64,000 bases of DNA from Escallonia rubra (Eukaryota > Streptophyta > Magnoliopsida > Escalloniales > Escalloniaceae). This document shows, piece after piece, positions 1 through 64,000 of this stretch (its first letter is position 1; every line of letters begins with the position of its first letter). The notes below the pieces were generated by a model, which had not been told where the DNA came from, ran no database searches, and saw only the letters and a list, made by a program, of their open reading frames with translations. The position numbers were made by a program, and so were the translations under genes. The stretch is from NCBI GenBank assembly GCA_033065855.1, contig JAVXUO010001736.1:549001-613000 (forward strand), read 5' to 3'.

Positions 1-1500
1 CTTAGATTGGTCGCGTTCCAAGTCCGAGGTATTGCCTTGCCATCCAATTCTTCTAAATAGTAAATCTAGGACCTCCCAATTTTTCACCCTATAAGGACCT
101 TCCCAATTGGGTGCTAACTTGCCAAGGACACTGCGTGGAGCTGAGGCTTTTATTCGGTGGAGGATGAGGTCGCCAATGCAAAAAGCACGAGGGCAATTAC
201 GTCAGTCATAGAACTTGACGACTCTGTTTTGATAAGCGGCAAGCCGAATCTGTGCTTGTTCTCGTTGTTCGTCTAAAAGATCCAGGTTGGCTCGAAGGGC
301 CTCGCTGTTCTTTGCAGGGTCGTAGGCTATTAGCTGAGGGGATGGTAGGCCGATTTCAATAGGGATGAGTGCCTATGTTCCAAAAGCTAAGTTGAAGGGA
401 GTTTCACCCATGGGTTCCTCATCTTTGTGTGGTACGCCCAAAGGATTTTGGGGAGTTCTTCCACCCATAGTCCTTTTGCTCCATCGAGTTTTTTCTTGAT
501 GCCTTAGAAGAGAGTGCGATTAGTGACTTATGTTTGCCCGTTCGTCTGCGGGTGTGCGACTAAGGTGATGCGGTGTTCGATAGATAGGTTATCGCAGTAT
601 GCTCGAGAAGTAGGGTTGTTGAATTGCTTCCCATTGTCAGTGACGAGCACACGGGGATGTCGAATCGGCAGACAACAACTCGCTAGGAGAAATCATTGCA
701 CTTCTTTTCTGTGGTGGTAGCCAATGCTTCTGCTTCTACCCACTCAATGAAATAGTCGATTGAGAGAATCACGAGTTTACTTTGAGCCGAGGCAGGGGGG
801 AATGGGCCTAAGATGTCCATGCCCCACATTGCGAAGGGCATCGGATTGCTCAATGAGGCCAATGGGGTTGGCGCTCGTTGGGGGATTGAAGAGAAGCGTT
901 GGCATGCATAACACCGCTTTCTGTAATCCAAAGCATCCAGTTGCATGGTCAGCCAGTAGTACCCTTGACGGAGGACCTTGTGTGCCAATGCTCGTCCTCC
1001 CAGGTGATGGCCGCAAATTCCTTCGTGGATTTCTCGGCTTCGGATGTTGTGAGGCATCGGAGATATGGAAGTGTAAAAGAACGTTTGTAGAGCACCTCTT
1101 CAACAATAGCATATATTGCTGAACAATTGACAATGGTCCTGGCCTGCTTCCGGTCGGCATGCAAGGTGCTGTCCTGAAGGTAGGCCTTAATGGGATCTAT
1201 CCACAAAGGTTCGTGAGCGATGTCCATCACCTCGTGCTCAGTGATGCTTGGCTCGTGTAGGAGTTCCAAATGGATGGTACGATCGAACCCTGATGGGTCA
1301 ATGGAAGCTAACCGCGAGAGGGCGTCGGCTGAGGCATTGTCTTCTCTGCTGATATGAGTAATATCGAATCTTGCAAAAGATTTTGCAAGTTCCTTAGTCT
1401 TATGCAGATATGCAACCATTTTGAAGTCACGTGCCTCATATTCGCCCGACAGCTGCTTCACTACGAATTGGGAGTCACTGCATGCATGGAGTGACTCTGC

Positions 1501-2010
1501 TCACATGGCATGGGCCAGATGCATGCCTGCTATCAGTGCCTCGTATTCGGCCTCATTGTTGGAGGCATGGAAGTTGAAATAGAGTGCATATTCAATCGTG
1601 AGGTCATCTAGCCCTTTAAGGATTAATCCTACTCCGCTTCCATTCGCATTCAAGGAGCCGTCAACGTAGGGCGTCCATGTGAAGAGCGCATCTGTTTGGA
1701 GCGGACAAGGAGGTTCCTCATCTTCGATGGTTAGGGTGCATTCGACAATAAAATCTGCTAAGGCTTGACCCTTAATGGAACAACAAGGCTTGTATTGAAT
1801 ATCGAACTCTCCAAGTTCGACGGACCATTGTACCAATCGGCTGGATAGATCAAGCTTGTGCAATATCCGTCTAAGTGCTTTGTCAATGAGCCCGGTTATT
1901 GGATGAGATTGGAAGTATGGCCGAAGCTTCCGTGCAGCGAGTAGAAGAGCGAAGGCGAGTTTCTCTGTATTAGGATATCCCAGCTCAGCCCTCTGGAGAA
2001 CTTTGCTCAC
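1501..2010 (-). other. Gypsy RNase H domain (fossil part)
   Basis: This part shows the typical gypsy RT-RNase H linker (KVLQRAELGYPNTEKLAFAL) followed by an RNase H fold with the YVDGS, GSGVG and NNEAEYEALIAG motifs, which carry the acidic catalytic residues in this family. It lies directly downstream of the reverse transcriptase part in element orientation. The second RNase H-like wording is what suggests the Tat lineage. Confidence 0.88.
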
Positions 2011-2183
2011 ATAATAAGTAGGGAGCTGCTTGTCGTCTTGTTCCCGAACGAGTATAGCGCTAACGGCATCGCCAAGTAGAGAAATAGTTCTGCTCCCACG
2101 ATCGGTTTGGAGAGGAGAGGAGAGGAGGTGACGATAGATAGTCTTTTAATGCTTCGAAAGAAGCTTAACATTCAGCCGTCCAT

Positions 2184-3260
2184 TCAAAGTTTTTGATTCT
2201 TCAAGGCTTTGAAGAATGGAAGGCATTGTTCGGCCGATTTGGAGAGGAATCGACTAAGTGCGGCCATTCGGCCTAGCAGTACTTTTACTTTCTTCACTCT
2301 CCTCGGCGCGGCCATATCTTGTATGGCCTTGATTTCTTCGGGGTTGGCCTCATTGCCACTATGTGAGACCACGAAGCCAAGAAATTTCCCCAAAGACACT
2401 CCGAAGGCGTACTTGACTGGGCTGAGGCGCATGCGATTTTCGCGGAGGAGATCGAAGCATTCTTTAAGGTGTGCAATGCGTTCGTCTGCACGCAAGCTTT
2501 TAACGAGTATGTCATCAACGTAAACCTCCATATTTTTTCCTACTAAGGGCTTAAAGATTTCGTTGACTAGCCTCTGGTAGGTGGCTCCGGCATTCTTTAA
2601 TCCGAAGGGCATGACTTTGTAGCAAAAGAGGCATTGGTCTGTTATAAAGGATGCCTTTGCCACGTCGTCGTTATGCATATGAATCTGATTGTAGCCAGAG
2701 AAGGCATCCATGAAGCTGAGTAGTTCATGCCCGGACATTGCATCGATCAGGGTGTCGATGCGCGGTAGAGGATAACTATCTTTGGGGCCTGCCTTGTTCA
2801 GGTCTATGTAGTCGATGCATATGCGCCATTTACTAGTACCTGACTTAGGCACCATGACGACATTGGCCACCCACTCGGGATAGTCGATTTCTGTGATGAA
2901 TATGGCTTCCAAAAGCTTATCTACCTTCATCTTGATGATTGCTTGTCGCTCGAGTGCAAATGAATATTTCTTTTGTTTAACTGGCTTATACTTGGGATCG
3001 ACCGATAGTCGATGAACTATCACTGATGGATCTATCCCAGGCATGTCTGCCGCGCTCCATGCGAAGACGTCCGCATTTAATCGAAGGAAGTAGATTAGCC
3101 GACTGCGAAGAATTGGCTCGATCGTGGAGCCGATTCGCAACTGACGCTCCTTGTCTCCTTCTTCCAATGGCATGGAGATAAGCTGTCCAGCAGGTTCAGT
3201 GCGCTTCATGCTCTGCTCGTCTCGCTGGTCTTCAATAGCCAACATCTCTTCAGCTTTCAA
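2184..3260 (-). other. Gypsy reverse transcriptase domain (fossil part)
   Basis: This is the longest surviving open stretch of the gypsy element. It shows family landmarks of Ty3/gypsy reverse transcriptase: the PGIDPSVIVHRLSVDP lead-in, the KSGTSKWRICIDYIDLNKA block, DAFSGYNQI, the VMPFGLKNAGATYQRLVN block and the catalytic YVDDILV box. It sits between the protease and RNase H parts of the same fossil. I read it as a remnant of the pol region and not as a host gene. Confidence 0.93.
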
Positions 3261-3976
3261 AGATGCTATGTAGCACTTGCGAAGCTAATGTCTGGTCCCC
3301 CTCACTACGCCGACTCCATTCGGTGTGGGAAACTTCGTGGCGAGGTGATAAGTTGAAGCGACGACTTGCAACTTATTGAGACATGTTCGTCCCATTATTC
3401 CATTATATGATGTCTTCACCTTGACTACAAGGAAGTCAATGGTCTGGCTGCTTGAAGGGGCGCGGTGTCACCGAGTGGGATAATACCTTCAACTGGTGCG
3501 GATGCCCCTATAAAGCCATATAGAGGCTAGGAGATTGGCTTCACTCGGTCTCTTGAGATCCTCATCTGTGAGAATGCTTCCTCAAAGATGATATCTGTCA
3601 AACTTCCGGTGTCAACGAGAAAGCATTTGACATTGTACGCATCTATCTGTAGGGTGATGACAAGAGCGTCATCATGAGGCAAGATTATCCCCTCTAGATC
3701 TGAGTCGTCAAATCCTAACGACATTGATGTTTCGCCCGTCTGACAGGGCCTTGAGTCAGGTTGACCTGTCGAGCATAGGCCTTGCGGGAATAGATGGATA
3801 ATCCTCCTGCGCTCGGTCCTCCAAAGATGGTGTTAATCACCGGTGGATCTCTTGGGAGTGCTTCCTCTGGTCTCCTCTGATTTCCTTGTCTTCCTCCTTG
3901 TTACCGATTGTTCGTTTTAATGAACTGCTTAAGATGGCCCTTGGAGATGAGGTTTTCGATCTCGCCTTGGAAAAGC

Positions 3977-4900
3977 TCACCAAGTCTTCCGTCGTGTGCC
4001 ATGATCCTTGTGGAAGTGGCAGTAAAGTTGGGGATCTCTCTTTTCGGCCGGCATCCTCGTAGGCTTGGGCCACTTGACTATATTTTGGCCCTTGATTTGA
4101 TTGAGGTTGTGTTCCTGGGAGGCATTAAGGGGAGTAAATGGTCCGGAGAGTGGTGCCCGCGAGCGTTTCAGCTCGTTGTCTGGGGCTCGGCCATCTGGGC
4201 GGTCTTGCCTCTTCTGATTGGTGTGTGTCTCTTCTTGAAGGAGCACTGAGTCTTCTTCTGCGCAGAGGTATTTCTCCACTCTGTCTATGAGATCTGCCAT
4301 GTTCTCTGGGGGCGCTTGTTCAGCGAGAAATGCAATGGTGTTCCTGGCCCTACACCCCTAGCCATGGCCGCGAAGGTCACCCCATGATCTAGATGATCAA
4401 TGCGGAGCTTCTCCGCGTTGAAGCGTGTATAGTAGGACTTCAAGGACTCCTTAGGTCCTTGAACTATGCGAAAAAGGGCTGAGAAGTTCTTCCTTTACAC
4501 TCGGCTCGTCAAGAAATTACTGTGGAAGGACTCGGCTAGCTCAACCCAACAGGAAATGGAGTGTGTTGAGAGGTGTTGAAACCACACGTGTTGCTCCCTT
4601 CAATGTCATGGGGAATACTCGGCACATGATCTGATCAGGGACAAGATGCAGATTCATGCACGAGGTAAAGCGAGGGAGATGTTGCATAGGGTCCCCCGTG
4701 CCGTTGTATGACTCGCATTGGGGCATCTTGAAATTAGCCGGGTAGGGAAGAGGTTTATCTCTTCTATGAAGGGCTGTCCAACGATGACCGAACCATCAGA
4801 TGAACCAAAATGGTGCAACCGCATCAAGTTCATCGTCAACCCTGCTCGGACCTGCCTCGTGGAGGCACCACCCAACAACCGCCTACCAATCGTGGCAAGG
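3977..4900 (-). other. Gypsy gag region (fossil part)
   Basis: Reverse-strand reading gives gag-like text: MPQCESYNGTGDPMQHLPRF and the CRVFPMTLKGATRVV block typical of plant gypsy gag (YDGTGDP and F..SL.G.A..WF equivalents), then AEKRDPQLYCHFHKDHG, the C-terminal region before protease. It is broken. It lies between the 5' LTR and the protease part, the expected position. Confidence 0.82.
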
Positions 4901-5490
4901 CTATTGTCGGAACCTCAAAAGCGACAACTCCTCCAATGGACCCTGTCCCTCACACTTCACTCCGGCTCACCGGCCCTTCTGAGCCCTACACCGCCTGAGT
5001 AACCACTGCTGCGCCACCTTTGCGACGCCACTAGCCACAAGCAATCAGGCTGATTGCAAGCCATTATCCAGACCATTCAGAATTCTATTGAGAAGTTGCA
5101 AGCCACCATTGAACAACAATCCGAGCAGCCATCGACGCCTGTAGAGCCTCCCAGACCTAAGGCAAGACGCGTTACTACAGCCCAGAGACAGTCTGTCCAT
5201 TCTACGTATCACATTCCTGCTAGGACAAGAAGGCTCTACAATGCCAAATCGAGAAGAGCACCATCAACATGTTAACCAGGCTGAAGCTGAACACTCTGAC
5301 GATGAGCGTCGTAATCCTCGGCACAAGAGGCCAGAGGAAAGCTACTATGAAGCTTGCTCTGCCAGGAAAAGATCTTCTGGTGCGCTCTAAGGACCACCGC
5401 TCCGAACGATACACCAACTCTCACGGGGGTTCGGATTTTGAGCCATGGGATCTGTTACACTAGACTTCGGTCCCTCGGAGGGCGCCAAAA

Positions 5491-7324
5491 TGTCGTGGAT
5501 AAAACCTGGGACATTCTTGATTAGCTTGTAAACAGACCTGCACAGCACAAACAAACAGTGATGACTTGCTGGAAGGGTTTTCGGCGGAGGATCTCCTATG
5601 CTAAAATCAGAAAGTGTTTAGAGGAATATCTGAGAGTATTTTCGGAATGTAGTGCTTACCTTTTCCCTCTTCCAGACTTTCTTTATTGAGGCTTTGCATT
5701 AATGGTCAGTTATCCTTCCTTAATGGGGAGTTACCGGATTTAAGGGGAGGTTACCAAAATTGATAGGCGGTTATTACCCATAATGGAGAGTGGGAGAGTG
5801 GTTATTATCCATAATGGGAGAGTGGGTAATTGCCACTTTCCACTTCTGCAAGAATCATGGGGCAGTTTTGGTGCCTTCTGGTGATGACACGTGTCACTCT
5901 CCCTTTGGTGTGTATTTTTACCCACACTGGTTAAGCTGGAGAACAAAGGTACTTGTGTGCGATTAGTTGTCCAAAAACGTTGAGATCTCCCCTTTATGTA
6001 GACCTGGCAAAATTTTACCCGTACCCGCGGGTAGACCCGGACCCATGTGTAAAACGCGGGTACGGGTAGCAGAAATGACCACCCGCAAAAAAATGACCCG
6101 TACCCGGGCCGGACCGTTTTGAGAGAACCCGTCCGGGTTGGGTGCGGGTTACCCGCGGTTTACCCGTGGCTTACTATATATTGATGCTAACATTGTTAGG
6201 GTTTCTTTCAGATTCATTTGAATCATTTCTCTTTCTCCATTTCTCCTCAGCCGCCCACCCCAGAACTCTTATCTCTCTCTCTCTCTCTCAGCCGTCCACC
6301 AGATCCGTCTGACTGTCCATATCTCATTTCTCGCAGTCGCCGGCTTACGGCATCTCCAGCCTAACCAAGCCCTCCATCTCGCAGAAACCGACCACCGCCA
6401 CCACCGACGACCTGCACCGTTTTGAAAACCCACCACCATAAAACCGATCCACCATCGCGGGCCACAAATCTCACCACCGCAAGCTGCCTACAAGTAAGAT
6501 CTATAAGGATCTTACCCAGTCGTAGAAGCGCTGGTCCTCGGCAAGAAAAGAATTGGGCACAGAAGAAGCGGTAGGCGCCGATCTCCTCGCCGCCGATGCC
6601 TATCGTCGATCGCCACTCAGACGGCAGGCGCCGATGCACCTTGCTCCGACCGTCACGCTTCAAGGCCACCACAGATCTGTCGCCATTGTTTGTTTGTGGG
6701 GAATGGGATTGTAATCTTGTTGAAATTTAATTATTTTATTTTAGATTGTGGGTGGGGAAGGGTTATGGTATTTATTCTTTAACATGTTATTTGATATATT
6801 TTTTGGTTGTAGTTGTAGACTCTAATTTTTCTGACATTGAAAATAATTCTAAGAACTATTAAAAATGAAGAACATAGCTGAAAACAGAAAAAGAAACAAA
6901 AAGAACAAAAAATATGTGCCAAACTGGAGAGAGTTTTTGTTTATTAAAAAAATAAAATTTTAATCATTTACCCGCGGGTAATACCCGAACCGTAAGGGTA
7001 GGGTACGGGTTTTGAAAAAGAGTACCCGGGAAAAACCGGGTAAATTTTGCCCGGCCCGTTTTTACCCGGACCCGGCCGGGTATTACCCGTACCCGGCGGT
7101 TTTACCCGTTTGCCAGGTCTACCTTTATGTGGCTATAGTTATTGAAACCGTAGTACAATTAGGATTGACGGTTTGGGCTTGGGCCTTATCCTTCGGAGGC
7201 AAGACGGAACCTTCCAATTATCTTATCTTAGGATAAAGTAAATCCCTAACTCGGAGTTGACCGGGCTTGACCAAACACGCCAGGTGTCATATCATGATTG
7301 GTGACCGGATTTTTAGGTATCTCA
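5491..7324 (-). repeat. 5' LTR of the gypsy fossil, interrupted by a hAT insertion
   Basis: The inner edge starts TGTCGTGG at 5491, immediately outside the GGCGCC-rich primer-binding stretch. The outer edge is placed at 7324 (reverse strand TGAGATACC), the typical opening of LTRs of this group; this end is an inference because the partner LTR is outside the window. Without the 1123-bp hAT insertion and its extra 8-bp copy the LTR would be about 700 bp. Confidence 0.6.
5999..7121. mobile_element. Non-autonomous hAT element with 8-bp TSD
   Basis: The ends are perfect 13-bp inverted repeats, TAGACCTGGCAAA at 5999 and its complement ending at 7121. The target CCTTTATG is duplicated on both sides (5991-5998 and 7122-7129), the 8-bp signature of hAT transposition. 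Subterminal zones are packed with ACCCGTACCCG and ACCCGCGGGTA repeats. The middle (about 6180-6720) is more GC-rich and CT-rich, resembling a 5' UTR or first-exon remnant, but no transposase is present, so it depends on an outside source. Confidence 0.9.
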
Positions 7325-7689
7325 GTTAGAATCGGCACTTGGCTTCAAAAGCACAAGCCACAAAAATGCTTAATTATTTTCTATGAGTAATAGTTTTCTT
7401 GCCTTTTGGAAACAAGAATCAGTAACAATGTTGTTAACTTAAGTGACTGCAGTGCTGCTTTGAAGGGGTTAGTAGTGCTTCTGAAATGTTATCTGTTTGA
7501 TTATAATCTTTTCTAATTGCCTTGCTACGTAATCTAAAAAGCCAAGTTCAGCCATCATCAAAATATTAGTTCTGGCTCTAGTGTCCCTCTGTGACAAATT
7601 GTTTAACTTTACAATATAGGATCTCTTTACAAATTTCTATGACATTTCTTTGACAATTTAGGTCGTTTTATTTTTGTTTTGTTTTTCAG
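7325..7689. other. AT-rich DNA before the first visible WD40 exon
   Basis: I see no gene here. It lies between the outer LTR edge and the first recognisable WD40 exon, and ends in a pyrimidine tract plus CAG acceptor (7689). It is therefore probably the end of an intron, meaning at least one upstream exon of the WD40 gene should lie further left. Confidence 0.5.
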
Positions 7690-10600
7690 ATATCAATGAA
7701 AGATTCTCTGATCAGTCGAGGAAAAGAAAGCCTTCTAATCCCCAAAAAAACGCGGGTGAACATTCCTTTTATTTCTTGAAAGTACAGTTCCTTTGGTCTG
7801 GAATTTATGTAATTGTGCGCTGATGCTGTCAACTTATCTTGTATATCCTGTTCTTTTCAAGGTCATGGACTCTGCATTGGTTGACCGCTGCCCTCATCCG
7901 TCGGAAATTCAGAGTGTAGTGCTTGCTCAAACTGAAAGTAAGCAACTGTCTGCTTTGTTGAATACTTGAGATATTTCTTGCATGGGCAACAATTCCAACT
8001 GTACTTCTCTTATCTAGTTATCTAACTTGTAATTGACACCAGCTGAGGACGGTATTATATTGTAGGGCATTTTGAACTCTATGAAACTGCTATACATGTG
8101 ATGCTTAAGACAAGTTTAAAGTTTTCTGCTTATTCTTTTTTCTGCAAATTGACTATATAAAGTCGCATATTAGAAGATACATATTCCCCCTGGCTGGGGC
8201 TGCTTAGTTAATGGGAGTCTTGGAGCCCATTTAAAGGTTGTATGAGATCTAGGGAACTACCACTATGTGCATCAAGAAGGTGCTTATCGTGATTTTAATT
8301 GCTTTGAGGTGCGCAGAGAGGTCGTGAGATATCAAACAAAAATAGTTCCGGGACACAGAGATGATATGACTTACTTGCGAGATTGAGTTTAACCTTTTAA
8401 ACGGTGTTAAGTTGACTCATAGAGTTCAGTTTGAGATGTTGCACAAAAGTGCACAATGGAATCCTCTACATAAAACTTTTTTGAGTTGGACTTTCTGTGA
8501 ATTATATGTCAGAACGAAGTTTTAGAAAGTTATGAAGTTATTAATAGAGTTGTAGAGCAAAAGAATAAAAAACAGAACTTATTTTCTTACAATTTACTTT
8601 TTCCTCAGGCCCTAGACGTAAGGATCATCACGGATCTTGTCTTGAGTTTAAGCAATGTTTTGCCATGTAACATTGCAATAAATCTTTGATCCATCACAAA
8701 CTTTTAATTTGGTTCATGGTGAATGTCTATCTATCTAACAGAAGTCCGGCCACAAAGACTTTAATAGACACCTTGCTTCCTTTGAACTCCACGTGTTCCA
8801 TGTATCTTCATGAGCTTATTCGAGACAATTGTTGTTGGATTTCATCATCTTAGCTTTATTCTGCATATTTTGTTGCAATGCAAATCATAATTATACTTTG
8901 ATTGCGTACAGACAATTCTACAAACCTAATATTGTCGGTCAATATTATATGATGACATGACAGCTACACTTCGTAGGGGAAATCAGAAATATTTGGTTGC
9001 TCAAAACAGTTACATGAGAAAGAAAGGGATGAAAGCATTGTTTTGCAAATAACTTCTGATATTTTAAGTAGATTACATACTATCAGAAATTAAGAAGATG
9101 AAATTTAATTCAAGTTTCTAATTTAATGTTGAAGCAGCAGGTGGACTTGGTACTGATCAATAGTTTTATGTTTGGTTCCTGCTATCATATAATTTTTTTA
9201 TTCGTACTTATTTCATGCGTATATGTAACATTTTAGGCATTGACTGCTTAATATTGGGAAGCGTGGATTCTTCCGGTCACCTTATTGTTTCCAAGCTAAA
9301 TACTAGTGGTAAAGGTACTCTTCTCGTAATCAATTTGTTTTTCTCCTTCTTAGTCATCCTATTTTTCTTGAGGCATATTGAAATGCTATGGACATACGAT
9401 AGTATGCATCACTTTTCGCCTTCCCTGTGGTTATGCTGTAATCAATTGTTTGTTTAAATGCATGGCCAAGTTCCTTCAAGTATTGCTAGGTTGGAATTCG
9501 ACCTTTATAAAGACGCATAGAAGTCATCAAAAGTTGGTCTTTATAGTACCTTGTTTGACGTAGTTGACTTGCTGAGAACTGTAGCGCAGGGTCAACTGTT
9601 GGCTTTCCTGAAATAAATGACACGACACAGCATGAGTTGTGGGTTGGGAGGTCACAAAAAGGCTATAGATTCATCCAATCTTTTTATTCTTTAGGTTCAA
9701 ATTTGAACTCGTGGTTTTGAGTGGTTGAAACAAACTGATATGCGTTCCATTGATTTCAGATGTTGACAGGCTAACTTTTTCCGTATCACCTCGAGATTGT
9801 GGTGTTGGAGAAGGTAGTTGGGCAGGGCTTTGCTTTAGTCCAAATCAATGGTCCATGGTACCTTTTTTCCCCCTTTGAACTTTTCGACCATATCATATAC
9901 TGATTCTGGTTTATGTCAGGAAGTAATTCCTGTAAATGTGTGAAGGAGTTTTTCATCACTACTAAGAACTCATAGGTCTGTTATTTAGAGAAGGAGGATC
10001 GAATATATTCTTCATTTGCTAGTGATAAGAATTGGCCTCTTACACTACCAGTTGCCTGTCTTATAGTGTGGACACATTTTCCTGTGGTTACACTGGTCAA
10101 CACATCCTACGTGTTGTAGTGATAAGACTCTATCCAATGGGTTGTGGAACAATAGGGGTAGGGCCTGCCCAGGGCCAAGATTTACAGTCTTGAAACTGCG
10201 GAAGATAAATAATACATGATTTTTTGACATATTCTAGGACGAAGAAATGTACTTCAGATATTAATCAGCAGTTAAATACCGAGACTCATATTTTGCCTCT
10301 TCAATTAAGTATATAACACAGGCAAAGAAGTTCCTTTTTAGCAGTGCTTACTATGGAAACGTTATTCATTTTCTGCCTGCACTATACAATTTCTTCTTCT
10401 GAGCTTCCCCATTGTGCCAATAAACTTTTTTCTGTTTCAGGCAGCTGTTGCGCGCAGCTTTTGCAAAAGCGTTGATGTATATGACCAAGATATTCATCTC
10501 CGTACTTTACGTACGTAAGTACTTTGAGAGTTAGTTACTGATCATTTCATTCCATGCTGCTTTCTATGTTTTTGTGTACTGGTCATTTTGCAAAATGGTC

Positions 10601-13600
10601 AATATTTTGGCAGTGTCTGCAGCCACTGGATTAATAAACATCTTACATGTGATGCTAGTAATGAGTCATGAAATTTCTTTCTAATTGCACAACCCCATGA
10701 TTCCCAGAAAGAGTAGGAGAAGCATTCAAAATTGGAAATTGTGTCGTAGTTAAACTATTTTGCAGTGTTACAACCTATATAGATGACCCAGTATGAGCAA
10801 GAGGGAGTGCCTGTATAACGCTCTGCTCCCGAATTGTCTATTAACTAGCAATTAAGGCTGTGAGAAAAAGACAAAAGTATTCTTTGACAATCTCTATCGA
10901 AAGCCATTTTACAAGCCAATTAATTCCTTGAACATTTTGCATCACAGTGATGATGTTGAAAGGAATGAGAGAACAACATGTGCCCTCGTCACTTTCTATT
11001 TTTGCAATGAAGCATCCAACTACCAAAGGGATAACTGGGTAACCCTTTTAATAAATGAGATTCTCGGTAATCCGTTCTTAGAGGTAGATGTTGCTCAATC
11101 CCCGGGGGTGTAAACTCAGCAAAATTCCAGATTCACACGGGACGGAGAGATTTTATGTACCGGGGAAATTGGTCGGATGCTCCATTACTCGTGATACCTC
11201 CCTATCAGCCAAGTAACAAAAATCTCTATGTACATGTTGCAGTTGGCCTCGCACGAGCTAATGATTGCATTATATTTGGAGGTGGTTGGTCTGAACCTTC
11301 TTTCAGTTGTTGTCATGGATCTGTGCTCTTGCCCAGCCCACAACTTACTCTCGCCTTCAATGTCTCATGATGACATCTCTCCTGATCTGTGTAGCGCAGT
11401 TCATGATGCTAAATGTTGCAGCCACTTGGGTATTCTGCAGTAGATTGGTTGGCAAAAGGGACCTATCTGACTAAGTGCTTAGAAGAGGTGCGTTTGTCAC
11501 CTTCATTAGCGGCAATTGTGACCTTACTTTTCTTCTGACGATACCAGCTGCATACAAGTGTTACTTTTTCAATTGTGTAATGTCGGTGGCTTAATATAAT
11601 CAAAACTGTGTTGCACCTAGAAGTTTAGCCACTTCTTCTGGTAGGCACTCACAAAGTGCTCTAGCAAGACATTCACCTCTCTGTTTGACCGTAAGTCTGT
11701 AGGTAGATGGCTCAGGGGTCTCTTGAGGTTTTAGATTCCTTAAGAAAAGCTGATTCTTATCTGATGGAGGCTCTGCTCGACTTTTCTCTATTAAGTTTTG
11801 GTATTCTTTGTTATCTGGTGGAGGCGGGATTTTCCCTTAGATATCCATGTGGCGCCTGTCGGTTGTCCTCAAAGTTTGCATCTTGGGTTGGAAGCTTCAC
11901 GTAACAAAGCATTGACCAGTTATAATCTCAGGAAACAGCAGAATTCTACATCAATCGGTGTTACATGTCTAATGCTAATGGCAAGACAGTTGATCATTTG
12001 CTCTTAAATTGTCCTGTTACTCATTCCCTTTGGGACTCTCTGTCATTGACTTGATAAGGTATTGGTCTTTTCACAAGAGACGAAGGAGAAGGTCGGGCTT
12101 GTGGCAGATGATTCCTCTCGGTCTCTTTTGGTGCATTTGGCCAGAATGAAATAAATGTGCTTTCAAAGGCGAGGAGATGCTAAATCTTTCTTTTCTCTCT
12201 TTGCTTTTTTCTTGGGCCAAGGGGGCTAACTTCAATGAAGCCTATTTTGAGTTTTCGACAGTTTTTGCAGAGTATATAGCTTCTTGCGATTGTATTTTGC
12301 CCTGGGCGCCCCCTTTTTGGCGTTCTTTTGCTAATAAAATCTCACATTTCACAAAATAGAAAAGCTGATTGTTTGGGTTGTCTAAGTGCTAGTGCAGTTA
12401 TACTTTGTATGCCATTTTGCAGATTATGGAATCCATCTTCATTAGGATTTTTGCAGAGTTTGTGTAATGGGAATGAAAGTTCTATTCTAGCTGTCACAGA
12501 AGGTTGCCAGGTATTGATTTTGTTCTGTACATTTCAGATATATCATTATAAATAATAAAGGAGTTTGGTTCTTTGTTTGCTCTTGCATTTCTTGTGCTTT
12601 TCATCTTTTTTAACTGCTGCAGCTGACCATATGGGACTTGAGAATGAAAGAAAATGGTGGTTGTGTGCGTAGAATTTGTGGTTCTGTTGGCGATATCTTC
12701 TATGCTCTATGTGATTCTTCAACTGGTAATATTGCAGTGGGTGGAGCTGATCGTACTGTGTCAATCTATGATCCTCGCAGGTTGGTTCCCCTGTGAGACA
12801 CTGCTGGCTTTATCAATTCTATTATGTTATTACTTTTCTGCAAATGTTAACATTTCTACTGAGGCTATGGTACCAGCAAATGGATTAAAATTTTGATTAA
12901 GTTATCTATGACATGTTATGCCTGTGGGCGTCTTTTTCCAGCCATCAGTCTGGAAGCACCTCCCGAGCATCTTTCTTCCAGCTTCTTAAGATACCATTCA
13001 ACGGTCCAACCACTTTACCTTCTCTTACTTATGGCTTCCACTGGGAAATTTTCAGAAATTCTTCGGACTGTCAAATCGTCATAACAAGTGCGTGCGTTTA
13101 ATAAACCTTCCAATTAGCTTCAGCATATTTTAATATTTTAGTTTTGAAAAACCGATCACCTCTCTTAAGCTCGTTATAAGAAAGCTGAAGTTCCAAAAAT
13201 AATGCCTATTGTGGGGTTTCAGGAAAAAACTAATGATTAAAGGGAAGTGACAAGAAAAAGAAGGGAGTCCAAAATTGAAAAACTCAATGTTCCTTTCTTC
13301 ACGAGTTTCTCTCTCTTTTCTAATTATCTCTAGCAAAGATGGAGTTGAAGTTTTAATTTTTCCGTGCCATATATTTTCCTTGTAATTTTCCAGTGCAACC
13401 AACTGATCAAGCAAGGAAAGTACACCCTCATATTTTATCCTTGCATTCTTGGTCTTCCAGTAGCAAATTGGGTTCTAAATGCATACTTCTTTGCAACAAA
13501 TTGAGGAAGAAATCTTGCATGTCAATCTTACTTCATCAGCTTGAACTAATGCTGGTTTATTTTATGTCTCGAGTGTAGATGGTCAACCTTATCAAGATGG

Positions 13601-16218
13601 GTAAACTGCTCAAAATATGAGGTCAGTGAAAATCTTCGAACTCTATGTTATTCGTCATGTTGTCCTTCTAGTTGAGTTGTAAGGTTGTGTGGAGTAGGAA
13701 AACCTTTGTATGTTGGTGTATTCAAGATGGAGAATGCAACATTTTCGAAATAGGGTATTGTTGCTTTCAGGGAGATATACGTCCTTGATTACATGCTAGT
13801 CTAAATAGCACGGCACTTAATCCCCTCATACATGTTTAAGTAGGTTTTATATGTACCTATAGTAGGTCTCTATATTGCATATAGGAATGACTCCCTTTTT
13901 GTTGGCCCTGCAGATAACTGGACTTTCTTTCTCATCAGTTGACTCTGATTATATCTACATACAAGGACTTGATTATGAGGTGATAACATCACAACTTGTG
14001 CTCGGCAAACACAGAACTTGTTGTTTAATTTTTTATTAATCACTTCAAGGAAGACTTCAAAACTTGGAGGTCACAACTTCGAAATGGTAAGGTTGCTCCA
14101 TTGTAACCTCGAGGTCACAAGTTCAAAACGTGAAAAAAGCCTTAATACAAAGTGGGTGTAAAGCTGTGTCACAAATCCCATCCTAACTTGCGCACTGCAC
14201 TGTTCTCCTGAAAACTTGAAGACTTCTGTTAAGCCTTAACTGGGTTTCACCTCACAGAATTACTCAGTATATATATGTTCTTTACAAAACCTTAAAATTG
14301 TCTTCACCTCTCGGAAGTCAATAGTGTTGAAATCAATATATTTTTACTATGTGTTTTGTACAGAGGATATTATTTGTGTACTCTTCTACAAAATAGACTT
14401 TTTCCGGTTCTTGTATTTGCTTCCATCTCCTGGTTCTTCTCTTGTTTTTAGTTTTATTTTTTTTTTCGAGTTTATGTCATTTCTTTACTGGTTTTTGCTT
14501 TCTTTACATTTCTATGCTTGTTTATTTATTTTTGGTTGGAGAAAGGAATGGGAACTATTCAAACTATTTCTTGAGCTTTGTGAACCTTATTCTATAGATT
14601 CTTTAGGAATTCCAGAAAGCAACTCGAAAACACCTAAAAGATGTCTTTAGGAAGGTAACATTTTTGTTACAGAAATAGAAAACTCAAACCGAAAGGAAGT
14701 TTGAGAGCCCCTACGGGTTTAAAATTTTGGGTAGGAATTGAGGAATTGAAAATAAAAATTTTAAATAACCAGGCTTGTTTGTTATTTAGTCACTTTAGCT
14801 GTTTTCACAAGTATACCTATCACCCACTACTCAAGGTTTTCTTTAAAAAAGGTTGTGATCTTCTACTCTTCTAGGACAATGATAATCCTTGGTGCAGTAC
14901 TGCAAGATTGTTGTAACTATTTGAGTCAACTGATATTGGCACGGTTGGTAAGAATCAAAAGTAGGTTTTAATTGCCATGGACCAATATCAAAGTGATGGC
15001 ATTTTCACTTGTCTTTGACTGTGTTCTTCGAAAAGAAGTGAGGATGTGTTTGTGAAGGTTGGGGGGAGAAGTTCCTTTAAGAATCCCGAGTGGTTCCTGG
15101 CTCAAACCGTGGAGGATGGGCATCAGCACCGATACGAATCATGGCATTTATCTCCATGCCAAGTATTTAACGAAGTAGTAGTATCTGTTTCATGTTAAAA
15201 ATTCTGTTAAGTTAAGGTAGCTGCCTTTCTGAGGAATTTTTTTTTGATATGTTCTTCGAGCGGACAACTATCATAAGTTTCCTCCCACTCGGTGTCAATT
15301 TTTTCTCAAATGAATTGATTGTTAGAATTGAATATGCAGGTTCTTTGTGGACAATGGAAAGAAAGGAAAAAGGCATTTTCATTTAGAGGAGACTCAAATT
15401 GGCTTGGATTTAGCAAGGTATAACATATCTTTATATTAACACACTCTTCTTGTACGCTTTTACTCTTCTTGCATGAAACGAATGCTTAGTTTTGGGTATG
15501 CAACTTGGTTGAGTTGCACCCAAAAAAAAAAAAAAGACTTGGTTGAGGTTAGTTTGCTTTTACCAATAAGTAGGCTGGTGGACATCGTACGTCTCAGCCT
15601 ATAACCTTGATAAAGACAGGGACCAAATTTAATCAACACGAGATTTATTCTGTTACTGGACGCAAGTAGACTACGAATCATTTTTTAGTGATAGAAATGC
15701 AAATGATTGACGCCCCACAAACCCTCAACCAGCAATCTGATCAGTATACAAGATTTTACATCTATTTGCGATTACAATAAGGTAACCCTAATATTACCAA
15801 AAAAAATAAGGTAGCCCTATTGACACTCTCTAAATGGCTAATCTATAAGCCATTTAGAGAGTGCCTATAGGGAAATAATGATACTTCTACAACATTGTGC
15901 ACTAGGCCACCCTCTTGCACTTGTTTAATACATAAAGACTCTACTTGGCTATCGGCTTGTGTCATGTTTCTAAAGGTGTCTTTCCACACTAAAGTGCTGC
16001 CCCAAGAACATGATCTCCTGATTAAAGTAACATTCACAGTGCACATACAATTGACAATGCAACAATAAACTGTAGTTATCTTACAATTTTGCACTCTGCA
16101 TCTGTTATGAATGTTTCTGCAGTGCCCAAACAGGGATGTTTTGGGGGGATGGTGCGATTCAGGTAGCATTTTTGTGGCCGACGTCGCCAAGGAGAACCAA
16201 GAAACTGCCCATGATTAA
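7690..16218 (+). CDS. WD40-repeat (transducin-like) protein gene, 11 visible coding exons
   Basis: Exons read in one continuous frame: 7690-7755, 7862-7937, 9237-9314, 9760-9857, 10441-10514, 12423-12510, 12623-12780, 13579-13621, 13914-13979, 15340-15417 and 16123-16218 (TAA). Together they are 921 bp, 306 codons plus stop, and every intron is GT-AG with matching phase. WD40 hallmarks include LTIWDLRMKENGG, AVGGADRTVSIYDPRRW, LILGSVDSSGHLIVSKL and GGWCDSGSIFVADV. The first ATG is at 7696 (MKDSLISRGKESLLIPKKTR), but this exon begins with a splice acceptor, so a 5' UTR or N-terminal exon lies upstream, possibly beyond the gypsy element. WD40 propellers are usually protein-interaction scaffolds; the partner is unknown. 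Introns hold LINE, SINE and hairpin remnants. Confidence 0.9.
11800..12360 (+). mobile_element. LINE 3'-region relic in WD40 intron 5
   Basis: Fragments of translated sequence match the tail of plant L1-type LINE ORF2, the zf-RVT region: KALTSYNLRKQ, KTVDHLLLNCPVTHSLWDSL, MIPLGLFWCIWPE and NKCAFKGEEM in sequence, in more than one frame with stops. It lies inside the 1.9-kb intron between 10514 and 12423, in the same orientation as the gene. No poly-A tail or target duplication was found, so it is old and the limits are approximate. Confidence 0.72.
14050..14240 (+). mobile_element. SINE-like copy (Au-type) in WD40 intron 9
   Basis: A tRNA-type promoter pattern is visible: TGGTAAGGTTGCTCC resembles box A, and GAGGTCACAAGTTCAAAAC about 30 bp later resembles box B. 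It is followed by AAAAAAGCCTTAATACAAAG and GTAAAGCTGTGTCACAA, which correspond to the conserved body of plant Au-type SINEs. The copy is diverged and I could not fix its ends or a target duplication. Confidence 0.55.
15800..15885. repeat. Short perfect hairpin in the last WD40 intron
   Basis: CACTCTCTAAATGGCT and its complement AGCCATTTAGAGAGTG face each other across a short loop near 15840, and the flanks GCCCTAT and ATAGGGA extend the pairing. It looks like a tiny MITE or MITE end. No target duplication was confirmed. Confidence 0.5.
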
Positions 16219-19200
16219 GGTCTCATTTACGGACTCCATCCTTGATTGCTTTAGCCATCTTCTCATGTCTCCAATTTGCTTTACTCTTGTCCTAAGTTGT
16301 ACATACGACAAAAGAATCCGTTAGACAGGGTAACTGCCGCATGCACCTGTCAAAGAGTTCTATTTTTAGGGGTTTTATAAGCCAGCTCGTATGGTCAGGA
16401 CCATATGCTTGGTGAGGGTCTATGATATGTCAGTTAACCGACTTTCTGAGGCACCTGAATTTTAATGTTATCCTTCTATCTTCAACTAATTATCATGTTC
16501 TCTTGTGCTTACTGCTTTCCCTAGATGATTTCAGACAGCAGATACTGCTCCCAGCTTCCCAAAAGATACGTTTGCCTTTCCCTGCTGCTCATAGTGTCAA
16601 AAGATTTGGTCGGTCCCTTTTTTTTAACCTCCACCATTTTAGCCGTTAATTCGGGTTCTACAGCTCTTACTTTTGTTGTCAATGTCAGTTGGGAACCTTG
16701 AAAACTGTAGCACACTTTATCAGTACCGAAATAAACTGTAATAACTAACATTACATCAAGACTCTTTCTTTATGGGGTGAAGAATGATGTGGGGTTGATG
16801 AATTCATCTTTCAAAGTCAAGGGTGGGATTTTGAGGAAGAGAAGGGGTCTATTGGTGGATGGTGCATCCCCCCTTGGAAAGAGACCGAAAATGGTCCACT
16901 TTTGAGGTCATCAATCTGGTCCACTCCTCAGTCCTAACCAACTGCAATTGATTAAAGATAACGGATGTGCCCCCTTCATCTAGAATGAATGCCTTCTAAC
17001 GTTTGATATCACCATCCAACTCCCTTAAACAAATAGGAAAAGACAGAGAGGAAAAAGGAAACGGCAACCAAACTTACCCAAGGCTTCGATAGGGACATGG
17101 AATCAGCAGTACTAGATGTGTGGAGTTATGTGGGTTTCTCTTCCTTTTTCTAGTCCCTTTTTTCCTTCTGAAGGGGGAAGAAGGTGTGCGTTGGGAGAAC
17201 AGAGGGTAGCTAACAAACTTGTTACCTATGAATTTGTTCTGGCTTAACTTGAGGGCTCGTTTTAGTTGAGTTTAATTTCAATGAAAATCAAACTTGGCTT
17301 GTCTTTCTGACGACTAATACATGCGAGTTAGAATACCTTAATAGAGCGCTCGAAAAAGGCATCTCAGTTAGTAACAAGCCTCGACTCGTTTTATTTGTTT
17401 TTTATTTTAGTTTTTGTTTTTGGCTTCATAAAAGGACCCCGTCAAACTTGGATAGTGTTGTTGTTCCTACCGTGGTAATCGTCGTCGAAGCAACACCAAA
17501 AAGTGATTCTATAGCAAGTTTTACAAAATTTAAGTCTAACCTTGATGTGTGACGTACATCCATGAAAAAAAGATTATCATGATTGTTTTTAAATAAGAAA
17601 TGGTAAAATTCAGTGACCCCAACACTTACGTTCGATTACATTGAAAACACACTTAACTGAAGCTACTTTAAGATGAGATTATGTAGAGTCCTAAAACTAC
17701 GGGGCTTTATGATGAGATTACGTAGCTACTTAAATAAAGCTAGGTTGTAATTTATCTTTAATGAAAACCAACTTCAATAAACAAAACTTTAGGATTGAGA
17801 CGTGTGAGTTTGGGAGGAACTCCGAGAATCTTAAACCTCAAGTTGCAACCCACTTAATATATTTTAAGAATTTGGGAACATGTGTGTGTTGAAGATGTTG
17901 TCAACCCTCCTAGTGTGAATGCAACTTTTTAAAGTATTTGAATCATGATTTCTTGCTTCTTTTGCCAAAAACATATCCCTGCCAGTGCCTTCATTGTACA
18001 AGACTGGAGAGACGTGTGAAAAGGGCAGAATACATGTCATCTTGCCCCCACTTCCCTCACGTCGTTGCCTTTATATTAGTATATACTGAGAGTATAGGGG
18101 GGCACAACTTGGAGGGTAGCTGCCAGATCAGATGATGGTTCAGGTTCACCATTGATGGAGATTAAAGACATCTTATTAAACTATGATACTTTATTACTCT
18201 CTTAAGTACCCATAATTAACACGATGACGACATAACCATATTTAAATACCAATTACAGTACTCGTTTAGGAGCAACATCATGAAGGTAGTGGTGGTAACA
18301 GTGGTGGCAGAGTAATAATGGTGGTGGCGGCGAAAAGCTGCTGATAATGGTGAAGGTAGTGGTGCGTGAAGATGTGCTGTTGATAATTGTGATGGTGCCA
18401 ATAGTGGTTGTGATATGGAGGGCATGTTGACGGTTGTTGTGGTGGATATGAAGATGGTTTTGATGGACATGGTTGTGCTGGTTGTAGCGATGGCGTGGTA
18501 GAGGTGGCGATTTCCTAAACTAATAGGATAGCCTTTTTTTTAAACCAAACTAATAGGATAACCTTGAATAAAGTTTATCGTGGTGGTGATAGTGTTAATG
18601 GTGGCGGTGGCAACAACTAGGTCGTGACAACCGTGGTGGTTATAGCAAAAGGTCATAGTGTTTACTGGTGGAGTTAGTATTGCTAGCAAATTGATTGTGA
18701 CAGCATTTTGTGGTAATTATTCTTTTTGTGTAAACTTTGCTTAATAATTTATGACTATCTCGCTTAAAATTAAGTGAGAAGTATTAAGTAAATCCACCAT
18801 GACTAAGAATTTTGGTCTAGTTTTAGTAGAAATTAAGTGATACAAGGTTAAACTTATCAAACACAATTAATTGAAAATTATTTAAAAAATTATGTTTTAA
18901 GTGCTTCATTCCATTATCAAATATACCCTCACTATAAGTTTCTAGTTCCAAGTTTTTCTTCTATTTACCGAAGAAAGAATATTTTAACTTTAATTTGAAG
19001 CAACTCACAGCATAGCTGAAATAGCGTGCAACAGCTAAGAAATTAATTTAGATGGAGAAAATGGGTAGTAAAAAATATCCATGCAATGGCTACAAAGATG
19101 GAATTAGTTAGGAGGTTATCCTTTTAATTATCCTTTTTTATTTAATTTAGCTTGGACAGCAACATGTATTAAGAGTAACTTGTGCGTTAAGCGAGACTAA

Positions 19201-19738
19201 GTCTCCTTTTAGGTGATAATGGAGCACCTCAGACATCGACCTGGTGCATTTGGGAAATAAAATTTCTGAGGTGCTGACCTCAAGATTTGAATCCCAAAAT
19301 CAAGAGAGGGAACACATCTTCTTAACTAGCGTTGCAAGTTAGGTCGGGTTTTGATAGGATTAGCAATGCAATCCAAAAAAAATAAAAATAAAAGTTCATT
19401 TTTGCTCTACCCAACCCACCTAGTTACAAAATGAGTTAGGATGGATTGGTTCAATGTTAAAGTGGGTGGTTATGTTGGGTTGGTTGTAAAACCCATTTAT
19501 GTAAAATTTCATGCTCCTATCTTTTCATAGGTATTCTTAATGGCATCGGCATTCTAACCGCTGAAAGAAGGCAATTGCTATAATGACAAAATACATTACT
19601 CGACGCAGTAATATCACTAAACTAAGGCGTTTGGGGACTCATTTTCCCTTTTCCTTCCTATTTGTAAATCACATATAATGCATTAATTTTATTTGGATGA
19701 GAAATCATTTCCAAAAGCATCTCAACTCAATTCCAAAA
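16219..19738. other. Non-coding stretch after the WD40 gene
   Basis: No gene is supported. The first few hundred bases are probably the WD40 3' UTR. 18275-18640 contains clustered GGTGGT/GTGGTGG simple-sequence DNA that gives spurious open frames. The remainder is AT-rich unique-looking sequence with short repeats such as AAACTAATAGGATA (about 18515 and 18545). Confidence 0.6.
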
Positions 19739-20889
19739 AGTCCTTCAAAAAGGTTTTGGTCATACCATTAGTGATGGTCGTTCGACTAAGATTTGGGATG
19801 ATCCTTGGATCCCTCTCTCTGACGGATTTCACCCAGCAAACCCGTCCCCTGTGCATTAAAACACCTATCACCTATATTGTTGCTGATCTTATCCTTCCTT
19901 TTTCCAGGGCCTGGAATATCCAAAAAATAGAAAGTCTTTTTGATACCCTCACTGTTGAAGCCATTAAGAAAATCAGAATCCCCAGCAATCCAACCCAAGA
20001 CCTCATAGCTTGGACCCCTAACAACTCTGGAAAATTCACCACCAAATCTACCTACCTTACTAAAAATGAAAGCATGTTCACACCTAATCAAATCTTCCCT
20101 CAAAAGTTCTAGAAAAATTTGTGGAAAGCCAAGATTTTAGAGAGACACAAAATTCTGATTTGGAGAATAGCTTGGAATATAATGCCTTTTAGACAAATAT
20201 TAGCTCAGAGTAACCCAAGCATTGACCCGTGATGCCCTTTTTTGTGAAACTCAGTAGGAAACGACCACCCATCTCTTCATGACCTGTAGTGTAACCAGAT
20301 TAATTTGGCTGCTCATCTCGATGGGTTTCCGTCCATCTCCAACCTCCGACTCTCATGTGCAATGGCTAAACTTCATCCTCAAACCATCTGGTTGGTCCCT
20401 CGAAGATCAGATGAGATATAATGTGTTAACAGCAACCTTAATGGACCTGGTATGGCATGCTCGTAACAAGCTAATCCATGACAAAGTCTCTCCAAATCCT
20501 TTGAAGCTTGCAAAAAGTATCACAAATGCAGTTCAAAGTTATCTGGAAGTACATACACATCAGAGAGATATTCTTTTTACAACGGCAGAGTGGTCACCCC
20601 CACCATTGGGATGGAAGAAAATCAACTTTGATGCTGCTCAAGCTGGAAAATCAAGACAATCATTGATGAAGGAAAGGCAGCGGCCTCAAGAATTTTTTGT
20701 TGGGACGATGTTTCTATCCCTAGATCGGCTAACATGGCAGTTCATAACTTAGCTGCCAGGGTGTTTTATTGTAATTTCTTCAATTTTGTTCCCCCTTCAT
20801 CCAGTCTTTTGTCTAACTTGGAAGAAGCGGTGAACATTTTTGCATGTATTTAGCCCCTTTTAATGCAAAGAACCATTTGCCAAAAAAAA
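19739..20889 (+). mobile_element. 5'-truncated L1-type LINE with poly-A and 14-bp TSD
   Basis: Translated pieces match the end of plant L1 ORF2: KIWDDPWIPLSDGF, the AWTPNNSGKFTTKSTY block, the RHKILIWRIAWNIMP zf-RVT block and a terminal RNase H start EWSPPPLGWKKINFDAA, spread over frames with stops. The 3' end is A-rich (about 20881-20890). The target ACTCAATTCCAAAA is present at 19725-19738 and again at 20890-20903, a clean 14-bp duplication. It is a dead-on-arrival 5'-truncated insertion of about 1.15 kb. Confidence 0.88.
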
Positions 20890-21078
20890 ACTCAATTCCA
20901 AAACATCCTACCTGCTTTCTTCCCTACCTATCAGACATCAGTCACCTAAAACTAGAGAAAGCTAAAGAACAACCTATTATTTTTCCTACATACACCTATT
21001 TATAATTGTTCTACAAGGTATTTTAATCATACTGGGGTGGGATGGGTGGACAGAGAGGGCTAGTATTTAACATACATC

Positions 21079-21652
21079 ATGTGTCAACCCACATCCTGGC
21101 ATGCTAAAAAGCAACCCACTGTTAGTGCAGAATCTGAATATCGCTCTGTTGCATATACTGTCGCTGAGTCTTATTGGCTACGTCAGCTTCTTCGTGATCT
21201 TGATGCCTTTCTTCCACAGTCAGTTGTGGTTTATTGTGACAATGTTAGTGCTACATACCTTGTTAAACATCCGGTCTTTCATGTTCGTACGAAACATATT
21301 GAATTTTTTTTCCATTTTGTTCGTGAAAAAATTGCCAACAGTGATATTATCGTGCGCTATGTATCGACTTCTGATCAGCTTGCTGACATCTTTACAAAAG
21401 GCTTGTCTATTATGAAGTTTCATCAGTTGAAGGCCAATCTGTTCGTTGTTCCACCCTGCTCAAATTGAGGGGGAGTGTTAGTGTATATATTAATATGTTG
21501 TAGCATGTTAGTTTGTAATTACCCTCTCTATGGGTATTTATGTACTTTCATTCAATTGATAGATATATAAATACATGAGCCCTACCCTAATTAGGGTTAA
21601 AGGAACCCACATTCTTCACCTTCAATTACCTAGGCTGCTTTATTGGTTAACA
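21079..21652 (+). mobile_element. Ty1/copia fossil, 3' end with LTR
   Basis: 21079-21468 matches the C-terminal RNase H of plant copia elements (AESEYRSVAYTVAESYWLRQ, YCDNVSATYL, the RTKHIEFFFHFVRE block, DQLADIFTKGL). It is followed by a polypurine tract (GAGGGGGAG) and an LTR starting TGTTAGTG at 21476 that I end tentatively at TTAACA, 21652. Only this 3' end survives, so the element is broken and incomplete. Confidence 0.85.
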
Positions 21653-22824
21653 AGAAAGGATATAAGAACATAATAGCACCTTTAATGGTTATTGAATGTT
21701 ATGATACTGCCTTGTAAATTTACAAACTTATTCAGTGAGTGATGACACTACTTTTCAGGTCAGATAATGATTTAACTACAAATTGGACCTAATAATCACT
21801 CTACTTGATTTGAAATGGTTGAATGTGTTTTATAAAATTATTACTTCTTTTTCACCCTCAATGAACTAGTTGATAATATGAGTCTCTTAAACGTGTGAAG
21901 ATGGTTGCCAACATTAACAAAGATGACAAAGTAAGGGTTTTCTCACTCGTATTTTGCCCATCTCTGTTTCGGCCCATGTACTCCCAAATGTTTGAAGCAA
22001 AATTTCGTGTTATGACCTGTCATAAATTTAGTCCTTTTGTTAGCATTTCTCTTATAAGATTTGGTGTATTTTGGTCAATTGTAGACCCCTAAAGCCATCT
22101 CTCTCTCTCTCTGTCTCTCTATCTCTCTCGCGCGCGCGAGCGCCCGCTTTTTCCCCTCCCCCTCCCTCTCTTCCGTCTCTTCTCCATCCTCGCAGCCACC
22201 AACCCGAGCCCACCACCAATCTATCGCTTCGCCAAACAACACTATCAGCTCAACCGCCATCAGCCTCTACCACTACCACCATCATCACTCCACCACTACC
22301 AATAAACCCTTCACGATTCAACCGTAATTGCCTCCGCCACCACACCACCGTCTCTAAATCGTGAAGCTACCAAATTCCCCGCCACTGTCGTCACTCCCAT
22401 ACCACAATTAAAACACTGGCAATCACCACTTCTACCCTACCGCCGTGTCACTTTGCCAGTGCCCTACTTCTCATTTATTGTTTTTTTCTCGATTAATTAT
22501 TTTGATTTATTTTCTTTTTTGGTTTGGTGTGTACGGTGTCGATAGCGGCGGATTGGTGGTGCTCGGCATTTGTGACGGTAGATTGATAGTCCTAGTGTTG
22601 GCTGATTTGATGGGTGTGTGGCTGGTGGTGTTAGATGATGATGGTTGGGAAGAAGCAAGGGGTGAAAGGTGTGGAGGAAGTGTGATGGATGGTGGTGTTC
22701 AATGTTGACAATTGGGAGGGGGAGGGGTTGATGGGTGTGGAGATAATGATGGCGGGGTGGCTTTGTTGGGGGAAGGGGTATCCAACAGTGATGACGCAAC
22801 AGTGGTGGTTGCACTGACAGATAT
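21653..22824. other. Non-coding DNA with CT-rich tract, left flank of the CACTA element
   Basis: No gene is supported. It includes a (CT)n/(CG)n tract at about 22097-22150 and low-complexity CCACCA/GGTGGT DNA to 22824. The last 120 bp resemble the DNA on the other side of the CACTA element. Confidence 0.55.
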
Positions 22825-22848
22825 CACTACAAGAAAAGATGGAATTAG

Positions 22849-23045
22849 CGACGGACTTTTAGCGACGGACAAAATTCCGTCGCTAAAAGTCGTTTCAGAG
22901 ACGGAAATAACCGTCGGTAAAAGTCCGTCGGTAAAACTATTTAACGACGGAATAATTCCGTCGGTAAAACCACCCGTCGGTGAAAGTAGGTTTTTCCCGA
23001 CGGACTTTAACCGACGGGTGTGTTCCGTCGGTAAAGGACTTAAAA
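22849..23045. repeat. CACTA 5' subterminal repeats
   Basis: About ten copies of GCGACGGA/TCCGTCGCTAAA and the variant GTCCGTCGGTAAA occur in both orientations just inside the left terminus. In En/Spm-type elements such repeats bind the TNPA-type protein; that role is inferred here from position and composition. Confidence 0.88.
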
Positions 23046-23206
23046 AGATCAGATCCCCTTTCTTTTCTTTCTCCCGTTGCTCTCTCTCTCTCTCTCTCTC
23101 TCTCCCTCTCTCTCTCACCGGCGATATTCCTTCTGTCGCCATCCCCGCCAACCTAGCCCCGGACGGAATAGAGCCTGCCACCGCCACTGCCGCCCATCTT
23201 CAAAAC

Positions 23207-23465
23207 CGAAGGACCGCCGCCACCACTACCGCGCTGCCACCACTGTCGCGCCGCCAACACTGCCGATCTGCCACCACTGTCGCGCCGCCACTACTGCCGA
23301 TCTGCCACCACTGTCGCGCCGCCACCACTGCCGCGCTGCCACCACTGTCGCGCCGCCAACACTGCCGATCTGCCACCACTGTCGCGCCGCCACCACTGCC
23401 GATCTGCCACCACTGTCGCGCCGCCACCACTGCCGCGCTTCCACCACTGTCGCGCCGCCACCACT
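23207..23465. repeat. GC-rich minisatellite in the CACTA 5' region
   Basis: Tandem units of the type CCACCACTGTCGCGCCG alternating with CCACTGCCGATCTG give long spurious open frames on both strands. A (CT)n tract precedes it at 23078-23118. It belongs to the transposon interior and shows no gene signature. Confidence 0.85.
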
Positions 23466-24272
23466 GCGATTATAAAGCGATCGTAATTTCACGGGTAATA
23501 ATAAACTTGCAAGTCTACATTTGAAATGAGTGTTTGACTTGGGATTTTTCTTTTTTGACGGTGATGTAGAAAACATTTGGTTCTAATTTTTGTGCTAATA
23601 ATACTTTAGTTTTTTTCTTCCAATAGCCTTGTTGATAGAAAATTTTGTTATTGTAGTAATACTTTTGCAAGTTAATATCAATGCGTTTATGGTGTTGCCA
23701 TCACTGAAGGCATCCGTTGCCCTCATCGCTGCCATGTTATCACCATCCAACACAACTACCATCGCCAGCATTACTAGCGCAACCCTTGGCGAATGTATAT
23801 ACCAAAATTGTTTATATAAACACAATATTATATAATTGTAGTATGACAGACGTAATTTTGTATGACTGTATTCACACTGTTAGTAAGTGTAAGACGTTAT
23901 AGAAACTCCTAATTTGGAGTATAAAAATTAGTTAGTCTGGGTCTAAAGGCATTCATATCGTTCTACTGTAATTTATCTATCAACCGAAAGCCTCTGGTGG
24001 ACCAAACACAATATTGCGAGTACTTATTCGTTGAAAAAAAATTAGTTGTTATAGTTACAATTTTTTATATAGCGACAACTAATAGTCACTAGATGTATTA
24101 TGTGACATTTCTGCTTATATTTTTATCGACAATATTAGCAGCACTTTATTTAGTATCACTAAATAAAAACTACTAATTAAAAACATATGACGACCGTTAA
24201 TTGTCGGTGTACGGTGTTGTAACTATTTTCTTACAACTCGAGTGGAAGTCAAAACTTTTTTCTCGTTTATTT
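23466..24272. other. CACTA interior without a gene
   Basis: AT-rich sequence between the GC-rich minisatellite and the telomere-like repeats. I see no exon of the transposase here, although this is where its 5' portion would be expected. Confidence 0.55.
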
Positions 24273-25320
24273 CCCTAAACCCTAAACCCTAAACCCTAAA
24301 CCCTAAACCCTAATCCCTAATCCCTAATCCCTAAACCCTAATCCCTAAACCCTAAACCCTAAACCCTAAACCCCAATCCAACCGAACCCTAAATTGAATG
24401 CCTCAAATCAACCGAACCCTAAATTGAATCAATAGAGCCCCCTAATTGAACCCTAAATTGAAGTAATTGAACCCTAAATTGAATGCCCTAATTGAATCGA
24501 ACCCTAAATTAAACTAATTGAACCCCTGATTAAACCCTAAATTGATTGCCCTAATCCAACCGAACCCTAAATTGAACTAATTCAACCCTAAATTGAATGC
24601 CTCAAATCAACCGAACCCTAAATTGAATCAATAGAGCCCCCTAATTGAACCCTAAATTGAAGTAATTGAACCTTAAATTGAATGCCCTAATTGAATCGAA
24701 CCCTAAATTAAACTAATTGAACCCCTAATTAAACCCTAAATTGATTGCCCCAATCTAACCGAACCCTAATTGAACCCTAAATTGAATGCCCTAATCCAAC
24801 CGAACCCTAAATTGAATGCCTCAAATCAACCGAACCCTAAATTGAATCAATAGAACCCCCTAATTGAACCCTAAATTGAAGTAATTGAACCCTAAATTGA
24901 ATGTCCTAATTGAATCGAATCCTAAATTAAACTAATTGAACCCCTAATTAAACCCTAAATTGATTGCCCCAATCTAACCGAACCCTAATTGAACCCCAAA
25001 TTGAATGCCCTAATCCAACCGAATCCTAAATTGAACTAATTGAACCCTAAATTTAATGCCTCAAATCAACTGAACCCTAAATTGAATCAATAGAACCCCC
25101 TAATTGAACCGAACCCTAAATTGAACTAATTGAATCCTAAATTTAATGCCTCAAATCAACTGAACCCTAAATTGAATCAATAGAACCCCCTAATTGAACC
25201 CTAAATTGAAGTAATTGAACCCTAAATTGAATGCCCTAATCGAACCGAACCCTAAATGAAACTAATTGAACCCTAAATTGAATGCCCTAATACAATCGAA
25301 CCCTAAATTGAAATAATTCA
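24273..25320. repeat. Telomere-like repeats and a derived minisatellite inside the CACTA element
   Basis: 24273-24372 consists of about 14 units of CCCTAAA or CCCTAAT, the complement of the plant telomere repeat. From there to 25320 follow roughly fifty spaced copies of ACCCTAAATTGAA/CCCTAATTGAA joined by AACCGA spacers, organised in longer units of 150-250 bp that recur (for example the block from 24400 is repeated from 24600 and 24820). It looks like a telomeric seed that degenerated and expanded. Confidence 0.93.
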
Positions 25321-25689
25321 AGCGCATCGGATATGTGAATTTTGAACATTTTTTTTCCATTTGAACATTGATCATTTGTTTGATAATTTTAGGTTGTTAA
25401 TTGTGCGTTTTAGAATTGTGATTATTGATCGATGATTTTAGGTTATTAGCTGTGCATTTGAAGTAATTGCGATTATGAATTGATAATTTTAGATTGTTAA
25501 TTGATGATTTTAGATTGTTAATTGTGCATTGAGCATTTGAGATATTGAGATTATTGACGGAGGATGGGACCCAATTGGATTGAATGTGTGATTTTTGTTA
25601 ATTTTTATTGCATTGAGCATTTGAGAATTGAGAATTGAGATTGTTGACGAAGGATGGGACCCAATTGGATTGAGATACCTGTTAGTTAG

Positions 25690-25895
25690 CGCAGACACGG
25701 ACACCACGTCTGATCGACGGTGTCCGACATTTAGAAAACAAATTAACGTATGCCGATGTGTCTGGAGGTGCGTGTCGGTGGGCGTCAGACACGTGCCCGG
25801 AGGCGTCGGACACGTGTCGGACACGTGTCCGACACGTGTCGGACACGTGTCGGACACGTGTCCGGAGGTGTCAGACACGTATCGGACACCATATC
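25690..25895. repeat. ACACGTGTCGG palindromic minisatellite
   Basis: Alternating GACACGTGTCC and GTCGGACACGTGTCGG units, each self-complementary around CACGTG, form a near-continuous cruciform-capable tract. The open frames crossing it are by-products of the repeat. Confidence 0.8.
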
Positions 25896-25999
25896 GACCC
25901 CCTATATGAGGTGTTGGAATTGAGGTTGTTGAATGTGTATTAAATTTAGGTTAGTTAGGTTAATGCGACATTTTTAGCATGCACCCCCTGGAATCTAAT

Positions 26000-26475
26000 C
26001 GTGGCTCCAGCGCTGGCTATAATTAGCCCTAATTAGTCCTGATTAACAATATTTTAGTAAATCAATTAACCCTAATTAGCTCTAACGAGCCTAATTAGTT
26101 TTAATTAACCCTAAGAACCTGATGAAATTCAAATTAGCTGTAATTACCCCAAATTAGCCCAAATGAACCCAATTATGCGCATATTGATTGTAGTTAGCCT
26201 AATTAGTCATAATTTGCACTAACATAACCCAATTACGCCTAATTAGCGCTAGTTAGGACTAATCATCACTACTCGGCACAATTAAACCCTAATTAGTTAA
26301 TTAGCTATAATTATCCGAAACTAGCCCTCATTAACATTAATTAGCCCTAACATAACCCAATTAAGCCTAATTAGCCCTAATTAGGACTAATCAGCACTAC
26401 TCGGCACAATTAAACCCTAATTAGGACTAAATAACTCTAAGTAGTCCTAATCAACCCTAGTCAGCTATAATGCAT
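26000..26475. repeat. CCCTAATTAG-type degenerate repeats before the TNP2 region
   Basis: Dozens of short units such as CCTAATTAGCCCTAATTAG, with a partly duplicated block (about 26210-26300 and 26330-26420). Like the upstream array it may derive from telomere-like sequence. It runs up to the splice acceptor of the first transposase exon. Confidence 0.75.
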
Positions 26476-26495
26476 CCCTTAAACAAAATTTTCAG

Positions 26496-28950
26496 ATGAG
26501 GGCTGCTTTGATGTGGACTATACATGATTTCCCCGCATTGGGAATGACGTGTGGCTGGAGCACACATGGGAAGCTAGCATGCCCTGCTTGTATGGGCGTG
26601 AACCCCGGTCATACGTTAAAGCATGGCGGAAAGGCCTCGTGGTTCGGATGTCACCGTAAGCTTTTGCCACTGGGCCATCAGTTTCGTAGGCAGAAGGATA
26701 AATTTGACGGGACAATCGAGCGTGAGGTTGTCACGCTGGACTACCCATCTGGTGAAGAAGTACTCTCACACCTGGAGGCACTTGATACTGACATACCACA
26801 CGGTAAGGGTGTGCCGGATCAGAAGATTGCAGGGTTCGGGAAAGAGCACAACTGGAGAAAATTTTGTATCTTCTGGGAGTTAGCCTACTAGAGGACGCTC
26901 GTTATACGAAACAACATGGATGTGATGCATATTGAGAAGAACGTTTTTGATAATGTGTTCAACACAGTGATGAATTTCAAGGGCAAATCGAAAGATCACC
27001 TTAAAGCGAGAAGGGATCTACAACAGTTGGGTGTACGCCGTGAATTGCATCCTCGGACAGTCAGTGGGAGGACCATACTTCCGAAAGCACCTTACTGTCT
27101 AGACAAGAAACAAGTGGAGAAGGTCTGTCAGTGGGGTAAGAATTTGAAGCTTCCGGATGGGTTTGCGTCCAACATATCTCGTTGTTGCAATGTATCGGAA
27201 TGCAAGTTCCAAGGGATGAAGAGTCACGACTACCACGTATTCATGGAGAGATTCATTCCTATTGCCTTCCGGGGACTGTTGCCATGGGTTGTTTGCGAGA
27301 CTTTAACTGAATTATCTCATTTCTTTCGAGATATATGCTCTTCTACGATCCGGGTGAGTAACATGGAAGTGCTTGAGAAGAACATTGTGGTGACGATTTG
27401 CAAGCTGGAGAAAATCTTCCCACCTTCGTTCTTTGATTCAATGGAGCATCTGCCTGTTCACTTGGCATATGAAGCTAAGATGGGTGGACCCGTGCAATAT
27501 CGGTGGATGTATCCCTTCGAGAGGTAATCCTTAAATTGTTACAGTTGTTCGTTTACACTTAATGCGACATCTGTTATCATTGATATTCCACCTAACTCGA
27601 TTCCCTAAATTAAACTTCTAGGTTCATGTTCCATTTAAAGAAAAAAGTCCGTAATAAGGCTCGGGTTGAGGGCTCAATTGTGGAGGCTTACGTAATGGAA
27701 GAACTTGTAAACTTTTGTAGTCAACATTTCGGTTCGGATGTTGGTACAAGGTTAAATCAACTAGGCCGAAATGATCCCGGAGCAAGCACAAATTTGGAAG
27801 GGCAATTGTCAATATTCAAGCAGTCAGGTAGTCCGTTCGGCCGAACGTATACTCGATGGCTAACAGATGAAGAGTACAGTGCTGCAACAATATATGCCCT
27901 TCTAAATTGCGATGAAGTTTCGGCATTCGTTGAGTAAGTTAAAGTCTTAATTCACTTACATTGCTGTACATAATTGAAAGTGTGTGTTAAGCGAGTTAAA
28001 TGCATATTGGTTTGCAGTGAGTTCGATGCGGAATCTTTAATCACTGATCCCGCTGGACTTGAATCTCACCGGAAATCACAATTTGTACAGTGGTTCAAAA
28101 TCCGTGTAAGATTATTTAACGAAATTATATTATGTGTTATATACAGTTCTGTGGCCAATTAGTATACTGATTTATCCTTAATTTTTACCGTCATCTACAA
28201 TAGGTTCAGTCAATGGATAGACCAGTGGCCTCCTGCTTGAAATTACTAGCCGAAGGCCCTAACAAACAAACATTCTGTTACGGAGGCTATATCATCAACG
28301 GGTTTAGGTTTAACGTAAAAGATGATGACCGAACAAAACAAACCCAAAACAGTGGAGTCTTGGTCAACGGCGACTGTTATGCCGAGAATTGCATGGATTT
28401 TTACGGAGAGCTAGATGAGATTGTTGAGCTAACATATCTGGGTTCCCAAAACCGCCTGGTAATGTTCAAGTGTACGTGGTTCGATGTCACATGCAGCAGA
28501 GGAATCCGTGTTAGCTCTCAAGGGATTGTAGATGTCAATGTCAAGTCAAGACTTGCATCAGACGAGCCCTTTGTGTTTGCTAGTCAAGCTGTACAAGTCT
28601 TTTACGCGGAGGACGTCGCCAATCCCAAATCTCATTGGTATACAACTATCAAGTCCAAGAAATTGCCCGTGACATATGACAGTGAGCTAGACTCCTTTCA
28701 AGCCGACTAACCACGTGTCTTGTTCCCTGTTGAGGTCAACAACGAGGAGGACGATCTTCCTCTTCCAACAACACTTCTTGTGGGAGAAGTCGTAGATGAT
28801 GACGCGGAAGATGTTGAAAGTGTTGGAGATGATGTGACCGAGTCTACTGATGAAGAGGATGAATTAGAAGATGAAGAGGACGACGAGTCCCACGAAGAAG
28901 AGGGCGACGAGGATAGTGATGAAGATGATTCGCAAACTGAAAATGATTGA
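26496..28950 (+). pseudogene. CACTA TNP2-like transposase, 5'-truncated and decayed
   Basis: Exons 26496-27523, 27622-27933, 28018-28105 and 28204-28710 join in phase through GT-AG introns. The product begins in the middle of the Transposase_21 family (RAALMWTIHDFPALGMTCGW, HGKLACPACM), continues with DVMHIEKNVFDNV and the DUF4218 region (LPVHLAYEAKMGGPVQYRWM), then a DUF4216-like part (YGGYIINGFRF, WFDVTCSRGIRV). The N-terminal half, with part of the catalytic core, is absent. A TAG at 26889-26891 interrupts WELAY-RT where homologues have Trp. A TAA at 28708-28710 cuts off an in-frame acidic tail (to 28950, very Glu/Asp-rich). It cannot encode full transposase. Confidence 0.9.
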
Positions 28951-29014
28951 CTTGTAATGTTGTAACATCACGGGAAAAATGTAGTAACATTTTAGAACTT
29001 GGTGTTTATTGATG

Positions 29015-29017
<3 letters not shown>

Positions 29018-29062
<45 letters not shown>
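29018..29062. repeat. (TA)n microsatellite between the two CACTA genes
   Basis: About 20 TA units lie between the end of the TNP2 region and the start of the TNPA-like gene. Confidence 0.95.
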
Positions 29063-29127
29063 CCGATGATGATTTATGCCTAAATTATTGTTTTTCACGT
29101 GTTAATGTCTTTGTATATAATCTATAT

Positions 29128-30736
29128 GAAGTCAGATATGGATAGGATACGGGCTATTCGTGGCCGGGCTGGACGCCGAGCTGCTTCCTCCCTGGTTAGT
29201 CCCACCTCGTCATTGCCTACTGATGACGAGGCACAGAGTGATCGCGGACAGCCATCGGGGCCCAGCCCCAGCCGTCGCCGTCACCGTCGCCCCAGCCCCA
29301 GCCATCACCGTCGCCCCAGCCGTCTCCATCTTCCGTGGGTTCTACCTCAGGTATAGTTGATAACGGTGTTTCGTACATTTTCACTAGCCTTATAATTGAA
29401 CTGTATTAATGTCTGTGTTTTGTAGGATCTCGACGAGGCCGTGGTCCGACACGAGGGGTACGCATCGACCCCCAGCGTAAACAGAGAGTTACGCTCACGC
29501 AGGAGGGCCTGTAAGTACTAAAAATATCACCTCATGCCTTATGTTTAAAATTTTTGGGTGTTAATTTATATTTGAACTGTATTAATTAATTTAATTACTT
29601 CTTTGGCAGGATCCTGGAGAATATGGCGAGGACGAAGATCGGCGTTCTTGTGAAGGGCCGATTCTTCGAGCCACGCCTGTACTGGAAGGACTGGGATGCC
29701 GCTGCGAGGGAGGCCCTATGGGAGGAGTGGCTGGTACGGTGAAGTATTTTTTTCAGCGTTAGTAAATGTTAAATTACAGTTTGTTTTATGTTGTTAATTT
29801 GTGTTATTGAATGCATTACAGGAGGGGTTCACGTTTGACACGCCTGAGCAGCAGGTACTGGGGCAGCAGGCTTTCTTTGCCTACATCGGCAAGAATTACC
29901 GCCGATGGCTCCACGATGCACGGGACCGGGCGAAGAAGGCGCTGCCCGCGGGTGCCCCGATGACGGACATGATGAAATATCCCCCACATTGGATATCTCA
30001 CCGTGTATGGGGGGAGATGATAGATCGGTGGGCTGCGGATCCAGGTTGGGACGCCAAGAGTAAGAGCGGGGCTGAGAACAGACAGAACAGAGATCCGACG
30101 CACACGGGGGGGTCGGTGCCACACGACATCGTCCGACACATGAACGCGGTCGAGCACCCGGATCTAGAGGAGGATGAGGTCATAGCTCTGACCAATACTC
30201 AGACGCACGTGCGGAAGAAGGACAAGGACGAGACGCACCAGGCAGGCGACTATATTTCAGATATTGCCCGGCGGATCGATGTGAGTCAATTTATTTAAGT
30301 TAATGTTTTTTCTTTCTATCCTCAATGTCTGTTTCGTTAATTAATGCCCTAACATATCGTTAAACCACTATTTTTGCAGGCCTCGTATGAACAGCTAAGG
30401 GGGTCCGAGCAGCAGTCCGGACAACCATCAATGTCCACTAGTACGGCTGCGAGTACTGGGGGGTTGAAGCGATGGCTGGATACGCCGGAGGTCGTGAATC
30501 GGCCGAAAGGCCGCATACGCGGCCTGCCTAGCACGACTGCTCGTGCCGTGATAGGAGCGTCCTCACCCCCTGCTGCCCCTCCACAGACACCAGCTCCTCG
30601 GCCTCAGTTGGACGACGAGGAGATCCAGCGCATTGCTACAGTGGTGTGTCGGATAATGAGGGAGCAGGGCACTGCTGGACCAGCCGCCCCGGCCCCGGTT
30701 CAGCAGGATCCAGATCCGGGACTCGGGAACCCCTGA
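29128..30736 (+). CDS. TNPA-like CACTA protein (Transposase_24/Ptta family)
   Basis: Exons: about 29128-29350, 29426-29510, 29610-29733, 29822-30280 and 30380-30736 (TGA), with phase-matched GT-AG introns from exon 2 on. The body MARTKIGVLVKGRFFEPRLY, PHWISHRVWGEMIDRW and TGGSVPHDIVRHM is typical of the plant Ptta/En/Spm accessory transposase. The C-terminus is Pro/Ala-rich with a short helix (DDEEIQRIATVVCRIMREQ). Exon 1 starts MKSDMDRIRAIRGRAGRR; its Pro/Ser repeat tail matches exon 2 (SRRGRGPTRGVRIDPQRK) only after a one-base frame change inside the repeat, so exon 1 may be frameshifted. Known TNPA proteins bind subterminal repeats and repress or assist transposition. Confidence 0.85.
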
Positions 30737-30999
30737 TGAGCCCCTTCCCGTGCCCGTTCCTAGCTTCCCCCCCCCCCCCCCCCGCGCCCGGCTTGTACTC
30801 TTCTCCCCTCTCATAACGGACTATCTCCGGTTCCCGGCTTGTACATGTTTGAGTTTATTTTATAATAAATATTTTTTATAATTGATTATATATATTTCTT
30901 TCTGTATTTCGCTTATTGCGCGTTGTTGTTGAGAATTGAAAATTGTATTTCTGTACAGGTTTAGGTAATTAAAAAATTCAAAAAATTCAAAAAAAAATT

Positions 31000-31345
31000 T
31001 GACTTTTGGCGACGGATTTATTCCGTCGCTAAAGTATTCATTTCAATCAGTTATTTAGCGACGGAATATTCCGTCGCTAAAGATTTAATCCGTCGCTAAT
31101 TGGACAAAGAAGAAAATAAATTAAAATTCTAAAAATATAATTAGCGACAGAATATCCGTCGCTAATGAAAAATAAATCCGTCGGTAAAAATCACATATTT
31201 AGCGACGGATTTAAAAATTCCGTCGCTAAACTATTAGTGACAGACTTTTATACGAGGGATTTTTAGCGACGGTGAATCCGTCGCTAATTCTTTTAGCGAC
31301 GGATTTTGGGCTTTTAGCGACGGATTTTCCCGTCGCTAAAAGCCT
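31000..31345. repeat. CACTA 3' subterminal repeats
   Basis: About twelve TTAGCGACGGA/TCCGTCGCTAAA motifs in both orientations, including several inverted pairs, occur before the right terminus. They mirror those at the left end. Confidence 0.9.
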
Positions 31346-31362
31346 GTTTTCTTGTAGTGTAT

Positions 31363-32596
31363 AGCAGCGAATATTTTAGAACGGAGAGGTTGATTGGTGT
31401 GGAAGTAATGATGGAAGGGGTAGTTTGGATTTTGGGTTGGGGGTGGGGGGGGGGGGATACATCTGTGATGGCGCGACAACATTGGTGCATTGGCGGATGC
31501 AACAGCGAAGGGGTGTCACTTACATGTCATGTGTCATTTTTTACTTTAAAGGCATGAAATGACCAATCTAACGGGGAATAACAAACAAAAGGACTAAAAT
31601 AGTGACAAGGCTTTGTATACAGCCAAGTTTCATGAATTTGAGAGTACATGGAGAGAGAGAGAGAGAGAGGGGGGAGCGAGCGAGCGAGAGAGAGAGAGAG
31701 AGAGAGAGGAAAAATGGACCTAACCCATAAAGTAAACTCTCGCATTCGATTGAGAACATAATTGTTGAATGTCATTACTAGGAGGCCTCCGGTGGGAAGC
31801 TCACATCAAGCACCTTCCAACTTCATTTTTGGAAGAAAGGCGTGTAAGCATTACGCTGTCGCTTTAATGAAAGCAAAGTTTAATCGGCTTCATACATCTT
31901 ATGGTGAGTTTTTTCAAATCTACTTTAATTGCTAATTTTTTTACCAAAGTACATTATATGTGTCCACATTCTTTTTACCGTTGTTAGTTTGTAACCATTA
32001 ACCAATTATTAACAAACTAACTTCATTTTGTTAGGGTTGATTAGATTAACCAGATGACTTCATATTGACACAACCGTCATTTAATTTATTTATTTTTGTT
32101 ATACTTTCGGCTTTCCAAAGCTGTCCTTGAAATAAGAGAATTAAAAAAAAAATTTGGTACAAACGGCATCTTCTTGAAGTTTTTCACAAAACTTGAAAAT
32201 AAAAATAAAGTAAAATGCTATCCAAATGATATGTAAGAGCGTATCTACATTATCTCTATTTTTAAAAGTGGTATTACGAATTTTCGCTTTTCACTAAAAG
32301 AGTGCACGCCATCTTTTAGCAGACGAAAAACCAAAGTTTGACAATGGTTTTTTTTTTTTTTTTTTTGTTTCTAGAAGCACCACTGTAGACGAGCGCTTGG
32401 GGTCCGTGGGCCCCCACCACTACGCGCCAACGTAGACCCAGGTGGCGCACACCAAACAGTTCATTTGACTGCCGCCTCATTCTCACGTACTTCCAACCAA
32501 TTGCATTTTCACACGTGTTTAACTTCATCTGCCCTTGAAAAAATTTCAGACAAAAAACCTACAACTTGCACCAAGTAAGCCCAAAATAACTTTTGA
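31363..32596. other. Non-coding right flank of the CACTA element
   Basis: 31383-31500 resembles the left CACTA flank at 22706-22800. (GA)n/(GC)n tracts lie at 31650-31710. 31769-31901 is exon-like (AG before it, GTGAG after it) but I cannot identify it. The rest is AT-rich and shows nothing. Confidence 0.5.
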
Positions 32597-33893
32597 AATT
32601 CCATGCATTTTGAGCATTTCAAGTTTAGGGGTCTTACAGGTCAACACAAGAGATATTATAGAAAAAGCTAAAAAAAAATTTACTTTTTTTTTTCAAATTG
32701 GCCGGTTCGATTTGATATTTTGCTAAAATTCAAGCTTTTGTTCGATTTTCATGTTGAAATTTTTTGATCAGGATAAAGAACCAAAAAAACTGAATTATTA
32801 AGTATGGAATTTGAAATTCTAACTATTTCAAGCAAAGCAATATCGTTTTGGGTATTTGTATATAAAAGTAATTAAACCCAAATATAACCTATCCCTGATT
32901 GCTAACCCCAGATCGTGATCAAAAAATTCCATGCATTTTGAGCATTTCAAGTTTAGGGGTCTTACAGGTCAACACAAGAGATATTATAGAAAAAGCTAAA
33001 AAAAAATTTACTTTTTTTTTTCAAATTGGCCGGTTCGATTTGATACTTTGCTAAAAATCAAGTTTTTGTTCGATTTTCATGTTGAAAATTTTTTATCAGG
33101 ATAAAGAACCAAAAAAACTGAATTATTAAGTGTGAAATTTGAAATTCTAACTATTCCAAGCAAAGCAATATCGTTTTGGGTATTTGTATATAAAAGTAAT
33201 TAAACCCAAATATAACCTATCCCTGATTGCTAACCCCAGATCGTGATCAAAAAATTCCATGCATTTTGAGCATTTCAAGTTTAGGGGTCTTATAGGTCAA
33301 CACAAGAGATATTATAGAAAAAGCTAAAAAAAAATTTACTTTTTTTTTTCAAATTGGCCGGTTCGATTTGATATTTTGCTAAAATTCAAGTTTTTGTTCG
33401 ATTTTCATGTTGAAAATTTTTTATCAGGATAAAGAACCAAAAAAGCTGAATTATTAAGTGTGAAATTTGAAATTCTAACTATTTCAAGCAAAACAATATC
33501 GTTTTGGGTATTTGTATATAAAACCCAAATATAACCTATCCCTGATTGCTAACCCCATATCGTGATCAAAAAATTCCATGCATTTTGAGCATTTCAAGTT
33601 TAGGGGTCTTACAGGTCAACACAAGAGATATTATAGAAAAAGCTAAAAAAAATTTACTTTTTTTTTTCAAATTGGCCGGTTCGATTTGATATTTTGCTAA
33701 AATTCAAGTTTTTGTTCGATTTTCAAGTTGAAAATTTTTGATCAAGATAAAGAACCAAAAAAACTGAATTATTAAGTGTGGAATTTGAAATTCTAACTAT
33801 TTCAAGCAAAGCAATATCGTTTTGGGTATTTGTATATAAAAGTAATTAAACCCAAATATAACCTATCCCTGATTGCTAACCCCATATCGTTAT
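32597..33893. repeat. Four tandem copies of a 328-bp repeat
   Basis: Unit starts (AATTCCATGCATTTTGAGC) are at 32597, 32925, 33253 and 33572, giving periods of 328, 328 and 319 bp. Copy 3 lacks about 9 bp (AGTAATTAA region). The copies are nearly identical and each ends with AACCTATCCCTGATTGCTAA. No coding potential. The high similarity suggests recent unequal exchange or slippage-type amplification. Confidence 0.95.
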
Positions 33894-33965
33894 TCCCCCC
33901 CCACCTCCCCCTCCCCCCCCCGCCCCCCCCCCGGGACCCTCTGTGTGTGTGTGTGTGTGTGTGTA
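33894..33965. repeat. C-rich tract and (TG)n microsatellite
   Basis: Runs of 7-10 C separated by single bases (33894-33932) are followed by about 12 TG units (33941-33963), directly at the end of the 328-bp array. It gives Pro-rich and Thr/His-rich spurious frames. Confidence 0.9.
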
Positions 33966-35200
33966 CATATATACATATTTTATGTTTGTTTGTGTGCATG
34001 CGCAAAACAAAAAACCTTTTAACTGTTTAGTTTTCAAAATTTTGGTTATATTCTTAGGGTCCTTATTCGGTTCAGTTTTATCCGAATAAATACCCTTGGT
34101 CACATGTAATTATGACATCTAAACTTTTAAAAATATATATGTTCTTATCTAACAGGTAGAAGCAAATCCCAAACTAGAAAAAAAATTCAAGATTTAAAAA
34201 GTAAACACTTGTACGTTGTTTCCACTATTAAAAAAAGAAAGAAAGAAGTAAGAAAGTTTTACTCACGATTGATGGATTTTAGGATAATAAGGAGTCAAGT
34301 TTTCACAACTCTTATCTCATCAGTGATTGCACGAGCCCGTCATGCAACATCAGTAAGGAATGCCTTTTTCTCCAAAGCGATGCTTCAATAAGTTTAAGAA
34401 ATTGCCATCCGCACCCCACTTTGCCTCACATGCTACATTTTTGTCTCTAAACATGACAAAGTATTTCGAGAGAGAATCAAAAAGCGTTATTTCCTCCGCT
34501 GCATTGACTTTTTACGAGACAGTAGGATATATTTTGGTAAGGGAGCTAGAAAGAATTTAAATGTACTTTTAACAATTAATGAAGCGTGGACAAGTATATA
34601 AGAGTGTAAAAACAGGAGTTATGTTTTGCTAAAATTGAATTGAACTCAAATATAGATCAAATAAGTATTAATGCTTTCCAAGATCAAAATAGAGTAATAA
34701 TAACAACAGAGACCAACATTTGTATGTACTGTGGATCACAAAAATCCACAAAAAAGTTTTAACAGAGAAAAAGAAATATATATAAATATGAAAAAGAATT
34801 CAACAACGGATGTGAAACGCGAGTGATAAAAAGAAGAGAGCGGTTATAGAGTCCCGTAGCTTTATGCACCAAAAAAAAAAAAAAATATTGAATGGAACTC
34901 AACTTGGAGCATAACTTTTATGCACAAAGAGTTGGTGCGCTTCCTCAACTTTTCAGACAGTTTGGCATGAAACTTTTATATACGTAACAAAATGGACACT
35001 GAAATTGCACGTCTTGCGGAAGAAAGGGCAGGGGGGGCGTGTCCACTGCGTGTGCTATTCGTGTAAGCGAAAGCTTGCCCTGTCGTCGTCGTTTCACCAT
35101 TCATTACTGCACAAAACACTCCTTGTTAGTTACTGAGTGAGTGAATTATTCCTCTTCACCTTCCAATTCTGTACTACTTACCAACAGTTCCCCCTTTCAA
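33966..35200. other. AT-rich non-coding DNA upstream of the ROH1 gene
   Basis: No gene or identifiable transposon is supported. The last 200 bp may belong to the distal promoter of the downstream gene. Confidence 0.55.
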
Positions 35201-35822
35201 CTCTCTCACACCCCCAAATACGCGGTCCAAACACCCCCAATATAAGCCTACCCCCCTCCTGTTAGGGTTTCAAACACATCCCTTTTCCCATTCCTCCCTC
35301 TCTCTCTCTCTCTCTCTCTCTCCTTTTTGTGCCTCTATCTTTCGTTGTCAAGATTTTCAGTTTTTTTCGTTCTTGATATATCCGGGTTTTGAGCCATTTG
35401 GGTTCTAGGGTTTTCAATTGGGGACATTCTGAAGGTTCTTTGTCCCTATTTCTTCTTTTTCAGCAATCTTCGAGCTCAATTTGGTTGTTCTCCATCTGGG
35501 TTTCGTCTTGATCGTCATTTGGCAGCTGGAACAATCACTTTTCTTTTTGGACAGGTTTTGTTCTATTTCTTGTGCACCCATTTTGAGAAATCGCCTAATT
35601 TTCAAGTCATTTTTCAGCCATTCTGAATTGCTCTCTTTCTGGGGTTTCTTGGTCTTGATTGTAATTGTTCTGTGAAGGGTTTGTTTATCTTGTCCCAATT
35701 CTTCAACCCATTTCTGTTCTAGGGATTTCATTTGGAAAATTCCCTCTTTTCGTATCGGGCATTTGCTTTGCTGGTTCCAAAAGAAAAAAAAAACAATCTT
35801 TGAGTTTTTGTTCATGTAAGAA
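35201..35822 (+). promoter_or_regulatory. Probable core promoter and 5' UTR of the ROH1-like gene
   Basis: A TATA-like element (CAATATAAGCC near 35238) precedes a pyrimidine-rich (CT)n tract at 35296-35322, a common feature of plant 5' leaders. The rest up to the ATG is T-rich and free of a long reading frame, fitting a long 5' UTR that may contain an intron. Placement of the transcription start is an inference. Confidence 0.45.
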
Positions 35823-36995
35823 ATGCCAGCAACAGAGTACCAAGGCTCAGCAGCAGCAGCATCCTTTACGAATTTGGGCCGTTCCTTTTTTAGCATTCAT
35901 CGCGAGCAGGTGCATTCTATGGACACCGCTCATGAGGCCACAAGTCAAGAACAGGAGCTACAGGCCTTCCAGAGGCAGGTCGCCCAGCGATTTCACGATT
36001 TATCATCTGTAGACTCGAATGACCTGCTCTCCTTGTCGTGGATTAGCAAGCTTCTCGATGCATTCCTCTGTTGCCAGGAGGAATTTAGGGCTATATTGTT
36101 TAACAACAGAGCGTGCTTGAATAGACTGCCAATGGATCGGTTGTTATCCGAGTTCTTTGAGAGGAGTGTCAAGGCTCTTGATGTTTGCAACGCGATTAGA
36201 GATGGGATTGAGCAGATCAGGCAGTGGCAGAAGCAGTTGGAGATAGTTTTGTGTGCATTAGACAACCAGAAGAGTCTTGGGGAAGGTCAATTTCGTCGCG
36301 CAAAGAAGGCGTTGATCGATTTGGCAATTGGGATGCTTGATGAGAGGGAGTCAAATGCGGCTGTTGCTCATAGGAATAGGTCTTTCGGGCGTAACAACGC
36401 TCAGAGGGATCACAGGTCACTCGGACATTTTCGATCGTTGTCTTGGAGTGTTTCACGGAATTGGTCAGCTGCTAGGCAGCTGCAGGCAATTGGGAACAGC
36501 TTGGCTGCTCCCAGGCCTAATGATATCATGGCCACCAATGGACTTGCGGTAGCTGTTTTTACTATGAACTATGTGTTGTTGTTTGTAATGTGGGCTCTTG
36601 TAGCCGCCATCCCTTGTCAAGACCGTGGCCTTCAAACCCATTTTTATATCGCTAAACAATTTGTTTGGGCTGGTCCAATTCTCTCTCTACATGAAAGGAT
36701 TTTGGAGGAGTCAAAGAAGAGGGATCGAAGAACTGCTCCTGGGTTGTTGAAGGAGATACATGAAATTGAGAAATGTGCACGCCATATGAATGAACTGACC
36801 GATACGGTTCACTTCCCCTTGACTGAGGAGAAGGAAGGAGATGCAAGGCAGAGAGTGCAGGAGCTAGCACTAGTTTATGGAGCAATAAAGGAAGGGTTGG
36901 ACCCGGTGGAACGGCAGGTGAGGGAAGTGTTCCATAGGATTGTGCGCAGTAGAACTGAGGGTCTTGACTCTATGGGAAGAGCGAATCATGAGTAA
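35823..36995 (+). CDS. ROH1: ROH1-like protein (DUF793 family), 390 aa
   Basis: A single uninterrupted exon starts [20 protein letters not shown] in a good context (AAGAAATGCC) and ends TGA at 36995. It carries family landmarks: QVHSMD near residue 30, [21 protein letters not shown], a strongly conserved central block [34 protein letters not shown], and [10 protein letters not shown] hydrophobic segment at about residues 240-260 ([20 protein letters not shown]) could be a membrane anchor. The length fits the family. Arabidopsis ROH1 was reported to bind the exocyst subunit EXO70A1 and to affect seed-coat mucilage; relatives include BYPASS1-type proteins. Codons are intact and there are no transposon signatures, so this is a functional host gene. 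Confidence 0.92.
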
Positions 36996-37510
36996 GGGAT
37001 GTTAGAACTCGCGAGCTTGTTCTGAATTTTGATTACCTTTGGAGTAAGAGAATGATTTGTGGCAATGTGCTTACAAATAAAAAACCAAGGAGGTAAAGTT
37101 CCGGTAATTTATACCTGATATCGTTGTTACGTTGTATAGCATTTAGGAGATGGATTGGACCTCCGCGGTCCATGGTGCTGTTATCCAGCTTGTTTCACTA
37201 ATGTATAATTAAAATTCTGAGTAAAGCTGCTGCTTCATGTTTTTGAGATGTCTTTGTTCGAATGCTTTCTGTTCAAATTTTGGTAGAAACATGTAAAATC
37301 CATTGAGATTTTATCTGGTTCCTTGATAGAATTAAAGCTGTTGTGTGAAGCAACATGAGATTTCTTCTTTTTCTCAATTGATCTCTTTAGTGGGTGCTGT
37401 GATTCCAATGCACTGGAAATTGTGATCGTAATCTAGTCTTCGAAAGGTTTGCAATAACTGCATTTCTGTGTGTTCTTTGGACAACTGGGGCATTTCCTCT
37501 GTAGGAGGGG
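36996..37510 (+). other. Probable 3' UTR and downstream DNA of the ROH1-like gene
   Basis: AT-rich sequence with several AATAAA-like words (for example near 37075) and no coding signature. A terminator position cannot be fixed. Confidence 0.4.
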
Positions 37511-37514
37511 TCTT

Positions 37515-37721
37515 ATGGAGAGCTTGTAAAACTCTTTTGCCTACTAACTTCATAAGCGTGGGAGAGTCGCTCACAAAGTTTTGTTGAGTTTGCTCTAGCC
37601 TAAAAAATGAAGGATGTGGAGAGTTTGTAAAACTCTTTTGCCCACTAACTTCATAAGCAACTTTCCTTCATTTGTTAGGCTAGAGCAAAGTCACAAAACT
37701 TTGTCAGCGACGCTCCCACGC
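37515..37721. repeat. Compound direct plus inverted repeat downstream of ROH1
   Basis: Segment A (37515-37556, TTGTAAAACTCTTTTGCC core) is repeated directly at 37616-37658. Segment B (37557-37613) is repeated in inverted orientation at 37663-37721 (GCTCTAGCCT...TCGCTC versus its complement). The order A-B-A-B' can fold into a hairpin of about 57 bp. It may be a rearranged MITE. Confidence 0.75.
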
Positions 37722-38729
37722 TCCCCATTACTTCTTTTGCTTTGTACGCTCATTCTATCAGCAACTCTGCCTCTGCTCTCGTGCTTAAGCTTTTGCTCTC
37801 GCTCTCACTCACGCTAGATGGAGACTTGTAGCAGCCCGCATTCTGATGAGTTTATTGTCTCCTTGAAGGTGGACACAAGGGAAAACAATGAGCTCATTTG
37901 AACTCGCCAGCAGACTTCAGGCATATGAGTTGGCTATGTTCTGGTCTTTCTTCAGGATATGTGGTGAAGAGCTGGACTTTGTCGCTGCCTCGCAGGAGGG
38001 GCATATTTGACTCTGATTCGCTGCCATATAATATAATCTGTCAATTTTTTAATTGTGTTTTGACTGGTATAATATTACTTTAGTAGTGCTTTCAAGATTT
38101 GAATTTTCACCTTCACAAAAGGTTTAAGACTTCTATTGCTTGGTCAAGTTCCAGCTTTCTTGTTGACCAGCATATAGTTTCGTTTGGTTATCACGAACGT
38201 GATGCTTCTGGAATGGAGACTTCATCAGTCAAGTCTTCCAAGATTGCTTTCCTAGTCTGCCTGCACGTTCATATCCCCCCCAACCCCCCCAACCTTAACA
38301 CCCTTTTTCTCTTTCCAAGAAAATATCGGAAAAGGTGCCCATTCTTGTTAATGCGATGTCTGGAGGGTTATATGTACGCGAATTCATTCGTACTTTGGGA
38401 GTTACAATACAGTATCGTTCCTATTGCATCAAGACTCGTTCTAATACGGGCCGTGTTCACCCAACAAGATATTCGTTGCCATCGTGATACAAATTTTGCC
38501 ATGGACTACTACTTGCGCCGCTTAAACATCCATTTGTATCCGAGCTACTGTGCACTCTTAATTTTTAGTGCTATATGCGGTGACGTACAACGCCTTCCCT
38601 TCGGGTCTCAGCTGCTTGTGCAAAAACAAATATTACATGCTTTCAAATAATTGTCCCGATTTTTTTACATCAGTAAACAAGGAGAACTAATGCAATAAAA
38701 AAAAAAGTCTTAAATGCCACAGAAAGTTG
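37722..38729. other. Non-coding DNA between the repeat and the gene relic
   Basis: A 183-codon open frame (38099-38650, +) exists but has no recognisable domain, no intron context and odd composition, so I do not call it a gene. Nothing else is visible. Confidence 0.5.
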
Positions 38730-39190
38730 TTCTATAACATACCCTGACGGTTCCAAATGGTCTATTAATATCTGCCACCATGAGACCATCCAATAGTCTG
38801 TCATACCCTATATCATTCAAAGCTAATAGATGCTTCTTATTAAGTGCCTGTCTATGGACAACTGGTGCAGAGTGGTTTATGAATGCAGCCACTCAGCTTT
38901 TTGAGTGATATACGAGTCTTTTGTTGTGTATCACTTCAATGGCATCAAGCAAGCATATCTTTCCTGCAAGTAACTCTCAAAGCCATTATGGTATCTGACG
39001 TCTTTAAATACAAAAAGTTTTCGTTTGTTGGGATGAATAATGTGAACTATAAATGAATCAGTTGTGTCTAGAAGAAGCCAGTAGGGTTTGAATCCATGGT
39101 AGCCTTTGGTTGGTGGATGGACTTACAGATGTAAATCTACCAATAAATCCCTTCCTGAAATGAAAATAACAAAGAATGAATGTTGAATCG
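38730..39190 (-). pseudogene. Unidentified gene relic
   Basis: On the minus strand two neighbouring coding-like segments follow each other. The first (about 39110-38945) reads GFKPYWLLLDTTDSFIVHII, HPNKRKLFVFKDVRYHNGFE, SYLQERYA. The second (about 38960-38745) reads LLDAIEVIHNKRLVYHSKS, then after one in-frame stop VAAFINHSAPVVHRQALNKK, HLLALNDIGYDRLLDGLMVA, DINRPFGTVR, and ends at a GTATGT donor. The passages look like real protein, but a frame change and a stop separate them. I do not recognise the family. It could be a decayed host gene or captured exons. Confidence 0.45.
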
Positions 39191-39753
39191 CTTGTACATG
39201 TTAACTTTACACCAAACGGATTTTTATGCAGAATTATGTAGCTGGTGAGATGATATTTGCAGTTCACTTGTGATGTTTTGTTATTTTTGGAAGCACACTT
39301 GTGTTATTATAATGTCGTAAAATAATTTGACGAGCTTTCCGTTTGAACATACGTACTTGTAATATAATCTTGAAAACATCAAAACAAGTCGTAAGGTTGG
39401 GCAACGTCGGGATGGTGGCATTATCTTTACATATATGTTCAATAAACTTGGTAAAGGTCTTCATGAACTCCTTTCAGAAGTCAGAAAGTCTATTTTGAAT
39501 TCTTCAGACGTGGTCCTACTTTATATCGTTTCTTAAATATCCCTTCCCAAGTTTACACCTTGAAAACATCTCGACAAATACTAGTCAGTAAAAGGGTACG
39601 AACGCAAAACATTGTCAATAGAGTTGGGATGAAGGCTTTGCTGAGTTTTGATGTCCAAACTTATTTTGGCAAATTAAAGTGTTAAGAATCATTAATTATG
39701 GTTGAATCTTTTACATCATTGTATTAATTTTGGGAAGAAAGTTAACGAAATAA
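39191..39753. other. AT-rich non-coding DNA
   Basis: No gene seen. It runs up to the proposed Helitron terminus. Confidence 0.5.
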
Positions 39754-40604
39754 CTAGTTTTGATCCCGTGCGCTGCACACGGGAGTAACAACTGTCAAAG
39801 TACTGATTGAGAGATCTCGTACTTGTATGCCTAATAACAATAAAAAAATTGATAGTGAGAAATGAATAATCAAAAAATTATTTTCACCTTTTTATATGAG
39901 TTTTCCTATCATTTTTTTGTCGTTAAAAATAAACTTGAGTAATAATTGTAACTTTTAGCAATAAATGAAGATGAAAATTATATGACATGATAGAAGTAAT
40001 CTGTTCCAATTAATAGCAATAATAGTGATAATTGTTACTATACTAACCCGTGTGTTGAGATTTGTATTACTCAAGACAACCAAGAAAAAGATTAAAGATA
40101 TGTAATAAATAATTAAAAATAAAATGGGAGAGGGAACTATATATATATAAACTCGTAATGAAATAAAGGGAAGAAGATTATCTTAGTTAGAGAGAAAAAC
40201 TACAAAGTATATTGGACTTTTCCAAATAATAAAAAAGATTTAAGACTAAAGGGAATACCGAAATACATAGAGAACTAATTTTGGCAAAATCTTAGGAATT
40301 AATGCAATTGCAAAGATTTATATAGAAATTTTAAATGAGAAATGTTGACATAGATGAGAGAGAAACATAAAATCTATTTAATTGGTTGAATTTTAAATAT
40401 CAAAAAAGAAATTAAATAAAAATTGAATAAGAGAGAGACAAAGAGGGAAAAAAGGAATCCAAATCATTATTAAGAAGGTGAATAAATTCAAAATGCCTTC
40501 AAGAAGTCAAAATAGGAAAGTCCACATGGCGATTAAGAGAGTGTCCACATAGGCGGCGATGTGGTCACTTTTCTCAGTTTCGACTTATATATATATATAT
40601 ATAT
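39754..40604 (-). mobile_element. Probable Helitron, 3' end on the minus strand
   Basis: Read on the minus strand, the stem CCCGTG-7 nt-CACGGG (39765-39783) is followed by an A-rich stretch and CTAG (39757-39754) with T next, the classical Helitron 3' terminus. The body is AT-rich and non-coding. The opposite side runs into a TA microsatellite at about 40585-40604, where MULE-B inserted, so the Helitron 5' end is not visible here. Confidence 0.5.
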
Positions 40605-41305
40605 GGAGCTGATCCGTTGATAGCGCTAGCAAAATATGAGAAGTTGCCAACGCGATCTGGCCGTCCATCCTGAAGGGATGGACAACCCATATCTTTTTTT
40701 TTCAAAAGCTGTCAGCTGTCCGCGACACAGTGTCGCGGACGGGATTTTTTACCACATTGCCCCTCCCAACTCGTCCGCGTAACAGTCTAGCGGACTACTT
40801 TTTGACCCTGACAACCGTCAGTCAAAAAGTAGTCCGCTACACTATGTAGTGGACGACTTTTTCCCTGACGGTGGTCAAGTAATCCACATCCCCCCTGACA
40901 GTTGTCACATCAGCCTTATCCCCCCACGACTGTTACTTTGTCCTTATCCCCACCGTCCGCTATACTGTGTAGCGGACAAGCTTTAAATAAATACTATCCG
41001 CTACATTCTGTAACGGACGGTCTTTACTGTCCGCTATACTATGTAGCGGACGGAACATATATATACACAAAAACCTAACTTCGAAACTCTTATTCATTCT
41101 TTCTTCTCACAAATTTTTCTAGCGGCGTTGGCAAGCAGATCTGCGCAATTTCTTCTCAATAAATCATTTAATCGTCTCATCAATCATGTAAGTTCACAAA
41201 CCAATCCTTTATTTGTTCATAATCTAGAATTGTTATGAGTATTGCGTCTTATGCATGGTTTTGATTATGTATTGAGCATGTGCTAGCGTTTGTCAATATA
41301 TATAT
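40605..41305 (+). mobile_element. MULE-B, left part: terminal repeat, promoter and 5' UTR
   Basis: It starts GGAGCTGATCCGTTGA inside a TA run, like MULE-A at 49401. It has GTCCGC-n-GCGGAC-type palindromes at about 40720-41055. From about 41080 it matches the MULE-A leader (AACTCTTATTC, GGCGTTGGCAAGCA, ATCATGTAAGTTCACAAA, TATTGCGT, GAGCATGTGCTAGCGTTTG, compare 49840-50060). It stops in a TA run at the point corresponding to MULE-A's intronic TA-rich site, where MULE-C is inserted. The rest of this copy is most likely 61740-64000+. Confidence 0.8.
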
Positions 41306-42589
41306 ATATATATGGGAGCTGATCCGTTGATAGCGCTAGCAAAATGAGACAAGTTGCTAGCGCGATCTGGCCGTCCACGCGCGATCTGTGGACGGTCCAG
41401 ATCTTTTTTTTACGTTTTCTTAAGTCCGCCCGCTACATAATGTAGCGGATGATTTTTTGACAAAAATACCCTCTTTTCCATCTGCTACATTATGTAGCGG
41501 ACATCGACAGTACTTTTTTCTGACTCTTTCTCTCTCCTTTGTCTGATTAATTTTCTGACATGTTTGATGTCCGCTACATTATGTAACGGACTATTTTTTG
41601 ACAAAAATACCCTCGTTTTCATCCGCTACATTATGTAGCTGACAGAGGCAGTACGGTTCTGACCTTCTTTTCTCTTTCTCTCTCCTTTTGTCATCATTTT
41701 TCTGTCACCTTTCTGACTTTAGTCTCTTTCTCTTTCCTTTCTCTCCAATTTTCTAAGTTGTTTCTCTCTCCTTTTGTCATCATTTTTCTGTCACCTTTTG
41801 ACTTTACTCTCTTTCTCTTTCCTTTCCGGACATGTGATCCTAGTTTAGAGAAACTGGCTTTCTCTCTTTTGATGGAACCATATATTACTACTAAGAATTT
41901 CTCAGATTTCACCATAAAATGAGAATGAGAGCTTGCTAGATGAGAGCAGAGCAGACAGATGAATTGAAGCTTTATTCCATTAAGGTGGTCTCCCGGTTAA
42001 AGAAGAAAGAACCGGAGATGCTTTATTCCATAAACTGAGAACCTTGTATTCTACGGGCAAAGTATCCGTCCGCCACATAATGTGGCGGACAAGCCAAGTT
42101 TTTTTTATGTTCTTTGCTTTCAGATCTGGATCAATGGTTGCGGTTGGAACGGAAGTTAAGCTCAAGTTTGCTCAGAGAAAGGTTTACTTTGTTATGTGTT
42201 GGGTTCATGAGCAGCCAGGAGATGCTTGGTCTTCCTTAGCCGCCATTGTAAAGGCAGATTCCCAAGTATGTAGCGGTAGTGATTCTGAAATGCAATTATT
42301 AATTGTGTTCATTGCAATCTCGGGTCTAGCTGTCCAAGTTTTATTGCCGACATTCACTTTGCATAAACCTTGCTTCTTTAGAGAGAGATTTTGCAGCTGC
42401 TGCTGAGCCTTGAGACCTCCAGCAGAAACTAATCGAGCTCCGTTTGAGCTCCCAGAAGCGGCCACTAGTTCGATTGAAGCTACAGCACCAGCTCATCAAA
42501 CCTCTTGTAGAAGTACTCAATTGGTAGATTTTTCAATCCAAATAAAGGAGACAAGCAATGTCTTGACGGAGAGGATGTCGTCGCGCAGG

Positions 42590-42720
42590 GACTGATCAGC
42601 TTCGCGGCTGCGCCGCTGTCGTTGCTCCCACGGAGGCGCTTGACGGAGAGCTTCTCCAGGGAGAAGCAGTGGCCGAGCACGGCGTTCATGCCTTTGACGC
42701 TGAACTAGCAGATCTGGGAA
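42590..42720 (-). pseudogene. Captured F-box gene scrap (SKIP2/VFB-like)
   Basis: Minus-strand reading gives VKGMNAVLGHCFSLEKLSVK and RLRGSNDSGAAAKLIS, which resembles the leucine-rich-repeat part of plant SKIP2/VFB F-box proteins (KGMNAVLDHC, ELSVKRLRGI in those families). The higher GC content than the surroundings also marks it as foreign. It ends without splice sites and lies in MULE-C, so it is a captured fragment and not a working gene. Confidence 0.6.
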
Positions 42721-42828
42721 TTGTGAGGGGAGAGAGAAAGAAAATACCTCTGTGCAAGAGCAAAAAGAAATGAGAGAGAGAGAGAGATAAAGGAGAGAGA
42801 GAGGGACATAGCATTGATGAAATAAAAA

Positions 42829-42880
<52 letters not shown>

Positions 42881-43318
42881 GGGCCGATCCCCATCGACCG
42901 GTGGGAAAAATCTTATTTTCCCACCGAATCGCTGCTAAGAGTAGCGATTGGAAAAAAAATCCAAAGCCCAATCGCAACTCTTTGTTGCGATTGGAATTTT
43001 AGCAATCATGCCAATCACAACAAAGAGTTGCGATTGGTATGATGCCAATCACAACTCTTTGTTGTGATTGGTATGATGCCAATCACATCAAAGAGTTGCG
43101 ATTCATTTTTTCTCCCTGCACAACTTTTTGTCCTTTTTTTCTTCTCCCCCCCAGTGGTCAACAATCACGGCCGTCGCGGCCCCCACCCCTCCTCCCCCCA
43201 CCCTTCCTTCCCCCCCCCCCCCCCGTGGCCCCCACCCCTCCTTTCCCCGTCCTTTTTTTTTGTGTGCATTCGGGCACATAATTTTCCCGAAAGAGAAAGA
43301 GAAAAGGCCCCATCCCAT

Positions 43319-45392
43319 TGGCTAGAGCTAGATTTTGCCAAAGTGCAAAAAAGAGACCCTAGTTATTTTTAAAAGATCTGTATCAGGTAAAAATTTCAGA
43401 TTTTTCCAAAGACTGAAAACGGGTAAACTGATACGCGCAACCTTGTAACTTTGCAGTGTAATTTAAAATATCAAGCTAGCGCGATTTCGCGCGAAACTTT
43501 TTTGAGAACCTTAGGATGTTGGGAAGTTCCATTTCCCAGGAATTCGGGCCATTCCGAAGCCGGTAGCAATTTTTTTGCCGAACGGGCTTTTAAGCGCTCG
43601 ATCCGGACACCGGTTCGGGATTTTTGGACGAAAAATCCGTAAAATACTTTTTAGATCAAGAATGAACTCAGGAAGCTTAAAATAGCATTTTAAAGCACTT
43701 TTGAGATTTTTCCTGATGCCAGGGGCATTTTGGTAATTTGCCGCCCCGAGAGGGGTATTTTGGTAATTTTACGGTGTCAAGTTTTTCAAACGATTTTTCA
43801 GTCCAGAAATGTAAGCAAAGCACCTGAAAGGCTGATTTGAAGCCGATTCGCGGGGCGTTGGGGTCGCTAAAGGTGAAAACTTAATTAGACAGTTTTTCAC
43901 GAATTTATAAACAATAGCTAGAGCTAGATTTTGCGAAAGTGCAAAAAAGAGACCCTAGTTATTTTTAAAAGATCTGTATCAGGTAAAAATTTCAGATTTT
44001 CCCAAAGACTGGAAATGGGTAAACTGATACGCGCAATCCTGTAACTTCGCAATGTAATTTAAAATATCAAGCTAGCGCGATTTCACACGAAACTTTTTTG
44101 AGAACCCTAGGATGTTGGGAAGTTCCATTTCCCAGGAATTCGGGCCATTCCGAAGCCAGTAGCAATTTTTTTGCCGAACGGGCTTTTAAGCGCTCGATCC
44201 GGACACCGGTTCGGAATTTTTGGACGAAAAATCCGTAAAATACTTTTTAGATCAAGAATGAACTCAGGAAGCTTAAAATAGCATTTTAAAGCACTTTTAA
44301 GATTTTTCCTGATGGCTGGGGGCATTTTGGTAATTCGTCGCCCCGAGAGGGGTATTTTGGTAATTTTACGGTGTTAAGTTTTTCAAACGATTTTTCAGTC
44401 CAGAAATGTAAGCAAAGCACCTGAAAGGCTTTTTTGAGAACCCTAGGATGTTGGGAAGTTCCATTTCCCAGGAATTCGGGCCATTCCGAAGCCAGTAGCA
44501 ATTTTTTTGCCGAACGGGCTTTTAAGCGCTCGATCCGGACACCGGTTCGGAATTTTTGGACGAAAAATCCGTAAAATACTTTTTAGATCAAGAATGAACT
44601 CAGGAAGCTTAAAATAGCATTTTAAAGCACTTTTAAGATTTTTCCTGATGCCAGGGGACATTTTGGTAATTCGCCGCCCCGAGAGGGGTATTTTGGTAAT
44701 TTTACGGTGTTAAGTTTTTCAAACGATTTTTCAGTCCAGAAATGTAAGCAAAGCACCTGAAAGGCTGATTTGAAGCCGATTCGCGGGGTGTTGGGGTCGC
44801 TAAAGGTGAAAACTTAATTAGATAGTTTTTCACAAATTTATAAAAAATAGCTAGAGCTAGATTTTGCGAAAGTGAAAAAAAGAGACCCTGGTTATTTCTA
44901 AAAGATACGTATTAGGTAAAAATTTCAGATTTTTCCAAAGATTGGAAAGGGGTTAACTGATACGCGCAACCTTGTAACTTCGCAGTGTAATTTAAAATAT
45001 CAAGCTAGCGCGATTTCGTGCGAAACTTTTTTGAGAACCCTAGGATGCTGGGAAGTTCCATTTCCCAGGAATTCGGGCCATTCCGAAGCCGGTAGCAATT
45101 TTTTGCCGAACGGGCTTTCAAGCGCTCGATCCGGACACCGGTTCGGGATTTTGGTAAGCAAAATCTGTAAAATACTTTTTAGATCAAGAATGAACTCAGG
45201 AAGCTTAAAATAGCATTTTAAAGCACTTTTGAGATTTTTCCTGATGCCAGGGGCATTTTGGTAATTCGCCGCCCGAGAGGGGTATTTTGGTAATTTTACG
45301 GTGTCAAGTTTTTCAAACGACTTTTCAGTCCGTAAATGTAAGCAAAGCACCTGAAAGGCTGATTTGAAGCCGATTCGCGGGGCGTTGGGGTC
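43319..45392 (+). repeat. Left-arm tandem array of the 597-bp unit
   Basis: Units begin GCTAGAGCTAGATTTTGC and include AGGATGTTGGGAAGTTCC, CGCTCGATCCGGACACCGG and GGGGCATTTTGGTAAT blocks. Four copies; the junction of copies 2 and 3 (about 44428) is a deletion that joins two units at the CTGAAAGGCT sequence. Each unit contains, on its minus strand, a 72-codon frame that is largely conserved between copies. Confidence 0.9.
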
Positions 45393-45574
45393 ATAATGAA
45401 CCCCGGGCCATTTCGATAATTTGCCGCTCATCGGGGGCTGTTTTCCTAATTTTACATTACACAAATTTTCAGCGCCAGAGTCAGGTGACCCAAGTAGGAA
45501 TCCAGGCCTCACGCCCAAGCATCCGGTCGAATAAAGGACAAGCGACAAAGCCATTGAGGCAGTGGAAGCGGGAT

Positions 45575-47520
45575 TGATATTTTAAATTACACTGCGAAGT
45601 TACAAGGTTGCGCGTATCAGTTAACCCCTTTCCAGTCTTTGGAAAAATCTGAAATTTTTACCTGATACGTATCTTTTAGAAATAACTAGGGTCTCTTTTT
45701 TGCACTTTCGCAAAATCTAGCTCTAGCTATTTTTTATAAATTCATGAAAAACTGTCTAATTAAGTTTTCACCTTTAGCGACCCCAACGCCCCGCGAATCG
45801 GCTTCAAATCAGCCTTTCAGGTGCTTTGCTTACATTTCTGGACTGAAAAATCGTTTGAAAAACTTGACACCGTAAAATTACCAAAATACCCCTCTCAGGG
45901 CGGCGAATTACAAAAATGCCCCCTGGCATCAGGAAAAATCTCAAAAGTGCTTTAAAATGCTATTTTAAGCTTCCTGAGTTCATTCTTGATCTAAAAAGTA
46001 TTTTACAGATTTTTCGTCCAAAAATCCCGAACCGGTGTCCGGATCGAGCGCTTAAAAGCCCGTTCGGCAAAACAATTGCTACCGGCTTCGGAATGGCCTG
46101 AATTCCTGGGAAATGGAACTTCCCAACATCCTAGGGTTCTCAAAAAAGTTTCGCGCGAAATCGCGCTAGCTTGATATTTTAAATTACACTGCAAAGTTAC
46201 AGGATTACGCGTATCAGTTTACCCATTTCCAGTCTTTGGAAAAATCTGAAATTTTTACCTGATACAGATATTTTAAAAATAACCAGGGTCTCTTTTTTGC
46301 ACTTTCCCAAAATCTAGCTCTAGCTATTTTTTATAAATTCGTGAAAAACTGTCTAATTAAGTTTTCACCTTTAGCGACCCCAACGCCCCGCGAATCGGCT
46401 TCAAATCAGCCTTTCAGGTGCTTTGCTTACATTTCTGGACTGAAAAATCGTTTGAAAAACTTGACACCATAAAATTACCAAAATACCCTTTTCGGGGCGG
46501 CGAATTACCAAAATGTCCCATGGCATCAGGAAAAATCTCAAAAGTGCTTTAAAATGCTATTTTAAGCTTCCTGAGTTCATTCTTGATCTAAAAAGTATTT
46601 TACGAATTTTTCGTCCAAAAATCCCGAACCGGTGTTCGGATCGAGCGCTTAAAAGCCCGTTCGGCAAAAAACTTGCTACCGGCTTCGGAATGTTCCGAAT
46701 TCCTGGGAAATGGAACTTCCCAACATCCTAGGGTTCTCAAAAAAGTTTCGCGCGAAATCGCGCTAGCTTGATATTTTAAATTACACTGCAAAGTTACAGG
46801 ATTGCGCGTATCAGTTTACCCGTTTCCAGTCTTTGGAAAAATCTGAAAGTTTTACCTGATACAGATATTTTAAAAATAACCAGGGTCTTTTTTTTGCACT
46901 TTCCCAAAATCTAGCTCTAACTATTTTTTATAAATTCGTGAAAAACTGTCTAATTAAGTTTTCACCTTTAGCGACCCCAACGCCCCGCGAATGGGCTTCA
47001 AATCAGCCTTTCAGGTGCTTTGCTTACATTTCTGGACTGAAAAATTGTTTGAAAAACTTGACACCATAAAATTACCAAAATACCCTTTTCGGGGCGGCGA
47101 ATTACCAAAATGCCCCATGGCATCAGGAAAAATCTCAAAAGTGCTTTAAAATGGTATTTTAAGCTTCCTGAGTTCATTCTTGATCTAAAAAGTATTTTAC
47201 GAATTTTTCGTCCAAAAATCCCGAACTGGTGTCCGGATCGAGCGCTTAAAAGCCCGTTCGGCAAAAAACTTGCTACCGGCTTCAGAATGTTCCGAATTCC
47301 TGGGAAATGGAACTTCCCAACATCCTAGGGTTCTCAAAAAAGTTTCGCGCGAAATCGCGCTAGCTTGATATTTTAAATTACACTGCAAAGTTACAAGGTT
47401 GCGCGTATCAGTTTACCCGTTTCCAGTCTTTGGAAAAATCTGAAATTTTTACCTGATACAGATCTTTTAAAAATAACTAGGGTCTCTTTTTTGTACTTTG
47501 ACAAATTTTAGCTCTAGCCA
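45575..47520 (-). repeat. Right-arm tandem array of the 597-bp unit (inverted)
   Basis: Three full units and one partial unit in the opposite orientation to the left arm; the units from 46164 and 46761 are nearly identical. The matching 72-codon frames now lie on the plus strand (45916, 46513, 47110). Confidence 0.9.
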
Positions 47521-47866
47521 ATGGGGTGGGGCCTTTTCTCTTTCTCTTTCGGGAAAATTATGTGCCCGAATGCACACAAAAAAAAAAGGACGGGGAAAGG
47601 AGGGGTGGGGGCCACGGGGGGGGGGGGGAAGGGTGGGGGCCGCCACGGCCGTGATTGTTGACCACCGGGGGGAGAAGAAAAAAAGGACAAAAAGTTGTGC
47701 AGGGAGAAAAAATGAATCGCAACTCTTTGTTGTGATTGTCATGATTGCTAAAATTCCAATCGCAACAAAGAGTTGCGATTGGGCTTTGAATTTTTTTTCC
47801 AATCGCTATTCTTAGCAGCGATTCGGTGGGAAAATAAGATTTTTCCCACCGGTCGATGGGGATCGG

Positions 47867-47905
<39 letters not shown>

Positions 47906-48160
47906 AACATGTCAAGAAAATAACAATAAAAAGAAGAGAGAAGGAGAAAAAGGGTGTGAAACCTAGTCCGCTACATAATGTAGCGGACGTACTCGTTTTA
48001 AGCTGAAGGGTATTTTTGTCAAAAAATAGTCCGCTACATAATGTAGCGGACGTATTTAAAAAAAACACAAAAAAAGATCTGAATCGTCCACAGATCGCGC
48101 GTGGACGGCCAGATCGTGCTATCAACTTGTCCCATTTTTCTAGCGCTATATATATATAGC

Positions 48161-49345
48161 TTGATTTACTAGTTTAAATCCTTCTAATTTATCTGGAAAG
48201 TCTGGAATCTTGGGCATAGTAAATTATTAACAGAAAAACAGTTAAAAGAAAAAAAAAATTGTGATGAATGTAGTTTAGGAAAAATAAATTGCTGCCTAAC
48301 AAATATAGATCAAGATCATATAGATGAATGTTTACATATAGAAGAGTTAGAAGATCTAGACATAAAAGACTCTAATAATATAAATCTTGATATTTATAAT
48401 CAAGAAAATGTTAGTTATAATTTAATAACCTATTTTTATAACAAACCAGATATAATTAGAGGAATAGATAAATTACCTTTCATAGGAGAAGACCCCATTA
48501 AAAGATGGGATTTAAATAAAATATATTGTAAACTAGATATCATAAATCCTAATTATATAGTCAAAACAACTAATATAGAAGCAAGTAGTTTAGATGTAGA
48601 AGCCTTTAAAATGCACATAAAAGAATTAACAAACTTAAAAGTAATTAAACCAAGTAATAGCCCACATAGATCAGCTGCATTTATAGTTAGAAATCATGTC
48701 GAAATACTAAGAGGCAAAAGTAGAATGGTAATAAATTATAAAAGGTTGAATGAAAATATTAGAGATGATAGTTATAATATTCCTAATAAAACCTTTTTGC
48801 TAAGTAAGATACATGGAAAGAAAATATTTAGTAAATTTGATTGCAAGTCAGGTTTTTATCAGATTAAAATGTGGCCAGAAGACACTAGATGGACCGCATT
48901 TACTACTCCAGAAGGACTATATGAATGGCTTGTTATGCCTTTTGACCTTAAGACAGCCCCTAGTATATTCCAAAGAAAAATGGACGATATTTTTAGACCA
49001 TAGAATGATTTCATTCTAGTTTACATAGATGATATTTTGATATGTAGTAAAAATGATACAGAACATATAGCACATTTAGATTTAGCCTTTAAGCTTTTTG
49101 AAAAACATGGTTTAATTTTAAGTAAAAAGAAAATAGAATTGTTTAAAACTAATGTCAAGTTTTTAGGAATGAAAATAGGAAACGACAAAATCAAACTACA
49201 AGAACATATAGCCAAAAAGATTCTAGACTTTCTAGATAAATTAGAAGGACTTAAACAAATACAAGCCTTTTTAGGACTAGTAAATCAAGCTAGAATGTAT
49301 TTTAAAGACCTTAGCAAATTATTAGGTCCCTTATATAACAAGACT
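48161..49345 (+). mobile_element. Endogenous pararetrovirus fossil (Caulimoviridae), protease-RT region
   Basis: 48611-49345 matches caulimovirid reverse transcriptase: RMVINYKRLNENIRDDSYNI, FSKFDCKSGFYQIKMWPEDT, RWTAFTTPEGLYEWLVMPFD, the YIDDILI catalytic box and FLGMKIGNDKIKLQEHI. The upstream AT-rich stretch from about 48161 is coding-like and fits the preceding part of the polyprotein. It is a fragment, broken (a few breaks), flanked by TA repeats on both sides. Florendovirus-type insertions are known to favour TA-rich sites. Confidence 0.87.
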
Positions 49346-49346
49346 C

Positions 49347-49398
<52 letters not shown>
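49346..49398. repeat. (TA)n microsatellite, left target of MULE-A
   Basis: About 25 TA units end exactly where the MULE-A terminal repeat begins. A similar TA run starts at the right end of MULE-A. Confidence 0.95.
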
Positions 49399-49400
<2 letters not shown>

Positions 49401-49687
49401 GAGCTGATCCGTTGAGAGCGTGGGCAAAATAGGAGAAGTTGCAAACGCGATCTGACCGTCCATCCCGAAAGATGGACGGTCCAGATCGCGTCTTTTTCAA
49501 AACCTGTCAGACGTCCGCCATACAGTATGGCGGACGGGTTTTTTTACCAAATTGCCCCTCCGCGCCTGTCCGCTACACAGTAGCGCGGAGGGCATTAATG
49601 TCCTGATGGGAGACAGCAAAAAGTCGTCCGCCATACAGTATGGCGGACGGCCCCTAGTCTGACACCTGTCAGGGCCTGTCCCGTCAG
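49399..49687 (+). repeat. MULE-A left terminal inverted repeat
   Basis: 289 bp, almost identical in inverted orientation to 60662-60950. It contains three internal palindromes: GTCCGCCATACAGTATGGCG with its partner AC at 49513, a GTCCGC...GCGGAG type at 49568, and a second perfect one at 49625, plus the hairpin CCGTCCATCCCGAAAGATGG near 49457. Confidence 0.97.
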
Positions 49688-50242
49688 TTTTTTTGGCAAT
49701 GACGGTTATCAGGTCCTTTCTGTCACGTCAACAGTGTTCGCTATATAGTTTAGCGGACGTATCGCCATCCGCGGTACTGTATTGTGGACGTTCAGTATAC
49801 TTGCAAACGGCAGTAACTACGGCAGTAACTACGGCACCACTCTTCTCCACTCACAAAATATACACTTTCTACGCAATATCCAGTCTTTACCACCGGCGTT
49901 GGCAAGCATATCGGCGACATTCCGGTGTTCAATATACCCTAAATCGATCACGTAAGTTCACAAAATCTACGATTTTTTGTCTGTAATATTCGGTTAAGAT
50001 GAATATTGCGTTTTATATATGTATGTTCTTGTTCTTGTGCAAGCGTTTGCAAAATCCGATTCCGTAATAGTATATATATTTATACATATGAGTACATATG
50101 CTAACATTGTACGTATCATTCATGTGCTAACTCGTTATATGTATTATGCATGTGCTAGCGTCGTAGTTTCGCTTCTTATTATCAAAATACAAAACGTAAA
50201 ATCCAAACTGAGAAGGTTTTTCCATAATTTCAGTTGCAAAAA
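49688..50242 (+). promoter_or_regulatory. Promoter and spliced 5' UTR of the MULE-A PMD gene
   Basis: Two more palindromes (near 49735 and 49768) are followed by a T/A-rich leader. A GTAAGT donor follows 49951 (GATCAC|GTAAGT) and a TTTCAG acceptor ends at 50233, nine bases before the ATG, so a 5' UTR intron of about 280 bp is likely. The intron carries a short TA-rich tract (50070-50095), the homologue of the site where MULE-B was split. Confidence 0.65.
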
Positions 50243-52568
50243 ATGGAATTTAACCCTGGACCTGAAGACCCATCTGTGTTATACGACCAAGCTAACCATA
50301 TCAGTACGCTCATATGGGATGGTGGAGTAAGATACATTATTTATAAACTTTTCTTATTCTTACGAACGTTGTATATACCGTTGAGAGCGCTTAAATTGTA
50401 TTTATTAATTCGTAGGAAATAGAACTTGTCAACACCGTAGAAGTATCTCGCGATATAGTATCGTGGAAACTGAACACCGCCCAGAAGAGGATACTGCGTG
50501 GAATTGGGTTTGGGATTTTCACGCATGGGCAGATATTTCAACAGCTTGACCGGGCCTTGATAGGTGCCCTTGTTGAGAGGTGGAGAAGTGAAACGAATAC
50601 GTTTCACTTCCCGCTCGGAGAGCTGGCAATTACCCTAGAAGATGTAGGGTCATCTTAGGGTTGCCGGTGACGGGGCTGCCGGTAATTGCTCCTCCGTCAG
50701 AAGCAACGAAGACGAGAACCGCTAGGGACTTCCTCCATTCGATACCCCAGGATAAATTTAGCAGTGGTGGTATAAAGTTGAAATGGTTGGTAGATACGTA
50801 CGGGGTATTGCCGGAAAACTATACGGGCCATGAGCTTGTGCTTTACACAAAAGCCTTCCTCTGGTGGGTGATGGGGGCAATTTTATTCCCAACGACGTCG
50901 AAGAACACGGCCAGCGTGAAATATTTACCGTTGTTGAGTAACCTGGCTGAGGTTGGAGATTATGCATGGGGTGCAGCGGTTCTTTCGTATCTGTACCGAG
51001 CATTGCACAAGGCAACGAGGCCCGACTCCAAAGCCATATGTGCATGTCTCTCGCTATTGCAGGTATATCATATAAATCCTGTCTTCGTTATTGTTTTTTT
51101 TTGTTTTCGCTTTTGTTGAATCGACGATATAAATATAATTTGTCCATTTTTTCAGGTGTGGTCTTATGAACACCTTGCTCCCGGTTCACCGACGCGTAGG
51201 GATGGAACCGATAGAGTGTGGCCTCGGTTGCGTGCTTGGGAGTACAGCCGGAATAATAGCCACTACCGCAGGAGAGTCGATCCCCATCACAACATCACGT
51301 TCTATCGAGGGGAGTTCGACCGCCTATCTCCGGGCCAATTGCGTTGGGCACCGTACATAGGTTTGGCGCGACGGGTGAAAGGGTCGTTCGTCTTCACGCT
51401 ATCCGGGTTGCAGCGCACACCCCTCATCCACTTCGAGGTCGCAGAGTGGCAGCTGCCAGACCGAGCAATGCGCCATTTTGAGTTGGAGCAGGGTTTGCCC
51501 GCCGGTGCCCCAGATATGAGGGTTAACAGGGACCCACCGGATGTCGGGCGGTTTGGCAAGGCCAATGCGCAAGAATTGTGCGCGGCCGAACTAGAGCTCT
51601 GGACTTCTTGGCAGGACACACTGGCGGCCATCGTCTCGGAGCCGGACCCCGTTATCAGCATCGCGGAGTATGATGAGTGGTACTCCCGCATCACGCGGAG
51701 GAGAGTAGCCCCAGTCAACTTTGAACGCGGGGCGAGGTATGCGCCTAGGGGTCAGATCGACGAGCAGATGGCATACAATCTCGTAAGTTGCCCAACTTGT
51801 CTTCAATATATCAGAACTGATTAAAGTTACTTATTTGTTATCTCTTTGGATGTAGGTTAATGCCTCGCTTGCATTCTTCCAGAAGTTGAGTGAGCGGAAG
51901 GATCTGATGAGCGCAATGGGCGAGGATCTTCGCCAACAGGCTGCTGCACTGGCTATAGGCTGCGGGAATTTTGTGCGGCAAGCATCGGGACAGTCTTCGG
52001 TCGACAGCCCGGGAATGGGTTATACGGGCGCCAGCCCGTATAACGTTGATCCCTCCGGGCAAGCTTCAGGGGTGAGCCAGGGAGTTGGTGGTCCATCTGT
52101 ACCGGGGATGGGACATGCTCAAGCGTCGTGGGCCGATTACAGCGGCCCGACCTTCGATTTGTTCCCGGAACCCCAACCCCTCTCTCAGAGTCAAGTCACG
52201 CAAGAGTGGCAATACGGTTTTAACGAGGCACTGCCCATTGTCCCGTGGGCGGGACCGATTGGCGGCACCGAAGGGCAATATCAGCGGGAGGAAGAAATGG
52301 CCGGCGAGCAATATCAGCCGGCAGGCGCCCCCGAAGGCGATTATCAGCCGGCCGGGGCCCCCGAAGGCGACTATCAGCCGGCCGATCCGTTGGTTGGAGG
52401 CCAATTTCTTCCGTTGCTCTTGCCCCCCGGCGGAGGGCAAGAGCAACCGGTCGACCCCCGAGGGCAATATCCGAAAGGGCATCCAGCCAGGCCCCTGAAG
52501 CCGCATAAACACCACCTAATCCATCACCGTTATTTTAGTGGGCCCCCCCAGACGAAGAGTCGTATGCC
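50243..52568 (+). CDS. Plant mobile domain (PMD/MAIN-like) gene, upstream half of a PMD-Ulp1 fusion
   Basis: Coding exons: 50243-50326, 50416-51062, 51156-51782 and 51856 onward, all GT-AG and phase 0. After MEFNPGPEDP and an IWDGG junction comes the PMD core: RGIGFGIFTHGQIFQQLDRA, FHFPLGELAITLEDVG, then LGLPVTGLPVIAPPSEAT, GAILFPTTSKN, GDYAWGAAVLSYLYRALHKA, and VWSYEHLAPGSPTRRDG in the next exon. A linker rich in Gly/Gln/Pro with YQPAGAPEGD repeats (about 52290-52400) leads to the protease. Compared with the second copy at 62190, one T is missing near 50650, and a C-run at about 52545 shifts frame again, so this copy probably makes no full protein. PMD proteins MAIN/MAIL1 are nuclear; PMD genes are also known in transposons. 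Confidence 0.85.
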
Positions 52569-53440
52569 GTGAAAAACCCGCAGGGCTTGGATTACAGTGT
52601 CTCGTGGAAAGAACTGTCCACGCTGGCGCCGGGGATGTGGTTAGACAACTTCGTCATCTCGCACTACGTGCAAATTCTGCGGCAAAGGAGTCGGGAGCAG
52701 CCTAACTACGGTCCGCGCATTTTTATTCTCGACGCTTACTTTCACAATATGCTAGTACAAGACTTTAACGAGTGGGACAAGGCGAGGAAGCAGGCGAGAA
52801 AGGCGAAGGCCGAGATGAAGTGGAGACCGTCCGCTAACCTACTCGCATATCTTGGTCGGCCGAGTCCAGAGCGCGCAAGTGTGGCGGATGTGTTTCTACT
52901 CCCTGCTATAATTAATGCCCACTGGTTCTTGATTTGCTATGAACCGGTAACGAATACCGTATCAGTCCTTGACAGTCTCTACGATGATACGGACGCGATT
53001 GGTGTGATTGACATGTACGTAGGCTTAGGGATGTTGAATCCAATGGTAAGAGCCTGTTTACTTCTTATTGTAACTTGCATAATGTAGAACTGATTAATCG
53101 TATTATGTTTGCTATGTTTAATGTTTAATGCTTATCCTCTTACTCGCAGAATCTATTTGCTGCCATGGTCAATAGAGAGCGTTCTCGAGAGAGCCGAGGG
53201 AGGGCAGCGGGCGATAGGGAGGTTGTTTTCCGATTGAAGAGGACTAGGCCCAAGCAACTTAATACCTCGGACTGCGGCGTCTACCTCTGCATGTACATGG
53301 ATTACATCTGTCGGTCGGAGAGCCTCAAGAAGACCGTCTGGACCCAAGACTGCATAGACTGCTTTAGGTATAGGATGGCTTGGCAAATTATCAATGGCCG
53401 GCCTAGACCTATTAGATATATTGTAAATCCGTGTAATTGA
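52569..53440 (+). CDS. Ulp1-type SUMO protease domain (C48 peptidase), downstream half of the fusion
   Basis: Exons 52569-53045 and 53150-53440 (255 codons). The C48 catalytic set is complete: His in INAHWFLICYE (52920), Asp in SVLDSL (52971), Gln in RPKQLNTSDCGVY and Cys in the same motif (53273). GMWLDNFVISHYVQIL and the RIFILDAYFHNML block are the substrate-side elements of Ulp1 domains. The open frame has no ATG-defined 5' boundary of its own in a good context; adding one base to the C-run at about 52545 would join it with the PMD linker (51856-53045 is one base short of whole codons). Such proteases cleave SUMO; ULP-like genes carried by Kaonashi MULEs are described in Arabidopsis. Confidence 0.88.
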
Positions 53441-54576
53441 CAATGTTTGCGTATAATAACGTCCGCTATATTGACTTGGCTATTTGTCCTTAAACTTCTT
53501 GAATCTTATCGTTTGAATGCGATTGACGATTTCATCTGTGTTGACTGAGATGTGATCGTTGTTGAATGCGATTGATTTGATGCGTTTGATTTGATTCATT
53601 GATATGGTTGTGTTGTTCAGCTGAGTGTTTTATTTGTTCTGTGTGATTTGCTTTCAGCAGGGGAGACTAGATATGGCCGAAAAAAAACTAAGTGTTGTGG
53701 AAAGTACATTCTGCTTGGCTGTCCGCGATATAGTTTAGCGGACGTAGATAGGGCCCCAAATAAAACCAAGTGTTGGGGAGGCTATATTCTGCTTGGCTGT
53801 CCGCGATATAGTTTAGCGGACTTAAATAGGATTCTGCTTGGCTGTCCGCGATATAGTTTAGCGGACGTGAATAAGGCCCCAAAAAAAACTAAGTGCTGGG
53901 GAGGGAGGCTACATTCTGCTTGCTGTCCGCGATATAGTTTAGCGGACGTAAATAGGGCCCCGAAAAAAACTAAGTGCTGGGGAGGGAGGGTACATTCTGC
54001 TTGGCTGTCCGCGATATAGTTTAGCGGACGTAAATAGGGCCCCAAAAAAAACTAAGTGCTGGGGAGGGAGGGTACATTCTGCTTGGCTGTCCGCGATATA
54101 GTTTAGCGGACGTAAATAGGGCCCCGAAAAAAACTAAGTGCTGGGGAGGGAGGGTACATTCTGCTTGGATGTCCGCGATATAGTTTAGCGGACGTAAATA
54201 GGGCCCCAAAAAAAACTAAGTGCTGGGGAGGGAGGCTACATTCTGCTTGCTGTCCGCGATATAGTTTAGCGGACGTAAATAGGGCCCCGAAAAAAACTAA
54301 GTGCTGGGGAGGGAGGGTACATTCTGCTTGGCTGTCCGCGATTTAGTTTAGCGGACGTAAATAGGGCCCCAAAAAAAACTAAGTGCTGGGGAGGGAGGGT
54401 ACATTCTACTTGGCTGTCCGCGATATAGTTTAGCGGACGAAAATAGGCCCCCAAAAAAAACATATATTCCCAACATTTTACATGCTTCAAAAGACGGGAT
54501 ACACCAATTAGAATGACATGTGGATGAGTGCCGGTTGGAATGAAATCCTAGCATGCAGTAGAAAGAGATATATATA
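53441..54576. repeat. Tandem palindrome array between convergent MULE-A genes
   Basis: Between 53690 and 54450 there are ten copies of an approximately 82-bp unit, each containing GTCCGC-GATATAGTTTA-GCGGAC (first at 53721, then 53799, 53843, 53925, 54007, 54089, 54171, 54252, 54333 and 54416), followed by AATAGGGCCCC, an A-run and AAGTGCTGGGGAGGGAGG. One unit is shortened to 44 bp. Every unit can form a hairpin. The long open frames over it are artefacts. The array lies between the 3' ends of the protease gene (+) and small protein B (-). Confidence 0.93.
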
Positions 54577-55011
54577 TCACTCTTCATTTGACATATACTC
54601 ATCAGATAAGTACTGATCATTGGTTAAAATATTGTTTCTCTCGTTTGATGTGAGCTGCCTCCCACTAGCCTCGGCCATTTCTTCCGCAAGTTGAAGCATA
54701 TAAAATCGTTTTCTACGCAGCAACATCCGGTTATTCTCCATACGAATTTGGCGCACAGCTTTCTTACACTGCGTAACATTACGCCGCGACATAGTAAGTG
54801 AACGACGTTGCGGCACAGGTGCACTCAGCGTGGTGAGATCCTGGTGTAGCGCTTCTGATTCCTTAACTCGATATGCCCATTCTCTCCGTAAACCGCAATA
54901 ATACTCTCTGGGATCCGTGTACTTCACTTCTTTGTAGTCGTCGTTCCTTTCACACAACAACCACACAGTCTCACGTCCCCGCAGACTAGAACTCCCAGGA
55001 ACTCCTGCCAT
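54577..55011 (-). CDS. Small coiled-coil-like protein B of MULE-A, 144 aa, unknown family
   Basis: Intact frame from MAGVPGSSSLRGRETVWL to YLSDEYMSNEE. It is paralogous to protein A (55399-55830): both share LRxEWxYRxxExExL, PxPxxxxxxMxRxxxxxxxxAxxxIRxENNRMxxRxxR and AxxxxExxG at the same spacing. Predicted from sequence: mostly charged helix, basic middle (about residues 70-115), acidic C-terminal tail; no signal peptide, membrane segment or cysteine motif. It diverges from protein A across a 387-bp shared upstream region. I do not recognise the family. By position it may be an accessory factor of the transposon, comparable in place (not in sequence) to MURB or VANC; this is inference. Confidence 0.75.
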   Translation of the reverse strand: MAGVPGSSSLRGRETVWLLCERNDDYKEVKYTDPREYYCGLRREWAYRVKESEALHQDLTTLSAPVPQRRSLTMSRRNVTQCKKAVRQIRMENNRMLLRRKRFYMLQLAEEMAEASGRQLTSNERNNILTNDQYLSDEYMSNEE

Positions 55012-55398
55012 TTAACTTTGTTTTGGTTCTAAAGCGATGAGCATGGCTAACATATATAAATAAGCCCACATACCCATACACAATATATTTGTGTGATAGC
55101 TACACAATAGTCTGTCTATCTCTTGTGACAAGACAAGTCGCTGGACATTGAAGATGACAATAGTTGGAGACAACAGCATGCCCGTGTCATAAAGTTGACA
55201 AGTCTTTGGTGACAAGACAATTCTCTTTGGTGACAAGACAAGTCTCTAGTCTATTGCCAACGTTGGGTCACATCTCATAAAGTTGAAACTGTAGCTCTTT
55301 CATAAAGTGGTCCCGTTTCAAAGTATATATAAGTACATGCATTGCTCATTGCAATGGGCATAGAGTGATATACTCCCAATTTCATAACAACTCTGGAA
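55012..55398. promoter_or_regulatory. Putative bidirectional promoter between small proteins B and A
   Basis: 387 bp between two divergent start codons. TATATATAAGTA near 55325 lies about 70 bp before the ATG of A, and TATATAAATAAG (minus-side TATA candidate) near 55052 lies about 40 bp before the ATG of B. The repeated word GTGACAAGACAA(G/T)(T/C) occurs at about 55128, 55211 and 55231 and could be a shared control site. Function is inferred from layout. Confidence 0.5.
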
Positions 55399-55830
55399 AT
55401 GTCATATACTCCACGAGATATTTTTGAAGCAATGGGTCGTTACTGGGCGGGCGAAGATGAATTTTACTATTCTTTGCGTCCAAGTTTGCGTTACTCATCA
55501 AGCTATGTGAATACATTACGTGCAGAATGGTCTTATCGGATGAATGAACACGAGGTCCTAGTAGCTGATTCACGGAGCATGAATATACCCATACCTCGAC
55601 AAAAGGCAATCAACATGCCTCGAATTACGCACATGGAGCTTGAAAGGGCACTTCATCGAATACGCGAGGAAAATAATAGAATGCGAGTTCGTCAAAGTAG
55701 GCATAACTTACGTCGTATGGCACGTGATGCACATGAAGATGGCAACAACAATGAAGCACAAGTATACTGGAACATGAGCTTCGAAGAAGGAAATGTTTCC
55801 GATGCTCCAGTTTCAGATGAAGATGCCTGA
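55399..55830 (+). CDS. Small coiled-coil-like protein A of MULE-A, 143 aa, unknown family
   Basis: Intact frame from MSYTPRDIFEAMGRYWAGED to VSDAPVSDEDA. Aligned motifs shared with protein B are given there; in A they read LRAEWSYRMNEHEVL, then IPIPRQKAINMPRI and IREENNRMRVRQSRHNLRR. The middle is strongly basic and the tail acidic, suggesting a nucleic-acid- or chromatin-related protein, but no known domain is visible. The two proteins differ at most positions outside these motifs, so the duplication is old while both frames have stayed open, which argues for function. Confidence 0.75.
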   Translation: MSYTPRDIFEAMGRYWAGEDEFYYSLRPSLRYSSSYVNTLRAEWSYRMNEHEVLVADSRSMNIPIPRQKAINMPRITHMELERALHRIREENNRMRVRQSRHNLRRMARDAHEDGNNNEAQVYWNMSFEEGNVSDAPVSDEDA

Positions 55831-55842
55831 AGATCGAGTTCT

Positions 55843-56218
55843 ATAGCGGACATAAGGGCCTCCGCTTAGGCCGGGGTTCGGGAAGGTCGGAACTAAGTGT
55901 CTGGTCCGTGCCAACCATTTTCTGGTCCAAGTTGCAGACAACCATTTTTCTCTCCTAGGTCCGCTATATAGTATAGCGGACATCCCCGCAGAGGCAAAGT
56001 CTCGGACATTTGATTGTCCCTACGAGATGTCCGCTATATAGTATAGCGGACAGCTCCGCAGCGGTGGTTCTACGCCCGCACAATACAGTACGAAGCTTAC
56101 GTCATAGTGGTGCAGCAGATCGTTGTCTGCAACTTGGACCAGAAAATGGTTGGCACGAACCAGACACTTAGTTCCGACCTTCCCGAACCCCGGCCTAAGC
56201 GGAGGCCCTTATGTCCGC
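55843..56218. repeat. Long inverted repeat between convergent MULE-A genes
   Basis: Arms of about 100 bp (55848-55946 and 56120-56218) match almost base for base in inverted orientation: ATAAGGGCCTCCGCTTAGGC, CGGGGTTCGGGAAGGTCGG, CTGGTCCAAGTTGCAGACAA. The loop carries two perfect-type palindromes (GTCCGCTATATAGTATAGCG at 55967 and 56028). It begins 13 bp after the stop of protein A and ends before the B3 gene's 3' side. Confidence 0.92.
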
Positions 56219-56560
56219 TATGTAGTAGAGCTAGAAGTTGTAGCGTTCTGCAGTTTTAATAAATTGGCTTGTTTTAGTCGCATTGTAGCATAATGCTGTT
56301 TTAATAAATTGGCGCCCCGAAGACTTGTTTTGGCGTCAGAATCAACAACCTCAATATCGATAAACAATAAAGAACGTAGGATTCACAATCAACGATCTCA
56401 ATATACCGACGGAATCTCAAACGACACAATTAACGTACGATTCACAATCAACGATCTTAATATATCGAGGGAATCTCAAACGACACAATTGAGCACAATT
56501 AAGCGAGGAAAAATTTCGAGGTGATTCAACAACAACATAAATAATTTTATTAATAATAAA
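56219..56560. other. Spacer with direct repeats between protein A and the B3 gene
   Basis: Contains TTTTAATAAATTGGC twice (about 56250 and 56299) and ATTCACAATCAACGATCT twice (about 56380 and 56440) with GGAATCTCAAACGACACAAT following both. No gene is seen. It may hold the 3' UTR of the B3 gene. Confidence 0.6.
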
Positions 56561-57029
56561 TTAGGGTTCACATTGGGGGAAAGAAATTTTTTCACAAGTG
56601 CTCCGATCAAAGATTACAACTTGAAAATCCCACCACCCAAGGTGTTCAAACACTACAAAGTCCCCGAGTTCGAGGCCATGCTGGCGCACGAAGACGTTCC
56701 AACCCTCTGCAAATTGCTTTTTTTGGGGTCGGCCGGGCTTCAGCTTGATTTCAACCTGCCATGCCCCCTTGCGGCTATATAATCTTGCACTGTCATGAAT
56801 TGTTGTAAATTGATTGGTCAAGGCTTCCGGTATGTCCTAACAAACACAACACAAAAAATACGTTAGTTTTTAACCAAAACATCAAACCTTTAACACACGA
56901 CAATACAGAGAAATAGGGATGGCCTACAAGTTCATTCTCAAACCCCGGCATCATGACTTTGAAAAAGTGTTTGCCTGCCAGGTGCAAGTTGCCAATAAAA
57001 TCGTTGGTGGTCTCCGATCCAGAAGCCAT
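56561..57029 (-). CDS. B3 DNA-binding domain protein (REM-like), 125 aa, inside MULE-A
   Basis: Two exons on the minus strand: 57029-56928 and 56836-56561, joined in phase 0 through a GTAGGC donor and TTGTTAG acceptor. The joined product starts MASGSETTNDFIGNLHLAGK and forms a complete B3 fold: HFFKVMMPGFENEL, DIPEALTNQF, GAWQVEIKL, FAEGWNVFVRQHGLELGDF, VVFEHLGWWDFQVVIFD, ending with CEKISFPQ. These match the strand order of plant REM/B3 proteins, which bind DNA. It has nothing beyond one B3 domain. The frame is open and both splice sites are normal, so it is probably expressed. A B3 gene inside a MULE suggests capture from the host, perhaps turned to a use of the element. Confidence 0.88.
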
Positions 57030-57642
57030 CGAGGTCGGCGTTGAGGGGAGGACGGATTAACGCCGGAGTTCTGGGCCACCGGAGATGTGGGTGCCGGAGA
57101 CGGAGTAGCGGCAGCAGATGTTCGAGACAGAGAGAGGTGCCCTCAGATAGGACTGATAACAGCTGACTTAGCGATATGATTAATATATATAGTAGGATAG
57201 AGTTATCCGCCACTTTATATGGCGGACACCAAAAGTTTTTCTTCGATGACGTCCGCTATATTGTATAGCGGACGTCAATGAAGACCAAAAGTTTTACTGC
57301 TCATGAGGTCCGCTATATGGTATAGCGGACGTGAAAGCCCAAAAGTTTTTCTTCGATGACGTCCGCTATATTGTATCGCGGACGTGAATGAAGACCAAAA
57401 GTTTTATTGCTCATGAGGTCCGCTCTATGGTATAGCAGACGTGAAAGCAGACCAAAAGTTTTTCTGCGATGACGTCCGCTATATTTTATAGCGGACGAGG
57501 CTTAAAAAAAAATTTAAAAATAAGAGACTATACATTTAATTCGATGGCCTCTCATTCTCTCCATTTTTTAATATTTCCAGCATTCGGAGGAAAAATTATC
57601 CCTCCAAAAATTATTACAAATGTCATAACGTTGTACAAAAAA
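57030..57642. repeat. Palindrome array between the B3 gene and the transposase
   Basis: 57195-57497 contains six palindromes of the type GTCCGCTATATTGTATAGCG plus GAC, separated by AAAAGTTTT(T/A)CT and alternating GATGA/CATGA linkers, with a period of 50-60 bp. Some copies have one stem change (for example TATCGCGGAC, CTCTATGG). It lies between the 5' side of the B3 gene and the 3' end of the transposase. Confidence 0.9.
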
Positions 57643-59940
57643 TTAAAGGTCCACTGCAGCTTGTTCGTCCTCGTCTTCGGCGTCACCTTCTTCCCCGTCT
57701 TGCAAACCCCCCGAACTTATCCCCAGTGCCTTGTAATGGTTCCGCTTGTCGTGGTCGGTCATTTTGTTGCACAATGCACACCTTCGCAGCTTTTTAGGTT
57801 GAGTTGCCGTTTCAATAGAGCTTTTCATCCGCGTAGATCTCTTGCGGCCTTTCGTTTGCGATATAATTGGGTCCAACAAACAAATATCATTGTCGTCTTC
57901 CTCCCCCGGCTCGTCATCTTCTGATACCCCCGTCGTAGGCTCGGTGTCAATCGCACTGGTGACAGCGGCTGCTTCCAACTGGTCGATGATGGGCTCTTGC
58001 TGCTGAGCTACCTCGAGGAGATGTTTATAACCGACCATTGAAGCAGCAGCCTTTACGGACAAACGGGTGAAACTCGTCACCAGATGATTATACCGCAACG
58101 TCTCCGATTCTTCAAAGTCAGTATACGGGTGCTCCGGAAAAGCAATGGTACCGTGCAACCTGTTTGCACCTTTCGTCCACCGTGGCAAGACGTATTTATC
58201 GGGGATTGTCCTGATATTCTTCTGGGTGAAAAAGCGCAGAATGTGTCTACACAGGATGCCATGGAACTCAAACTTCTTGCAAACACATGTCACCGAGTCC
58301 GTCAATGTGTCGTGGCTCACCGTATACATTCTGCGCAGCTTCTCAGGAACGAGGTCATTCACGAGCGAATAAACCTTGTACTCACGCGTAGACTTCTCCG
58401 CCACCTTGTTTATACAGTACCGTCCCGATTTCTGCAGCTCTACTTGGTATAGCAAGAAGATCTCCTTCGTATAGACTTTGGCACCGTTCAGCTCCAGCGG
58501 GGTCTCAAGCAACCTTCTCCTCTGTTTGTACGTGGTTGCAAAGTCTGCAGCCCTTTCTTTCACGAACAACGACGCAACCGCTTTCTGTGCGGATGTGACG
58601 AAACTCTTCAAATTGGTAGCTGTACCCACGTAACTATCGAACGTGGCATTCATAGATTCACTCCTGCCCGTCGTTCTCATGCCCGCAGAAAAATGCCTCC
58701 TCGTGTAAACGCCAATCCATTGCTCTTTGAGCTCGTACAAGTGCTGGAGCCACCCGTTGTCTTGCAATGAGTAATCCTGAACAAGCTTTTCCCACCTCTC
58801 CTCAAATTCCTCAATAGTTAACGACTTGCTAACGCACGTGTCAAAATCCTGTTTAAATTCTGGAAACTTTGCGTACACGTGATGCAAACGTTCGGGGTAT
58901 TTGTTGCTTATGTGCCAAGTGCACAAGTTGTGTCGAGTATCTGGGAAGACGGTGGCAATAGCCTTCTTCATTGCCAAATCTTGATCGGTGATGATAACGT
59001 TGGGTGCTTTGAAGTTCATGGCTTCCAGCCACACACTAAACAACCATTCAAAAGAACTCTCGCTCTCGTCCCTTAACAAAGCGAACCCGAACAGGATGGA
59101 GTGATAATGATGATTGACCCCCGTGAAAGGGGCAAACGGCATCGAGTACTTGTTGGTACGGTATGTGGTGTCGAAAGTCACGACATCCCCAAAATGCTTA
59201 TAAGCAAGCCTGGAACGACCGTCGACCCAAAAAATTGTGCTAACTCGATGCTCGTCGTCAAGTTTATAATCGAAGGTAAACTGCGGGTCCTCCATCTGCA
59301 TCCGCTTCAATAGGCTCATTGTGGCTTGAGCATCATTGAGGTCATACGCGGCTCGTCTATGGGTTCGGACCGCGTTGCGAACGTCTGTCGTGTTAAAGTT
59401 TAAATTCTGAATTCCCCCGGCCTGTTCAGCAAGAACATTAATCATGTCGGTAGGTCCTAGACGCGCATCGCTCATTGTGTGAATGAGGCTCCTCGCGACC
59501 TTTCCCATCTTCTTGTGTTGATGCATCTGACTCACCTTAGAAGGGGTTACTAACGGGTGATTGTGTGCCAGTTCCAGGCTGCTAATAAGCCAATGATCTT
59601 GCTTGGGTTTATAGCTTACGAACATCTTGACCTGGCAATTCGTTCGCGCAAAGAAGTCCCGTCTTCTGCGCGAATAGCCTATTTCGTCATCACTGTCCTC
59701 GTTGCCTACGTGTGTCTCATTTTGCACTGGGTTTCTGCCCCTATGGCACTCGTACATACGAGAGCATATCTTTCTCATTATGTTGCTCGTTCTTGAAGTC
59801 TTTATTCTAATGCCAAATCCAACCCTCAATGAATACGCTCGGAAACATTCTCTAGCTTCCTCCAATGTTTGAAAGGTTCGTCCTAGATACGGATCACTAG
59901 CATCTACGGGGGTGTTGGAGCTCGACACGAAATCAGACAT
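57643..59940 (-). CDS. FAR1/MURA-type MULE transposase, intact, 765 aa
   Basis: One uninterrupted exon from MSDFVSSSNTPVDASDPYLG. Residues about 25-130 form a FAR1-type DNA-binding domain (EECFRAYSLRVGFGIR-like start, RTNCQVKMFVSY, LELAHNHPL). The MULE DDE domain carries Asp257 (VVTFDTTYRTNKY), Asp319 (NVIITDQDLAMKKAI), the CTWHISNK motif at about 340 and Glu428 (TTGRSESMNATF). A SWIM zinc finger follows (Cys552, Cys554, Cys564, His566: CVCKKFEFHGILCRHI). The C-terminus has an acidic region and a KRSTRMKSS basic patch, and a CALCNKMTDHDKRNHY cysteine/histidine cluster. All catalytic residues are present. The product should cut at the terminal repeats. It is the rightmost gene of MULE-A and reads inward from the right end. 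Confidence 0.96.
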   Translation of the reverse strand: MSDFVSSSNTPVDASDPYLGRTFQTLEEARECFRAYSLRVGFGIRIKTSRTSNIMRKICSRMYECHRGRNPVQNETHVGNEDSDDEIGYSRRRRDFFARTNCQVKMFVSYKPKQDHWLISSLELAHNHPLVTPSKVSQMHQHKKMGKVARSLIHTMSDARLGPTDMINVLAEQAGGIQNLNFNTTDVRNAVRTHRRAAYDLNDAQATMSLLKRMQMEDPQFTFDYKLDDEHRVSTIFWVDGRSRLAYKHFGDVVTFDTTYRTNKYSMPFAPFTGVNHHYHSILFGFALLRDESESSFEWLFSVWLEAMNFKAPNVIITDQDLAMKKAIATVFPDTRHNLCTWHISNKYPERLHHVYAKFPEFKQDFDTCVSKSLTIEEFEERWEKLVQDYSLQDNGWLQHLYELKEQWIGVYTRRHFSAGMRTTGRSESMNATFDSYVGTATNLKSFVTSAQKAVASLFVKERAADFATTYKQRRRLLETPLELNGAKVYTKEIFLLYQVELQKSGRYCINKVAEKSTREYKVYSLVNDLVPEKLRRMYTVSHDTLTDSVTCVCKKFEFHGILCRHILRFFTQKNIRTIPDKYVLPRWTKGANRLHGTIAFPEHPYTDFEESETLRYNHLVTSFTRLSVKAAASMVGYKHLLEVAQQQEPIIDQLEAAAVTSAIDTEPTTGVSEDDEPGEEDDNDICLLDPIISQTKGRKRSTRMKSSIETATQPKKLRRCALCNKMTDHDKRNHYKALGISSGGLQDGEEGDAEDEDEQAAVDL

Positions 59941-60661
59941 TGTGAAACAGCTCCCTATATGTAGAAATATAGACTACGCTGAACAATCAAATGACATTTT
60001 CAACTGAAAATATTACCTTAAAATTATCGTGACAAATAGACAAATTTAAGATGACAAATATACCATATACATAATCTCAAAAGTCTCCCATTTTGCTAAT
60101 TATAGATTTATTGAACATAACAAATTACAATTACTAAGAGCGTTAGACAAATTCATCATGCCAAAATACAACAAACGTATCTAAAAAAATTCGAATTTAA
60201 ATAGGATAGATGTGCCGAAGTTAGCGCCCCTCAAAAAATCCAAAATTAACTACAATAAACTTCTTTAAAGTTAACAAATTAATTTCTAGAACATCATCAG
60301 AAATTTATATTTTTTTGCCCAAAATAAAAAATATACTTTATCAGTCAATCCACCCAGAAAATATCTGAGATGAGAAACTTACCTTGCTTGAGTGAAGAAG
60401 ATTGAAGCAAGTTTTACTCGAAGAAGCTTGAGGGGAGCCAGAAATGGAAGCCAGGTGAATCCGAAGGAGAAGAAAATTTTGCGGGAAGAGCTTGAGAATT
60501 TTGCGGGATGAGCTGAGAATTCAGGAAAGAGAGCTGAGAATCAGGAACCTCGGGGGTATACGGGAAGCACCTGTCCGCGCGCGTGTGAGGAAATTATTTC
60601 GCTCTACTGTATAGCGGATACCTTTTTTGCTGTCTCGTGTCAGGCAGGGGTCAGTGTCAGG
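59941..60661 (-). promoter_or_regulatory. Promoter and probable spliced 5' UTR of the transposase
   Basis: On the minus strand a GTAAGTTTC donor (CAAG|GTAAGT, about 60380) and an acceptor shortly before the ATG (ATATAG|GGAGCTG, about 59957) define a likely 5' UTR intron of about 420 bp. The exon before it, about 60382-60560, is free of upstream long frames. The rest of the spacer to the terminal repeat includes one imperfect palindrome near 60600. Confidence 0.5.
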
Positions 60662-60950
60662 CTGACGGGACAGGCCCTGACAGGTGTCAGACTAGGGGCC
60701 GTCCGCCATACTGTATGGCGGACGACTTTTTGCTGTCTCCCATCAGGACATTAATGCCCTCCGCACTACTGTGTAGCGGACAGGCGCGGAGGGGCAATTT
60801 GGTAAAAAAACCCGTCCGCCATACTGTATGGCGGACGTCTGACAGGTTTTGAAAAAGACGCGATCTGGACCGTCCATCTTTCGGGATGGACGGTCAGATC
60901 GCGTTTGCAACTTCTCCTATTTTGCCCACGCTCTCAACGGATCAGCTCCC
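60662..60950 (-). repeat. MULE-A right terminal inverted repeat
   Basis: Inverted partner of 49399-49687. The outermost bases GGG at 60950-60948 are followed by a TA microsatellite. The one internal difference is in the palindrome CGCACTACTGTGTAGCGG (C/T). Confidence 0.97.
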
Positions 60951-60992
<42 letters not shown>

Positions 60993-60998
60993 ATATAG

Positions 60999-61030
<32 letters not shown>

Positions 61031-61167
61031 GTATATGTATATACATATATATACATATGTATATACATATGTATATGTATATACATATATATACATATGT
61101 ATATACATATGTATATGTATATACATATATATACATATGTATATGTATATACATATACATATATATC

Positions 61168-61200
<33 letters not shown>

Positions 61201-61568
61201 CTCTATATATGTATATATATATACACATATGTATATATATATACACATATGTATATATATATACACATATGTATATATATATATGTATACGTATATATCT
61301 ACACACGTATATACGTGTGTAGAGAGATATATATACGTGTATATATACACGTATATACGTGTGTAGATATATACATATATATATATATATGTATATATCT
61401 ACACACGTATATACGTGTATATATACACGTATATACGTGTATACATATATATATATATATGTATATATATATACGTGTGTATATATATATATACACGTAT
61501 ATACGTATATATCTATACGTATATATGTGTATATATATACGTATATACGAATATATATATATATATAT
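60951..61568. repeat. Long compound AT microsatellite
   Basis: Over 600 bp of TA runs broken by CATATG, TACGTA and TACACAC steps (motifs TATATACATATGTATA, TATACGTGTATA). It separates MULE-A from the small MITE. All long open frames here (Tyr/Ile/His-rich) are artefacts of the repeat. Confidence 0.97.
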
Positions 61569-61720
61569 GGGAGCTGATCCGTTGCTAGCGCTGGCAGGCT
61601 TGCCAGCGCTGTTTTGCCGTCCGCTACATAATGTAGCGGACGTCAACTATCGTCCGCTACATTATGTAGCGGACGGCAAAACAGCGCTGGCAAGCCTGCC
61701 AGCGCTGGCAATGGATCACG

Positions 61721-61724
<4 letters not shown>
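61569..61724. mobile_element. 156-bp MITE related to the MULE termini
   Basis: The two halves are inverted copies of about 74 bp: GGGAGCTGATCCGTTGCTAG... on the left and GGGTCGTGATCCATTGCCAG... on the right (complement), then identical through AGCGCTGGCAGGCTTGCCAG and CCGCTACATAATGTAGCGG. Only nine bases (TCAACTATC) lie between the arms. TA repeats border both sides. It must be moved by a transposase in trans, plausibly one like that of MULE-A. Confidence 0.92.
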
Positions 61725-61739
<15 letters not shown>

Positions 61740-61757
<18 letters not shown>

Positions 61758-64000
61758 CCAGCATGTGAACTTATGTGAGCACATGTTAGCGTTGTATGTA
61801 TTATGCATGTGTCAGCGTTGTACTTGCCGTTTTTTCATAATTTCAGTTGCAAAAAATAGATTTTAACCCTGGAATGGTGAAGTAAGATACTTATTTTATC
61901 AACTTTCTTATTCTCACGAACATTGTATACCGTTTGCTTTGCTTAAATTGTATTTATTAATTCGTAGGAAATAGCACTTCTCAACGCAATAGAATTATCT
62001 GATAATTTCAAAGCATGAAAATTGAACAAATACCAGAAAAGATTACTGTGTGGAATTGGGTTTAGGATTTTCACGCATGGGCAGATATTTCAACACCTTG
62101 ACCGATACTTAATAGGTGCTCTTGTTGAAATGTGGAGAAGTGAAACAAATATGTTTCACTTCCATCTCGGAGAGATGACAATCACCCTAGAAGATGTAGG
62201 GTTCATCTTAGGGTTACCGGAGACGGGGCGGCCGGTAATTGCTCCTATGTCGGAAGCAACGAATAAGAGAACCGCTAGGAACTTCTTTACTTCGATACCT
62301 AAGGATCAATTTAGCACTGGTGGTATAAAGTTGAAGTAGTTGCTAGATACCTACAAGGTTCTGCCGGAAAACTACACGGATGAGATGTTTATGCTGTACA
62401 CACAGGCCTTCCTCTTGTGGGTGATGGGGGCAATTCTATTCCCAACGACGTCGAAGAATACGATCAGTGTCGAATATTTATCGTTGTTGGGTAACCTGCG
62501 GGAGGTTGGGGATTATGCCTGGGGTGCAGCAACTCTTGCGTACATGTACCGAGCATTGCACAAGGCAACGAGGCCCGACTCCAAAGCTATATGTGCATGT
62601 CTCTCGCTATTGCAGGTATATCATATAAATCTTGATTACGTGTTCGATTTTTTTTTGTTGAATCGACAATAAATTTTGACGATACTATATATAATTTCTC
62701 TTTGTTCTCAGGTGTGGTCTTATGAACACTTTGATACCGGCACACCCAGGCGTAGGGACGGAACCGATAATGTGTGGCCTCGGTTGTGCGCTTGGGAGTA
62801 CAGCCAGAATGAGAGCCACTACCCGAGGAGAGACGATCCCCATCACAACATTACATACTATCGAGGGGAGTTCGACTCGCTATCTCCGGACCAAATGTGA
62901 TGGGCACCGTACAAACATTTGGCGCGACGGGTGGGAGAGTTGTTCGTCTTCACGCTCTCCGGGTTGCAACGCACACCCTTGATCCACTTCGAGGTCTCAG
63001 ACATACAGCTTTCAGATCACGCAATGCGCCATTTTGACTGCCCTAGGGGTCAGATCAATGAGAAGTGGGCAATTGGTCTCGTAAGTTGCCCAACAAGTGC
63101 TTTTAATTGAATTTGATGATTCTAAGTGTGTGTTTGAAGTTACTTATTATCTCTTTGGATGTAGGTTAATGCCTCGCTCTCCTTCTTCCAGAAGTTGAGT
63201 GAACGGAATGATATGGTGGATGCAATGGGCGAGGATCTTCGCCAACAGGCTGATGCGTTGGCGTTTGGTTGCAGAAATTTTTTGCACCAAGCATTAGGAT
63301 AGCCTTTGGGCGTCAGCCCGGGAATGGGTTATCCGGGGTGGTAGCCTCCCTATGTAAGCGAGGGATACGGTGATCCCTCGGGACAGACTTCGGGGGTGAA
63401 TGAGGGAGTTAGTGGTCCCTCTGTAGCGGGAATGGGTGGTGATTGGGGACTGCCAAGCACCATGGGACATGCTCAAGCACCGTAGGATGATTACAGTGTC
63501 CCCTCGTTCTTTTTGTTTTGGGACTCGGAACCCCTACCCCTCTCTTAGAGTCAAGTCACGCAAGACTGGGGTTTCAGAAACATCAGTCTCTCCGAGACAC
63601 TGCCCATCGTCCCGTGGGCGGGACTCTCTGGCGCCCCCGGAGGGCAATATCCCCTGGTTGACCCCCCCCGAAGGGCAATATCAGCCGGCCAAACCCCCCG
63701 GAGGTGGATATACCTCGGTCGACCCCCCCCCCCCCCAGAGGGCAATATCCCTCAGTCGCCCCCCCCCCCTTATCGCAAAGGGCATCCATTGAAGCCCCTA
63801 AAGCAAGAAAAATGCCAACTAATCCGAGCTCGTTATTTTAGCGGGGGCCCCCCCGAGACAAAGCGTCATATAGTATGGATCACCCGGAGGGCATGGATTA
63901 CTGTTGCTCGTGGGGAGAAATGTCATCCCTGGCTCCGGGGGATTGGTTGATGGATAATGTCATCTCGTACTACGTGGAGATTCTGAAGCGAAGGAATCAG
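61740..64000 (+). mobile_element. MULE-B, right part: second, decayed PMD-Ulp1 copy
   Basis: It starts in a TA run and continues with the 3' half of the 5' UTR intron (CATGTTAGCGTTGTATGTAT, TTTCAGTTGCAAAAAATAG, compare 50100-50243), then PMD and Ulp1 sequence to the window edge. The sequence that should precede it matches 40605-41305 instead of anything next to it, so the copy was split at its intronic TA tract. The right end lies beyond the window. Confidence 0.8.
61968..64000 (+). pseudogene. PMD-Ulp1 fusion gene, second copy, partial and decayed
   Basis: Exons by homology to MULE-A: 61968-62615, 62712-63080 and from 63165. The start codon region reads ATAG instead of ATGG near 61858. The PMD core is readable (FHFHLGEMTITLEDVGFIL, GLPETGRPVIAPMSEATN, GDYAWGAATLAYMYRALHKA) and here the frame is continuous where the MULE-A copy has lost a base. 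Breaks include TAG at 62337 (Trp in MULE-A), TGA at 62898, an internal loss of about 85 codons after HAMRHF (near 63035), and several stops in the Pro/Gln linker. The Ulp1 domain begins near 63875 (HPEGMDYCCSWGEM, LAPGDWLMDNVIS) and runs off the window. Confidence 0.85.

Follow-up and report, generated by a model that had tools for sequence, protein, structure and literature searches.

Several groups of plant Mutator-like elements (MULEs) carry genes other than the transposase. The closest described counterparts of the element reported here are the VANDAL elements of Arabidopsis, whose VANC proteins act against silencing. According to the available parts of the published accounts, VANC binds a short motif whose tandem repeats build up outside coding sequence (PMC5735166), and some VANC genes also carry a Ulp1 domain (PMC13317346). 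The available part of a broader survey describes VANDALs as having no terminal repeats, or short degenerate ones, although some clade members have repeats of 46–174 bp, and its table lists half of the VANDAL group members as bearing a plant mobile domain (PMD) and/or a DUF (PMC6446971). Proteins with a PMD offer a further precedent. The sections consulted report a DNA motif enriched in the promoters of genes that require the PMD proteins MAIN and MAIL1 (PMC7156037), and an anti-silencing function proposed for the PMDs of MULEs (Ikeda 2017, PMC5418596).

Here we describe a complete 11.55-kb MULE from Escallonia rubra (GCA_033065855.1, contig JAVXUO010001736.1). It lies in a 64-kb window (contig positions 549,001–613,000), the whole stretch of DNA that was analysed, and coordinates below are those of the window. 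At slightly less than even odds (about 0.48), we propose that its family carries its own sequence-specific anti-silencing module, working like the VANC of Arabidopsis VANDALs.

A young element and its six-part gene set

The element (49401..60951) is inserted in a (TA)n microsatellite. TA repeats, some of them short, flank all 11 copies inspected on both sides and mask any target site duplication of 8–11 bp. The terminal inverted repeats (left, 49401..49687, +; right, 60662..60951, −) are 287–288 bp long and near-identical, as the initial annotation had claimed; its count of about three differences gives way to one substitution and one gap in the 288 columns of an alignment of 49401–49687 with 60662–60949. 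The ends read GGGAGCTGATCC in most sister copies and CGAGCTGATCC at the left end of the window copy.

The transposase (765 amino acids, 57643..59940, −), previously annotated as FAR1-type, matches the Pfam domains MULE (PF10551, 2.8e-32), FAR1 (6.7e-13) and SWIM (3.7e-5). Its reading frame is open in eight of ten copies, and it is present in all eight family representatives. The transposase domain and terminal inverted repeats identify the element as a MULE, the (TA)n insertion of all 11 copies as a TA-microsatellite-targeting one, and a PMD (PF10536, 1.9e-70) on the strand opposite to the transposase as a PMD-MULE. The family is young and recently active, and its intact members are probably autonomous.

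The PMD gene (50243..52538, +) has exons at 50243–50326, 50416–51062, 51156–51782 and from 51856, with ends placed by eye from splice signals. It is followed by the Ulp1 (Peptidase_C48) part (52539..53440, +; exons 52539–53045 and 53150–53440). Joined exons of the sister copy C400 match PMD at 1.9e-70 and Peptidase_C48 at 1.8e-15, and pieces of the window copy match both families too. Both domains had been annotated as one gene, the PMD continuing into Ulp1; both are present, but a single continuous protein is not established because the two frames differ at a poly-C run (52542) in seven of ten copies. The PMD frame is open in seven of ten copies and broken in three, and changes among copies comprise 24 nonsynonymous, 6 nonsense and 14 synonymous. 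In the window copy, the loss of one base near 50649 shifts the frame; none of the ten other copies aligned shares this deletion. By its Peptidase_C48 domain, Ulp1 is a predicted protease of the Ulp1/SENP type, in which the catalytic tetrad is H-D-Q-C. In a comparison with SENP2 (1tgz), the stretch with the catalytic C aligns well (32.8 bits) and that with H and D weakly (−0.4 bits). Ulp1 is fast-evolving (dN/dS 0.57–0.82). DUF1985, the domain that VANC bears, falls below the cut-off in the joined PMD-Ulp1 exons (E 0.29), which match PMD and DUF7745 (2.1e-6) instead.

Two divergently oriented genes encode the orphan proteins SP1 (144 amino acids, 54577..55011, −) and SP2 (143 amino acids, 55399..55830, +), which are paralogues (35% identity across 78 amino acids, E 5e-16), as had been suggested. 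A Pfam search returned no family for SP1 and just a sub-threshold match for SP2 (E 0.03), and a search for SP2 homologues found none at E 0.01. A structure model of SP2, built from two sequences, is helical and of low confidence (pLDDT 62, pTM 0.35). The remaining gene encodes a two-exon protein of 125 amino acids (56561..57029, −; exons 57029–56928 and 56836–56561), in which the DNA-binding B3 domain named in the initial annotation is complete (positions 1–100 of 101, 1.9e-9, above cut-off); its closest PDB match, VRN1, is weak (E 0.029).

A fixed-length palindrome in arrays and terminal repeats

A 23-bp palindrome of fixed length, GTCCGC-N11-GCGGAC, occurs 20 times in the window copy, never overlapping a gene model, and at 19,579 places in the genome, compared with 2 for a reversed control. 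Ten lie in array A (53699..54476), an internal tandem array of ~82-bp units more than 4 kb from either element end, with the inner sequence GATATAGTTTA in nine and GATTTAGTTTA in one. A pair between SP2 and B3 (55959..56051) has the inner sequence TATATAGTATA. Array B (57222..57512), upstream of B3, with the B3 start on one side and the transposase stop on the other, holds four perfect palindromes (57251, 57308, 57361 and 57474) together with changed ones. Each terminal repeat contains two, at 49513 and 49626 on the left (49513..49648; inner sequence CATACAGTATG) and at 60701 and 60814 on the right (60701..60836). Neither the palindrome arrays nor the TA-microsatellite location figured in the initial annotation.

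The spacer downstream of Ulp1 holds arrays in all eight elements compared. With up to two mismatches allowed, each element has 8–20 array sites, and mononucleotide shuffles give no more than 0.03. The array units show concerted evolution. A single array-A variant fills 12/12, 13/13 and 10/10 of the GAT-type sites in three copies, and between three families the palindrome differs by 0.00–0.12 versus 0.33–0.37 for its flanks. The arrays of older elements contain many changed units. An independent origin of the family arrays was ruled out, as the spacers align at 65–82% and have a diverged unit in common. Five palindrome clusters were fetched by the motif alone; three are MULEs bearing the gene set described above, and the other two, both adjoining TA runs, have no match to these genes.

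Palindromes in the terminal repeats are what transposase sites would look like, and they count against an anti-silencing module. The palindromes might be bound by the transposase (or by B3 or SP as a co-factor) for complex assembly or for transposase titration, the accessory proteins then serving transposition. The presence of the transposase in every family representative suits this explanation, as do the two gene-less loci beside TA runs, which are as expected of non-autonomous members. We nevertheless consider it somewhat unlikely, given that half of the window palindromes are internal and far from the ends, that internal arrays are kept in all eight elements and that these arrays change in concert, like VANC targets.

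The placement of array B would also suit operators. PMD, B3 and SP might repress or time their own element, for copy-number control or tissue restriction, through palindromes beside the genes for B3, Ulp1 and the transposase. B3 is a domain of transcription factors, and the host PMD proteins MAIN and MAIL1 function in silencing according to the available part of PMC5418596. Self-repression is a poor fit with the at least 145 SP1 and at least 149 B3-exon copies that are free of stops among the best-scoring matches, a sample biased to intact copies, and we judge it improbable.

Whether the inner bases pair was assessed in 50 different palindromes selected for exact half-sites, with relatedness uncorrected. 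Positions 7–17 pair in 32 of the 50, a count that none of 2000 shuffles reaches (23.3 in shuffles), and positions 9–15 in 27 versus 19.4 (reached by 23 of 2000). Pairing shows no excess at 8–16 (40 versus 40.7), 10–14 (49 versus 49.0) or 11–13 (24 versus 22.8, reached by 810 of 2000). The two co-varying pairs would accord with nucleic-acid hairpins (a cruciform or an RNA stem), such as small-RNA or recombination sites, in place of protein targets. The other three pairs do not rise above shuffles and arms of 11 bp are short for a small-RNA precursor, which makes hairpins a highly improbable explanation.

The inner 11 bases of the palindrome track the Ulp1 clade, an association that rests on a handful of clades; in the arrays of the C1419 clade they read TACATTGTATR. 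The B3 gene, including its intron, is near-identical across two clades whose Ulp1 differ at dS about 0.55. Ulp1 and the arrays are physically linked, and the clades differ in their transposase as well, so this co-segregation does not single out PMD-Ulp1. C1 and C9:512k are 76% identical in Ulp1, yet their inner sequences differ.

Maintenance of the gene set

The initial annotation had proposed that the six parts be regarded as a selected unit if several loci shared their order and substitutions in the genes were biased to synonymous sites. All nine of the others fetched have the same gene order, and the SP1, SP2 and B3 frames are each open in 10/10 copies. Only 6 of 1,245 sites vary in these three genes, compared with 125 of 2,489 in non-coding DNA, and this roughly tenfold lower variation (p 6e-16) disfavours neutral hitchhiking. 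Among the best 150 matches per gene, an SP2 is listed no more than 2.5 kb from SP1 at 109 of the 150 SP1 places, in divergent orientation in 108, and the order B3–SP2–SP1 holds in all 68 places where the three are listed. The gene set also recurs in divergent families reached via the palindrome alone. The SP pair was not found in four of the eight family representatives (C1419, C2950, C3084 and C9:512k) and would be an optional helper. A maintained set thus stands, on shared order, low variation and recurrence; a universal six-part one does not.

An early dN/dS table had suggested that B3 evolves fast; with intact families included, this holds only for three elements that are older and in part decayed (C1, C9:208k and C9:512k; dN/dS 0.52–0.75). 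Host gene capture is frequent in MULEs, according to the available part of PMC13317346, but functionless host fragments captured by Pack-MULE-like transduplication are almost certainly the wrong explanation for accessory genes with open frames and low variation that are present in divergent families and stop-free in 145/150 (SP1), 146/150 (SP2) and 149/150 (B3 exon) best-scoring matches, which are biased to intact copies, and chance capture is ruled out by the order in nine of nine copies, the low variation and the order in 68 of 68 places.

A candidate anti-silencing module and its known counterparts

We favour an anti-silencing module because the gene set is kept, its accessory genes vary little, the palindrome is abundant and evolves in concert, and the inner motif tracks Ulp1. 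VANC, Ulp1-bearing VANC genes, MAIN/MAIL1 and the PMDs of MULEs provide precedents. The element-encoded PMD-Ulp1 and B3 would bind the palindromes in the arrays and terminal repeats, with B3 the most probable protein to read the GTCCGC half-sites directly. PMD would be the chromatin component acting at bound palindromes, where Ulp1, judging by its domain, perhaps removes SUMO. As an outcome, the elements and related non-autonomous elements that bear the motif may stay expressed or hypomethylated. A chromatin or silencing role of the gene set, as the initial annotation had suggested, is consistent with the motif arrays and with VANC as a precedent. The fast evolution of Ulp1, the B3 dN/dS of 0.52–0.75 in older families, the PMD broken in three of ten copies, the unmatched DUF1985, the inner-sequence mismatch of C1 and C9:512k and the changed units of older arrays all count against the module.

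A more elaborate version is possible, if doubtful. The genes may form a multi-component counter-silencing system independent of VANC in origin, with a PMD-Ulp1 effector, a B3 reader and an optional SP pair acting via the palindrome; cassettes would be swapped between MULE clades, and arrays and PMD-Ulp1 would change together.

If the anti-silencing reading is true, the VANC-like strategy is recurrent among plant MULEs, beyond Arabidopsis VANDALs, and the module draws on the PMD family, where such a role was no more than a speculation of Ikeda et al. It would provide a defined motif in cis, a genome-scale set of targets and candidate readers whose natural divergence allows tests of specificity, and would put sequence-guided epigenome editors on offer. 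Mechanism aside, two features are unusual: a MULE of several genes whose accessory members vary little, and a palindrome of fixed length in some 20,000 copies.

Among known systems, Kaonashi (KIU) and other ULP-MULEs of Arabidopsis, melon, rice and grapevine likewise carry a Ulp1-type protease; the available part of PMC13317346 places Kaonashi in MULEs that are of the non-TIR type and have three coding genes, and mentions neither PMD nor B3. PMD-MULEs (Ikeda 2017, PMC5418596; groups 42 and 45–50 of Dupeyron 2019, PMC6446971) share the transposase and PMD, often antisense, whereas the available parts of these descriptions do not mention the PMD together with Ulp1, B3, an SP pair or a motif array; neither Ulp1 nor C48 occurs in PMC6446971. 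MuTAnT, Micron, SaTar and TAFT (PMC4486113, PMC5907723) also insert into (TA)n and have autonomous and short non-autonomous members, and MuTAnT ends likewise open with a G-run. The only ORF of the 4.9-kb AutoMuTAnT is that of its transposase, whereas the Escallonia element has 11.6 kb and accessory genes.

Like the VANDAL/VANC system of Arabidopsis (KIU; Hosaka 2017, PMC5735166; Sasaki 2023, PMC10398659), the Escallonia element is a multi-gene MULE with an accessory gene, possibly with Ulp1, and a short motif in non-coding tandem repeats that undergo gain, loss and concerted change from copy to copy. Unlike VANDALs, it has terminal repeats of 287–288 bp, a PMD with no DUF1985 match (E 0.29), and an added B3 gene and SP pair. 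The VANDAL motif is YAGTATTAY, whereas the Escallonia family has a putative anti-silencing function and, as its motif, a palindrome of 23 bp with some 20,000 sites.

Gene content and sister copies

The window's own MULE (W; 49401-60951) is flanked by TA repeats on either side, and its terminal repeats, aligned over 288 columns, show 1 substitution and 1 gap. From left to right, W carries a plant mobile domain (PMD) gene with a Ulp1 part (+), a tandem array of palindromes (array A), the small-protein genes SP1 (-) and SP2 (+), two further palindromes, a B3 gene (-), a second array (array B) and the transposase (-). The transposase matches the Pfam families MULE (2.8e-32), FAR1 (6.7e-13) and SWIM (3.7e-5); joined exons match B3 (1.9e-9) and, in the sister copy C400, PMD (1.9e-70) and C48, the peptidase family of the Ulp1 part (1.8e-15). 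SP1 and SP2 share 35% identity across 78 amino acids. Neither has a Pfam family above cut-off, and SP2 had no match at E 0.01 among 5.8 billion proteins, a collection whose plant share is uncertain.

We searched the genome (566 Mb, 3222 contigs; the window is G000:C2128:549001-613000) with the left repeat and scored the best 40 of 2644 candidates, so the copies described are the closest ones. Nine loci whose two ends lie 11-12 kb from each other were fetched, together with C2160, an internal deletion without the SP pair, B3, Ulp1 and the transposase end. The initial annotation had proposed looking for the six-gene order in copies with the same termini, and all nine other full-length copies from these best-scoring matches have it. 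Their own terminal repeats differ by 0-4 substitutions. Aligned to the window over long stretches, these copies mostly show 97-99% identity, with 96-100% in the gene regions. TA repeats are the site of all 11 copies examined, window included. Some copies have an additional repeat end, 84-91% identical, immediately beyond their left end: L021 (C1286:641-1015), C1285:143658-144044 and C897:159482-159749.

The SP1, SP2 and B3 frames are open in 10/10 copies (SP2 with an in-frame 15-base deletion in one), the transposase frame in 8/10 and the PMD frame in 7/10, the exceptions for PMD being the window, C2162 and C1905. Ulp1 is open in all ten if read downstream of a poly-C run at 52542, which has 7 C in seven copies, 8 C in two and 9 C in one. 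A run of 8 C puts PMD and Ulp1 in one frame; for the other copies an intron, frameshifting or two separate proteins are possible.

The genome-wide counts for SP1, SP2 and B3 are drawn from the best-scoring matches, and intact copies are therefore over-represented: 145 of the best 150 SP1 matches (1355 candidates) are stop-free, at 94-100% identity, as are 146 of the best 150 for SP2 (1355 candidates) and 149 of the best 150 for B3 exon 2 (1394 candidates), 103 of which are identical to that of the window. A listed SP2 lies within 2.5 kb of 109/150 best SP1 places, divergently in 108. The order B3-SP2-SP1 holds in 68/68 places with all three among the matches listed, and 65/150 best B3 places have no SP among the matches listed within 4 kb.

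Palindromic arrays and related families

W contains 20 copies of the palindrome GTCCGC-N11-GCGGAC. Array A (between Ulp1 and SP1) has 10 of them and array B (between B3 and the transposase) has 4; another 4 lie in the terminal repeats, and 2 at 55959 and 56029. None overlaps a gene model. The nine other full copies have 16-29 palindromes each, and the genome has 19,579, compared with 2 places for the reversed pattern. At GAT-type sites of array A, GATATAGTTTC stands in place of GATATAGTTTA in C2355 (12/12), C1286 (13/13) and C400 (10/10). Both forms occur in C1794 (7 and 3), C1289 (9 and 5) and C838 (6 and 7, plus 2 of another type), and GATATAGTTTC does not occur in the window, C2162, C1905 or C2451. 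This pattern is concerted change, and the replacement makes the palindromic site more symmetric.

Five palindrome clusters were fetched by motif alone from the first places listed genome-wide. Three proved to be MULEs that carry a transposase, B3 and PMD-Ulp1; two of these families (L036/L031 and L030) also have the SP1-SP2 pair, flipped as a unit compared with its arrangement in the window. No match to the transposase, B3, PMD-Ulp1 or SP genes came up in the remaining two (C9:40.5-46.9k and C12), both of which adjoin TA runs. Four further representatives were picked from B3 and SP1 matches: C490, which has the SP pair, and C1419, C2950 and C3084, in which it was not found. Counting W, the pair was not found in 4/8 representatives. 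In C3084, B3 exon 1 and a large part of the transposase are missing as well, and deletion may therefore have taken more at this locus; part of PMD was not found in C2950. All eight have an array in the post-Ulp1 spacer, with 8-20 sites each at up to 2 mismatches, compared with at most 0.03 in mononucleotide shuffles.

A flanking anchor, independent of the palindrome, also located array units: 8 each in W and C1, 14 in C9:208k (13 entered the comparison) and zero in C9:512k. Among W, C1 and C9:208k, the consensus difference is 0.00 in the left half-site, 0.12 in the inner part and 0.11 in the right half-site, and 0.33 and 0.37 in the unit flanks. The arrays of the older elements contain altered units: in C9:208k, 6/14 differ at both outer bases, for which CpG decay could be an alternative cause.

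The surroundings of W hold other mobile sequences. MULE-like pieces lie at 40650-42150 (5 palindromes, and a GGGAGCTGATCCGTTGA end adjoining a TA run) and 47870-48170 (2 palindromes). Reverse-transcriptase fragments at 48188-49342 (RVT_1, 3e-16 and 1.2e-12; pararetrovirus-like by eye) stop in the TA run that hosts W. On the right are a short non-autonomous element of ~160 bp between TA runs (61571-61756), with a W-like GGGAGCTGATCC-type end and palindromes at 61619 and 61652, and a second, decayed PMD-Ulp1 gene (61760-64000), the PMD pieces of which are 61-77% identical to those of W.

Constraint and mosaic ancestry

Across ten copies, SP1, SP2 and B3 have 6 variable sites in 1245, whereas non-coding alignment columns have 125 in 2489 (p 6e-16). 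This reference comprises six segments, gap columns and repeat-rich segments included; a seventh, around the first PMD intron, was excluded as largely coding (3 variable in 231). Even the least variable segment, the SP1-SP2 spacer (34.8 per kb), is ~7x as variable as SP1/SP2/B3. The transposase (22 variable sites in 2298; 9 synonymous, 13 nonsynonymous) did not differ from the accessory genes among the ten copies (p 0.16). Changes were 7 synonymous and 8 nonsynonymous in Ulp1; 14, 24 and 6 nonsense in PMD; and 2 and 4 in SP1, SP2 and B3 combined, too few sites for a ratio of their own.

Between families, with some values from part of a gene only and ratios raised by stops in older relatives, dN/dS is 0.21-0.35 for the transposase, 0.27-0.58 for SP2, 0.40-0.57 for SP1 (1.10 against C490, from 5 changes), 0.30-0.65 for PMD (0.86 against C490) and 0.57-0.82 for Ulp1. 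For B3 it is 0.52-0.75 in three older families and 0-0.26 (1-3 changes) in the other four.

The palindrome half-sites are nearly constant among families. W has the inner consensus GATATAGTTTA, and C490, whose Ulp1 is 94% identical to that of W, has GATATAGTATA. C1 and C9:208k (Ulp1 79% identical) share TATATAGTATA, present in one orientation or in both, and C9:512k has TACACAGTGTA (Ulp1 76% identical to C1 and 66% to C9:208k). For C1419, C2950 and C3084, whose Ulp1 are mutually 92-94% identical and 55-56% identical to that of W, the inner consensus is TACATTGTAT[ACG], again in one orientation or in both. The B3 genes of these last three are nearly identical to that of W (dS 0.013-0.027), compared with dS of 0.16-0.22 for the transposase, 0.31-0.38 for PMD and 0.54-0.57 for Ulp1. 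Between C1419 and W (56450-57050), ~600 bp of DNA, B3 intron included, is 92-96% identical per bin; the two flanks of this block are less alike, at 38-68% and 79-89%. From this intron-including block with a drop on both sides, we infer a recent exchange of B3 between transposon clades. Because B3 is near-identical across clades with different inner motifs, the inner motif tracks PMD-Ulp1 (or the transposase) rather than B3. The sequences suggest a two-part code, in which constant half-sites would go with an exchangeable B3 and a clade-specific inner part with PMD-Ulp1.

Proposed function and known systems

These elements keep a gene set together, amplify a fixed-length palindrome in non-coding arrays that change in concert, and have genes of mosaic ancestry. 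By analogy with VANC, the most likely reading is that element-encoded proteins bind the palindromic motif and, once there, would counter silencing. Auxin response factors provide a B3 precedent, as their B3 dimers can read inverted repeats.

Several components were already known: TA targeting by MULEs (PMC4486113, PMC5907723), MULE-borne PMD genes, which are often antisense and also occur in some VANDALs (PMC6446971), and Ulp1 in MULEs (PMC13317346). In the literature covered, which includes few subscription papers or preprints and excludes Repbase, we found no report joining Ulp1, a plant mobile domain and a transposon, and, among the papers listed, no description of the full combination of W by title or abstract start. 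The closest parallels are in VANDAL elements. Localization in VANDAL21 depends on target motif density, with the motifs in dynamic tandem repeats (PMC5735166), and VANDAL non-coding regions are RdDM targets (PMC10398659). Some VANC genes carry Ulp1 (PMC13317346), and an anti-silencing role for the PMDs of MULEs was a speculation of Ikeda et al. (PMC5418596).
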